Under the pieces are notes generated by a model. That model worked only from the letters and a program-made list of their open reading frames with translations. It was not told the DNA's origin and ran no database searches. A stretch of DNA of 64,000 nt from assembly GCA_019054805.1 (NCBI GenBank), contig JAHQIY010000001.1:5346501-5410500 (forward strand), in the 5' to 3' direction. The stretch is from Brachionus manjavacas. Taxonomy: Eukaryota; Rotifera; Eurotatoria; Ploima; Brachionidae. A program made the translations under genes and the position numbers. Below are positions 1-64,000 of the stretch, piece by piece. Within the stretch, counting starts at the first letter, position 1, and the number at the start of each line of letters is the position of its first letter.

Positions 1-90
1 ACATCAGTCAGGGTCAAGCAGTCAAAAAGTTTGATATAAGCCAGTAAATGGTCTCAAAATCAGAAAGTCTCAGAAGCTTCAAATAACACC

Positions 91-540
91 TTGAAAAAAA
101 TGAAAATCCCAGACCGAACCGAAACGCAAAAAAAAGTAACTAGAGTTAAATTTAGTAATTTGTATTTAAAAAATCCAAATATTTCCTGGATTTTAGACGA
201 CGAATCCTATTTCACTCTCAGTCATAGTAAAATCAATGGAAATGATATATTTTACACAAGTAACATTGCTGCAACACCAGCAAGTACAAAATAAATCCCA
301 GTTAAGAAATTTGAACAGAAATTACTTGTTTGGTTGGTCATTTCTGAGAGAGGCATTTCGGCGCCAATCATACGAAAAAGTGGACTTGCTGTCAACCAAA
401 CTGTCTATTTAGACTTTATAAAGCGTGTAGTCATTCCGTTTATTAAAAAGCATTATTCAGACGGCAACTATAGTCGGCAACTATAGTCGGGCCAGAACAT
501 ATAAGCATTATAAGTTCTGGCCCGACTTGGCGAGCTCTCA
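91..540 (+). pseudogene. Tc1/mariner-type transposase fragment (broken)
   Basis: This is a remnant of a DDE transposase of the Tc1/mariner group. The frame from 91 reads WILDDESYFTLSHSKING, which matches the region around the first catalytic Asp. It reaches a stop at 292-294 and continues in the same frame as KKFEQKLLVWLVISERGIS and on to a second stop near 485. After a short duplication (CGGCAACTATAGT twice, 472-490) the conserved FWPDLASSH region of the second catalytic Asp can be read near 517-543. The N-terminal DNA-binding part and the C-terminus are absent. A relative that keeps the C-terminal third lies at 41040-41490. The identification rests on motif recognition; the copy cannot be functional. 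Confidence 0.7.
485..527. repeat. 14-bp perfect inverted repeat (hairpin)
   Basis: AGTCGGGCCAGAAC (485-498) is followed after 15 bases by its exact reverse complement (514-527). It interrupts the transposase remnant exactly where the second Asp motif should be, next to the duplicated CGGCAACTATAGT. The inverted piece is the coding sequence for that motif copied in reverse, so it probably arose by a local inverted duplication rather than as a functional site. Confidence 0.75.
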
Positions 541-1659
541 TTATGCAATGATGTTATTTACCAGCTTATAAAGAGTTCTAATAATATCAAAAATAATTCG
601 CTTAAACCCTCAAACAACAGACCAGTAGTATCAAATTAGATTTTATTTTTTATTTTTTTTCTAAGTAAGATAGCTTTTGGAGTAGCTTTTGGCTCAGAAT
701 TTCTCTGATTTTATTTTCTTTAGCTAAATAAGAATTTATCCGTAAGATTTGGACTCTTTATTTATTTCAAAATATAAAATTTAATATTCAAGACTCAAAA
801 AAGAAAGGAAGGAAAAACATCTTTTTAATTTAAGAAATATCTATAGCTTATAGAAGATAAATCTTTTGATAAAATAACTATTTCTATTGAGCTTTTTTGC
901 ATTAAGTTTTTAAATCATTTATCAATAGTTTGTTAAAAAAATGTGTTCTTATTGACCGAATATTGTATCATGATAATATAAATGTTTAATAATTTATTTT
1001 AAAGATCAATTAAAACGATCAAAATAGCTCTTAATCATTTTTTAAGACACACCAAAAGTTCAAAAGTTATTTGAATCTGTCCAATTTTACTTTTTGCTAA
1101 AGACTTAGAGAAATAGAAAAATAAAGTTTCTCGAAAATGTAAACGTAAGTTTAAACCAAAAAGCATTAATTTTTTTTTTAATTACTTAAGAATAAGTTAA
1201 TTGGTTTACTTACATAATATAGTTAAGAAAGAACATTATCTATTACGAAGCGAGTAAAAAAATTTTTATTTTTTTTGAAAATATATACAATTCCCATTTA
1301 GAAATTAATTGAAAACATATTTATTGTAAATTTAAGTAATTAAGTTATTTGAGTTTAAAGCCTCAAATGAATTAGACTTTCTATTCGGGAGATATGAGAA
1401 AAAGTAAATAGGTACTTATTTTTTTAAGTAACTCAATTTTAATCATTTTTTCCAACAAATTTCGAACGATTGCATTATCTAATATCATTTAATATCATAT
1501 CCGAAAATATCATTTATTTTATTTATTTGTTTTCTGTACCGAGCTAGGGCTCCTTCAGAATAAATTAAAAAAATCAAAATCAAAATAAAAAATAAAATTA
1601 AAGATAATAAAATGAGATAAAAAAAAATCAAAAAAAGTAAATAAGCTAAAAAAAAATGA
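541..1659. other. AT-rich stretch without recognisable gene
   Basis: Low-complexity A/T-rich DNA with no open frame that resembles a protein, no clear repeats and no RNA gene that I can see. Confidence 0.5.
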
Positions 1660-1878
1660 AAGTTTAGAAGGCAGATTAGTGAAAGAACGGCATCGATCAG
1701 TAAACTCGACTTAAAAAACGAAGCTCGTCGTTTTTGGCAAGTTAACAGCATTAGCAAACAGCGGGTTTCACGATTAGATGCAGCTCGATTGCGTTTAATT
1801 AAAAAAATCACAGACGAGGAAAACAAAAAAAAAGATTTGGACTTCCTAAACCGATACAAGGATAATCCACACTATTAA
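1660..1878 (+). CDS. unrecognised terminal exon of a small basic, helical protein
   Basis: An open frame on the + strand ends in TAA at 1876-1878. Its last 55 codons use far more G/C than the surroundings and read as a charged helical segment (for example RRFWQVNSISKQRVSRLDAA, then LRLIKKITDEENKKKDLDFL, ending KDNPHY). The frame opens after TGA at 1657 and has no good start codon, but AG dinucleotides at 1666-1667 and 1677-1678 could be splice acceptors. I read it as the last exon of a small gene whose earlier exons I cannot place. The size and the Arg/Ala/Leu/Glu pattern faintly recall small ciliary microtubule-associated proteins such as CFAP141; this is a guess. A pseudogene fragment is the alternative. 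Confidence 0.4.
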   Translation, partial: KFRRQISERTASISKLDLKNEARRFWQVNSISKQRVSRLDAARLRLIKKITDEENKKKDLDFLNRYKDNPHY

Positions 1879-2066
1879 TCATTTTTTTATTATTGAAATT
1901 TTTTTTAATTAATTTAACTTTTTTTATTCCAATAAAAAATTTAAAATAATTTACTTTTTTTTATTGTTTCAATTATGGCTCAAATCTTAAATACTTTTTT
2001 ATAAATTAAATTAAAAATTTTTTCGGGATATAAAATTTTCAATTTTGAAAATTACCTTTCGAACTA

Positions 2067-2379
2067 CAGCGGTTCTAATAAAAACGTAACGCAAAAAAAG
2101 CCGCGACCAAACAACGGCCAGCACGGCCTTCCATCCCGGCCTGTTTGCGGCTCCGAACCGGCTGACCCAAGCCACCTTGCCGGCCGACCTAAGCGACCTT
2201 TGATTTAAAACCAAAATCTGATGATCAAGAGAATAAAATTTAAATTTAAATCAAAGGTCACTTAGGTCGGCCGTCTAGTAAAGTCGGACGGTTCGGACGG
2301 GTCGGACGTGTTGGGACGCCAAAGTTACCGTTTGCCGGCCGGCCGGATCGATGGCGTTACGTTTTTATTAAAACCGCTG
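2067..2379. mobile_element. Tc1/mariner-type MITE with TA target duplication and GC-rich core
   Basis: Terminal inverted repeats of about 26 bp begin CAGCGGTT at 2067 and end AACCGCTG at 2379, with one mismatch (C/T at the ninth base). Both ends are flanked by TA, the target duplication of Tc1/mariner elements. A second, internal inverted repeat of 26 bp (2182-2207 against 2247-2272, one mismatch) makes the 313-bp element strongly foldback. The interior is much richer in G/C than anything nearby (GGCCGGCCGG near 2335). It has no coding capacity. The 67-codon minus-strand open frame that covers it is incidental. Confidence 0.8.
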
Positions 2380-2613
2380 TATACGTCATAAAAAATGATA
2401 AGAAATTTTGAAGATTATTTTTAAAATTTACTGGTTAAATTTGATTTTTTAATTTTTTTTGAAAAACTAAATTTTTTTTTATATTTCCTAATCAGAAACC
2501 TATTAGTAGAATTCAGAATAATTTTTTTCTCTCCTTTAAAGTTTATATAAGAGTGAGTCTACTTTACTTTGCCTTGATCTACATTGTATTTATTTTATCT
2601 TTTAAGCTCTTAC

Positions 2614-4979
2614 TTGCTCGGCTGTCAGTCTAAAAGGTCCTAGTTCAATTCCACCAGATTTCGTTGATTTATCTACATCGTAATAAAGTATGTTTGTAAG
2701 CATTGTTGCAAAAAGCAGTACAAAACAACATGTTAGTCTATCAATCCTGGTAAAGTTACTAAGTCTTGGCTTAGTAATTAAAGAAAACCAAAGGTGTTCA
2801 TCGCTTATTTTATCTTTGGTTTGTCTTTTTAACAAATATGGCAAATTCTTTAGTTTTTCTTCTCCAGAAACAGGAATATTTTGCTCAATTTGTCCATTGC
2901 TAATATCCAACCATTTTTCACAAATGAAATGATATTTTTCATTTGTTTGTAGATCACTTACAATCACATACTTCAAGTACCATGAAGATGCGGCATCTGT
3001 TTTTCCCGAGTTATCTTGATAAATTCGGCACAACTCTAAAGCGCCTAAATTATTCTCTACGCCTAGTAAAAAACAGTCAACTCCCCCTCTTTTAAATACT
3101 TTGCTATTTGAATTTTTGCCTTCTAGTTTTTTCATTTGACTCTCACCATTTTGTCCATAAAGATTGATGAACACTTTCGAATCAGTTCCAGCATTTTTTC
3201 TGCATCCAGTAAAAATCACCACTTCATAAAAATAATCACGATTTGTTGAAGAGTCACCAACATAATTAACTACTATTTCATCACTATCTTTTCTGTCCAC
3301 ATAAATGCAAATAATTGCAGCAATAGTGTACAAAACTGCGAGTGCAATCACTGTAATGTAGACGGTGATATTTTTTTCAAAGGATGAATTGGCAAATGCA
3401 CTTTCGAAATCGATTTCACTAGGTAAAACTATAAAACCACCTGCAAAGACTGTCAAATGAGAAGAATAGCAATGAGTGTACTCAAAATTAGAATCGATAA
3501 CATCCATTCCATTTGATGACCATTCACCACTTTGCTCCAAATAATAACATCCTAATGAATAGATACGGACAGAAAAAATGCTCAAATTGATTAAGCTAAC
3601 TTTAAGAATGTTAGGAAAACTTGTGAAATTTTTTACACAATAATTGTCAAAAAGTTCAGGATCATCAATTATACTGATACTAAAACCAACGTGGTCATTA
3701 ACCAAGTATGATTTTACTGTGCTTGAATTTATAAAAATTTGATAGAATGTTTCGTGTATTAGCATGTCTGGACAAAGAGGAAAAATCATGTCATATAAAC
3801 GAAATGAAAGACTTGGATTTCGGTTGAATTTTACCATAACTAAAAAGCTTAGTGTTTTATTTTCTGGCTTAATTTGGAAAGTAATTGAAGAATTAGAGTT
3901 GTGTAAATTAATTTTGTAAATGATGGCTTTGACAGTAGGATCAGTGTCATTTGATATGTTGTATTGAATAAATTCTGGTTCATTTTGGACTTTTCGTTTT
4001 ATTTTTATCCTAAAATCTGCATTATTTACCTTTATTTCTTCACTGGTATCGGAATGGTAGGATAAACTAACCAAAGATGAGTTATCTAGATTTAATTTCT
4101 TTCCATTAACACCTTTTAGAATATGAGGAATTGAAAAACTTTGTAAAATTGTTGTCGATTGATTTTGATGGTTATTGGTTAGCTTTAGCTGACCATCTGA
4201 CAAAAATATGTCTTGTTGTTCCAGTTCTTCAGAAAGCAGTCGCAAACTTTTATAATGCATATTAGAAGTCAAAACTTCGGTCTTTTGAGAAATACTTAAA
4301 TGTTTAGAAATTATTTTTAAAAGATTATTTAAAATTTTAAGCATTAAATCGAATATTTGAAAGCATTTTTTAGTATGACAATGGCGAAATAAATTTCCTA
4401 TTGATTCTACAATCCTATCTGAAGCTTGTTTTAGATAATTCAAATTACTGGTTTCAGAATAATTATACAAAGAAATGGAAAGATATTTTAATTTTTGAAT
4501 CAATTCGATTGAATAAGATTCGTAAGTACTTTTGCCTGTGATCAAACCATAAACCATGGTAATTATTTTGATATCACTTAAGTCATTGATATCAAGGTTG
4601 ATCAATGTTTGAATCAAATTTGTTTTAATCAATTCAAAATCACTCTGATTGATGGCAATATCTAAATTTTGAATTGCCGATGAAAATATGATTATCTTTT
4701 GGGAAACTTCAGGAATAGGTAACTTTTTTAGCTGAAAAATTGTTTTATTCTTTATTAAATCGTCAACCATCTGAAGAGTTATGTTTCGTAAAATTTCAGA
4801 ATCTTCAACAACGGTGACAAAATCGGGAATTTCAAAAATTGTAATTGCACCAGAATCATCAATTATTTGTATCACTATATTCAAATTAAATGAATCATTG
4901 ATTAATCCTGGAGGAAGCGTTGTAATAAGAAGACCATTATCATTGTAATTTATAATTCTTGAATCATTTGCCAATTTGA
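2614..4979 (-). CDS. polycystin-1-like gene, exon 12: REJ tail, GPS, TM1, PLAT, TM2
   Basis: This exon of 2366 nt has 789 codons without a stop. The GPS-type segment carries a Cys/Trp pattern (GCYYLEQSGEW, then THCYSSHLTVFAGG); the HLT tripeptide, where the GAIN domain cuts, is intact. One hydrophobic helix (about 3297-3372) is followed by a PLAT/LH2 domain (YFYEVVIFTGCRKNAGTDSK, then VFINLYGQNGE and the WYLKYVIV strand), then SNFTRIDRLTCCFVLLFATM, the typical start of helix 2 in polycystin-1 proteins, and GPFRLTAEQ. The acceptor is TTTTTTTAAG at 4980-4981; codon phase 1 joins exon 11 as YEYF-VKLAND. The exon ends at a canonical donor, so translation past 2614 into VRA-stop is probably intron read-through. 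Confidence 0.85.
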
Positions 4980-7900
4980 CTTAAAAAAATAAAGATTTAA
5001 ATTAATGTACAATACAGCTAGAACTACCGTAAAATTTAAAAAATTGGTATAACATGATTTCGATGGAAATGAGCCTGAGAGTTGCCAAATTTCTAAAAGG
5101 AGTAGGCAAAGTTTTACGTAATTTTTTTCTGTTTTTGCTAATAATATCGAATAATTAGAAAAATTAAGGTGAATTGAGAGAAAAATCATGGATAGACAAT
5201 GAGATTAAACTTTTGAAAAAACATTTTCCAAAAAAAATCATAATTTAAATAACATAATCATGCGAATTTAGTGACATGTTACTAAATCAAATAATGAATT
5301 GTTACTAAAAAATGAGAACTGGTTTTAGAAAAGAGTAATGTTCAATTTTAATGACATGTCTTAAAAAATGAATAAATTTGACACATGTTACAAAAAACAT
5401 CTGACTTTAACATAGTTAAAAAATAAAGTTAATTCAATTCAATTTTTAATAGATTGGACATCAATTGGTCTAAAACAAAAATCATTTTTATCACAAAAAA
5501 GAGAGGTTTTTACCAACCAGAAAGTATTTTGATAGATTCCAATCATGTTGAAGTTGTTGATTCCTTTGGGATCCTAGGGGTGATAGTAGATAATAGATTA
5601 CAATTTACAAGCCTAATTGGTTCCCTCAGACAAGAAATTCATAAAAGACTTTACTCTATCAAAAGACTTTTTTATCTTTCATTTAATGTAAAAATTCAAT
5701 TTTTCAAAACTTTCATTTTGCCGTATTTTGATTACTGTTCAACGTTGTTAATTTATTTCTCAAAAGAATCAATACAAAAATTAGCTAATAGCTACTATCA
5801 ATGTTTATTCAAATTGTTCAGATTCAAATTTAATACTGTATGTTCAAATGATTTTAACTCGTTTAATATTTTTTTAAGTAAATTTAATTTATCTTGTTTC
5901 CAACATAGAATTTTAAAACGTTTTTGTACATTTATTCATGGTATATTTAATAAACCATTAACACCGAAGAACATTCTTAATAAATTCAATTTCAAAAATG
6001 AATTACCTATCAGCTATAATTTAAGATCACTAAATGAACTGATGGTACCGGATAAAGGCAAATTCAATAACTATGGAGAGTTGACACTTAGTTATTTTTT
6101 TTAAATTTATTAATCGATTGATTCTGGATGATCTTTATCTAAATGGAAATTTTTTCAAAATTAGGGTAGATAACAATATAAATTTGATTTTTAATCGTTT
6201 TATTAGTGAATTTGAAAAATTTGATTTGATATACAAAACGTAGTTTATGCAATTTTTTTTTTGATTTTTTATTTTATTTTTTTTCTCTTAATAAATGGGT
6301 TCGATCAGCTCTTAGAAGTAAAGACAATATGTCGTTTGATTGAATTGAAATAATAATTTTCATTTTTTAAAGAATTTTATATAAGCTTTAACAATTGTTA
6401 GTAGTTTTAAAATGTGGTCACTTTTTATTACATGTCACTAAAATTGAATTTTTTTTTTTTTTGAAACAGTGCTCAATTTTGAATCACATGTGACTAAAAT
6501 AGAGTACTCTATTTTAAAGAAATGTCACTCAATTCGGATGATTACGTTAAATGAGGCTCTGTTCTTTTTTGTACTTTTTGTAAATAGTGGTAATTTTAAT
6601 CATTATATTAAAATCTAAATGGGGCCCGGGGGGAGCCCTGGTTTAGGAGTTCGGGTATGCTGGAGGTAAGAAAAATATTTTTAAAACAGATTAAATAAAT
6701 AGTTAAATTTAAAACAGATTTTAAAATAGTGATTAATAAAAACCTTTTTTTTTAATACCATTAAGTCCAAAAATTACAGAAAGTACAAAAAAGAACAGGG
6801 CCAAATAAAATAATTTTCTGATTGAGTACAAAAAGTACAGAAAGGATTTTAACTTTTTAAAATTCTCATTGTCTTTACCATAGAAAAATTGGTAAAGTAA
6901 AGAATGCTAGTTTTACATGATTTTCCGAAATCTAAATAAAATTAGCGCATAAAGTAAAAATCTTTTGATTAAAGAAAATAATCTTTTGTCAATGAAATCA
7001 CTAAAAACTAATATGTTCATAAACTGAATACAATTTTATGATGCTATTTATTTTAAAAAAATAGCTCTGAGATAAAGTTTTTACTTAATGCTATACTTTT
7101 CCATTTTCGATGGAGAATAGTCATCTGTAAAATTTTAATGAAACATAATTAAAACTAAACTTTTTCAAGTACTTTAGTAACTATATTATCAGAGAGAAAG
7201 CAAATTATTTTGCATATTCTACATAATAAATTATATTTTACCCAAAAAAATTTTTAAATTTTAAATAAAAAATTTATAGAATTATTCAGAAAAATTAATA
7301 TTACCAAAATACTCGTATCTTGTAATGTATCCATCAGAATCAAGCCAATCTGAACATTCAATTTTAAAAACAGTATAATATGCTGTTCCATTACGACAGT
7401 CAATTTGACATTTTCCATTATAGGGCTTATGGTTTACTCTCAAATTAATTACTGTTGATCCTGTAACCGTTTGATTGTACTCATTGAAAACAGTGATGTC
7501 AAAATTAACTCTCCAAAAATCAATATGCTCAAATGAATCAAATAGAGTATCAAATAAAGTCAATTCTGTGGTTTCATATCCCTTTGTATATTTACTAATA
7601 GAAAAATTGTCCATAATTTTCCATTGGGAGTCCAATTTATAAAGTATTCGATATCTGTAATCTATCTTTTTGGCATTTTGGCACCCATTTACACATTTGC
7701 TTTCGATTACTAACTGATTAGCTGAGTTAATTCGAAAATATTTATTAAAACGCTTACAAAAACCCGAAATTCGACACCTTTAAAATAAATTAATGTGTCA
7801 AAATGAATGTTCAATATTTCTTGTCCAGAAATATTCTAAAAAAAATTTAGGATACTTTTTTTAAAGGCCAGCTAAAAAAATCTTTATTTTTTATAAATGC

Positions 7901-10900
7901 ATTTTAAATTTATGTGAATTCAAGTCATTTTTCGATTCTTCAAGTAAAAGTTTTAAATATACTCAAAAAACCATCCAAGTCAATTTTATGGTAAATGAGC
8001 CTAACCGGGTGACCTATTTTTTTTATTGCATAAAACGATCCCATTTTGTTCGAAAATTCCAAAAATTGTCACCGAATTGGACCTATTTTTTTGACTCACC
8101 CATTTACCTCCTGCGGTTAATTATGTTAGGGCTAATAGGGATAATTGGTTTAACCGAAATACCCCGAAAACCATATATATTTTGCCCCAAAACTAACCTC
8201 TTTTCCACAATATTCACCGAATTCACCCAATTAGCCCGATAATAATTAAAAAAAGGATTTTAACTGTTATTTTTAAAAATATAAATATTTAAAATATTCT
8301 TTATTATTATTCTTTTAAATATACGCTAAAACATAACTATTTAGAAAAAAATTTAAACGAATTATTAACGAATTCAAAATAAATTTTATGTTTGATTTTT
8401 TTCTAGTTAAAAAGATTATTTAAAAAGATCTTTCTCGGAATGTTGTATAAATTTAAAGCTTGAGTAGTGTTCAATTTTTTTTCAAAAACATCTTTTTTTG
8501 CATTATCAAGATCTTCCATCGAATACTTTTTTTTTTTAACTTTTTTTTGTTTGTTCTGATTCATTTTTATAAAATATTGACGATTATTGATAATACAGAA
8601 TGAATATTTTTATCAAATAAAATCAAATTATTTTTGTAAAAAAAGAAGAAACAAAATTTTAAATTTTTCATAAAAAATGACGTCATTGTGATCGTTTTTG
8701 TCCTTTCAGTCTAATTATGTTAAATATTTTTATTTTTTGGGGTAAATGGGTGGGATTTTTGGGTATTGAGGTGATACCTCATTAACCTCTTAACCCATAA
8801 AAAATAACAACATTAGACAACGAACCCATCGGCTATCTTAAAATTCTAGTAAAATTATTTTCTACTAATTAAGACCCACTGAAAACGATAAGCAATAATA
8901 AATAAGGTCAGTTCAAACTTGTTCCGTCATCGGATCAAAAATTGTCAAACATATTTACTAAATTGAAAAATTCTATCGAATTAGCAGTAAAAAAACTTTG
9001 AATTAAAAAAAAAAAGGTTTAGAAATTTTTTAAAAATATTTCATATGTATATTTGGATTCCTCTCTTCAAGATTTACAAGAATATGTGGGTTGTTAAAAA
9101 ATAAAATAAAACGACTGATATATTTCGGTTTTTCAAATTACGTCACCGAATTTACATTAAATACATTTAGGCTGTGTTACCATATTAGTTTTTTAAAAAA
9201 GTTTTGACCTTGATTTCAAAAGATTTATCTTTGACTTTAAATTTTAAAATTCAAAGAGTGAAAAAAATTAATTCATTTAAAATTTTTCACTCTTTGAAAA
9301 TTATTTTAAAATGTTTTTCGAACTTTGTATCCATTACAAAAAATTAATTTTTTTTTAATAAATGCGCTCAATCATCACAAACTTTTTGTCTTTCTAATTG
9401 AGTTAAAATATTTTTAAATAAATAAACTAGTATGGTATTGAATTTAAAAAAATTAATTTATGAAAAAAAATACCTGGTTGAACCTTCAGGCACCATTGAG
9501 ACATTCAATTTTTGCACCTTTATGAATTGAAAATATCTAATATTTTGGTAGAATGTTTCCATTAAAAAAAGTGAAAAGCTCTTTGGATCGTATGGCCAAC
9601 TTTTAGACTCTATAGTTAAAATTTTAGAATCGTGAAAAAAAATAATCTTTTTTCTGTCCTTTATACATTCATTGAAAATTCTAAAATTTTTTTTAAAATT
9701 AGCCAGGTCTTTACCATGATTAACAATCTGATCAAATCGTTTATCGTTAATGCTAAACTGGTCGTTGAGATGTTTTATATCCATTTTAAAGCAATAAAAA
9801 TTCACATATTCTAAATCATCAATTTTTATTAGGAAATCCATGTCGTAAGCATATTTTATTGTATCAAATTTAAGTCTTTGTTCAGTTCCGATCCTGAAAA
9901 AATCAAGACCATTCTCAAGACTAAATAATGCTATACCTCCTGGAAGTACTTCAACATGTGTTTCTATTGACTTTTCAAATCGACTCAATTTACTGACTAA
10001 ATTTACTTCTAACTCAACGTGAAGTTTGAATAGATACAAACCATAATCAAGAGTGTTGCTTTTTATGACCAAATTGTAAGTATAAACTGTTGGATTGTTG
10101 AACAAATCAAAACTCTTATTTTTTACAGTTTTGTTTGGGAATATTGGAAAAATAGTCCATTTTTTTCTTATTGTATAATCTCTGTCAACATTAAATTTAA
10201 AGTTTGTATGTATGATTATAATATCCGATCGAAAAAATTTTTTTGGATGTGTAATATTTTTAATATCTGTCATATCGATTTCTGGCTCAAAAATAAGGTC
10301 TTAAAGATAAAAAAAAATTTAAGCATTTTAAAATTTTAAAAATTAAAATTAAAAGATTTTTATAAATCAATTAACTCTGCTTGCTAAATTAATATCATAA
10401 GAACTTGAAAAAATTTTAGTCAATAACTTTTTAAAAGCATCATTTAAAATAAAACAAGACTTAGTGATGAAATTTTTTTCGATTTTGGAGTAGAAGTGAT
10501 AAGAAATCCATCTTAAAAAACTACTTATAAGCTATTAATCACTTTTTTACTTTATATTTAATTTTTTATTCTTTTTATTTTGAAATTTTTACTTTATCTA
10601 ATTAATTTCTTCCGGTCTTGTACCCAAACTACCGTTCCATAGGCACCACAAACAATTTTATTATTTATTCATTTTATTTTTTTATTCTTGCAAAAATTAT
10701 TTAACTTTTTTTAACCCTAAAATTTTTATTGTATATTTCTATCAGTGTTTTATCTCATTATGTGCAACGAGCTACCATAGGCGACCTCTCATGTAGGACG
10801 CCTCCGCAAGCTAGTCTTGCTGTGGCTTTTTTATAATAATAATAATAATAATAATTTTCGAATTTGAAATTTTTTTAATTATTTTTTATGCTGAAGGGAG

Positions 10901-13900
10901 AGTCCTCTTTCTTCAAGCAGCAGACCATAGGTCAAATTTTAATTTAAATAAATAAATATCTGAATTTTAAATTTTACTCGTAAAATTGTTAATGTTTAAA
11001 TTTTTTTTAAGTTTTTTAAATCGTTTTGAGTAATAAATTCTAAATTATTGAATATCAATTGTTCTTCATAATCGTTTCATGTTAGAGAAAATAAAACAAC
11101 CTTATTAATCTATAAATCAGTCAAACAAAACTGATTAATAAAATCGGTTAAAATTTAAAACTTATTAAAAAAAGTTAAAAAATGGTTTAAAAAACCCAGT
11201 TTACATAGTTTAAAACCTACTTAATTTTTTAAAAAATTTAAATTGTAATCTTATTTTCAAGCAAAAGAGATAAGAGATAATTTTTACAATTCGAAAAGTT
11301 ATTAAAAAAATTTAAAAAAAGGAGTTTTTTTAGAAAATTATTTAAAAAAAGGGGTTTTTTTAGAATTTGAATTAAAAAAAAATAGTAGGTTTCAAACTTT
11401 AGATATGTTTACCGGTTTTTTGAACCAGTTTTTATTTTCTTGTCGGTTTTGATAACAGGTTTAGTAGAAGAATTCAACAATGTTCACATATTGTAAAGCG
11501 ATGTTATTTTAAAACTTAAAATTATTCTCTCTGCTTAATAAAAATCATTTTTTGATTAAACAATATTGGTAAATTGAGTCAATAAAAAAATATCAATAAA
11601 AATATTTTATTTCTTAAAATACCTTGTGTACAATCGGTTGAGAAGTTTTCGAAAAACTCACTGATTCGTCTTATTTTACAATCATTTAATTCTTCATATA
11701 CATCATTGATTTTGTTTTCATATTTTATTCCGATAATTTTAAAATCTTAAAAAAAATATTTTTAAATCATTGCAAAAAAGATTTAAATTACCTTTTTTAA
11801 ATTTAATATCAATTAAAATATTAATAGAACTATTAGCTAATTTTATTCCAATCTGATAATCATTTTGAATGCTATATGTTTTATTAAAAGTTAATAAATC
11901 CAAGTAATGGTATGTCTCTATTAGAGAAAAGATCAAAAAAGCTTTATTATTTGGCATTTTTGTGAACATTTTTCCATTAAAAATCAAGTCAGATGAAAAA
12001 CTCTCAGTGACTCCAATCTGGGCTGTTTTGTTGGTCATTAACAAGAAACTGCCCTTTTGAATTTTTTCTGGTTTGTCAACGAAAAATTCATTCCATCCTT
12101 TTTTTAAATTTAAATTGAACTTAATTTGTGAGAAATTCAGCGAATCAATGTAAATATTTTCTTCATAAAGTGAACAAGGTTTTAAGGAACCACATTCTCC
12201 ATAAGAAACAAATAACAAATCTATGCTTCCGGGCTCAATTACGTATATTTTGAAGCCAATTAGATAAGATGTGTACTTAAATTCATTATTTGTTAGTAAA
12301 TGGTGATCAGAATCTTGTTGATAAGATGATGATATATTTAAAGTTGGTCCAAAATAATTAATCGATTCCAATTTTGAAGAATTAAAAATGTCAAACTCAC
12401 AGTCACCATACTCCACAAAAACCGAATCAAATTTTGCTTGTGAAATGATAAGCAGTGAACATCTTGCTTCCAAATCTTTTGTATTGCATTTTATATCCAA
12501 ATTCTTGTCTAAAAAAATAACAAATAATTTGAATCATTAGTACAAATTTAAATAATGAAGGGCGTATTTAAAAATAGATGTTAAATCCTTAAAAAAGTAC
12601 AAGAATAATAGCGAGAAAACTGATTGAAAAAAAAGGATTTAAGCCTTGTGAAGACAGGTTGAATTACTCAAATCTTTTGAGTCTTCAAAATCGTCGTAAA
12701 TCTAATAAATTTAAAATGGTTTTAAAAAAGAATTGTTAACAAATAGTATCAATTTCGCTTGAAGTGCAGAAAAGTGAAGCGGGCATGGACAAAGAAGTCT
12801 TCGAAATGATAATAAGTTAAAACTGCAAAAACCTTACTTTTAATAAGGCTAAACAGAAAATCACTCGAGACAAGAAAGATTCCAACGGAGTGAAAAAGAT
12901 CAAATGTATCCTCGATCTGCAAAAAAGGAAGTAAATAAGAGCCTGATAGTTATCGACCTGTATCACTTACGTCAGTAAGTGACTAATGCTTTACCTTCAA
13001 GAGAAAAATTTTCAATTGTAAGCCAGCATGAAAAGATGTGTCACGAGCCTACTCGAAACGCTTAACATGATCACGAGTGAGTTCAAAGTTTTTTTGAATA
13101 CGAGAACTAGCGAGTTGTTCTTGGTGATTGATTTTCTGAATGGTTAGAGGTATTGAGTGGAGTTTCACAAAGATCTCTACTTAGACCCCTGATTCTATAA
13201 ATAAACTCGCTGACTGCGTTTCAAATATAATGGAATTGTATGCAGATGACTCAAAAATACTAGGTATAGTAAATAAAGTTAATGAAAGAGCGATGTTACA
13301 GAAAGATCCATGTATTGTCGATATGAATGTCAATTTCTTATTGCTCATTTTTCTCATTTTGCCTATTTCGTTGTTTTTGACTTATCTGGGTGTCATAATT
13401 TTTTTATTATGAGTGAGCAAAGGCTTGGGACAAATAAGTAAAAAAATAAATTTTCTAAAAAAAAATATATAATATAATAAACGTATAAAGATATAAGCAA
13501 ATAATGTTTTCGTCAAATAAAATTTTAATAAAAATTCTGCTATTTCAATAAAAACACTCTTTTTCTTTAAAACCGATGTAAATTAGAAGCAGGTGCAGCC
13601 AGTCGAGATCCGGGTCACTCACCTATTGACGGTGGCTGTTAATATGACTTACTATGAAAAGAGTTATCATTTTTATACTTTAGGTTAGAGTTCTACACAT
13701 TTAACTCATTTTTTTCATTTTACTCATTTTACTCATTTTGCTCATTTTGCTCATTTTATTCATTTTGCTCTTTTTCCTCATTTTTCTCATTTTATTCGTT
13801 TTACTCATTTTATACATTTTGTTCTTCGTTAGTTTGACTTACCTTCTAAGCTTGGTTTAAAAGTATATAGAAACCATCAGTTGATCTTTGGTGTCAAAAG

Positions 13901-16900
13901 GTTGAAAAAAAATTTTGAAAAATGGTTAAGTCAAGCTAACGAAGAACAAAATGTATAAAATGAGTAAAATGAAAAAAATGAGTTAAATGAGTAGAACTCT
14001 AACCTAAAGTATAAAAATGATAACTCTTTTCATAGTAAGTCATATTAACAGCCGCCGTCAATAGGTGCCTACCAAGTGAAAAGTGCTTGTGCGAAAGTGA
14101 GTAGGTTAATTGGAATGCTAAAGCGAACGTTTACAAGTAGAGAGGAAAGTCTGTCGCTAAAATTGTATGCATCCGTGGTGAGATCCCTCCTAGACTACGC
14201 AGTGCAAGATTGAAATCCAACGGATGTGAATGCGACAGAGAGTGTGCAAGAGAGGGTAAAAAAAATACCTTTGTCTCTATGAAATATGTCGTATGAAATT
14301 AGGTTGGCTAAATTGGGACTGACAAGAGTGAGAGGAAACTTGATTGAAATTTAAAAATAAGTGAACGGATTAGAAAAGGTAGACCAAGTCAAAGATCTTG
14401 TTAATAGATCAGAAAGCAAGGTTCCTGTCGCGGCGTAAAGAGAAAATATCATCAGAGTGCAAATAGAAAGGTTTCCTGCTAAAATTAGAAACGATTTTGG
14501 AACTGCGGTAAACGCCAGACATGCCTTTGTCTCAAACTAGGTAAATCCGCATTGGAATAATTAGCCAGAAAATATGGTGAAATCTAAGTCAGCCGCTGGT
14601 TTCAAAATGGCTTTAGGTAAATTTAATGGAACCGGCTACTATAGCTCCATGCGGTCAAATGGCGGTCATTGGCTCAGACTCTACATGTAAGGCAAGAACT
14701 AGTACTACTACTTATTAATAAAAATATTTTTCAGCTTATATAAAAATAAAAGAGAATGTAAATAGATAAAAAATATGAAAAGATCTTAAGCGATTGAACC
14801 ACAACCAAGCAATTTTATATTTTTTTTCTGAAAGAAATAAATAATCTTTTGTTTCTTTTTTTAAATTTTAATTGTTTCATTGTATTTAATTTCTTGTGAA
14901 TACATTAAAAATGAATATGTTTTTATTATGTTTGATACTTATTATTATTTTTGTTGCTATTAATTAAAAATAATCTTATTTTAAAAATCATTTTTTTTAG
15001 AAATCAATTTTTGTTTTTTATATATATTATACACGTTGTTAATGATAATTTTTGAGCATTACTTTTTAAAAAAATAATTAAAAAAAAATTTAAATAATTT
15101 TTAGTTATGCCTTAGTCATTGTTTTTTATTTAAAATTTTCTTACGATAATTCACTGCATATTTTTGTACATTTGAGTCTAGTTGAAGTTCATAACTGCCA
15201 GGCTGCTGAAAAAATTTTGCTATTTTCAATTTGGATAAGTAAAAACTAGCATCGATTAAACATTTGAACGAAAAATAAGCATTTGTGTATTTATTAGGTT
15301 TTATAAAGTCTCCAGCACTAATGATTAAATCCGATCTGTACCCATCTGAACTGTCATCTATCATTATTTTCGATGTTGATTCAGAATCAATTAAAGCCAT
15401 AGATCCTTTAGGAACTGTCAAAGGTTTGTCTAAAATTATTCTATTAAAACCAAAAGAGACTTTCAAATACCAAACCCCAAGTTGATTTTCCTCACTTAAG
15501 CTCAATGTTTCATTTTGATCCAAAGTGTATAAACACACTATCAATGTTCCAGAATTGTATGTTTCGAATTCGAAGCCAATTAAATTTGCCTGGAATTTGA
15601 ATTCAGTATTTACCAAAAGCAAACTAGAGCCATTTGGATAATACCCTTCAGATTTTGAGGATTTCAAAAAACCAAAACCATTCATCAGCTCGCCATCATT
15701 AGCCAAATCATGAGATGCACACTTGCCAAATTTAAAATTAAATACTTCATTCTTTGTTTGGGATATAAGAAGAATGTGACAATCAAGTCTATTATCATAA
15801 ACTGAATTTTTGCAATTATAATCCGAATATTTTAAATCAACAATTGAAATTTGTTTTGAAATTATTTTAGTTTCATTTTTAATTTTTAAGCTAATTTCAT
15901 ATTGACCTGAATTTTCAAACCTATGATTTAAAGTCAAATAGGACTGATAAAACCTTAGATTTTTTATCGGCTCAATTAAAACTTTGTAATTAATCAAATA
16001 ATCTATTTTTTGGATTTCATATTCTATTGAATTATTTATTTCTTTTTTTGAAACGATTTTTAAATCTGCAAAAAAGGCACTTTCCATTGATTTCAAATGA
16101 AGGGATAAGTTTCTTGTATTCAAAATCGGCAAACAATTTTCAGGTATTAATACCGGCTGGATAAACAATCTATTTTGGTTATTCTGATTTATGTCAAATT
16201 CCCATTCATGTAGTTTAAAAAAATGAATACCATTGTAAAAGTTGTTTAAAATGCTTGACTTTATTGTGATATGTTTGTTAACGCTACATACAATCTTTAA
16301 AATAAAAAAAACTAAATAAATAGAAAGAAAGAAAGAAAATATTTTACAAATTAAAAAAAGAGCCTTAAATTTTAAGATGATATTGACAATTTGTCGAAAT
16401 GGTGAACAGTTGGCTAGAAATAATCAAATTAAGTGCATTTCGGATTGACTATGTCATATTCCGATTGACTTTGATCAAACTTGGTCAAAAGTCAAGTCAA
16501 AATTTTGAATTTTAATTTTTTTTTGTTTGTTGATTTCTTTTTGTAAGAAAATTTGATAAATTTAGATTCAAATTGTTTGGTTTAATTTTTTGTGTTTGAA
16601 TTACAAAATGTTATTACATTAGCTTTTTTCTAAATAGATGAAAAAATTTCAAAATAGGTGAACAATTTTTAGATTAGGTGAACTAATAGTTCATAAAACC
16701 TGAGAACACGAATTATTCCAGTAAAAGGTGAACATAATTTACCTAACCAACTAGACCTATTTTATCTTAAAAAAATTTGACTTAAGTGAAAATTGACTTT
16801 CGTTTGGTGCATTTTAAAAAATACTCAATTCTTGAAAAATGGAAAACAGAGCGTAGATAATTTTTAAAACTTCAAATATTGTCTTAAGGATCATCATATC

Positions 16901-19900
16901 ACAAACCCAAATTTATAAAAATAACAAAACTTAGTTTTTCATTTTTGCAATACTAAATTAAAATTATTTTTTTTTTAAATTGAAAAATATATTTGAAAAA
17001 TCGCACTTTTTCGATGTTATTTCAAAATTGGATACATTTTGTAACTCATACACAAAAAATTAAACCATTTTCATTTACGTTTAAAAAACCATTTTTTTTT
17101 AAATTATTTGTTTTTTCTCAAAATTCTTGAATTTAATGGAATCTTGGGATCAGACTTTTACTTTTGACATGATATATGAACAGAACAGGTTAAAAGTATA
17201 TCATTTCAAAATCATTTTGTTAAAAGTAAATTTTATAAGCGCTAGTGTCCACATCTTTTAAATAAGATTATCAAAAATGGAAAAAATTCAGAAAAAAGCA
17301 ACAAAATTTATTTTAGAGCTTCGAAATCACTATTTTTTTTTCTGTCTAAATTTTTTCAATAAATCTTAAAGTTAAAATAAGCCCAAAAAAAATTAATTTT
17401 ATTAATGAAAAATTAAATTATAAAATTATCTGTTAATTGAAATAAATAGCAGATTTTCTTGATTTTTTAATTTTTAACCAAATTAAGTTTAATGAATTTT
17501 AATTTGATTTTTATTTTAGATTTTTAAATATGAAAACAAAATATTAATCAATGAATCTAATTAGTTAAATCAAATTATTTTCCTTTATTTAAATTTGCAA
17601 CTTCTAGCCTTCTTTATTTTTCATATTTTTTTTAATTAAAAAGAAAAAGTTTGGTGTAGTGGTTTAAATTAAAGAACTTTCGAATCAGGAAATTATGTCA
17701 CCAAAAGTTTTAAATCATAAAGATTATTTCAATTATTTCTCTTGAAATTTTTGATTAAATAGAGTACAATATTTAATAAAAATAAGATTTGTAAAGTTTG
17801 ATTTTTTATAAAAAGAAATCTAATAATTTCTTTTAATAAAATTAATAGAATTTATCTTTATTCACTTTTTATTTAAAGAAAAATTTTAAACAGAAAAAAA
17901 ACTTGCCATTTCTAAATAAACTTAAAAATCCGCCGAATATCTATAAATGAAACCGTAAATTTTACCATAAATTGGACAACGATTTTTATTTTCTTCCGAA
18001 ATAAAAATAACTCTTTTATTTTTTGACATTTTGGTGAATTTTACATATAGTACAAAAAATATTCACATCATATTAAAATTTATATTTTGCATTCAAATAT
18101 ATCTGTCAAATGTCAGATGGTTATCCTTTTTGGATTAGCTCTGGTAGAAGAATTTCTCAAGGATCTGATGATATCCTTATGTTTTTAACCTTTAAACAGA
18201 ACAACATAAATTTTTGTGTAATTTTTGGAAATCAAACAAAACCTAACAAAAGGGCTATTTAATAAAAAAAAGTAAAAGAATCTGAATTGAACATTTTTCT
18301 GAAGCTTCAAGATTCTCTTTTTGGAAAAAGACTGGGAAATTATTTTCTAGATTCATTAAAAAATCAAAATTATTTTCAAAATAAATTTTAATAAAATACC
18401 TCGATTGAGATTTTTCCTTTGTTTGACGACCATATGTCAAAACCGTATAGGACAGTTTCAAATAAGAATTCTGAATTCAGAAGCATAAAAATGCAATCAT
18501 TTAATAATACTATTGAATCATTAGCTTTATTAGATAAATCAATCGATGTAACATTTATTTTTTCATATGAATTATCCCCATAGTTAATCTCCACTTGGTT
18601 AGATTTTGATTCAGATGCAATAAAAAGAGAACAATTCACAGTTTTATCAATCGTGCTCAAACAATGTATATCTCCAACAATTCCTTAAAAAATAAAGATT
18701 TAAACTTTGTAAAAAAATGTACTTGAATACAACTTTCTTCATTGTGTATTATTATAGTTGTAGATTCATTATAGGCTTCAAACTTTGCTGAAAAATTTGT
18801 GATCGATTTTGTTAGTTCATTTTGAAGATAAATAATTTCAGCGAAAAAAAAATCTTTTAAAAACGATTTGAATCTCAAGGCCAATATTTTTTCATAGCTC
18901 AATTTATAAATTTGGTTTCCTTTAACCAAATAATCACTTGAAAGTGACGGTGATGATTGAATTTCTACAGATGCTGGTGGCGATAATTCTATTCCAATTA
19001 TTGAGCCTTTTTTAACATTTTCAAATTGGAAGAGCTCTATTTTATTTAAGCCAACGGTAACATTATAAGTTCCAGCGCTCCGTTGAATAACATCATTGTT
19101 AATAAAATTTGTTTTCATAAAATGTTGAACACAAGATGCTTCACATTCATAAATCTATAAAAAATTTAAGAATCAACAATTTTATAGAAAAAATTTTTTG
19201 ATTAATAAAAAAATTTAATGGTAAATTTTTAACATAAATTTATTCAAAAATTCATTGAAATTTGTCAAAAAATTATCAACTTAATTTAGTTTCCTTTTTC
19301 GTATCATTTATGATGCATCTATATTCACTCGATATAAATTTTACTTTTTGTTTCAAATATCTTAATAGTTTGAAATTTAGCACAGTCTCTAGAAAATGAT
19401 TAATTGGTGTCTGTCAATCATAAAATCATTTGAATCAATATGATTTGCAAAAACAGTTTCAAATTAAAACAGTAAACACTTCGGCAATTTTTTTTTTTTA
19501 AATTAAGATATTATGTTTTATTGAGTATATTTGTTTTATTTAGAAAAAGCGCAAAAGCTTATTCAATGCTTGAAGATTTAAAATCTGTTATTGGTTTTGA
19601 GAGCCTTTTATTTGGATCATACTAAAACACTGATCCCAACTTTTTTTGAAAAGCAAAAATATTTTCAAAAGTTTTAATATATCATTTAGTTTGAATATTT
19701 CTCTATTTTTTGAAAATTAAATTATTTTTTCTCTAAAATTTATATTTTTTGTGAAAATTGAATATTTTTATATTTTTAAAAAAACCTGACCCCCATTTTT
19801 CTTGAAGAGAATTTAACCAGCTTTCTAAAAATGTACCTAGTTTTTTTCCAGGAAGTATAGTTTTCGAGAATTTCAAATGATTTCATAATAATTGAGAAAA

Positions 19901-22543
19901 ATTCAATTTATAATTGTATTATATGATATTTTATGTTTTATTAAAAAAATTTTTAAATTTTTTAACAAAAATTACTATTGATTTATAACAATTAATTTAA
20001 TAAAAAAAATAAAGTCTATGTCTTAAATTTTTAATTACGTAAAAATTTGACTAACTTAAATGAAGCGAAATTTTTTATTTTTACTAATTATTTTTACCAA
20101 CTTTACCTCCTGGAGAAAAACTAGACACATTTTTAGAAAGCTCGTTAAATTCTCTTCAAGAAAAACGGGGGTCAGTTGGGGTCAGTAGGGTGTCAAGTTT
20201 CTTTAAAAGTAGATTATGGTTTTTTCTTTAAAAATAATATTGAAATTAAGAAAACAAACATGACAGTCAAAAAGCTTAAACAGGGGGTCAGGTTTTTAAA
20301 AATATAAAAATATTCAATTTTCACAAAAAATAAAAATTTTGGAAAAAAACTAATTTAATTTTCAAAAAATAGAGAAAATTCAAACTAAATCATACATATT
20401 AAAACTTTTGAAAATATGTTTGCTTTGCAAAAAAAATTGGGGGTCAGTGTTTTAGTAGGACCTTTTTATTTGGTTTCATGTAACCAAATTGAAATTAAAT
20501 TTTAAATTTAGACAAATTTCTGCTTTTAGTAGATAATTTTTTTCCTCTAATTAAAAGTGAAAAGAATGCATAAATTTATGATCCTTTAAATCAATTGTTT
20601 TTACTTGTAGAAATAAATAACAAAAAATAAACTTACTTTTATTTGAATTTCTCCGTAATTTGCTGAAATTATCTCAAATCCAGTCATAATAGAATCAAAT
20701 TTAAACTCAGAATTCATTATTAAAAATTCTTTATCTCGTGAATAAATGGCACTTTCATTCATGTTGAAAAAAATACCAAACCACGAAATTTTAAAAAAAC
20801 TCAAGCTCATATTCTTTATTAAAACATTTTCTTGCATTAAAACAAAATTCTCTCTGCGTCTTGAAAAGAATCTGACCGTACACTCAACAATGGAATTCAA
20901 AACTTGTTCCAAACATAAAAAATCAATGGCATTATCTTAAAAAAAATTAAAAAAATGATTAATATTTGATTAATAAATTTCACATTACATTTTCCTATTG
21001 CAATTTCATGTTTGTTTATCAATTTAGATTTTTCTAATCCAATTTCAATAACATGGTTGCCATAAGTTGGCAATTTATAAGTAAGTTGCTTTAAATTTTG
21101 ATAAAAAATTTGCTCTATCATAACATTAAGACAAAATCTATAATGTAAAGGCATCATCTCTAAATTTTGGTTGACGGCATAATCAATAAAAAATTCGTAT
21201 CGATCATCAATAGAAACAATAGAGCTGCTTTGGTGCATTACAAATATGCTATTTTCGGTAACTAGATATTCTATCGGCAATAATATTTTGTTTAAACCTT
21301 TGCTTAGTTCCAACTCCCACGTGTTTACCAAATTAAATAAGTCAAAAAACATTTTTTCTCCATAAAAACATGATTTTTTTGTTTCACAGTCCATTAAATC
21401 AATCTTAATTTTTCCAGATTGATTGGCAAATATTTCAAATCCATTTATTAGTAAGTCAATCGGACATTTGATTGATAAAAGAATAAATTTTTTATAGATG
21501 GTATCAGAAGGTTGATTTACGGCCAAAAAATCAAAGCCTAAATAATTTACTTTTTTATCTTGAAGAGGAATGCGATCGTAATTAGTAAATAAAACATCAT
21601 TTAAAGTCTGAGAATAAATTAATACATTACATTTTGCAGTATCAAATGATGATAAAGAGCAAAATGAGTACAGCTTACTGTAGTCTGAGATGAATACTGA
21701 CTTCATTAAAGAAGTATTTTGGCTTCTGATTGTTAATTTATACCAACCAGAAAAAGAATAGCGATGATTAAGCAAATAAAAAGTTTCAAATAAATTCAAA
21801 TATGTCAAAATTTTAAAAGAAAATTTTATATTTTCATTTGAATCTAATTTTATTAGTTTATCTTCTCTTATCAAATAATCTGAACGAATTTGGCTCTTTT
21901 TAAGTTCAAGTAAGCCTCCAAGTGTTTGATCTAGAATTATTAGGTTTCCTTTTTTGACGTCAAATGGAGAAATAATATATCTTGAATAACCGAATTGAAG
22001 GTAAATTTTGATAGAATGCAATTCTGTATAATTTTTGAAAAATAGATTGTCTGTAAAATAACTCCCACAAGAAACTGTTTGCCCGCACTCTGCATGGCTT
22101 ATTAACTTAAATATTCTTTAAGTATAATTCAAATAAAAAAACATACTTACATGAATTTGAATATTTCCGGATCTTTTGACTTCAAAATCAAAAGCAAAAG
22201 CTGTTGTATCAACCAAAATTTCTGAATTGATGATCAAAAACTTATTTGAATCATTAAAGTTTTGTTTAAAATTAGAACTTGGTCTTGACTCGGCGTTAGG
22301 TTTTTCAGCTGAAAATTAAGGAATTACGAAATTCCTACAATAAGATTTAAATTTACCCTCTTGATATTCCAGAACATCAGTATCCCCATAATTTACCTCT
22401 ACATAAGACAAATTATATAATGATAAAACTTTTAATGTGCAGTTCAGTTCAAAGTCAATTGATTTGTTTATGTAAGGGCAAACAAGGTCCAAAGTCTGTC
22501 CATGAATCAAATAAAATAAGTTTTGCAAAATAAAAAACAACAT
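2614..22543 (-). CDS. polycystin-1-like receptor (REJ/GPS/PLAT), 12 exons, 3' part outside or missing
   Basis: Exons (minus strand): 22543-22357, 22308-22151, 22105-20989, 20935-20637, 19154-~18731, ~18671-18400, 16294-15145, 12508-11792, 11745-11623, 10299-9474, 7777-7305, 4979-2614. Every junction has GT..AG ends and the phases agree, giving 2704 codons. The start has a signal peptide (MLFFILQNLFYLIHG). Residues about 20-1480 hold six copies of a module I do not recognise; about 1480-1915 is REJ-like; GPS is near 2422 (SSHLTVFAG); membrane helix 1 about 2452-2477; PLAT about 2493-2608; helix 2 about 2660-2680. Polycystin-1 family proteins are large surface receptors that cleave themselves at the GPS and pair with TRPP channels. 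Exon 12 stops at a donor (CAA|GTAAGA); without splicing a stop follows three codons later. The last nine helices usual in the family were not found in the remaining 2.6 kb. No long coiled coil was visible. Confidence 0.8.
5265..6535. repeat. palindromic AGTGACATGT motifs flanking the LINE fragment
   Basis: Left of the LINE fragment: TTTAGTGACATGTTACTAAA (5267-5286), ATGACATGTC (5351-5360) and ACACATGTTA (5381-5390). Right of it, in inverse order and orientation: CATGTCACTAAAATTGAA (6431-6448), CACATGTGACTAAA (6485-6498) and AATGTCACTCAATT (6521-6534). The two sides are approximate inverted repeats, as if one foldback element encloses the LINE remnant. The same motif is clustered at 39941-40310. 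Confidence 0.5.
5454..6250 (+). pseudogene. non-LTR retrotransposon reverse transcriptase, 3' part
   Basis: A 216-codon frame matches the thumb and C-terminal part of LINE reverse transcriptases: INWSKTKIIFITKKRG, VVDSFGILGVIVDN, KRLYSIKRLFYLS, then FFKTFILPYFDYCSTLLIYF. The catalytic fingers and palm are missing. After the T-run at 6094-6103 the protein continues one frame over (FINRLILDDLYLNGNFFKI), so there is one frameshift. It lies in the intron between exons 12 and 11 of the polycystin-like gene, antisense to it, and is flanked by GTGACATGT-type palindromes. Confidence 0.75.
6555..6802. mobile_element. short foldback element (MITE)
   Basis: The left end (6555-6583, starting GGCTCTGTTCTTTTTTGTAC) and the right end (6774-6802) are reverse complements with two mismatches in 29 bp. 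The 248-bp element has a GC-rich core (GGGGCCCGGGGGGAGCCC near 6620) in otherwise AT-rich intron DNA and no coding capacity. I could not settle the target duplication. Confidence 0.6.
7305..7777 (-). CDS. polycystin-1-like gene, exon 11: REJ module
   Basis: The exon begins RCRISGFCKRFNKYF and ends RYEYF. It shows the REJ pattern: a Cys-rich start (ESKCVNGCQ), a Tyr-rich strand, N-Q...GS, VNHKPYNGKCQIDCRNGTA and IECSDWLDSDGYI. Phase 2 at its acceptor fits exon 10 (ACC AG|G) and phase 1 at its donor fits exon 12. REJ regions lie next to the GPS in polycystin-1 and sperm receptor for egg jelly proteins, which is the order here. Confidence 0.8.
7778..9473. other. intron 10 of the polycystin-like gene; no gene seen
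   Basis: No protein-like frame. Around 7980-8250 and 8735-8815 the sequence is less AT-biased and contains CCGAAT/CCCATTTACC-like pieces that may be an eroded repeat. A perfect 16-bp inverted repeat, TTCAAAGAGTGAAAAA, is readable near 9254-9300. Confidence 0.4.
9474..10299 (-). CDS. polycystin-1-like gene, exon 10: start of REJ region
   Basis: The exon runs from DLIFEPEIDM to VPEGSTR with donor CAG|GTATTT. The first half reads like the entry to the REJ region of polycystin-1: WTIFPIFPN, then YTYNLVIKSNTLDYGLYLFK and the conserved loop ETHVEVLPGGIALFS, followed by a GTEQRLKFDTI strand. Phase 1 in, phase 2 out, consistent with both neighbours. Confidence 0.7.
10761..10855 (+). repeat. 3' tail of a dispersed retroelement with (ATA)n end
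   Basis: TGTGCAACGAGCTACCATAG, then GGCGACCTC and CCGCAAGCTAGTCTTGCTGT, ends in a run of ATA repeats. A second copy in the same orientation lies at 48690-48782. A conserved tail closed by a triplet microsatellite is typical of SINE or LINE 3' ends; the body could not be found in either place. Confidence 0.6.
11623..12508 (-). CDS. polycystin-1-like gene, exons 8-9: sixth ectodomain module
   Basis: Exon 8 (12508-11792) and exon 9 (11745-11623) are separated by a 46-bp intron. Module landmarks: EARCSLLIISQAKFDSVFVE, YGDC, NNEFKYTSYLIGFKIY, EPGSIDLLF, YGECGSLKPCSLYEEN, a KKGWNEFFVDKPEKIQKGS strand pair, SSDLIF and ETYHYLDLL. Exon 9 (DFKIIGIKYENKIND, ending STDCTQ) links the array to the REJ part. 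All joints are phase 1. Confidence 0.75.
12740..14720 (+). pseudogene. degenerate non-LTR retrotransposon in polycystin intron 7
   Basis: Several frames together give the landmarks of a LINE reverse transcriptase: SYRPVSLTSVSD (near 12947), RVVLGD and SGVSQRSLLRPL (near 13115-13190), the catalytic box as LYADDSKILG (13234-13263), then after a 0.6-kb interruption KSACAKVSRLIGMLKRTF, LYASVVRSLLDYAVQ and KSAAGFKMALGKFNGT (to about 14625). There are many stops and frameshifts. It ends near CAAGAACTAGTACTACTACT. The box SGVxQxS and the tail resemble the LINE at 58740-59757, so both may belong to one family (Jockey/CR1-like by general appearance). A foldback element is inserted at 13620-14067. Confidence 0.75.
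13620..14067. mobile_element. foldback element with CTCATTTT minisatellite in one arm
   Basis: Both ends carry CACCTATTGACGGTGGCTGT (right end inverted, with GGCGG for GGTGG) and pair over more than 100 bp, including TATGACTTACTATGAAAAGA and CTTTAGGTTAGAGTTCTAC. Deeper in, both arms share CATTTTGTTCTTCGTTAG. The left arm holds about ten extra copies of an 8-9-bp CTCATTTT unit (about 13706-13820) that the right arm lacks. The element splits the LINE between its catalytic box and its thumb region. Confidence 0.7.
15145..16294 (-). CDS. polycystin-1-like gene, exon 7: end of module 4 and whole module 5
   Basis: The exon opens phase 0 at IVCSVNKHITIK, directly after SIE of exon 6, and closes phase 1 at QKYAVNY. 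Module 5 is complete within it: YDNRLDCHILLISQTKNEV, FKFGKC, LLVNTEFKFQANLIGFEFE, NSGTLIVCLY, a WYLKVSFGFNRIILDKPLTV strand pair with PKGSMAL, YRSDLIISAGDFIK and QPGSYELQL. The 350-codon frame that starts at 16168 is the inner part of this exon; the acceptor TTTAAAG at 16295-16296 restores the true start. Confidence 0.75.
16579..17066. mobile_element. non-autonomous TIR element, copy A (polycystin intron 6)
   Basis: The left end GGTTTAATTTTTTGTGTTTG and the right end (inverse of the same, with GTATG for GTTTG) form terminal repeats that extend through ACAAAATGT..TCCAA and the GTGCGAT segment. Internal blocks (TTCATAAAACCTGAGAACA, CTTAAGGATCATCATATCAC) recur in inverse orientation in the copy at 37128-37887. 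A related end is at 29198. No coding frame remains. Confidence 0.65.
18400..19154 (-). CDS. polycystin-1-like gene, exons 5-6: modules 3 (end) and 4 (start)
   Basis: Exon 5 starts phase 0 at IYECEASCVQHFM after QIK of exon 4 and contains VGLNKIELFQFENVKKGSII and SSDYLVKGN. Exon 6 reads CLSTIDKTVNCSLFIASES, VEINYGDN, LLNSEFLFETVLYGFDIW and NKGKISIE. The joint is ambiguous: 18731|18671 (AGTT|GTATTC to GGAG|ATATAC) or 18734|18683 both give phase 1, while the stronger-looking CAA|GTACAT at 18723 would lead to a stop. Confidence 0.65.
19615..20462. mobile_element. foldback element in polycystin intron 4
   Basis: The outer ends read ACTAAAACACTGATCCC (from 19621) and GGGGGTCAGTGTTTTAGT (to about 20457). 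Arms pair over about 250 bp with indels: CTGACCCCCATTTTTCTTGA (19788) has counterparts near 20160 and 20284, and AGAATTTAACCAGCTTTCTA pairs with TAGAAAGCTCGTTAAATTCT. The right arm has an additional block of about 100 bp. CCTTTTATTTGG left (19604) and CCTTTTTATTTGG right (20461) may be the target duplication. Confidence 0.6.
20637..20935 (-). CDS. polycystin-1-like gene, exon 4: start of module 3
   Basis: The exon begins at 20935 after TTTTTTTAAG and reads YNAIDFLCLEQVLNSIVECT, then LIMNSEFKFDSIMTGFEII and NYGEIQIK, ending at AAA|GTAAGT. The usual YGD strand is poorly kept, so this is the most diverged copy of the module. Phase 1 in, phase 0 out. Confidence 0.7.
20989..22105 (-). CDS. polycystin-1-like gene, exon 3: module 1 (end) and module 2
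   Basis: The acceptor ATATTTAAG at 22106-22107 gives LISHAECGQTVSCGSYFTDN in phase 0 after exon 2. Module 1 closes with DVKKGNLIIL, IRSDYLIREDKLIK and HRYSFSGWYKLTI. Module 2 follows inside the same exon: SFDTAKCNVLIYSQTLNDV, INGFEIFANQSGKIKIDL, ETKKSCFYGEKMF, WELELSKGLNKILLPIEYLV, YRFCLNVMIEQIFYQNL and GNHVIEIGL. The donor is AAAAT|GTAATG at 20988. Confidence 0.75.
22151..22543 (-). CDS. polycystin-1-like gene, exons 1-2: signal peptide and start of module 1
   Basis: Exon 1 (22543-22357) has the ATG, a hydrophobic signal peptide with likely cleavage after HG (MLFFILQNLFYLIHG) and LNCTLKVLSLYNLSYVEVNY-GD. The donor is GAGG|GTAAAT. Exon 2 (22308-22151) reads EKPNAESRPSSNFKQ, KFLIINSEILVDTTAFAFDF, RSGNIQIH and ends CAT|GTAAGT. 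Phase 1 between them; the intron is 48 bp. The signal peptide is the main reason to start the gene here and not at the PAN/LamG exons upstream. Confidence 0.75.
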
Positions 22544-23789
22544 TTTTTATTTCAATAAATTTAAGAAAAAAGTTAAAATTGATATTTTTGAGCAAAAATT
22601 TTAAAATTGCAAGAAAAATACTGTGTAAATATTTAATGATAAATATTTTTTATTTGAGTATTGAGGATATTTTAAATAAAATTAAACAAATAAATATAAT
22701 TTTAAATAATTTTACAATGTTAAATATTTTGCTCGCTTTAAGATTAAAAGAGAGATTTTTTTTATTATTCAATACAAGCTTAATGCATATTGAGTTTCTA
22801 AAAATTTTTAAAAACAATAACATGCTCTTTTCAAGCTCTTTTCAAAAATTTTAAATAAAAATTGAAATCTTTTCTCTATGGATTCAATTTTATTCACTAA
22901 ATATTTTTGAAAAAATGGAGAAGTGATTAAAGAGCTTTATTTTCTTTGAAAATATCGGACAACTTTCAATTGACATGATATTTTGGTAAAAAAATTGCTA
23001 TTTTAAATTTTCTAGAAATTTTCTAAAGATGATATAAATGTTGAAAATTCTTTGAAAATAACTTGAGTAAAATATGCATCCTTATTAATATAAAACGATT
23101 AAATAATTTCTAAAATTTACTTATTAATTTTTTAACATCAGTTTTTTATTTTTTTAAAATTTTAAAAATTATTTAGTTAAATATTTTTAATAATTTTTTA
23201 ACTGGTTATTTTTTATCATGCGTCCTGTACTGCAGAGACATTTTTTAAAGATTTTTTCTCCCCTAGCCTCCCCACTATCAGCTAGGATAGAAAAGGGACA
23301 ATTATTGTTTAAAAAAAAAATTGTTATCAAGTTCCATTTTTTAAATTCATGTAAATTGAATTTACTTCTTTTTCACCTAATTAAATTTTTGCCTTTTTTG
23401 CTTCTTGTTAACCTAAATAAATGGGCACTTTGAAGAATAATCAATTTCTGAAGCTAAAAATGATGAAATTAATTTTTAAAATGTGATTATTTATTTTTGA
23501 AATTTATTAATTTTCGATCTTTAATTATGTTTATTCATCAAATACGTGAACATGATTTGGTCATATAATATAAAAGGTAAACATTTATTCATTTAATCGA
23601 GGGTACTTAAATGTGGCCAGTTTATTAATCTTTTTTAATTGATAGTAAATTATTAAAAAAAAAAGTTCATAAATTTACTTTATTAAATTATTTTGTTTAG
23701 CTAATCAGATTTAGGGTTAAGGAAATCAAGTTGGGTCAATTTAGTTTCTAATATAAATCAACAATTCAAACCTATAATTTACTAAATTT
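22544..23789. other. intergenic region, presumed promoter of the polycystin-like gene
   Basis: AT-rich DNA between two parallel genes. The open frames here are Leu/Phe/Lys/Asn-rich and look like chance reading of A/T runs. The 23218-23300 stretch (CCCCTAGCCTCCCCACTATC) is less AT-rich but matches nothing I know. Confidence 0.4.
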
Positions 23790-24752
23790 TTAAATAACTT
23801 CATTCATTAGGTCTAAAATTTGCTCTTCATTTAAATTTTCCATATAAATTTTTATATCATCGACAATTAATTCTCCACCATTATCATTTATGTCTGAACT
23901 TTTTCCAATAAAGTTTACTTTTCTAAAGATTGCTTGAGGGCTAAAAGCAAATTGTTTGCTTGACACTAAAGTTCCATTCAAATAAATGCTTGCTTTTTGT
24001 TGCGAGTCAAAAATAAGTCCAAAATGATGCCATACGCCGATTGAAAGACTATCAGGCAAAAACAAAACATCTTTTTTAAATGGTGCTAACCTATTCGTTT
24101 GGTCTGATAAAGATAAAAAAGATCTTGAATCTGAAATTCGGGTCAAACCAAATTTTACTAAGTCTCCAAATTCACCATTGCCAAACTCGAATAGTGTCAA
24201 TTTTGAAGAGAAATTAATTATTTTTAGCCAAACTAGACAAGAAAATTTTGGATAAAAATAAAATCCTTCAGCAACTTTAAAGTAGCCATAATTCAATTGC
24301 ATTGCAGAATTGGGTTTTCCATTGCGATCCGGTACAAAAAATGCATTAACCGGTTCAATTTCTATGTTGTTTACTATATCTCGTGTAAGAGAATCAGAAA
24401 AAATCCAATGCACGATCAGACCATCAATACTAAAAAAATATCAATTTTAATTCAGAAATTATTTTAGGATTAAAAATTACTTCAAAAATTTAAATCGCTG
24501 GTATACAGTTACTGATAGTGAATCTGCAAAATCAATTTGACCATAAGGGGAATATAAATAGCAAATTTGGTTTAAATATTTTGTAAATCGGCAATAACTT
24601 CTACTTGAACACTTAAAAAGACAATTAATTCGGCTTGATGATTCGAATTTTTCAACTAAATTATCTTCTGAAACATATTTGCTTAATATTCGAAATTCTG
24701 TTGCCCAATAAATTTTAAAAATTAAAAATGTAATAAATATTTTCAAAATCAT
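23790..24752 (-). CDS. secreted PAN/LamG-like two-domain protein
   Basis: Two exons, 24752-24481 and 24429-23790, join in phase 2 (TTG AA|GTAATT to TTTTTTTAG|T), giving 303 aa with a 51-bp intron. The start MILKIFITFLIFKIYW is a signal peptide. Residues about 35-85 have a Cys pattern like a PAN/Apple domain (INCLFKCSSRSYCRFTKY, then QICYLYS). The rest is a LamG/concanavalin-A-like jelly-roll: LIVHWIFSDSLTRDIVN, FSCLVWLKI, LSIGVWHHFGLIFDSQQ, ASIYLNGTLVSSK and the final GGELIVDDIKIYMENL strand, which is the typical end of LamG_3-type domains. Such proteins are extracellular binding modules; the ligand is unknown. It runs parallel to the polycystin-like gene 1.25 kb downstream but ends in its own stop (GAAGTTATTTAA). 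Confidence 0.75.
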
Positions 24753-26153
24753 TTTTTGTTATAAATTATTTAGAAGAAAAATATGTAAAGTATATTTTTT
24801 ATTAGACATATTTTAATTGTTTGACAATATCTGAATCTAAATTTGTGTTAGATATTTTTTGAAAACGATCTAAAAATAATATTGATTAAATATGTTATTT
24901 TTTTTAGTTTTAAATTTCTTTAGTTAAAAACTTCTGCTTAAAAGTATATCAGGCTGCCAATTATTTTTAAAAAAATAAAAAAATTTTTCTTGAAAAAAAA
25001 TTACAAAAATTCGGTTCTAAGGGAAAATCTTTTTTAACATAAATAAAGTTTAATTTATTTCATCATTTTTTGTTCAAAAATATAAATACTTAGTGGAAGT
25101 AGTAATGTTAAATTAAACTGCGATCCTGACTAGCGAAAGTCTAATGAAAGGACCCCATGGCAGCGCCTTTAACTAAAATTTTACATTGAAGGCTTTCACA
25201 ACTAATAAAATATTCAATTTAAAAAAAAAATTAAATTATTACTTAGCGTACTCCTTTTCAAATAGATGCTGTTTTTGCGGAAATGTGAAAACTTGCTACA
25301 GAATTACAGTAAAAAAGTAAAATAAAAATTATTAAAAATTTTAATTGAAATTTTTTTGTTGCATTTAGATGTACAAATTAAAAAAAAATCTAAAGATATT
25401 TAAAAAAAATATGAAATTGAGTTTATCTTTTTTGAGATTTAAATTTTTGATTTTTTTTTTAAACAAATGAACTAAGCTGTCACATTGCCGTTTTTGCTAA
25501 TTTTATTGATTCTATTGATTTAATGATGATCCTAATCAAGTAAATTATAAAATATTTAAGCATGGTTTATGCCCCAATAAAGAATGTTAATGCTATAGTT
25601 TTGTGTATATTGAGAATTTTTTTCAGTGTTGTGTTAAATAAAATTCAATTTAATAATTTTTGATTTCAATTTAATAATATTATACTTGGTTTAATTTTTT
25701 TGTATTTGAATTGAAAAATGTATCCACTGTTGAATCAAAATGAATTCATTTAATTCTAAATTTTGCTTTCATCTGGTTTAAAATATTTGATTTTGTGATA
25801 GAATACGAAGCAGACTGAAGGTTTTATAAAAAAAATTAAAAAATTTGATAATATTGGGTTTAATTAAGCTTTTATTCTTTTAAAATTTTTTTAAATATTA
25901 TTAATATCGGAAAATTTGAAATTATTTTTTCACCAATTTTTTTGAAAAAAAAATCTAAAATTAAAACTTAAAAATAAATTTTCTATTAATTTTTTTTCTC
26001 ACTAATTACTGATATTTATATTCAATAAATAATATATATTTATATTTTATTTTGGAAAATTACACTAAATATCTTAAGGCATACACAATATTTAAATTTT
26101 TAAATTTTACAATTTTTAATAAAAAAAAGTTGAAATAAGCAAAAAAATTCAGG
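24753..26153. other. intergenic region
   Basis: AT-rich, no protein-like frame. One less AT-rich patch (25116-25170, CTGACTAGCGAAAGTC and GACCCCATGGCAGCGCC) may be a retroelement remnant. A piece related to the TIR family at 16579 (TTGGTTTAATTTTTTTGTAT) is at about 25687-25735. Confidence 0.4.
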
Positions 26154-28008
26154 TCAAAATTTCTCATTTAATTCAAAACCACCATTAATATTTTCTTGGT
26201 TTTTCTCTTTGCTGTCTTCAACTACTGTTTGTTTTGATATGTCGTTTTGATCATCAGACTTTTGAGCGTCAAAAACAGGTTTCCAATCATTTCTGGGCTG
26301 AGTTAACTTATAAAGCTCATTTAAAACTTGACTTTTGTAAATTTCAGCACAAAAATTTTTTACAAATGGTGACAAGTTAATAGCAATTATCCCCCATCCA
26401 ATCCAATGAGCCCAGAATGGATACCTATAATTTCCGAGAACAACTTCTGAATTAGACGAAATGGTAACTATTGCAATCAAAATTGCTAAAATAGGAGTAA
26501 AAATTTTAAAACATATCTTCCAAAATATATTCAGCTCGATATTAAGCATAAGTTTAATATCTTCATTTAACTTTTTGCTTCCGTAGCACCAACACAAAGC
26601 TATTGCTTCGAATGTAGCACACAATATAATTGGCAAAACCGATGTGTAAGACTCAATTAAATTTAGCAAATAATAACCACCTTTAGTTGTCATAGAACAC
26701 CCAACTAAAAAGAATAACATACAAGCGCAAAACCGAAATTTGGTTTTATTCACTTTTTTTTTTATTTTAAAAACTAGAACAAATGAATCTAGAACACATT
26801 CTGCTAGCGAAAGTAGAGAGCCAAAGCCGATCGTAATCATCATTAGAAAAAAAAATATGCACCATATCCACGGAAAAGGCATTAGGGACAACGCTTCAGG
26901 ATAAACAATAAAAGAAAGACCAGGACCACCTACTGCTAGATCACCTATAGCTACTCCAGTTTTTTCGGACATGAAGCCTAATACTGAAAATACTGCTAAA
27001 CCAGCAATCAAGCCTGTTGCTCCATCTAAAATGACCACAAAAATGCTTGTTCGTTGATGATTATAGTTAAATTTATTATGCTTTCCTAAAGTTAAAAGTC
27101 CTCCTTGAGCTATGCTTAAACAAAAATACACCTGCGATGCAGCATCTATCCAAGTTTTAAGTCTGAACAGCTTACTGAAATCAACACTGGCTATATAATA
27201 GACTACTCCTTTCATTGAACCTGGCAAAGTTAGTCCTCTGATTATCAAAGCAAAAAGCATAATATATGGGAAAATGGCTGTAATGTATGAAACTTTTCCC
27301 AATGACTGAATACCTTTGTACAAGCTCAAGAATGCTAGCATCCAGCAAACAAACAAGCTACAAACTAATTTCCAATTCATTCCTGTAGGGTGCTCAATGC
27401 CATCTGACATTTCAAGGACAAAATTATAAAAAAATTGCTTTGAAGGTGAGTCCAAATTATTAGCCATTATAGTCATATTTTCACTTGATACAAAACAAGC
27501 ATCATTATTCCACCAATTATCACAAGATATCCATGGTAGTTTAGGCATAAATGAGCTAATCAAATATACTAGGCAATAGCATATTATTACATTGTAATAG
27601 AGACAAACGAAGATGGTTACCATCACTGAAGTCATGCCTAAACCACGGAAAAGAGGTGATATTTTCCATACTTTGAGTGGTCCACACTTTGAATATTGAG
27701 AGATTGTGAGTTCTAAGAAAAAAATTGGTAAGCCAATTAAGAACAACATGATTACGAAAGCAATAACAAAAGCACCTTGATTTAGAACTAGTTAAATAAT
27801 TTTTTTAATTTTTTTTCATTTTACTTCCTCCATTTTGATAACAGAGAAAAGGAAATCGCCAAACATTTCCTAGACCCACTGCAAATCCGATGCATGTCAT
27901 TAAAAACTCGACTGGATTGTCCCAGTGAACATGATGGTTATGATGATGATGCACAAACGGAATGTGTATGTGATGGTGATGATTGTGGTTATGTGAATGT
28001 GAATCCAT
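26154..28008 (-). CDS. SLC6-family sodium-dependent transporter with His-rich N-terminus
   Basis: Exon 1 (28008-27825) and exon 2 (27775-26154) join across a 49-bp intron as QNGG-S-AFVIAF (phase 1), giving 601 aa, the usual SLC6 length. These 12-helix plasma-membrane carriers move amino acids or neurotransmitters with Na+ and Cl-. Helix 1 has the signature [14 protein letters not shown] with CYQNGGSAF; the large loop after helix 3 has a Cys pair ([11 protein letters not shown]) and an N-glycosylation site; helix 6 region reads [39 protein letters not shown] follows. Substrate cannot be told from sequence by eye. Residues 3-28 are unusual: [20 protein letters not shown] and further His. The C-terminal tail is acidic and soluble. 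Confidence 0.9.
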
Positions 28009-29197
28009 TATTAGATTATTCGTGCTTTTGAATCAAAAATTCTTAAAGTATTTATATATTTTAAATTTAGTATCACTGATTATTTTCAATATCAAATTTT
28101 TTGTTAGAAACTTAAGCTAACCTGCTTTGATTTAATTAAGTTGGAAAAATTTATCTATAATTAAGTTTGTTCTATTCACCGTAAATTTAATCTATTAACC
28201 GTACTTTTTGTTTTTTGTTTTGAGCTTGATTTTCCTAGTGATCAAATTTTACAGAAGATTGGAATATGACTTTATTCTCTATGATGAAAATAGTTAAAAC
28301 ATGAGCATGAGGTCTCATACAGAAGCAAAAATTTTTTGGCTTATTTGCTTTGTATGAAAATATACTGCATCAAACAAGTAAGAGTATATGATGGGATTTA
28401 TCTTTATTTCTAATTAAAACTTAATTTAATTTTAAAAATATTAAAAATAATCAGCTTTTTGCAAAATAATCATAAATCTAAGTGAAAGTTAATATTCTGT
28501 AATTAAGTAAAAGTTCAAGATGGGTGGGTTCAAGATTTTAAATTCTAAAATTTCAAGGTTTTATCAAATTTTTTCTTATTTTTACATTACTTGAAAAATG
28601 AATTAAATTTTATTTAAACTTTTAAACGAACTACTTTATTTTATATTTTATAAATCACAAGAAAAAATGAAAAAGTCGATCAATTAAAATCTATTAGTGT
28701 TTACTTATTATAAAATATTAAATTTTACTTAATTTTTTAACTAATTTTTGACTTTTGTCATTTCCATGGATAAGTTCCTTTATCTTTCATTTTTGGAGTC
28801 AAATGCCATCTTACTAAAACTAAAACTTATTTAGTATTGCTAATTCAATTTTTTAAGAAATGAAGATAAAACACTTTATCAATGTTTCAACCAGTGTATC
28901 TTCATATAAAGTAGCTAATGTCTTGTATTTTATAACAACATTGTTTGAAATTAGGCAGAACAGTGCTTCTTGGAACCAAAATAAATTATTATTTTGCAAC
29001 AAAAAAATTAAAAAAAAATTGATATATTTTATTGTTATTACACTCAAATTAAATTTAAAATGATTTTTTTTATAATTAATTAATTAATTAATAATGATAA
29101 TTCGGAGCAATGCTATATCTAGCCTTGCCATGGGAGCTGTTTGATTTTAAGCTTTATCTTAAAAAATTGTCTCAGAAAGTCATCTCAAAAACAAATT
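28009..29197. other. intergenic region upstream of the SLC6 gene
   Basis: No supported gene. Two overlapping open frames at 28853-29063 on opposite strands are AT-run artefacts. TTAATTAATTAATTAATAAT occurs at about 29074-29093. Confidence 0.4.
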
Positions 29198-29660
29198 GGT
29201 TCAATTTTTTGTGTTTGAATTACAAAATGCATCCAATGTTGAAATAATATTGAAAAAGTGCGATGTTTCAAATATTTTTTTCAGTTTCAAAAAAAAATAA
29301 TTTTAAGTTAATATTTCAAACATGAAAAACTTTGTTTTTTTTTTAATTTTGACTTCGGGTTTGTGATATGGTGATCCTTAAAGAAAATATTTAAAGTTTT
29401 TTAGCCACTATAATAGAAAAAACCATTTTTCAAGAAGAAACATCTGATTTGGATATTGAATTTATGACTTATGAAACTCTAAATTTCAAAACAAATTATA
29501 TAGTGCTTTGGACTTTTTTCGACATCATCAGAAACAAATTCCAAGCTTAGGTGAGTTATGCAGATTTGTATATGCAGTTACGGCTTCTTCAGTCCCATCT
29601 GAGAATTGCTTAGTTCAAAATAGGAAATCGAATAGAACCATCCGCGTTGAATATGGTAAA
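29198..29660 (+). pseudogene. hAT transposase C-terminal remnant next to a TIR-family end
   Basis: The stretch 29198-29400 is a copy of the terminal part of the TIR family seen at 16579 and 37128 (GGTTCAATTTTTTGTGTTTG, then GGGTTTGTGATATGGTGATC). Directly after it, a + frame reads KLYSALDFFRHHQKQIPSL, GELCRFVYAVTASSVPSEN and QNRKSNRTI (about 29497-29652), which matches the hAT dimerisation region (usual form: ...LARxxLxIPASSxPSER). The rest of the transposase is missing. This suggests, but does not prove, that the TIR family is mobilised by a hAT enzyme. Confidence 0.55.
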
Positions 29661-29989
29661 TTTTATTATTAAAAACAAATTATAAAATTTTATATGGATT
29701 ATTTTTAATTTTAGTTAATATTAATTCGAATATTTTGGACTCGAACTTTTCTACTTCAAAAATTTTAATTTAATAAATTTCGACTTTTAAAATTTTTAAA
29801 TAATCAAAATTTTCAAATTATTAATTTTTAGTTTAAAATAAATTTCAATTTTACAATGTTGTTTTTTTAAAATAATTTGACTTCAAAATTTTAAATTTTT
29901 GATTCAAATAGAAAAATGCAAAAAATTTCGAAATTTGGAAACTTCAATTAACAACCCTAATACTTAAACCATAAACTTAAATTTAATGA

Positions 29990-30125
29990 TTGTGAGAGAG
30001 CTGGAATTGTCTGGACTAAATGGGTGAATGAATCGAAGAATCGCGAAAAATGGCGCATCAAAATCTCGTCCCTAACCTCAAACAAATGAGGATAAAGGAC
30101 CCCTTATTATTATTATTATTATTAT
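29990..30125 (+). repeat. LINE 3' tail ending in (ATT)n microsatellite
   Basis: GAATCGAAGAATCGCGAAAA and CCCTAACCTCAAACAAATGA are less AT-rich than the surroundings and lead into about eight ATT repeats (30103-30126). The arrangement is that of a retrotransposon 3' end; it is a different family from 10761/48690. Confidence 0.5.
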
Positions 30126-30199
30126 TCAATAGGCTTTTTAATTTGTTTATTTCTTTGATTAATTGTTTTTAATTTTGCTTTTTTTTTTATAGCAAAAAA

Positions 30200-30271
30200 C
30201 CCCTATAGCCGAATGGTTTGTGTGTAAGTTATGCAAGCAGAGATTCGATAATTCAAAACTCGCAGAGGGGG
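30200..30271 (+). other. tRNA-like sequence (tRNA-derived SINE head or tRNA pseudogene)
   Basis: A 72-base segment begins CCCCTATAGCCGAATGGTTT, close to the A box of tRNA-Ser/Leu type genes (TRGCCGARTGG). The ends CCCCT and AGGGG can pair as an acceptor stem, and ATTCGATAATTCAAAACTCG resembles a B box region. The T stem pairs poorly and a long variable arm is absent, so I do not call it a working tRNA. It lies just after the LINE tail at 29990-30125. Confidence 0.3.
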
Positions 30272-30430
30272 AAAAATCTTCAAAACATCTCTCTAGTTTG
30301 CATGCATTGAGGAAATGAATTTAAGTTTTTTATTGCTTATTTTGTCTATTACTTTATTTTAAACTTTTAAAAATTTTCTAATTGAGTTCTTTAATGATTT
30401 GAAATAAAAAAAAACAAATTATAAATTAAA

Positions 30431-30441
30431 TTTATTTTATT
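30431..30441 (-). promoter_or_regulatory. polyadenylation signals of the formin gene
   Basis: Two overlapping AATAAA hexamers on the minus strand lie about 75 bases past the formin stop codon, a normal distance for the poly(A) signal. Confidence 0.5.
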
Positions 30442-30512
30442 CATATTCATAAAAAATAAGAATTAATATTGTAAAAATGGCATATTTAAAAAATTTACAA
30501 ATCAATTTAAAA

Positions 30513-31758
30513 TTAAGTTTTATTCTTTACTCCTTCGATTCGCTTTTGCTGAAATATTGTTTTCATGCTTTTTCGCTCTACTGGCTTAGTTTCGGCTTTT
30601 TTTTTAGACAATTCATTTCTCGCCTGATTTACATGCTTTTGTCTTAACTTGATCAATTTTTGTGTTTCTTTTTTCCAAGCATTTTTAAAATCATTACTAA
30701 ACGAAGTCCATAATGAGAAAAAATATTCTGGGGTTATTTCTGGATCGGGTGGTTTTGGTTTTAGAATGAACAAATCTACCAATTTTTTGAATTTTGCTTT
30801 GCATTTAGTAAAATTCTCTTCTTGATCTTTACATTCAGATATCGCGTTGGACAAAAACTGGTTCACTCTTGATTCGAATTGATCCAATTTGTCCGCCTTG
30901 TGGGCTAAAACAATTTCAATTTTTTTCTCTACATCTTTAATTTCATTATTTACTTTTCGAAGTTCTTTTTCTAAATCATCAAAGTTAACCTGGGCGACAA
31001 AATTAAGATCAGAAGGCTCAGGTATCGGATAGTTACTTATGTCATCATCTATTTTGCTAACATAATGGCCAGCGATGTATTGTAACAAATTTGTTGTGTT
31101 GTCCTTGGACTTGACATCTTTTAAATTGGGCAAAATGGCCAAGTCGAAGCCATCCGCATCACCTCGCGATTTATTTGAAGCGTTCATGCTGTTACCGCAA
31201 GCAAGAATTACTCCGAGAATTTTTCTGACACTCACATTTCCCATTAAGTCGTCACACAAACTACTGATACTGTTTAACCTGAATTCAATGGAAGATATAG
31301 ACTCATAAAATTTGTTTCGATAAACGAGGCAGTACATGCGCTCTTCAAACGCAGGGATACGAGATAATTCGAGTAAAAACATTTCAGGCTTATCTAGAAG
31401 TTCTTCAGAGTTGGTCTTGAGAAAGTCCTGAATGGTGCGCAGTTCATCTTCTTGTGAACGAAGAACAAAAATTGAGTTCAGAGTTTCGTAGCTTATTAGT
31501 TCATTATCAAAGCCTATCAATGCCTCACGTATCAAGCCGGCATCTAGGCGCTGACTAGTCATCAAAATACCAATGGCTTGGGAGCGCTTTGAATCTAGCA
31601 ACTTAACAGCCTCTGGCTTCAAACTCATCACAGAGCTGTATCTTGTCAATTTTTTGTCATCTTTCTTGCTAGATTTTGTTGTGGGCTTAGCAAAGAGTGT
31701 AACAAATTCTTCATCCACATCAGCTTCATCAACATCGAACCATATTGCATTAGATTTA
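30513..31758 (-). CDS. formin, last exon: most of FH2 and C-terminal tail
   Basis: Starts KSNAIWFDVDEADVDEEFVT after TTTTCTAG, the classical linker/knob region of FH2, and contains RSQAIGILMTSQRLDA, the conserved helix ERMYCLVYRNKFYE, and VRKILGVILACGNSMNASNK with GDADGFDLAILPNLKDVKSK, the GN..N...GxAxGF core of FH2. The tail is Lys-rich and ends GVKNKT. The last codons AAT AAA ACT TAA contain an AATAAA. Confidence 0.9.
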
Positions 31759-34700
31759 CTAGAAAAGATAAAATTTAAAATTGATGGGCTAGAAATTTCC
31801 TAAGGTTCGCTGACTACGTTAAATTTTAGTTTAACCCTCAAAAATTTTGATGAACTCAAAAATTTTTTTAATTTAATTGAACTGTGTGTTTTAATTTAAA
31901 TTTTTGAATTGTATTTTGGACGATTGAAATGAAAGATAATATCAAAATTGAATTTTGCAGCACTGAATAAAATTCTTAAAAAAAAATCACTTAAAAATTT
32001 ATCTTAAAAAAATTATTTAAAACTATTCTTGAATTAATCAATTAAGCAATTTGACATTTTTACCAATTTAATTAAAATGATTAATTCTTAATTATACCAA
32101 GATTTTATAGTGAATAAAATGAATAAAAATAAAAATTGCTTTATTTTTTCATTTTTTTGGTAATTACTTGACCTCCCCTTCAAATGTGAAAATTGAACTG
32201 CTTCGCTCAGGATTGAAACATCGTTCAAAACCATGAGAGACCTGAACATGCACATTAGAAGATCGAAGATGCATTCATTCATTGCAGCCATCATCGGAAA
32301 CGATGGGCATCATAAATCATGCCTAACCCTGACTTTTGTAGTTAAATTATACATATTTTTTGTTATAACTTTTTAATAAAAATGAAGCCTTTTAACAAAT
32401 TCTTTGAATAAGACAACATCAAAACTTAATTACTCGAAAAATAGCCTAAGTTTGTAGTTTTCACGATTATTTTATAGCGAGGAAATATGGTAAATTAAAA
32501 GTTTATTATTAAAAAATAAAAATGTAAAAAAATTTAAAAATTTCGCAATGATACTGTCGATAATTGGAGCTTTAAAAAAGACAGTGACTGCTCTGAAAAT
32601 TAAACATTTATTATTTTCATTTTATTTTCTAGTTAAAGTAAAATATTATAAAAATTTATTGATCATTATCAAACACTTAAAAGGAATTTAATAGAAAAAA
32701 ATCTAGAAACTAAATTTTATTCAGCAAACCTTTCTCAAACTTATTGCTGTCAAAAATTTGAATTTGTTTAGCCTATCGGGAATTTTTGCTAAATAGAAAA
32801 ATTAAGTTAAGCTCTAGATGCATTAGATTTTATGGTTAAAAAAATTAGAACCATCTTTGGTAATCAATTTCTATTTAAAATATAATTTAAGGATAGGATC
32901 ATTTCAAATTAAGTTTGAAAAATTCAGTTAGTTAGATATGCTGGTTTTGAGGTAGGTTCTTGCACATATGTGGTTTGTTTGTTTTTTTACATAGTCAATG
33001 TCAATAAATTGTTAAAAAATATAATAAATTACTTATATTTGTATTCTGGATTCTTGAAGTAAATCATTACCGGAAAAAAATAATTTTTTTAAAATATTTA
33101 CTTCAGGATTGCTATTTCGAAGACAAAAAAAGCAATTTTTGTGATAAACAAACTCAAGCTATATCATTATCATTTCATACGAACCCATTATTTCAAGTAT
33201 ATCAATTTCAAAAAAAAGTAAAATGATATTTAAATTATTTGATCATTACTATTTTTTTTATTAAAAAATTTTGATTAAGTTTTATTTTAAATTTTAATTT
33301 TTTTGTTTTTGAAAAATAATAAGTTTTAAGCTAATATAATTTCTTAAATTTATGCTAATCTTAGTTTATCCGACATATCTAGATAGCAGCGTATGATACT
33401 AAATTCAATATTAACAATTAAAATTCAAATCAAAATAATAAATTAACGATAAAATATTATCTACTGAAATTTAGATATCAAAACTAAAAATTCAAAATAC
33501 AATTCGATTAAAATAGATCTTTTCCAAATTTGATCAAGTTTTTTTTAGACATACGATAATTTTCACAACTATGATTAAAAAAAAATAATAGACTGACCAC
33601 TCAATACATAAAATACATCTTTCTCTAAAAGTAATATCTAATCTAATCTATCTAAAGTATTCTAAATTTATTAGATTGTTTGAACAATTTTTTAAGCAAA
33701 TTAAAAAAAATGTTACTTGAATATTTGAATTCGGTTCCAGTATAGAGTTTTCATTTCTTGTTTAGGGCAAAATTTTTTTCTGGCTGTAAAAAATTAACTT
33801 ATGAAAATAAATTTTTATCATAAAATTTACAAATAGGTCTTTGTGGCGGCTGAGCAACTAGAAAACTGTTTAGTGGAGGTGGCGGAGGCATACCGAACTT
33901 TGGAGGTAGTGATGATCCAGAGATTCCTAATGGGGGTGGTGGTGGCGGAGGAGGACCACCTGAGTTAAACGATGGTAAAGGAGGTGGAGGCGGCGGAGGA
34001 GGACCACCTGAGTTAAACGATGGTAAAGGAGGTGGAGGCGGTGGAGGAGGACCTCCTGAGTTAAATGATGGTAAAGGAGGTGGAGGCGGTGGAGGAGGAC
34101 CTCCTGAGTTAAATGATGGTAAAGGAGGTGGAGGCGGTGGAGGAGGACCTCCTGAGTTAAACGATGGTAAAGGAGGTGGAGGCGGTGGAGGAGGACCTCC
34201 TGAGTTAAACGATGGAAGAGGAGGTGGAGGTGGAGGTGGTGCAGCATTTGAATTGAATGATGGCAAAGGTGGCGGGATTGGTGGAGGTGGCGGGGCTGTA
34301 ATTCCATTTGAATTTTGAGTTTGTGATGAATTGAGCTTTAATTGTAAATTTTAATTTTATCTAAATTAAAAAGAATATCAATGACTCACCGTTGGGAATC
34401 CGTTTAATGCTGATGAAGAGGATGAAATTGCTATCTGCTTGGTAATTGCCTGATTTAATTTTGTCTGCAAATTATTTTTTTCACTTGATAATTTTGTTGT
34501 TAAATTCTATTTTTTTTTTGTCAATTCAAATAAATTGTTTTATTTTATTTAAATAATTGAAATCTTTACTTTTAACTCTTCTATTTCTTTTTTAAGATCT
34601 ATTGTATTCATTTTATAGATATCAATATCATTATTTATTTTTTTTATTTTGTCTTCTAATTCCATTATCCTAATTGAATGGTCTATCTTCAAAATCGATA

Positions 34701-37700
34701 TTTCAGAATCATGCTTTTTCTATTATTAATAAATTAATTTGTGTAAAAAATTTAATTCGAATATAAAAAGATTTATGCTTTTACCTTCAAAGATTCAATT
34801 TCTTCTTGATGTTCTTTTTTCAAGTTCGAAATAATAGATCTGTTTGCTTTTAAAATTAAAATTCAATTTTAATTAAATTTGTTAAAATATGAAACTAAAA
34901 TAATTTAAAAAGTAAGAATAGCTAAAAATTTATGAAACATTTTGAATACTGTTTAAATTGTTGGGTATTAGCGTAATAGATAATAAAACAATTATAATTA
35001 TATATTTTTTATTTTTATTTGAATATTAATAAAATGGAAAAATTAAGTCACCAGTGAATTCTAAAAAATCAAGTCAGTTTTCTATAACATAAATCAGATT
35101 TTGTGACGAAATTTGAATTTTTATACTTTAATATTAAAATATTAAAATCTTGATTTTTAAATATTTTCAAATAATACTGCAATATAAACTTTTTAATTAA
35201 TTAATTTACAAAAATGCTTTTATATTAGAATTAAAAAAAAAATAGAAAAGGATACTTAAGAGTAGGAGCACTAGTCTCTTGATTAATCTTGGAATTAAAC
35301 ATCAAAATTTACTAACATGATTAAAAATACTCAATTTTTTGTTAAATTTTCACTGTTTTAGTTGGACCGGATACTTACTTTCTAAACTGCAATTTATAAA
35401 GTAAAAAAAGGCTTCTTTAAGTGGCATATCAGTCTGGATTTTTCATTACATAAAAATTAAATTTTGAAATGAAAATAAGAAAATTTATTTATTGTTTTTA
35501 TTTTTCATTATTAATTATTCAATTTAATTAAGTACAATCAACAAAATAGATAAAAAGATAAAAAAAGTTAGAGTTTATCATTTCTTAAAGAGTTTCTATA
35601 AGTAGTTGATATTTTTTTTAATTAGAAAAAAAATTTAAAAGAGATCTATTGATTTATCATACAAGTCATCATCTATTTTTAATTTGTTTAGAATATTTAA
35701 AATTTGCTGATTTTTTTCTATCTTTTTTCCTATTTTAATCAGAAATGTAATAATTTTAAAAAGATAAAAGAGTTTGATTATTAAGAAAAATCAACTGATT
35801 TTGACACATTTTTTAAATAAATCTTTTTTGGCTTGTTATCATTTAATCTGAATTAATTCGATTCAAACCACCCAATCTCAGCATTATTTTTTCTTTTTTT
35901 TTTAATTACTTAATAGTAATTCAAGCATAAATAGTCAGAATGACTTTTTTAATTTTTTTCTTTTAAACATTTTTAGTAGTATACGACTTTTAACAATCGC
36001 TAGGCTGAAAAAGGGACTGAGATCCATGCTGAGCTTCCTCGGCTTTTGTCTAAAAACAACGTTGATTCTTAGGTAAGTGCAATATGAAAACTTGGTACAA
36101 AAAAATTGAAAGCGTTTTCACAAATTGTAATTGAAACACATTTTATTACATTACGATATACAAATTTATTAGAATTTAAAGATATAAAGTTACAAAAATG
36201 CTTTATTTTGTATTTAGTTTTTATTTCCTAAGTAAGGAAAGAAACTTTCAGTAAAGAAAGACTATACAATACGATAAAGAAACATTCTGAAATGTGAATC
36301 CCTCAATTTTAACACTGGAAGACTATACGAGTCATTTTAACTAGTTTTAAAAATATTTAAATATAGTTTATGGAAATGCATTCGGTTATCAATAACTTGT
36401 GAATGTTATACAATCATGATACAATTTTTAGAAGCAATTTTAGCCTTTCGCATAAAAAAATTCTTTTGTTTTTGTTATTCAGTTACGCTGCCGATAATTT
36501 AGAATTTTTTTCAAAATCTAAAGACGATTAATTGAAAATGAATCAGAATCTGAAGAAATTTATTTGAATTTTTTTCCTCTTGATTAATTCATATTAAGTG
36601 ATTTCTTAAACCTCCTTAAGAATTAAAATTGAATAGTATTATGAAAACTAGTGTTTCGACTCAACTAAGTCGATTATTTTTCTCAGTAACAAAGAATATA
36701 CAAAATTTTTTATTTAACTATGTATAAATTTAACAAAAAAAAATTTGGAACCTTTTCTAAAATTTTATAAAAACGGTCACATTTTAAATTTGTGTTGAAT
36801 CTATAAAAAAGAATTTTATTCTGAATGTTAAATAAAAACTATTTATTTATTTTTTTTATGTTTTTTTTTCTTAAAAGAAGGAGCTTATTACTGAGAATTA
36901 TTAAAATTTCGAAATAAAATTAAAAAATAAACTAGGAATTTGCAACTTAATAATAATAATTTTTCGGCTAATATGACTCTAAACTTCGATATACATTTGA
37001 ATATTTTGTAATTTTGTGATGAATTACCTAAATATTTAAATGAAATTAGAAAATAATAAGTAAATATAATAAAAAATAAACATTATAATAAAAGCAATTT
37101 TGTAAAAAAGTTAAAAAAATTTTAATTGTTTAATTTTTTGTGTTTGAATTACAGAATGTATCCAATGTTGAAATTACATTGAAAAAGTACGATATTTCAA
37201 ATATTATTTTCAGTTTAAAATAATAAAAAAAAAATTTTAAGTTAATATTGCAAGCATGAATAATTTTTTTTATAAATTTTGACTTAGGGTTTGTGATATG
37301 ATGATCCTTAAGATAATGTTTGTTAAAAACCATCTACGCTCTGTTTTCGATATTTTATAAATTGAGTTTTTGTTAATATGCATCAAATGAACGTCAATTA
37401 CCACTAAAGTTAAAATTTATAAATAAAAAAATAAACTTTTTCTGGTTTAGTCTGTAAGGTGAACAATGGTTCAGCTGTTACTGGAACAATTCTTGTTCTC
37501 AGGTTTTATGAACTATTAGTTCACCAAATCTAAAAATTGTTTTCCCTCTTTATAAATTTTGTTTAAAGGCAAAGATTTAAGTAAAGAGCGCATTTGGGCG
37601 CATTTATTCAATTAAATAGCTTAATTTGTATTTTTACCAGAATTTGGTAAATAAATAGATTATATAAAATTTAAAAAAAGAATTTTCAATATTTTTTCAA

Positions 37701-40700
37701 ATTTCCAGATAAAAATTAACCTCCTTCTATTTCACTATCAAGTTTAATTTCAAATATGAAAATGCTTGCAATATTGACCTAAATTTTTTTTTTTTATTTG
37801 AGACTGAAAAAATTTTGAAACATGGCATTTTTCAATGTAATTTCAACATTGGATAGATTTTTGTAATTCAAACATAAAAATTAAACCACATTGAATGCAA
37901 AAATTTTTCTACTAATTTTTTACACACAATTAAACTAAATTTAAATTTTTTTTCTTTTTATTAAAAATGAATTAAATTTAAATTTTGTTTTGAATAAATG
38001 AAGTGTTAATCGGTCTTTAATGAACAGGGGCACTAGCCTTTTGATTAACTTTGAAACTTAAAACTTAAATAAAAAGATAATATAATAAAAATTAAATGAA
38101 TTACGTAAACCCTAAATAATGTTAATAATTTGTTTCTATCAAACAAGTTCTTTTTTTTTCAAAGTCGAAACAAAATGTCTACTTCTATTAAATAACAAAT
38201 AACGTTTTGTTATTAGTTTTACTAAGTTATGATTTGAGGTGTCCTGGTCTTTAATTTTCGGACTATGAAAAAAATAAAGCCAAATCACATCTGGACAATT
38301 GATCAAAAAAAAAATCACGGGCGCTGCTACATTTTGTGAGCTCAAATAATTAGTGATCTTACTAAAAATCTTTTCGTGAGCTGATAAATTAAAAAGATCA
38401 CATTTTTTACCTGGAAAAAATTAATGAGCTGATTTATTCAGTTCACAGATTTATTTTATCTAAAAAGAATAAGTTTTTTTGATTAATTGAAATTCAATTA
38501 AAAAATTAATTTTCAAGTTCAATTTCCCAATTTGTTTTGACTTCTCCTTAAAATGAGGAAAAAGATAAGATTAAAATATTTCGAATGATAATTTTTATTT
38601 ATTTTAAAAGTTGCGCCAGATTCGGCAATGACAAAGTTTATGATTTTCACATTTTTAATAAATGATTTTTATCTTATTAATTTATCTGATTTTTTATTAT
38701 TAAAAATTTAATTAGATGAAGTACTCAGGCTCGTCCGAATAGCTTTTGTTTTCGCTTTAACTGAATATTAAAAAATGAGAAAAGATTAAAAATGTTATTT
38801 ATTTATTATTTATTAATTGTGAAGTAGAAATTAATTATATTGACATATTTGTAGACAAGTGCTAATTCAGTTTGAAAAAAAATGTTAAAATGTTTACTTG
38901 GTGAAATTCAGTACAAAATGATAAAACGAATAGAAAAAAAGTTAAAAAAATTGAATTAATTTTTTGGCTTAAATTTTTTGGGGGAGACAAATTTAATTTT
39001 TTTAAGATGACAAAAATAACTAAAAGTGGTGACTAATTTAATCTATTTTAGCTGACAATAAACAACTAATTATTTTGACAAAAAAACTAAACGACTGACA
39101 AATATATTTATATTGAGATGACTATTTAATAATTTTGCACTGACAAAATTTTATTTATTTTTATTTTATTTTATTTTAGTTCTAATTAAGCTATTTAGTT
39201 CGACTTGAGTGGAAATCAAAAGTAATGAACCCTATGCTTCACAAGGAGTGAATAAGGAAAAAAAAGAAAGCTATTTAGTAATTTAATTCTCCAAGATTGT
39301 GAGGAATGAACTTAAATTGTGGCGTTTTCTCATAGTTGACTCTAGCTTGATGATGAGATTTGAACAAAACGGTTTGTCATAATCGTCTGGAGCTTCCTTC
39401 TGATTTTGGTTCTATAGTTCAAGATTTTAATTTTTATTGTGACCTAAAAATCATTAATTTGTTGTAAAAATAATTAATTAGTCAAAAAAGTATTTTTGTC
39501 ACTCAAATAATTATTTTATCAGTCAATTAATTTATTTGTCATCATATGTAGTTTTTTTGTCAGTAGATTTAGTCTTTTTGGTCAGTAAAATTTAATTTTT
39601 TTTGTCAGTCCATTAATTGATGGCCTAATTTTTTTCCTAAGTTTTAAACTTAGTTAAATTAATGCAACATAGTGCAACATTTAAAGTTGCATCATATATC
39701 AAGGTCTGCTAAATTTGAATAGTTTAGCTCTACAAAAAAATAAATTTCATTTTAATCAAGCGTGGTGCATTTTGCAGAGATTATGCACATCATTCTACAC
39801 TTTTTTCTGTTCTTTTTTACTAAACTTCACAAAACCCATTTATTAAATAAATTCTGGCACACCAAAAAAAACGATCACAAAAAGTGTTGTCTAAAATTCA
39901 CAAAACGTAGAAGCGACAAATAACAAAATTGCTCAATTTTAGTGACATGTCACTTTAGTTGGGTATTCGACTGTAGTGACATGTCCTTATGTATTGAACA
40001 CTGGTTTTCAATTTTACAAAAAGTTAAATTAGAAATTATCGTTAATTATCAGTTCTTTTTAATTGAATTTGAATTTTTGGTATTGTTGAATTTTAGTTTG
40101 GTTGAAATTATTTTAGTATGTGATTTAATAATATATTTTGTTATAAGTATTAAAAAACAAATCTTAAAAAACTAAACTTTTTTAAATATTAACAATTTTA
40201 CAAAGTTATGTCGTCTATAGTGACATGTCGCTAACTTAGACACTTACTCATGTAAAAATCGTCATTTTAGTTCTTTTGACGAGTGTTTGATATCAAGTGA
40301 CATGTGTCGAGGTTTAATACTACACTTTAATTCAAAAGTCCCACCGAAATGTGAAGGACATTATAAATTTTTGTACAACTTAAAAAATACTCGATTTTGT
40401 TAAAAAATAATAAAAATTGAACAACGTAAACAAAATATTTTTTATCCAATTCTCGAGACTTGAGCCGACAAGACTTCAATACATTTCATTATAGATAGGA
40501 TGAAATGTCACCAAAATCGAGCAGCTTCGTTAGTGAAAAAAAATTGGAAAAGCTAAAAAAAATTTTTTCAAATTTTTTGATTTTGAGTCGACTAACATCA
40601 CTAAAAAAATCTCAATTGAAATCTAAAAAAATGGTTCACATTGCTTTTTTGAAAGATAAAAATTCTCAACAAAAAAAGCTTCAGAATGCACCTATTTTGC

Positions 40701-43584
40701 CAAAAATCAAATCTTCAATTTCCTTTTTTTGATCAAATTTAATCTTATTGATGCTTTATTTTTGTCTATTTTTAGGTTAAAAAAATTCAACACATCATGT
40801 GACACTAACGAGTGTAAAAAAAAATGGCACAAAAGTTTTGTTTAATTTGCTATAAGAGTGGACAAGACCTTTCCCAATTTTTTTCAAAATTTAAAATCAG
40901 GCTGATCCTATCTTTAAAATAAATAAAAATTATATCATAATGTTGAATTTTCGACAAGTTGTTAGTAAAACCTTAAGTAAAAGGTTTGTACAACTTTGTA
41001 AAAAGTAACCAAAATTTTCCAAAAGCTGAAGTTGTAAGGCTAGTCTTGGAAACAAAAAACGTTCTGTTTATCTTTGGCTAGATGTTATAGAAAAGGATAA
41101 AACTTTCAGAAGGCCTAATGGTTGCTAAGCTTAGAGCCTATTTCATAAATGCCTATCTTGGAGAGTGTATTAAGAAACGACTTGAACCAATGATTAAAGA
41201 ATATAATCAGGATGGCAATTATGTATTTTGGCCCGACTTAGCTTCATCTCATAAAGCGAGTATGGTACAGAATTATATGTTAGATAAAAATTGAAAGTAT
41301 GTTGCCTAAGGAGAAATTTGAAAGCTAAAGTTTATGATGGTGGTTGGAAGGCCAAAAATCTTAGGCAACTCGAAAACAAAATTCACACTTGCCTGAGCAA
41401 TATGGACCCAAAGGTTGTACAAGACCATGCCAAGACTGTTCGCTCTAGGCTCGATATCAAACGTCGTCATGGAGTTCAATACCCGGATTGATGCTATTTT
41501 TTCAAATTAGGAGGGTTCAGTTATAAATTAAAAAAAATTTAAAGCCTTTGTTAAATAAAAATTTTTTGTGCCATTTTTTATTCTACGCCCGCTATGTACC
41601 GTATTTTCTCGCGTAATATCCCACTGGGAACTTAAATCAGACATGATCTAATGTCTCTAGGAATTAAGTAATTTTTGCAATAATAATAACCCCTGTACAT
41701 TATATGAAACATAAAGTGACATTAAGTGAAACAAGGTAGTTTTACTCTGAAATTTTGAATAACATTGAGCTTTATATTCAGGCGTGGTTGAAGCTCAGTC
41801 ATTTTGATTCAGTTAATCTTTTTAAATTAATCTCTTATAAAAGAATTTTATTTCTTTAGTCCCATTTAAACAGCTATATTTTTAAGCGTCATTGTTAATA
41901 TTAATTTGGTTGACTCCACGGACTCTGCTTCAGACCTTAATTCGGACTCAGAAAGTGATTCTGATAATGAATAATTTTAATTTTATTTTAAATAGATAAG
42001 TCCATTTTTTTTATAATTAATGTAAAACTTTTTATAAATAAAAAATTTTCAAATATCAATTAAATTAAATAATAAAATATTAAATAACAAGAATATCCGT
42101 TTCATCTAATGTTCGAGGGTTATTAAAGTTTTAAAAAAGCAATAATCTCATATAATTACCCATGGGCTTTAAAGACATGTCCTGCTTTATATCCCAAGGA
42201 TATTGCGCGAGAAAATACGGTAGCAATTTTTTGCATAATATAATTTTATCTTTAATTTTTCAAAAATAGCTTTTTCTTTGTCCATAATAAAAAGTTATTA
42301 CAAACCTAAAGGCGACCACTTTAACTAAACTTTTTCACATTTTCATTTTTCTAAGAGAACAGACAAAAAAAATAAGAAAAAAGTGCTTTTTTGCATTTAC
42401 TCTGCTTTAAAAACAACAAATTTAGTCAACTAATTGAGGCTAGGAAAGGTTGTTTTCAAAATGAAAAAATTGACCACGATCAAACTGACCACCATCAGAA
42501 AATAAAAAAAAAATTACTCATTTCAATTTGATCTTCTCTTGGCTGTTCTATTTTGGCATTGTGTCTTTTCCATTTATATTCACTTTTTGGCTGAAATAAA
42601 AAAATGCTTAAAATGTATTCATTTTTTAAATGGCGCAAGTGTTTTAGACATAAATTAAGCAACTAATTGAAGCATGAATACCTTGTAAGTTTTGTTAATG
42701 GCAGCCTCGAAAGCACTGTCAAACTCAATCACACCCAACGCAATCAAATCAGTGAGCATCTGCTGAACATAGAAGTTGGCCTCTTGTCGTTTCGACAAGT
42801 AATCATCGTTTTTGATGCTCGATTGGGACTTTTTTAGCTCAGTGTCGTCACAATTGTTTATAGCAGCTTTGTAGCTCTCGCTATTGAGCTTGCGCGGCTC
42901 ATTCGTAGAAATGTATGTGATTTCGTCTGTCTCTAGGTTTTGCGTGTAGCTGTACTCAATAATGAAGCTTGTTGCCGAATTAGTGGCCGAAGTAGACAAC
43001 GAGTTGGCTTCGTTTCGAAACACAGACGACGAGTCTTTTAGGTGCTCTTCGAAAGATAGCAGTAGCCAGTCTTCGAGAAGGCTGCCCTGAAAAGAGCACG
43101 GGCTCGAGAACTCCAGAGAGCAAGGTATGTGGCTTGGCCGCTTTAGTTTGCGCGTAAAGTCTACTGACAGCGGAATTGAATAATTTTGACTCGGGTCCAT
43201 TTTGTGCTGGCACAGAGTTGGGTTCTTGGAGATTTGGAGAGGCCGTGTAGTGGTCGAAGCTGATTTGGGTGTCTCGAGCGGTTTGTACAAGCGGGAATAG
43301 TATTTATTTGTGAGAGTGGATCGGTTTGGCGACTCGGTGTCGAGCGATTCGTCTAGTTTGACCAAGTCAAAGTTGTTGAACGATTTTGACCAATATTCGA
43401 AGTTGTTGAAAATTGAGTTTGAATCAAGTGAAGCATTTGAGCATGATGACGTTTGGGACGAGCTGATGCTCGTCGTAGAACAGCGATTGCTATCATTAAT
43501 GTTTATAAGTAGGATGTTTTGATTTCGTTCGCAATTACTTGACGAAATTGTTTTTTCAATTAAATATTCATTTTCGATTGACAT
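30513..43584 (-). CDS. formin (FH1-FH2 actin nucleator), eight exons
   Basis: Exons: 43584-42682, 42590-42518, 34846-34785, 34719-34570, 34506-34390, 34335-33831, 33783-33717, 31758-30513. All have GT..AG borders and matching phases; the sum is 3123 nt (1040 aa plus stop). Order: Ser-rich N-terminus (1-301), a short Lys-rich link, coiled coil (about 325-415), proline-rich FH1 (about 430-590), FH2 (about 600-1000), basic tail. Formins nucleate and elongate unbranched actin filaments: FH1 binds profilin-actin, FH2 dimers ride the barbed end. No GTPase-binding/FH3 domain is evident; the layout recalls the formin/cappuccino subgroup more than diaphanous types. The join across the 7.7-kb intron is supported by phase 1 on both sides (ATG A|GTAATT to AAAG|CA AAC). 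An alternative is two separate genes. Confidence 0.8.
31759..33716. other. last intron of the formin gene
   Basis: AT-rich. A less AT-rich island at 32160-32335 (for example CTTGACCTCCCCTTCAAATG, and GATGGGCATCATAAATCATG) holds a 68-codon minus frame but no recognisable protein and no plausible FH2 piece; possibly a repeat remnant. Confidence 0.4.
33717..33783 (-). CDS. formin, 67-nt exon: N-terminal lasso of FH2
   Basis: Between TTTTTTACAG and CAA|GTAACA the sequence reads RKKFCPKQEMKTLYWNRIQI, the K-L-x-W/YWN motif that opens FH2 domains. Phase 1 in, phase 2 out fits the exons on both sides. The exon is too short to show up as an open frame. Confidence 0.8.
33831..34335 (-). CDS. formin, FH1 exon with tandem proline blocks
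   Basis: Begins LNSSQTQNSNGITAPPPPP and contains one diverged and six near-identical units GGPPPPPPPPLPSFNS, then KFGMPPPPPLNSF and PPQRPI before CCTATTT|GTAAAT. Each P8L block is a profilin/SH3 binding site. The unit is 48 bp long and almost identical at DNA level. Confidence 0.85.
33935..34264. repeat. 48-bp coding minisatellite in the formin FH1 region
   Basis: About six nearly exact 48-bp copies (GGAGGTGGAGGCGGTGGAGG followed by GACCTCCTGAGTTAAA on the + strand) plus one diverged copy. Copies differ mainly at silent positions (CCACCT/CCTCCT, AAACGA/AAATGA), a sign of recent array homogenisation; length variation between individuals is likely and would change the number of profilin sites. 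Confidence 0.8.
34390..34846 (-). CDS. formin, three coiled-coil exons
   Basis: Exons 34846-34785 (ANRSIISNLKKEHQEEIESL), 34719-34570 (KKHDSEISILKIDHSIRIME, then DLKKEIEELK) and 34506-34390 (NLTTKLSSEKNNLQTKLNQA, then SSSSALNGFPT) give continuous heptad-like helix before FH1. Introns of 65, 63 and 54 bp lie between and after them. For the third exon I chose AAAAATAG at 34507-34508 over the later TTGCAG because it keeps the heptads unbroken. Confidence 0.7.
34847..37127. other. formin 7.7-kb intron, proximal part
   Basis: AT-rich, without recognisable exons. A short less AT-rich patch at 35995-36065 is unexplained. GGAGCACTAGTCTCTTGATT at about 35266 recurs in similar form near 38026 and 63541. 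Confidence 0.4.
37128..37887. mobile_element. non-autonomous TIR element, copy C (formin intron)
   Basis: GTTTAATTTTTTGTGTTTGA at the left and its inverse at the right (AAACATAAAAATTAAACC, ending 37887) pair over about 90 bp, including TGTATCCAATGTTGAAATTA. The inside shares CATCTACGCTCTGTTTTC and GTTTTATGAACTATTAGTTC with copy A at 16579, in opposite orientation. It has 760 bp and no coding frame. Confidence 0.65.
38985..39630. repeat. foldback region built from degenerate TGACAAAA units
   Basis: The left arm (38985-39140) repeats units of the type TGACAAAAAAACTAAACGAC; the right arm (about 39440-39625) has the inverse (TTTTTTTGTCAGTAGATTTAG). The spacing of units is about 20-25 bp. The arms enclose about 300 bp with no coding frame. 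It looks like a decayed foldback element with minisatellite arms. Confidence 0.45.
39941..40310. repeat. cluster of AGTGACATGTCACT palindromes
   Basis: A perfect 14-bp palindrome AGTGACATGTCACT at 39941-39954 is followed by TAGTGACATGTCC (39974), TAGTGACATGTCGCTAA (40218) and AAGTGACATGTG (40295). The motif is the one flanking the LINE fragment at 5454-6250. No gene is attached; a repeat-family end is the likeliest reading. Confidence 0.5.
41040..41490 (+). pseudogene. Tc1/mariner-type transposase, C-terminal part (broken)
   Basis: Frames with several stops read LRAYFINAYLGECIKKRLEP, DGNYVFWPDLASSHKASMVQ (second catalytic Asp) and, one frame over, NLKAKVYDGGWKAKNLRQLE with KTVRSRLDIKRRHGVQYPD at the end. 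The order and motifs are those of the fragment at 91-540, which keeps the first Asp instead. The third acidic residue region (usual PIEDFWG) has been lost. It lies in the formin intron, antisense to the gene. Confidence 0.65.
41597..42222. mobile_element. pogo-like element with residual transposase tail
   Basis: Inverted repeats of about 26 bp: TACCGTATTTTCTCGCGTAA at 41597 and its inverse ending TACGGTA at 42222, including the flanking TA typical of pogo/Tigger insertions. Inside, a + frame (41911-41973) ends LVDSTDSASDLNSDSESDSD-NE-stop; such an acidic Asp/Ser tail is characteristic of pogo-type transposase C-termini. The rest of the transposase is deleted, so this is a 626-bp internal-deletion derivative. 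Confidence 0.65.
42518..43584 (-). CDS. formin, N-terminal exons 1-2
   Basis: Exon 1 (43584-42682) starts MSIENEYLIEKTISSSN and is Ser/Asn-rich and probably disordered, with a hydrophobic helix near LLEDWLLLSFEEHL and a conserved-looking end: ANFYVQQMLTDLIALGVIEF, FEAAINKTYK. Exon 2 (42590-42518) continues PKSEYKWKRHNAKIEQPRED. The GVIE..F..YKP..xYxW pattern looks like the segment in front of the coiled coil in formin/cappuccino proteins, but this is from general memory. Assignment to the formin rather than to a separate gene is inferred from strand, phase and order. Confidence 0.6.
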
Positions 43585-44138
43585 TCTTTTTTCTTTTTCT
43601 TTTTCTTTTTTTTGATTGATGAAGTCTTAGATTTTTATCAAATGGCTAAAGGCATATTTTTTTTCAAATTTTTGACATATTAATTTTTAGCTCGAAAAAA
43701 TACTCTGAATCGTCAAATTATAATAAATTTTTTGTTGAGCTCATTTACTCTTGTTGTGTATAAATGGGATTATTTAAAGCATTTAGATATGTCTTAGTAA
43801 ATTTAAAAACATTTTTGTTGTTTGTTAATATTCCACTAGAAAAACCTGATCATGACCAAATCTGGAAATAAAAAATTAATTTAAATTACTCATCACATTG
43901 AATTAGAAAAAAATTAAATGGATGTTCATAAAGGTGGTCATTTTTTTTTTTGATTCTCATGTTATCTTTATTCATTTATTTTCCCAACTCCTTTTATTTC
44001 TTCACTAAACAATTCTTTAACCTTTATTTTTGTCTCCCATTTTATCATTAATAAATAAACAAAACTTACTTCAAATTTAAAATATTTTAAAACTGTTTGA
44101 ATTATTTTATTTGTTCTTTATCTGAAGGAGTTTATGCT
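43585..44138. other. region upstream of the formin start
   Basis: Directly upstream of the ATG is a polypurine run on the minus strand (43586-43612 reads CTTTTTTC repeats on the + strand). No further gene is visible. Confidence 0.4.
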
Positions 44139-44979
44139 GGTATTCTTTAAAAACAGCGACCGTCAAAAAAGCGAAAAAAAAGCACCCTGTGAAAACTTCA
44201 TTAAATATTCTAAAATACCTTTTTTTTATATATTTATTTCTAACAACCTCAATTTTAATAAACATCAATTTTTTTCTTAAAAAAATATTGTCATTATATT
44301 AAATTTTCAAGTTTAAAAATAATTTGTACAAAACACTTTAAAACACCCTGAAACACCCTATCAAGTTTATAAAACACACTGCAAAACCCTTTTGATTCTG
44401 ATAGAGGACAAAAAGTTCTACTTGGCAATTTATTTTTCAAAAGGTCTGGACGTGTGAAAACCCTATAAAAACCGCTAAAACAGGTTTAGACCGGATTTTT
44501 CAAAACACCCTGAATATTTCTCTTTATTAAATGTTTTTCAGTGAAAGAAACAACTTTTTTTGGTTTCTGGGATCAAGAAATAGGATTTTGAGGTCGGTTT
44601 AACAAAATTAACTATTAATCATGATTTAGCCGATCCAAGCCCTCAAGAGTCCACTATAAGATTATTGAATTTTGACTTGGATATTTTAATGTTGATTCTA
44701 GGGTAACTTTTTGTAATATAACATGAAATTAAATTTTTTTAAAAAAAGCATTTTTCAACATTTATTTCAGGGTGTTTTAAAGTGTTTTGTACAAATTATT
44801 TTTAAACTTGAAAATTTAATATAATGACAATATTTTTTTAAGAAAAAAATTGATGTTTATTAAAATTGAGGTTGTTAGAAATAAATATATAAAAAAAAGG
44901 TATTTTAGAATATTTAATGAAGTTTTCACAGGGTGCTTTTTTTTCGCTTTTTTGACGGTCGCTGTTTTTAAAGAATACC
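44139..44979. mobile_element. 841-bp element with 215-bp inverted repeats without visible mismatch
   Basis: The left arm 44139-44353 (start GGTATTCTTTAAAAACAGCG) and the right arm 44765-44979 are reverse complements over their whole length as far as I can compare by eye. The outer flanks are TTTATGCT and, after one base, CTTATGCT, a probable 8-bp target duplication. The interior of about 410 bp is non-coding and contains several AAACACCCTGA-type motifs, which also close the arms. The identity of the arms implies a recent insertion or ongoing gene conversion. The superfamily is unassigned; an 8-bp duplication would fit hAT-like elements. Confidence 0.75.
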
Positions 44980-47087
44980 GCTTATGCTCGAATAGAAAAA
45001 ACAAATAAAATCTGGAAATAAAAAATTAAATTAAATTACTCATCAGGTATTTCAGAAGATCTATTGAATTCGTAAAAAAAAATTAATGGATGTTCAAAAA
45101 TGAATTTTCAAAACAAGTTTAACAAAATTTTGTGTGGACATTCAAAAGACTTTGAATAAAAAGATCCAGTTACTCCATTGATTTATGACAGAAAAAGTAA
45201 TATAAATTTAAAAGCATCTAGATAACCCATTTCTTTGTAAACATTGTGAACAACAATTTGAGTTTGCAGAATATTTGTGTTTAGAACCAAAATTTTTATT
45301 CTAAGTGAAAAGCTTACTCTTATCTTTTTTACATTATATAAAACTATGGAAAATTGTAAGACCTGACCTAAACTCCAAATTACCCCGTGGTTCTAGTGTA
45401 TAAATGTCCATAAGTCCAGTACTTAAGACTCAGATACAACTCAAACTCCTTTTAATTATCAAATATAGTTTCGACAATTACTTCATTCTTCTTTTTTTTT
45501 ATTTAAAATATAGTCTCATCGGATGAAAAAATTCTAAATAATATAAGTTAATTTTTTTGCATTTTTTTTCATATTTTGCTGATGCCAAAAATTGATTTGT
45601 AAACTTATCTAATTTCCATTATTTTTTATTTAGATTTTTTTTAAAACTTTTGTGTTTAATTTTAGAAATCAAAATACTAAAATTTCCATCTAAAATTCCC
45701 GATTATTTATATAAGCACACAAAATAAAATAAAGAATTTTGATTTATCCCGAGTTAAATTTTATTTATTTACAAAAAATTATTTACTCAATCATTTTACA
45801 CCTGAACTTCATGGGGTAGTTTACAAGGTTTTACGCTTTTATCAAAGAAATTTTATATTCTAAAATGACAATAATGCTGTTAAATAATTTTTATTGTTTT
45901 TTGATTTATATTAAAAAAATATTTATAATTAGTCATTCAAATTAAAAACTTTTATTTATTTTCAAAATTTTATTATAGGTTAGGATTAGGAATAAAATTT
46001 AATTAAATTAAAAGATATTGCAATCTAAAGATTTGAAATGTCATTTAATAAAAATATGTCTTTTTTTTCAATTTAATTGAGTCAGTTGAAATAACTTCTC
46101 AGCCTCAGAGTTATATTACTCAAGACCAGAAACTCCATTTTTTGAATATATACCTTAATTAATAAATAGCTTTAAATAGAGTTTCATAAACGTTTGGTGG
46201 TTAAAATAAAAAAATAACCAATTTATAATTAAAAAAAATGAAAAAAAGGTTAGATTTTTAATGAATTTTTCAAATGAATAAAGCAAATTTCAAACAATTG
46301 GTAAATTGACTTTAACAAACTAAATCTATATAGCAAATTTGTTTCCCTTATTCTCCCTTCTTTTCCTTTTCTGCGGTTGAAGAAGATTTGCTAGTAAAGT
46401 AAAATTAAAGAAAAACAAAAGTTTCGGTTTGAACCGTATTTTTGAAAGCCATCGATTTAAAAGAAAAGATATCCATCAATAAATATCAAGTATTATTTAG
46501 TTATGGCTTAGCTTATCAACTATTTTTAAAAAGAAATCAAAAAAAAATTAGCTTAAATGAGGGTTCTTCACCAAGAATTAAAAAATAATAAAAATTTTGG
46601 AATGGCCCCGTTTTAAGCTGACTTAATATTCTTTAAATACATTAAAAAATTTACTTTCTGGATAAATTTTATTAGTTTTAATCTTTAATAATAAAAATAA
46701 TGAAATGAAAGTTACAGCAAGGTTGCTTTCAGATATTTCTTCAAGAAAGTATCTATGGTTAATATTTAGATGAGCAGAAAACCACGAACTTACTATACAT
46801 TGGATATAAATTTTTCAATTTTTAATAAAAATTTTTTTTCAAAAATGACAGATAACAGTTTATCTTGTTATTTTGAATTTAAAAAATTTAAAAATTAAAA
46901 CTGATTAATCAGTCAATAAACTAGAAAAAAATGAATTCGGATATTAAAAAAATTGACAGCTTAAATTGAGAAAATATCAAGGAAATTTTTCAAATTTTAT
47001 TTTAATTAAAAAGTAAATTAACAATAAAAACTAAAGACAAAAACAATCATATGTTGTTTTAAAAATGAGATTGGGTATCATATGGAT
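44980..47087. other. intergenic region
   Basis: AT-rich, no recognisable gene or RNA. Short open frames here are compositional. Confidence 0.45.
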
Positions 47088-48185
47088 TTATGCATCCTCA
47101 GTTTTTAATTTTTTATTATTTTCTTCCTCAAGAGTGGGTTTTTCATCTTGGTCTGCGTTTTTGTCGTCATTCAACGAGCGCTTATTTTTATTCCATCCTT
47201 TGCGATCATTTTTTGGTTTTCGACCACCTTTGAATGATCTGTTTTTGGATGCTGACAACCGCTTTACTATGTCTTTCCAATAGTCTTGCTCTTCTTCGCC
47301 TTCAAGAACTCTTAATTCAAGCACTTGGTCTTTCATTTTTATTTCTTTAGCTTTTTCTAATACTTCCTTGGCTTTATTTTCCTCAGAAAATCTTACATAG
47401 CCTTCTATTTGACCTTTGTTATAGTCCGAATATTTTACCGCTCCATAATTGTCAAAAAGCTCTTTGAGAGATTCGCGGGTAGCATCCTCAGGTAGATTTT
47501 TAACATGCAAAATAGCTCCCAGAACTTGCTGCTGTTTCAGATAGGCTTCTTCGGCCTCTTGTTGTTGTTTAAATTTTTCGAGTTTTTGTTGTTCTTTTTT
47601 TGCTTTATTCTCTTTAATTTTTTCAATTTTCGGAGCCTTTCGCTTCAAGTAATCTTCCTGAAGCTCTTTTGTGAGCGTTTCGTCATTGTGCTTTAACTCT
47701 TCTAATTCCATGAACTTGTTCATTTGTTCTTTGGTTTCGAATGTGACAAAAACGCTTCCTTTAAATTGTCTTGTTGCTGGAAATCGCTTCATAAATATTT
47801 GAAGCACTTTGCCGTGCTGGTCAAAAAACGAATACAAATCGTCCAAAGTCATCTCTGGAGCGAAACCTTTAACATAGACCGTGTTTTGCTTCAAATTGGT
47901 TTCGAATTCACTTAAATTTTCGGGCAATGGTTTGGCTCGACGAATTTTAAGGTTTTCTTCGTCAATTTCAAGAAGATCTGAAGTTGAATTCTTCAGAGCA
48001 TCAATGATGACATTATAGTCGGTGGTGAGTTGTTTCAAACGGTTGAATTTGACCATTGTTTCAAGTGGCACCCATCCAGAGTCTTTTTGAGTCTCCTCTT
48101 GTAGAAACTTGTCCTTGCTTAGATTTATGTCACCAAAGTAGTACTCGATTTGTTTGACTATTTTTTCGCTTAATTCACTGGCCAT
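47088..48185 (-). CDS. SSB: La protein (La/SSB RNA-binding protein)
   Basis: A 365-aa intronless frame. La binds the UUU-OH ends of new RNA polymerase III transcripts in the nucleus, protects them and helps tRNA precursors fold; it also acts on some mRNAs. Domains: La motif about 5-90 (KIVKQIEYYFGDINLSKDKF, then WVPLETMVKFNRLKQLT), RRM1 about 100-175 (NTVYVKGFAPEMTLDDLYSF; RNP1 as KGSVFVTF), a charged helix, a second RRM/xRRM about 222-305 (ILHVKNLPEDATRESLKELF; EGYVRFSEENKAKEVLEKA) and a basic tail with KGGRKPKNDRKGWNKNKR and a final KKLKTEDA. Domain order and length are as in metazoan genuine La. A distinctive Lys/Gln-rich helix sits between the RRMs. Confidence 0.95.
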   Translation of the reverse strand: MASELSEKIVKQIEYYFGDINLSKDKFLQEETQKDSGWVPLETMVKFNRLKQLTTDYNVIIDALKNSTSDLLEIDEENLKIRRAKPLPENLSEFETNLKQNTVYVKGFAPEMTLDDLYSFFDQHGKVLQIFMKRFPATRQFKGSVFVTFETKEQMNKFMELEELKHNDETLTKELQEDYLKRKAPKIEKIKENKAKKEQQKLEKFKQQQEAEEAYLKQQQVLGAILHVKNLPEDATRESLKELFDNYGAVKYSDYNKGQIEGYVRFSEENKAKEVLEKAKEIKMKDQVLELRVLEGEEEQDYWKDIVKRLSASKNRSFKGGRKPKNDRKGWNKNKRSLNDDKNADQDEKPTLEEENNKKLKTEDA

Positions 48186-49529
48186 TTTTTGCTGAATAAA
48201 TATTTGAATTTTTTGAAATAGAAGTTGATTTTATTCAATTGTTTTTTTCGTTTAAATATTTTTAAATTAATGTTTCTTTTTAAAGCCATGTGCGAACCTT
48301 TATTTTTCATGCATATGATGAATATGTAAAGAAGGAAGGAGTAAAAATTTTAAATTTTGCACAAAAAAATAAGCCATTTTAATAGTCTTAATTTTTCCTC
48401 TCTAAAAACTTGAATCTTTTTTAATTTAACTTAACTTTATTTTTAAATATTAATTTATTTTAGTTAAATTTATCAGAACTTAATATAACACGAGAGAGTT
48501 CACGGTGTCGCCACACATCATTTGTTTTTAATCAATAAATCACTGCAAAAAAATTTTAAAAACTATTGAGCGGCTCATACTGTTGGACCGTGTTTTTTGA
48601 ATAAAGAAAATATAAACAAAAACAAATACTCTTACTTCGACCTAAAAATTTTAAACAGGATTTCTTTTTTCAGTACTTTCTATGTGTAATGTGCAAGGAG
48701 CTACCATAGGCGACCTCCTAGTAGGTCATATCCGCAAGCTAGTCTTGCTGTAGCTTATATATATTATTATTATTATTATTATAAACAAAAATTAAAATTG
48801 TTTCCTCAGAATTTTGAATTAGAAATTTTGAACAAATTTTTTTGAAATTAAATATTGCATAAAAATATTAAATTTTATGCAATATTTAATTTCGTCAATT
48901 TCAAGTTCAAAAATAGAAATTAGCCTAAATTTTACTTCATTTCTATTTCTAAATTAACTCTAATTAATTTTTTCATTTATAATTTTTTTTTCGAAGTAAA
49001 GAAAATTTTTTTTTGTTTGAGTAAAATTTAAATGGGCTTTATTTTTGGAAAATATCACATCAGGGTATTTTCTAGCTAATTAAATTATAATTGTCATAAC
49101 ATAGAAACTATGTAATTAACTCTAAAATAAAAATGGCTGGATTTGGGCTTTACTCTTAGAGTACACGAGGTAAGGGTTTAAATATTTAAAACACTTAGAA
49201 TCTTTGATTAATTTTTGAAATTTTTTATTGAATTAATACTTTAAAAAAGGTCAACAGAGTATGGTGCACCTTCTTTGCCTAAACAAAATCTCTATTTTTT
49301 TTAGTAAATCAAATCAATTATTCAATTAAGTCTGATTGTAATTCTATTTTTTGTCCTCATATAATATTAGAAAATCTATTTTGGGTACAAAAGGTATAAA
49401 AAAATTTGCTGCACTTATTTGATATATATTACTTAAAATAAATTTAATAATTTTTATTTTAATTTTTTAAAAAAGTAAAAAATTTTTTTCAATTAGTTTT
49501 TGTTCAATTAATTTCACAATATCTCTATG
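48186..49529. other. intergenic region
   Basis: Apart from the retroelement tail at 48690-48782 I see only AT-rich DNA; the pair TTTGAAATTAAATATTGCAT (48842) and its partial inverse at about 48870-48895 forms a small hairpin. Confidence 0.4.
48690..48782 (+). repeat. second copy of the dispersed retroelement tail
   Basis: TGTGCAAGGAGCTACCATAG, GGCGACCTCC and CCGCAAGCTAGTCTTGCTGT match the copy at 10761-10855 and run into TATTATTATT repeats. The microsatellite phase differs, as expected of independent slippage. Confidence 0.6.
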
Positions 49530-49870
49530 TACCCAGTCAAACATTTTATAGAAATTTTTTGAAGTTTCTTTTAAGCTTTTTTAAAAATCTTTAAAAATTG
49601 ACCTATTTTGAAAAAAAATAGAGATATTTTAGAGATAAATAAAATTCATTAATTTAAATAAAAAAATCTTAATTTTTTCTCTATATTTTCTTTAAAATAT
49701 TAAATCTGTTCTACCAGCCAAAACGTTTAAAGAGATATTTTGTAAATTCTTTAAAAAATCTTTATAAATTGAATAATTTTGAATAAATAATGGAGATATT
49801 TTAGAGATAACCAAAAAATCATTAATTCGAATAAAAAATCTTTAGCGAATAAATTTTAAAAGAAAATTTT
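49530..49870. repeat. TIR-like end (TACCCAGTCAA) and a diverged tandem duplication
   Basis: TACCCAGTCAA at 49530-49540 is followed by two diverged copies, offset about 172 bp, of a block containing AAATCTTTAAAAATTGA, GAGATATTTTAGAGATAA and CATTAATT. Inverse TTGACTGGGTA motifs lie at 53537-53547 and 63286-63296 with related neighbouring sequence, so a TIR element family is likely. Confidence 0.4.
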
Positions 49871-50386
49871 GAGATATTTTTGAGAAAAGATAATTTTTAA
49901 AATTGTCTCATTCCATATTTTTTGATTTGGTTTAAGCTTTATTTTTTATCAAAATATTCTCTCAGTTATTTTTTTTATGATTTAATATATTTTTATTTAT
50001 TTTTTATTATTTTATTTATTTGTTTTATATGTGCCGATAAATGAAAAAAATTTATTTATCTCCTATTTTAAGATATAAAAATTAAAAATACCCTAGCATA
50101 CTAATTCTTATTTCATATGAGACTTTTAGATTTGAGCATTAGACTTAACTACAAAGTCTCATCAATCAAGCATGAGATAAAGTCGTGAGAAATAAGTTTT
50201 TAAACGAAGAATAATTATTTTTTATTAATATTAATATTATTAATTTTTACTTTATTGATAAAATGTTTTAATTGAATAATGCTCTACGCTAATTTGCCTA
50301 CGGGATTAATAGCGGTTACTTTTTTTTATTGATAGGTGCTATAATTCACTTAATTGTCCCATCTTTACTTTTCAAGATAGAGTTAA

Positions 50387-52510
50387 CACTAGAACGTCCG
50401 ATTATTTTTATACCTTAAACGCCCGACGGGGTTTAAAAAAACCCTCATTAAATCCTTCAATTAAAATGTATTTTAACCTAATGTTAAAGACAATTTTTTT
50501 AAAAAATGTTATGCTTAATTTATTTATTACATTATTACAAAAAAAAATTAACGTAATTTTTGATTCATTTAGAAATTTATTTAATTAAAAGAAAAAATTA
50601 TAAATTTAATTACAAAAAAAAAACAAAAAATAATAAAAATAAATATTAAATAACAGTCAAAATCTATCTCCTTTTTCAAAACACTTTTGACAAAGAGCTG
50701 TTGTCTTAATTATATTACTACATGGACCACAGCAATCTTTTTTACAAGCAATGCAATTAATATTAGTTTGATTTTGATTACATAACTTTATTTGACATTT
50801 TTTCTTATCATCATTAGAGCACAATTTTTTCGATGGAGTAGATTTTGATAAGTTTTCAACCGAAACAAGTCTTTTTCTAGAAGTTGGTGTGAAAGGTCTC
50901 GATGACTGCTTTGATTGTGGTAAATGGATGCTCTGTGTATGCTCAAGTAGCTCTTCTACAAGTTGAATAATGAAGTTTCGTCTAGGCATATTTGAATTAT
51001 TCACTTCTTTATATAGAACCAAGCTGTTTATGACACCAATGTTTAGGATGTTGAAAAACACATGAACTGGCCATCTTTGTGTTTAAGCTTTGGGAGAATA
51101 TAACCTTGTCATACTGTCAACGCAATCAACAACAATTTTTTTTTTTTATTATGATAAACTGATACACGCTCATGAAAAGAACTCAGGACAACTACATTCA
51201 TGTCAATTTTACCTTGATAAACTGTAAGTACCACACCGTTTTTATCTTCATAAAATGATGTGTTATGAATTTTTTGTTTTGAATTCACGATTTTTGGGAA
51301 ATCAGGTTTGTTTTTTTTAATTGTTCCAATAAACGTTGTTTTCAATTCAAGTAGTTGCAATACTAGACTATAGGAAGTGAAAAAATTATCAGAAGAGACA
51401 CAGTATCCTTTATATTTTTAAGGCTCAATTAATTTTTTGACGACGTTTTCTCATTGTAGTTCTCCGTTTGGTTTGTCATGATTTTTTCCCAAATATGGAA
51501 AGCCATTCAAAACATACTTGGATGAAACATCGACTAACAACCAAAATTTTATGCCAAATTTATCAAGTTTATTTGGCATATATTGTAAGAAGCTACATCT
51601 ACATTTTAATGGTAACAATTGTTCATCAACAGTTAGAAACTGTTGTGGTCGGTAGCAGGCCTTTGAGTTTTCAATCAAACGTTCCCATATATCTCTCGCA
51701 ATAAAAAATTTGTCAAATGAAACTCGTTTTGATCTTGATGACTTATTGTCAAAGCGGAGGTATTTCATAATTTGAAAAAAGCGATTTCTAGACATGAAAC
51801 TTGAAATTATTGGTATACGATAGTTTTTTGACCACATTTCTCTTACATAGATTCCTAGACAAAAAAACACCTCAACTTAGTAAAACTCCAATAAAAGAAA
51901 AAATGTCTTCTTTTGAAAAGGAAATGTTTCAGTCAATGGACTGAGCAAATAAATTTGTCCATTCAAGCACCATTTTCAGCATTGACAAATCAAAAATTAG
52001 TAAAAAACCTGACAAAGCACTCTTATCTAAGCGTGTAGTTGCATAACTTGTTGGACCAGCTTTTTCATTGAAAGAAGTCCTTTTTCTTATTTTTGTCTCA
52101 TCACCGTCATTTATTTTTTCCCATATTACACCTGATTTTGATGTTTTATCTATTTCTAAAGGTTGTCCAGAAGTTTGTGGCTCACCATTTGAACAATCAA
52201 AAGACGCTTCAAAATTAGTTTCATCATCGGATTCATCGTTTGTTGAATCTGAAAACTCAAAAAGATATATTTCAGATTCAAAGGTATCTTCATCATTGTC
52301 AGACTCCCTAGAAGGATCTGAATCAGCATCATTAGCTTTAGTTAGCTGTTCCAAGGCAAGTTTAGCTGATAATCGCTTTGACATTATATTTTTATTTATT
52401 TAAATTAAAATTAATATATGATTTAAAATAAAAGAGGAAGATTATATATTTAAATTCAAATAGGAGTTTAGGGGTTTAAAAAACCCACTCCGGGCGTTTA
52501 TGTATATTTT
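50387..52510 (-). pseudogene. piggyBac transposase, broken, in a decayed element
   Basis: Four successive minus-strand pieces make one piggyBac-type transposase: an acidic N-terminus (52384-51929, MSKRLSAKLALEQLTK, with a YATTRLDKSALSGF segment), the core (51870-51451: RFFQIMKYLRFDNK, FLTVDEQLLPLKCRCSFLQY with the first catalytic Asp, then YLGK), a third piece that starts at about 51450 and includes SSDNFFTS (second Asp) and LELKTTFIGTIKKNKPDFP, and the C-terminal Cys-rich zinc-binding tail (51061-50657, CIACKKDCCGPCSNII, ALCQKCFEKG). Stops or frameshifts separate the pieces. The left end has TTAA at 50383-50386 followed by CACTAGAACGTCCG; a subterminal AAACGCCCG/GGGTTTAAAAAA motif recurs inverted at 52464-52500, but the outer right repeat is not recognisable. 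Not functional. Confidence 0.85.
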
Positions 52511-55172
52511 TTATTTTATAATGTAATTTTTAAAAATTTTTAATTTAAAAATTCGATCATAATTAAAATTTAATATAATTCTGTTTAGCGTTTATTTTTA
52601 TTTACATCAAAATTTTAATCAAAATAATAAGGAAATTTTTTTCTTTTTTATACAATTGTCAAAAGTCATAATTTTAAGTCAAGTTAAAGTCCGGACTTTT
52701 GATAATTTTTTTAAATTGCGGACTTGGACTTTAATTTTAGCTTTGTCTTAAACTTTACCGCCAAAATAACTCTCTGAGACTGAAAAAAATTTATGAAACC
52801 GCGATCATGACTGATGAATTATCGTTCTTAATAAATTTTTTTGGCGTCTATTTTAAGTCATAGTCATTTAAATTAATGTCCAAGCCAGTCTTTGAGTTGA
52901 CTTAAGACTTGTAAACTTAAAACAACTCTTCTTTTTAAAGTTTTCTTGAAAATGTTTAACTTTTTGTTCATTTCTAGATTTTTAGATTTTTAAATGAAAA
53001 AATTATAAATGTAACGTTTAGACATCATAAATATTAATTTAACCCGATATATTAAATTATTGTTAATTACTTTATGGCCATACAAAAAACATTGTGCATA
53101 TATCATCTGATTTTAATTTTTAAGGTTTTGGCAAGTGATAATCAAAAAGTTTTATTACTTTATTTGAATTGCCTATTATACATTTTCTTTATATTTTAAA
53201 CAATAGACTATAATTAATTTTTAGTGGATATCTAGCTTTATGATGGCTTTAGTGATCTTGATTTTGATCTTTACTATCTTGTTCCTTGAAAATATTTTGA
53301 GGCACAAAATCTTGTTTATTGACCTTAATTAATAAATGTACACTGATTTCTGATCTTAATTGAAAAAAAGACTTCTTATAGATAAATAAAAGAAATTTTA
53401 AAAACTTTTCAAAAGTTTTTAAAATTGTAAAAAAAGTTTTTTTACCTTTGAAACTTTTTTCTAGAGAAAAATGTACGATATCCTCTAAAAACTACAAATT
53501 TCTCTAAAATTTCTTTAAAGATCCTTTAAAATTAAGTTGACTGGGTATTTTCAGATTTACAAAAACTCACTTTTAAAATTATTTTATGTTATACCAATTT
53601 TATTTTTTATTTTTATTTCAACCTAATTAATTCTAGTGATAGCGTATGTCTGGTTATTATTAGTAAAATTTTCTTATTATGTAACAAAATTTAAAAACTA
53701 TTTCATAAGTTTTTCACTCTAAAAATCGTTTGAGGTGTTATAAAACTAGCCAACCTTTTTCACACTAGGATTTTTTTAAATTAGAAAAAATTATAGATAC
53801 ATGAATTTAAATGGTATGAAATTAGTTTATATGAATTTCTAATTTACATTAACCTCATTCGATTGTACATATCATCCTTCTCATCTAAAAGTTTTACTTG
53901 GGCTTTCTTAAAACATTTTTAGGGTTTTTTTCAAGGGATTCAAAATTAAAAACATTCATAAAAACGTATTTTTTTCTTTTATTATAAATTACAAAGAATC
54001 CATCAAAGTTTTCTTGAATACAAAATAGTAGAAACACAAATTCTTTGTTATTCAAATTTTATTTTCAATTAAGTTGATTTTCTTTTCTAAAAGAAAAAAA
54101 TTGAAAAAAATGCTTATTTTAAAAAATTTCTGAATTTTTCTCAAAAAGCAAATACATCTTGAAGACCAAAAATTACCGAAAAAAAAAGTTTCAAACAGAG
54201 TTGAAAAATTCTGTTTGATACCATTTAATTTGTTATTATGCATGAAGTGGTAAAGAATAAGAAAAAATTTCTGATTTAAAAAGCATCAATTTTGTTACAA
54301 TTATATATTCTAATGTTCGTTTATATTAAAGTGCTAATTTTTTTAATAAAGATTTTTATCTTATTTAATATTCATTCCAAATATCTATATTCTAAAAAAT
54401 TCAATTAACTTTCTGATAATTAATTAATGAAATAAAAGTATTAATAAATTTAAAAAAATAAACTGTTTTTATGTAAACTTGAAGATAAAGTGGACTTCCG
54501 ATCTTGGCACTTTCAGAATGCATTACGTAATATTTTTTTAATTATTCATAAAATGAAAAAAAATTTATGTATTATTACATAGTTATAAATAAACACGTTT
54601 GATTGCTCTTAAAATTTTAGTAAATTATTTGTAAAAATAAACATGCGCGACAAAAAAAAACACAAAAATGAAGATGAGAAAATTTCGAAAAGGACTTTTT
54701 CCCTAATTATGATCTTTTTTAGGATAGTAAGATCTCACTAATGATAGGTTTAAAATTATCTTTTGAAATCCAATTTTTTATGTTCTCAAATAAAATATTT
54801 TCCTTTCTTAAATTTAGGATATTTAGAAAAGGTATACTGACAATTTTAAGATTATTAAACTGCAGCAAATAAATTCAAGCTACTATTTTTTAATTATAAT
54901 TGGGTTAGATTAATTGTTCATTTTTTTGATATTCTTTTTTCTGAAAAGCACAATTAATAAAATTAAAACTTTAGTATATTTATTTTAAATATTGTTTTAA
55001 TAAAATCCTCTTACATTATTTAAAGTTTTTAAAAAATTTCAAAGATCAAAAGTGATTAACTACTTTTTATAAAAAATTTATTGTTTAATAAGATAAGCTA
55101 ATCACAATTTTTATTATTTCGAAAATAATTTTTAAAACTAAGCTCATATAAAATGTTAAAATTTTAGATATT
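52511..55172. other. intergenic region
   Basis: AT-rich, no protein-like frame, no RNA gene seen. It includes the TTGACTGGGTA motif at 53537-53547. Confidence 0.4.
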
Positions 55173-55598
55173 TTATAATTTTGAAAAGTTGTATTCTCCT
55201 TTTCCATTTCCAAGATCTTTAGCTACACCGCATACTTTAAAATAAGAGCCAGAAAACAGAATACTTTCTACAGGGATGGGAGATGGTTGAGTACAGTCAT
55301 TAAAAGGTGGATATAAGTCTAGCGATAATCTTTCTCCTTTGGAGGCCTTAATCGATGATCCACATGATCGAAAGATTGCACCACCAGGTTTTCCGTTCTT
55401 ATCATAGACTTCAATCGCTCTAACGCAAACGTCTGCGCCATCTGGACATGTTATCACTTTTACGGTACTTGCATTGAATGAGTCTTCATGGCAATTTCTG
55501 TCACCGGCAGTACTGGAACAAGAATAACATTGTAAACTCTTGCTTTGGGCTATAAAAGTTAATGTCAAAACTAAACCAAAAATAAATGATCGATGCAT
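55173..55598 (-). CDS. secreted Ly6/uPAR-like three-finger protein
   Basis: A 141-aa frame with signal peptide (MHRSFIFGLVLTLTFIAQSK) and a mature start LQCYSCSSTAGDRNCHEDSF that is classic for Ly6/uPAR domains (LxCYxC). Six further Cys follow the CYSC pair, at DRNC, ITC, VC, SC, DC and VC. Family members are extracellular and often bind receptors or modulate channels. There is no hydrophobic C-terminus, so no GPI signal is evident and a soluble product is likely. The usual final CC...CN signature is not seen: after KVCGVAKDLGNG the protein ends. A splice acceptor-like TTTTTTAG just upstream of the ATG may mark a 5' UTR intron. Confidence 0.75.
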   Translation of the reverse strand: MHRSFIFGLVLTLTFIAQSKSLQCYSCSSTAGDRNCHEDSFNASTVKVITCPDGADVCVRAIEVYDKNGKPGGAIFRSCGSSIKASKGERLSLDLYPPFNDCTQPSPIPVESILFSGSYFKVCGVAKDLGNGKGEYNFSKL

Positions 55599-57177
55599 TT
55601 TTTTTGTACTCTAAAAAATTGATTTAAATTAAAAAATTATTTGAGAAAAGATATTTTCATTGTGAAATTAAATTTTTTTGAATAAATTTAGGAAAACTCA
55701 TGTAATCAAAGATATAAATAAAATAACCTCGACGTTTAATAAATTTTTTTAATATTAATTGAAGAAGTCAAAATTTTCAAATAGAAATTCCTCTCCAAAT
55801 ATTCGAAAGAAATCAAATATTTTTTAATCTCAGTTAATGACAAAAAAAGACTAGGTATCATAGTGTAGGTTTAGAATTATTAGTAAAATCAAAATAAATC
55901 TTTAAAATTTCACCTGAAACAAACTTGAAAAAATTTTCTAAGAATTACACAATTTTTGGCAAAATAATCAACTATGTTTCATATTTATACTGCTTTAATT
56001 CAAGTAGTTTCTCTAAATTTACTTTTTCGTGTTGAGATATTTACCCAAATATTGAAAATTTTAAATTCTTGTTAATTATGTAGTTATTAAATCAAATAAC
56101 GAAAATAAAAAACGAAAGAAAAATAAAGAATAAATTAAATATTTCATTATTGGCCAACAACAAAATAGAATACCCAGTAGACGATTTTGTATGAAGCACT
56201 GATTTCTTTCAAAGAATATTAAGCTCATGATTCTTGTATTCTTAAAAATCAAATTTGTTTTGCGTGTCACAAAATCTTGAATTAGGTTACATAACTGATT
56301 TAAATAATCCAGAGATTTTTTTAAAAGCGAGGCCAAACTCTAATAATTACATCGAGCTCTATTTGCTAGCTTGTTTAAAATCGATTTTCAAATTTTATGT
56401 TTCAGTTACCCAGGGAAACTTTTTATTTTTGAAAGGAAAAGGAAAAAAATCAAAAAAAAACTATTTATTTTAAATTTCAGAAGCTTGTGAAAAACAATTG
56501 TTTAAAATAATCCATTATGGAACCCAGTCACACAATCAATGATACCATAGCTTTAAATTCTAATTTTAATTATATTAATTTGTTTAAAATGAGTAAATCT
56601 TAATAAAAAAAATTTGAATATGACGACAAATTATAACTGGATCTCTGTAATTATGCTTTGACAAAAATAAAACAAATTATTAAAAATTTTAACTTGAATA
56701 GTTTTGAATAAGAAGATTTTTCGAACTATACTTCAAAGGTAGTTGATTAAAAAATAGAGCTCTAAATTATACTTTTAATTTCAAATATTTAATTAATTGC
56801 TAGAGGTGTTAATTTCATGCTTTTTATGAGAACAGATTAATATTGCGATAATGTTATTATTTTAAGAGCAATCAAATTTAAAATAAATTTTCTTATCAAA
56901 ATTCAATGATTCAAATTAATTTCGTCTTTTTCAACCTGAGCATAATAATAAAAAATTACAAAAAGGTATAAATTTTTTTTTACATAATATTATTAAATTG
57001 GCTACAAGATCCAATAGTTAAAAGTGTTCATTATTTTTGCTTTGCTAAATTTTTTCTTGTTTTCGTCATCGTTTAAAAATATTTTATTTATGAAAAACTG
57101 ACTGCTTAACATACCTGAATTTTAAATTTTAAATCAAGATAATTCACAGCTAAAATTAATGAAGAGATTAAAATAAA
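55599..57177. other. intergenic region between divergent genes
   Basis: It separates the minus-strand Ly6-like gene from the + strand membrane-protein gene and should hold both promoters. I see AT-rich DNA only; open frames at 56076-56473 have no protein-like features. Confidence 0.4.
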
Positions 57178-57861
57178 ATGATAAAATTTAGAAATTTGTT
57201 TTTATGCATTTTAATAGTAGAAAATTCTCTGACCATGTCAACATCGGATGTTAATTCTCCCTCGACAGATCTTTTTCAGACAAGTTTTTCTGATACATCA
57301 ACAGCTTCTATAGAAAATACCCAAGCTTCAACCGAAACATCAACCTTAATAGATTTGACTTCCGAGCTTCCCATAACAAATTTTATCGGATCTTCGATTG
57401 TACAATATGAAACCGATAGTTTAATCACCACAATTTTACAAACAAAAGAATCATCAACTTTTCAATCAGTTATTCCTAATGTTAGTACTAGTACAGCTAT
57501 TTCTTTTACAACGTCGACCATTCAAAATAATACTGCAAGAGTTGTTGGGATCCTAGTTACCTTTGGTATAATTGGAATTTTAATAGTTCTTGGGTTTTTA
57601 TTTTATGTGTGGCGAAAGACAAAGCTTGAAGAGAATAAATATGTTACATTAGCGGATCGTTTGAATGCTCAATCGTCTAGGCCACCGTCACCAAATGTCG
57701 CCAACATGAATGAAGATATGTTCATTAATAACCTAGCTAGTGAAACAGTTTTTTCAAATCCTGCTTTTAATCTACAGGAACGTTCTGGAAAAGATGATAA
57801 TTTTAGATTTGATTTCGATGATTTGACTAATGAAAAAAGAAACAATGAATCTAATCTATAA
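57178..57861 (+). CDS. single-pass membrane protein with Ser/Thr-rich ectodomain
   Basis: A 227-aa intronless frame. A signal peptide (MIKFRNLFLCILIVENSLTM) is followed by about 100 residues very rich in Ser and Thr (STASIENTQASTETSTLIDL and similar) with N-x-S/T sites, as in mucin-like stalks; a membrane helix at about 124-145 (VVGILVTFGIIGILIVLGFL); then a stop-transfer RKTK and an 80-residue cytoplasmic tail with SRPPSPNV, two NPAF/NNLA-like motifs and an acidic FRFDFDDL. No known enzymatic or adhesion domain is seen. It has normal composition for a gene, and a poly(A) signal follows at once, so I take it as real. Function unknown. Confidence 0.7.
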   Translation: MIKFRNLFLCILIVENSLTMSTSDVNSPSTDLFQTSFSDTSTASIENTQASTETSTLIDLTSELPITNFIGSSIVQYETDSLITTILQTKESSTFQSVIPNVSTSTAISFTTSTIQNNTARVVGILVTFGIIGILIVLGFLFYVWRKTKLEENKYVTLADRLNAQSSRPPSPNVANMNEDMFINNLASETVFSNPAFNLQERSGKDDNFRFDFDDLTNEKRNNESNL

Positions 57862-57868
57862 ATTTTTC

Positions 57869-57874
57869 AATAAA
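57869..57874 (+). promoter_or_regulatory. polyadenylation signal AATAAA
   Basis: AATAAA starts only 8 bases after the stop codon of the membrane-protein gene, implying a very short 3' UTR. Confidence 0.55.
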
Positions 57875-58739
57875 GTTTAACCTATTTTAAATTAGTATTT
57901 GAATTGAAATAATTGCTAAAATAAAATATAAAAATTATTTGGATTTGATTAAAATATTCATTTGCAGATCAATTTTTATTTATTTTTGAAATGGGATAAT
58001 TTACATAAAAAAATCTAAAATTTAACCAAAATTTTTTTATTAATTTTTTCATGATATAACTTCCATTTTAAATAATTAAAATAAAATTAAATAATTTATA
58101 GTTTCTTAAAATAACCCAATAATTTGTTGAAACTTGCTTGTTTTTTGGAATAAATTATCTAAGCTGATCATATCAAAAGCTGGATATTAAAGCTTTCGTT
58201 TTCAAATTTTTTAAAACTTATTAGTCTGAAAGGTTTTAGAAGACAATTTAGTTGTTTTTACAGCGATTTCCTTTTATGTCCACTTTTAAAATAATTATTT
58301 TTATGACTTTGTAATTCAGTCGATTTTTTGTTTTTTTTCATGACCAAATATTATTTTCAATTATTACAGAGCGAAATTGATTACTGAAAGACGACTATTA
58401 AATAGAGTGAAAATTATACGAAAAAATAAAAAAATTAAGAAATTCAGAATTGAATTTGATTTAAGTGATTAATAATTAATGAATGATAAATGTAGGTAAA
58501 CAGTTGTGAAATAATTATTTTTTTCATGTTACTTAAATCTAAATAAATAGTTGAAAAACTTAAAAGACTAAGAATTAATTTTTGTACATTAAAAACACGA
58601 ACTTGTTGTAGTTCATAGTTATTAATAAATTTGTGATTAAAAAATTTCGAAAAAAAATATTTTTAATTTCTAAAAAAAACGAATGCCTAATTATAGAACT
58701 AATTAGTCCCGAAAACGAAAGGTGACCTAATAGAACTTT
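57875..58739. other. intergenic region
   Basis: AT-rich; nothing recognisable. Confidence 0.4.
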
Positions 58740-59757
58740 TTACACTTGAAATGGAAAAATAGATATTAGTAATAGTAGTAGTAATAAGAACTAATAAATC
58801 TACACTAACACCAAGCCGCATTTAGCTCAAGTTGAGCTGTGGCAGTCTTTCTTCGCTTTCTCTGCACCATTCCAAACACTTCTTTATCAATACCCGATTT
58901 GAAGCTATTGACTGTTTCAGCATTCACTGGTAAATCATTCCACCTTGACACAATTCTGTTCGTTAAAAAATTATACCTATATGAACCCCGTTTACTAATT
59001 TCTCTAATAAGCTTCATGTTATGCTCTCTTCTAAGATTCATTTTCAAACTTTTTGCAAAGTTAACTCCATTCACCAAGTTGATTTTCTCATGGCCATTAA
59101 CTATTTTTAACATTTGAATTAAATCTCCTCTTGTTCTGCTCCTTTCAAGTTCATTAGTTCTAGCGATTTAAGCCTATCTTCGTATGATTTTTTCTTTAAA
59201 TATTTGACCAAAATTCTGTTATTTTTTGATGCCGCTGCTGAACATTATTTGCTTCACTTAAGATCATTCGACACCAAAATACTGATCTTTTTCTTCGTTG
59301 GTTTCATCATCAGCCAAAATGGTATCTAAGACCGATCCCTGTGGAACACCACTTGAAACTTCCTCCCACTCTGATATCACATTACCAAGGACTATTCTTT
59401 GTGTTCTCCCTACAAGAAATGATTTATCCATTCGTACGGCTCCTCGACTATACCATGCCCTCTCAATTTAACCAGCAATTTTCTATGTGACACTTTGTCA
59501 AAGGCTTTTGAAAAATCCGTGTAAATGATGTCAACCTTTCCGTTTTCGATTTCGTATGTTACTTTATCAATAAACTCTAATAAGTTCGTTGTTCACGATT
59601 TTCCGGTTATAAAACCATGTTGTTTTTCGTTTATCAATTTATTACTGATTAAATAGTTCATAAGCTCGTCTCTTAAGATTTTTTCCATTATTTTACCAAC
59701 TATTGAGGTTAACGAAACGGGTCTATAGTTGGGTAGCTCCAAGTTCCTATGCCTCAG
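58740..59757 (-). pseudogene. non-LTR retrotransposon reverse transcriptase with internal deletion
   Basis: On the minus strand the RT begins LELPNYRPVSLTSIVGKIME, continues KILRDELMNYLISNKL, NEKQHGFITGKS-stop, TTNLLEFIDKVTYEIENGKV, DIIYTDFSKAFDKVSH, LGNVISEWEEVSSGVPQGSV, then jumps at about 59345 to unrelated DTILADDETNEEKDQYF. The catalytic YxDD region and the following palm are gone. The C-terminus resumes as SYEDRLKSLELMN, RTRGDLIQMLKIVNGHEKIN, RREHNMKLIREISKRGSYRY and TNRIVSRWNDLPVNAETVNS (stop 58805). A TAC/TAG-rich triplet tail (58765-58790) closes it. Same family style as 12740-14720. Confidence 0.8.
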
Positions 59758-59799
59758 ATCCTACAGACTCATTAAGAAGAAAAAAATATGTAGACAAAC

Positions 59800-59935
59800 T
59801 ATTTAGACATGTCGTGTATCACACAACTTCTTCAAAATTAGATTAGCCCAGTTATGGAACTTTATACCATTAGAAATTAAGAATCAATCGAATGTATGTG
59901 GTTTTAAGAACAAGCCATTTATTTTTTTTTAGAGA
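59800..59935 (+). pseudogene. LINE reverse transcriptase C-terminal scrap, opposite strand
   Basis: A + frame reads FFKIRLAQLWNFIPLEIKNQ and SNVCGFKNKPFIFF, matching the C-terminal 'R..LWN.LP..I....S...FK..L' region of LINE reverse transcriptases. It meets the minus-strand LINE at 58740-59757 with their truncated sides facing each other. Confidence 0.55.
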
Positions 59936-60121
59936 TTAATTTAACAATAGATGAAATCTGCGATGGCACTTAGTACAATAGCACTTAATTTCACAGCTAA
60001 ATATGTCGCAGAAATTAATAATGAAATAAAAAAATTATTTAAATTTTTGATTTAGTTTTTATTTTAAAATTAATAGTCTTAAAACAGCCTATAAAATACA
60101 AAAAAAATTAAAATAACTTTT

Positions 60122-61873
60122 CTAAAGAACTAATGGATAAGTAGTTTGTGTAGTAACACCACAATTATTATCTTTCTGACTCATTAGGACATAACCATCA
60201 TTGCCCCAATAAGTTGACCAGCTGTTTTTGACTAACCAATAGTCTTGGCCATAAATGCTACCATAACCAACGAGCAATACAGCATGATCCAAATCGTCTT
60301 CCTTATTTCCACACTCTGGTTCATAATAAACACCATTTGCATAGAAAACAAATGATTTGTGACCAGCATCAATAGCTATTGAGATGGGACCTTCGTTAAC
60401 TAATGCTGTCTTTAAAGCAATCGCATCAAAAGGTGTCACGTTCACATAACCATGCATTCTGGCTCCAACAGTAGCATTGTTAAAATGACAGTAACCATCG
60501 GCCGACAAGTATTTTCCGTACGATTCTTCGGTAGCTATACCACCATGCTTAATGATCCAGTCATAAGCCCTAAAGTCTTCACCGCTAAAAAATAAAGTTT
60601 TAAAATAATTTTTTTCAACAATCCTTATTCATTTTTCTTACCCGTCACAGCCATTGTTTCCAAAACCCCACGAACAGTCAACCAAATTTTGTTGTGATAA
60701 GCGAACTAAAGATTTGTGTTTTAGGAAATGAGCACCTTCGATTGCACCAGCAGTGCCAAATGACCAGCATGAGCCACAAATGCCTTGATCTTTGACTGGC
60801 GTAACAGCACCATATATTCTCCAATCCCAAGTATCTGGCAACGCTTTGTTTTGGTATTTGGACATATCAAATGGTAGACCATTGTTAGATTTCTTTTTAC
60901 CAGACGATTTGAGCTTGCCTCTAAGCAGGCTTAATTCTTCATCTGATTTATCAGCTAAATGATTAATAGCCAATCTAAATGATAGACCACGTCGATTTAT
61001 AGCATTGATGTATCTTAAATTTTGTCTAAAAATGTGCTGTCTCTCCTTGTGTTCCATGGTTGTTTGATAGTTTTTTACATGATGCTTTTGAAATTTGGTA
61101 AATTCGTCATGAACATGTGAATCATCTGAGTGAATAAACTCTCTCATTGGGTTAACTGAAGCCCTGTTTTTGGCACCTGGACCTGGAAAGTCTCTGCACT
61201 TGAGACTGGTTGTAATGGCAAAAACACTTGGCGAAATTTCATCAGTGTCAAAGTTGTAGTATTCAATGTAGTATTTATCGTAGTGAGAGCCCAACAAGGT
61301 ATCATAGCCGATCATTTCATAGTACAGTGGATTGCCGTTTTTCGTATTGATATAAAAAGTGTACGTATTTTTTTTGTCTCCCTCTTGAACAACAGTTTCC
61401 CATTTGTCGACCGAATATGATTTCCAAGTGGCCTCGCCAATAAACTAAAAAATCAGAATTCATTTTTGAAAGCATTTAAATTGTAAATAAGTTACAGTGA
61501 ACTCGCTGGTGTCTGGAATGGCTCTTTGGATCTCGACTGGTGCATCCTTAGTTCCATTGAGCCAGAAGCAAGTGCGAACATTAGTTTGTACTTCATCGGT
61601 CATAGGCGAAATTTTTATTCCAGTGCCGTAGTCTTTTGAACTAGTTGGTGCTAATTGAATGGTCGTCTCCATACCATCATAATAGTCAATTCTCGATGCA
61701 GATTGATCAACATCATACCAGGCTCGGAAAGGTTCTTCTATTTCGGCATATGGCAAATAAATGGTACCTGATAAAGAATATCTTTTGATATTGCTGAATG
61801 GGGCGGCTTTTTTGACACTAGCAGCTTTTAAACAAGAAACGAAAACGAATAAAAGAGCCAAACAAACTCGCAT
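60122..61873 (-). CDS. 26/29-kDa-type cysteine proteinase (papain family C1)
   Basis: Exons 61873-61496, 61444-60642 and 60584-60122 join in phases 0 and 2 (introns 51 and 57 bp), giving 547 aa. The start [17 protein letters not shown] is a signal peptide. Residues about 20-250 are the long N-terminal extension typical of the insect 26/29-kDa proteinase; about 255-320 is the I29 prodomain ([35 protein letters not shown]); the peptidase domain begins near [20 protein letters not shown]. The catalytic Cys lies in [10 protein letters not shown], His in [11 protein letters not shown] and Asn in [12 protein letters not shown]; Gln of the oxyanion hole is in KDQG. All are intact. Such enzymes are lysosomal or digestive and become two chains after processing. 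The protein ends YPLVL as usual. Confidence 0.9.
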
Positions 61874-61927
61874 TTTTTTCTTAAGAAAATTTAAAAAAAG
61901 TTAAAAAAGGATTATGTAGTATTGAGA

Positions 61928-61936
61928 CTTTTATAG
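61928..61936 (-). promoter_or_regulatory. TATA box of the cysteine proteinase gene
   Basis: CTATAAAAG on the minus strand lies 55 bases upstream of the ATG at 61873. A start about 30 bases downstream (near TCAATACTAC, about 61915-61900) would give a short 5' UTR. Confidence 0.55.
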
Positions 61937-64000
61937 GCCAGTCTTTCAATTAAAAAAATGTGATCGTGTATATCTAGTGAACTAGGCTAAAAATTAAGAT
62001 ATTTTAGATCATATGACTGAATATTTTTTATCAAAACTTTTTTTTGTCAGCTTAATTTTTATATTTTTGGTGGAACGCAATTTTTGAAACTTAAAATCAT
62101 ATGTTGTTTTTTGTTAAATAAGACCTGGTGAAAATAATTTTGAAGCATCTTTTTGAGCCAAGATTGAATGCTAAAACTTCTATATAAGTATTGAGAAATG
62201 TTGCAAATTTTTATTAAATATTTATGAATTTTAGAAGGGGAAAAATAAATCCAAGTCCAAAATTTAACCAACTTGAACACTGTAAATGGAAAACCAAAAT
62301 ATCATTTGTAAAGACTACTCAGGCGAGAATATTTTGAAGAATTTTCAAAAGTTCTTTAAAGGTTTTTTATATGTTTTTGGACGCATTTTCTCACGAATAA
62401 TCATTAGAAATTTTTAAAAGATTATTTTTCTTGAATTTTTTTATTCTGGTCTTTCAGAACCCATTAGCTAATAACATTCTAGTTTAAAAATATTTAATAT
62501 TTAATTGAAAAACAATTTCGCCGATGTTTATTTTTGGTTGAAGCAAAGGATTTTAATTATAATTGTTTATTTTCTATCAAATAACTTTTAAATTGACATC
62601 GGAAGGAATGTTGAGCATGAACGATAGGGATGGAAGAAGATGGTTAATCTTTTGCCTTAATCGTCATTAATATAATTTAATTTAATACTTTGGGCAAACC
62701 TTAAGGTTGTATTTAACTTTTTTTCAGCCTAATTAATTAAAAAAATAAATAAAGTTGCTGACAAAATTCTACTCTGGTTTGATACCAATGCGTGTTTTTA
62801 ATAAGCTAAAACTACTTTCAAAATTGTAATATGGCGACATCTTTGTCGATATCACTTAGTTGATTAACTTAACCATGAGCGTTTTAAGTAACAAGGAGCG
62901 TAAATAGCTGTTCCAATACGACTTACGAGATGATCGGACAGACGGGCCCAAGGTTACTAATGTAAACATTGCACAAATATGATATTAATGTATTTTTTTT
63001 AATTGCATAAATACTGTAACAAGTGTGTTGAATATTTTTAAATAATTTTAATATTCTGATTTAACAGTGAAATATATTTTTATTTTTTTAACAAAATTTA
63101 GATTTTTAGCCATTTCAGTAGGTCTACTTAAAAAATATCGAATAAAAATTATTTTTACATAAAATTTAAAAATTAAAATCAGATCGCCATAATAAATAAA
63201 TGAATGGAATAAAAACCATTTTTAAAGAAAAACCAAAATTTTTTAACAGATTATTCAAAGTCTTCAAAAAATCTCTAATGTTGCGTTGACTGGGTAGACA
63301 AGTTTGGCTTGTTGATTAGCTGCCCAGTATTAGAAATAGATAAAAAATTTTCAAATTTACAATTCATTTAATTGAATTTATTATAAGATAATTATTATTC
63401 AAAAATTAAAATGTGTAAAAATAAAAAACAGTTTTTTATTACATAATTAGTAAAAATTTAACAAAGGAATTCAAATTTAGCAACAAAGTCTATAATAATT
63501 AAATTTGATGTCATTGAAATTTTATAAATTTTAAAGATAGGGACACTAGTCTGTTGGTTTACCTTTAAATTGTTTTTGAAATCTTATATGAGTTTTGAGA
63601 CGAAGGTTTGTTAAGTTCTTTTCAATTCGATTGTTTTAATTCAGCTAAATTCGAATAACTTTTTAGTATTTTTCAAATTTTTATTTGCCTTAAAAATTAA
63701 GTAAAATGGTTTGATTTTTTTGACAATCTTTTCCGGATAGAATGTTCTTTTTTTGACTAGTATTTTATATCTAACTTATTTAAATTAAATAAATCATTTA
63801 AGTTATTAAATGTAAAATTTAGACTCTTTATAACTGTTTAAAAAGTTCTAATAATAGAAATTCGAGTATATTTCATCAAATGCCTTTCTGAAGTCAATAA
63901 ACAAGGAAACGGTTGTTAATTTTTTTGTTTTAGCTTTATTCAATTCACTGTATTACTGTTTTGCTGATTAATCCTTAAATTGAAAAAAAATATTATAAAA
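61937..64000. other. region upstream of the proteinase gene; no gene seen
   Basis: AT-rich. 62870-62965 is less AT-rich (GAGATGATCGGACAGACGGG) but unrecognised. TTGACTGGGTA at 63286-63296 matches the TIR-like motif at 49530, and GGGACACTAGTCTGTTGG (63540) a repeat seen at 35266 and 38026. Confidence 0.4.

Follow-up and report, generated by a model that had tools for sequence, protein, structure and literature searches.

The window, a stretch of 64,000 nucleotides from Brachionus manjavacas, carries on its minus strand a polycystin-1-like gene, in which Pfam matches to REJ, GPS, PLAT and PKD_channel follow an array of repeated modules. Between 22543 and 9474 we reconstructed ten exons; their joins have GT/AG sites, and together they form a single open frame of 1754 codons without stops; the donor following 18734 is a weak GTTGTA site. 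Two more exons (7777-7305 and 4979-2614) follow this model. The matches to REJ (cut-off 25 bits; Table 1), PLAT (PF01477, 75.3 bits, cut-off 23) and PKD_channel (PF08016, 101.4 bits, cut-off 22.4; located at C1:5343280-5343945, beyond the window) all exceed their Pfam cut-offs, confirming the gene assignment made in the initial annotation. The GPS match (PF01825, 21.5 bits) is just below its cut-off of 22.5, and its HLT cleavage triplet is present and apparently intact. Six modules make up the ectodomain between a short leader and the REJ region. The array, previously taken to extend from 22543 down to 10300, ends at 11792, and positions 11745-10300 belong to a linker exon and to the beginning of the REJ region.

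Table 1. Features of the polycystin-1-like gene, in coordinates of the window
Feature	Position	Strand	Remarks
Exon 1	22357..22543	-	ATG; short putative hydrophobic leader (by eye); module 1 starts with TLDLVC.. at 22495
Module 1	21683..22495	-	Pieces 22495-22357, 22308-22151 and 22087-21683; acceptor of third piece uncertain by a few bases
Module 2	20989..21682	-	Single exon
Module 3	18676..20935	-	Exons 20935-20637 and 19154-18734, plus 18683-18676
Module 4	15836..18675	-	18675-18400 and 16294-15836
Module 5	15146..15835	-	Single exon; copy used for AlphaFold2 model
Module 5, N-terminal part of putative split PKD-type domain	15704..15835	-	Profile columns 1-43
Module 5, inserted part with putative jelly-roll-like domain	15239..15703	-	
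Module 5, closing strands of putative split PKD-type domain	15146..15238	-	
Module 6	11792..12508	-	Single exon
Linker exon past module 6	11623..11745	-	From exon model
Start of REJ region	9474..10299	-	PF02010, E = 0.007, 15.4 bits, below cut-off 25
REJ exon	7305..7777	-	PF02010, 51.2 bits
Exon with GPS, hydrophobic segment and PLAT	2614..4979	-	HLT at 3459; hydrophobic segment by eye; PLAT at 2902-3228

We also asked whether a LamG-like open reading frame (23790-24440) could be the N-terminus of the gene, but dropped this idea since the frame has a stop codon of its own at its end. The region 23790-24758 (minus strand) is a small separate gene immediately upstream, with a leader, a Cys-rich piece and its own stop codon, and presumably encodes a laminin-G-type domain, judging by its appearance. 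Farther upstream, long reading frames at 26154-28032 (minus strand) resemble what we take to be an SLC6-type transporter. Several elements are located in introns of the polycystin gene. By eye, we recognized a long fold-back (inverted repeat) element at 13620-14060, between modules 5 and 6, and a similar inverted-repeat pair near 19640-20480 in the module 3 intron. The fragments at 5433-6104 and 40-486 (both plus strand) resemble a reverse transcriptase and a DNA-transposon transposase.

The six modules are 230-245 amino acids long and arranged in tandem from 22495 to 11792. In leave-one-out searches, a profile of the other five recovered each copy with E values from 2.9e-17 to 1.9e-29, far beyond the best value of 0.017 reached in all six tests by 2000 shuffled controls per copy, demonstrating that the repeats are real, as initially proposed. 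The motifs said to be shared by all copies are conserved to different degrees: all six modules have the first Cys pair and the “SDLI” Asp, whereas inspection of the alignment found exact “YGD” and “KGS” in only three each, “SDLI” in two and the second Cys pair in four. The initial annotation knew of no named domain with this pattern, and in agreement with this no Pfam family was found to cover a whole copy when the six modules were scanned. The search for a strong known-domain match returned only two sub-threshold hits: one to Lipoprotein_16 (E = 0.12), the other to PKD_4, which covers the closing strands of module 4 (E = 0.24, or 0.034 within its longer exon). LRR, C-type lectin, WSC and PKD gave no match above curated cut-offs in the modules and exons scanned, a set that leaves aside the linker exon (11745-11623). 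Searched by sequence, the PDB returned only two chance-level rows each for the six modules and for modules lacking the insert (see below), and the module was not described in the titles and abstract openings of the open-access literature searched.

The module is not limited to the window gene. When the genome was searched with module 6, module 5 and the family consensus, four further clusters (C12, C6, C8 and C3 at 4.04 Mb) were seen to contain it. A PLAT match and a PKD_channel match lie close to each of them, on the same strand, and single copies occur in other polycystin loci. The five genes together hold at least 46 copies: 6 in the window gene, 15 in C12, 14 in C6, 6 in C3 and 5 in C8. 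These numbers are lower bounds, since they count copies covering the second half of the insert in the stretches analyzed, and more matches lie beyond, for example at C12:1382503, C6:667163, C3:4040339 and C8:5108013. Asp184 is present in all 46 copies, Gly144 in 43 of 46, and Glu82 and Gly91 in 39 of 43. Cys6 and Cys19 occur together in 36 of 39 copies and are both absent from the remaining three, while Cys112 and Cys118 occur together in 33 of 46 (single in five, neither in eight). The copies repeatedly have exon ends close to profile columns 48-50 and 107. A sixth cluster (C3:5301867-5311785, minus strand) shows seven module matches, four of them with internal stops, and no nearby PLAT or PKD_channel match among those listed; it is perhaps a decayed or channel-less relative. 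Separately, half of the 50 listed PLAT matches (25) form a dense run at C5:3135393-3155608 (minus strand), apparently one or a few PLAT-repeat genes.

Three further polycystin-like loci on C5 have PF00801 matches (five in total), and each carries one copy of the module ahead of ordinary PKD domains, an assignment made partly by eye. The first locus starts with a WSC frame (45.4 bits, cut-off 27.8) and a short frame, followed by a third frame in which we recognized by eye a Cys pair and a “V.INYNNG” strand; next comes a long frame that has the inserted part at its start (profile 49-212, E = 3e-17) and continues into PKD domains. The second locus (L069) shows the three pieces ordered in the same way, ahead of PKD domains, as judged from a weak match (E = 4e-4) and from similarity seen by eye; this copy was absent from both whole-genome search listings. 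The third locus shows the end of the insert (E = 5.4e-11), then “SVSHQYTVQNNYSVSVTLTN” and then PKD-like sequence. The N-terminal parts of the copies at C5:5162516 and L069 were recognized by eye only. Since the single copies sit ahead of PKD domains, this arrangement, read from frames rather than from a splice model, is probably the older one.

To follow the history of the array, we built a midpoint-rooted tree from the C-terminal parts of 45 of the 46 copies, the C8 copy at 5103773 being too short. In all five genes, the last module belongs to one common clade (support 0.93). Module 4 of the window gene clusters with the first modules of four genes (support 0.83, inner nodes weak), and the first C8 module in the analyzed stretch groups with second modules. 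Position class changes 7 times on the tree, compared with a mean of 17.7 after shuffling, and none of 1000 shuffles was as low; gene of origin changes 29 times against a mean of 24.9, and 6 of 1000 shuffles were as high. Because the copies group by array position and not by gene, the array existed before most of the genes were duplicated, and each module has retained its own identity. The nearest C12 relatives of the 14 C6 modules keep their order (rho 0.95, p 1.5e-7). In the same comparison with the C12 gene, rho is 1.0 for C8 (four modules), 0.77 for C3 (six modules, p 0.07) and 0.47 for the window gene (six modules, p 0.35). The share of the window gene in the pre-duplication array rests mainly on its last module.

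A template-free AlphaFold2 prediction for module 5 yielded one usable model of modest confidence, low in the outer parts. It contains two beta-sandwich-like parts, as expected from the earlier picture of two linked sandwiches, but these are most likely nested and not in series. Both ends of the model together match FN3-type sandwiches as one domain of about 80 residues, and residues about 57-197 match jelly rolls, namely the Cwp84 lectin-like domain and the MYCBP2 PHR domains, at 12-15% identity. The prediction therefore agrees with a nested arrangement in which the ends form one sandwich and the middle a jelly roll.

The sequence of the outer parts points to the PKD domain. In the closing strands, the spacing Y, G+4, Y+6, hydrophobic +8 and +10, and N+14 is kept at each position in 21 to 38 of 43 rows, and in the “I.IDYGD” strand Gly37 is found in 16 of 41 and Asp/Asn38 in 25 of 41. 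We take these two elements to resemble the two signatures of PKD domains (PF00801/PF18911), presumably with the same spacing in the closing strands. The signature parts are 155-177 residues apart in the 16 copies measured and a continuous PKD domain of about 80-90 residues was not found in these; we therefore refer to the module as PKD-type with an insert and not as an ordinary PKD domain. Next, we cut the insert from natural modules and scanned the remainder with Pfam. One C6 module, in which both signatures (“DFGDGT” and “HHYFEYGSYNITL”) are nearly perfect, scored 20.0 bits over two stretches before cutting and 25.3 bits as a single stretch afterwards, which exceeds the PF00801 cut-off of 23.5. 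A C12 module without any match gained one to PKD_4 (E = 4.4e-4), and the PKD_4 match of module 4, below cut-off, improved to 0.0021 or 5.7e-5, depending on the cut. Among 16 insert-deleted modules, three match PF00801 and three PF18911 (PKD_4) at E up to 10, the best at 1.6e-5 and one above cut-off, compared with two and one matches (best 0.033) when the N-terminal part was reversed. Modules 1 and 6 and the copy from the WSC locus gave no PKD match in Pfam after cutting, the cut consensus did no better than E = 0.31, and an unrelated family matched a scrambled control at 0.0082. When a module was aligned by HHalign with PKD domains of this genome, the closing strands alone aligned, and in profile-profile comparison random piece pairs retaining these strands scored almost as high. 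These matches favor a split PKD domain but are not overwhelming alone.

The serial arrangement of the initial annotation, a small N-terminal domain followed by a larger C-terminal one, would also provide two structural units in every copy; it is in line with the low confidence of the outer parts of the model and with an N-terminal part that has no PKD match by itself. We consider it rather unlikely, because the FN3-type rows require both model ends in one domain of about 80 residues, and joining the ends raises the PKD scores, which are better with the N-terminal part forward than reversed. That the module is instead a wholly new two-part domain, its PKD likeness being convergence on a common beta pattern, seems quite improbable given the C6 copy that passes the cut-off and the single copies directly preceding PKD domains, even though most copies miss the PKD cut-offs and the named rows in the structure list are FN3-type domains, not PKD entries. 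Very improbable is an offset pairing, in which each N-terminal part is completed by the closing strands of the preceding module and PKD domains alternate with jelly rolls: the pairing neighbor cannot be told from sequence alone, a two-module AlphaFold2 model was poor (mean pLDDT 45.0) and the closing strands give the swapped order a PKD score too (probability 20.7 against 48.4), but single copies elsewhere seem, partly by eye, to hold their own N-terminal part and closing strands around the insert, and the FN3-type rows for the single-module model use its own two ends.

We therefore prefer, at a probability of roughly two in three, the reading of six tandem modules, each a split PKD-type sandwich with an inserted jelly roll, in a polycystin-1-like receptor/channel; the evidence supports but does not prove that the two sandwiches are nested and that the outer one is of PKD type. 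One PKD-type beta-sandwich per module would be opened between the “YGD” strand and the “Y...G.Y.I.I...N” strands, with the jelly-roll-like domain occupying the gap. Since the outer sandwich looks PKD-type, the PKD domains appear modified more than replaced: the proposed replacement of LRR, C-type lectin and PKD repeats agrees with the lack of matches above cut-off in the scanned parts, but probably not with the origin of this sandwich. Six such modules, the REJ region, the autocleavage (GPS) region, PLAT and the channel domain would make up a polycystin-1-like receptor/channel subunit. Here, the PKD-type sandwiches could form an extensible rod and each jelly roll a side-facing binding head, which would result in a multivalent receptor whose REJ/GPS part passes on ligand binding or pulling force to the channel, as is thought for other polycystins.

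The polycystin-1 ectodomain is thought to hold the ligand- and force-sensing function that fails in polycystic kidney disease. Tandem PKD-type repeats that each contain a jelly roll would unite binding and mechanical roles in one unit. We tentatively suggest, as a possibility we would not favor at present, that polycystins of this animal lineage converted the PKD repeat into a scaffold for a lectin-like head and multiplied it, to at least 15 heads per molecule in the C12 gene; the product would be a multivalent ligand-gated channel that lacks a C-type lectin. The single copy ahead of ordinary PKD domains would then be ancestral and may hide in polycystin-1 of other animals. The family profile (247 columns) makes presence in other animals directly testable.

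Compared with the PKD domain, the module is distinguished by its interruption. The predicted fold of the insert resembles the Cwp84 and MYCBP2 jelly rolls, with which we found no common sequence family. In mammals, an N-terminal fragment of polycystin-1 can activate the channel through its C-type lectin domain (PMC7728438); a row of lectin-like heads could stand in for this domain in the rotifer protein. PKD repeats are described as mechanical elements (PMC3677617 and PMC1934368). The order REJ, GPS, PLAT and PKD_channel of the window gene is that of the polycystin-1/PKD1-REJ family, for example the sea urchin SpREJ proteins (PMC1934368). There, C-type lectin, WSC and PKD repeats are listed, whereas the window gene has six modules, in our reading nested, in their place.
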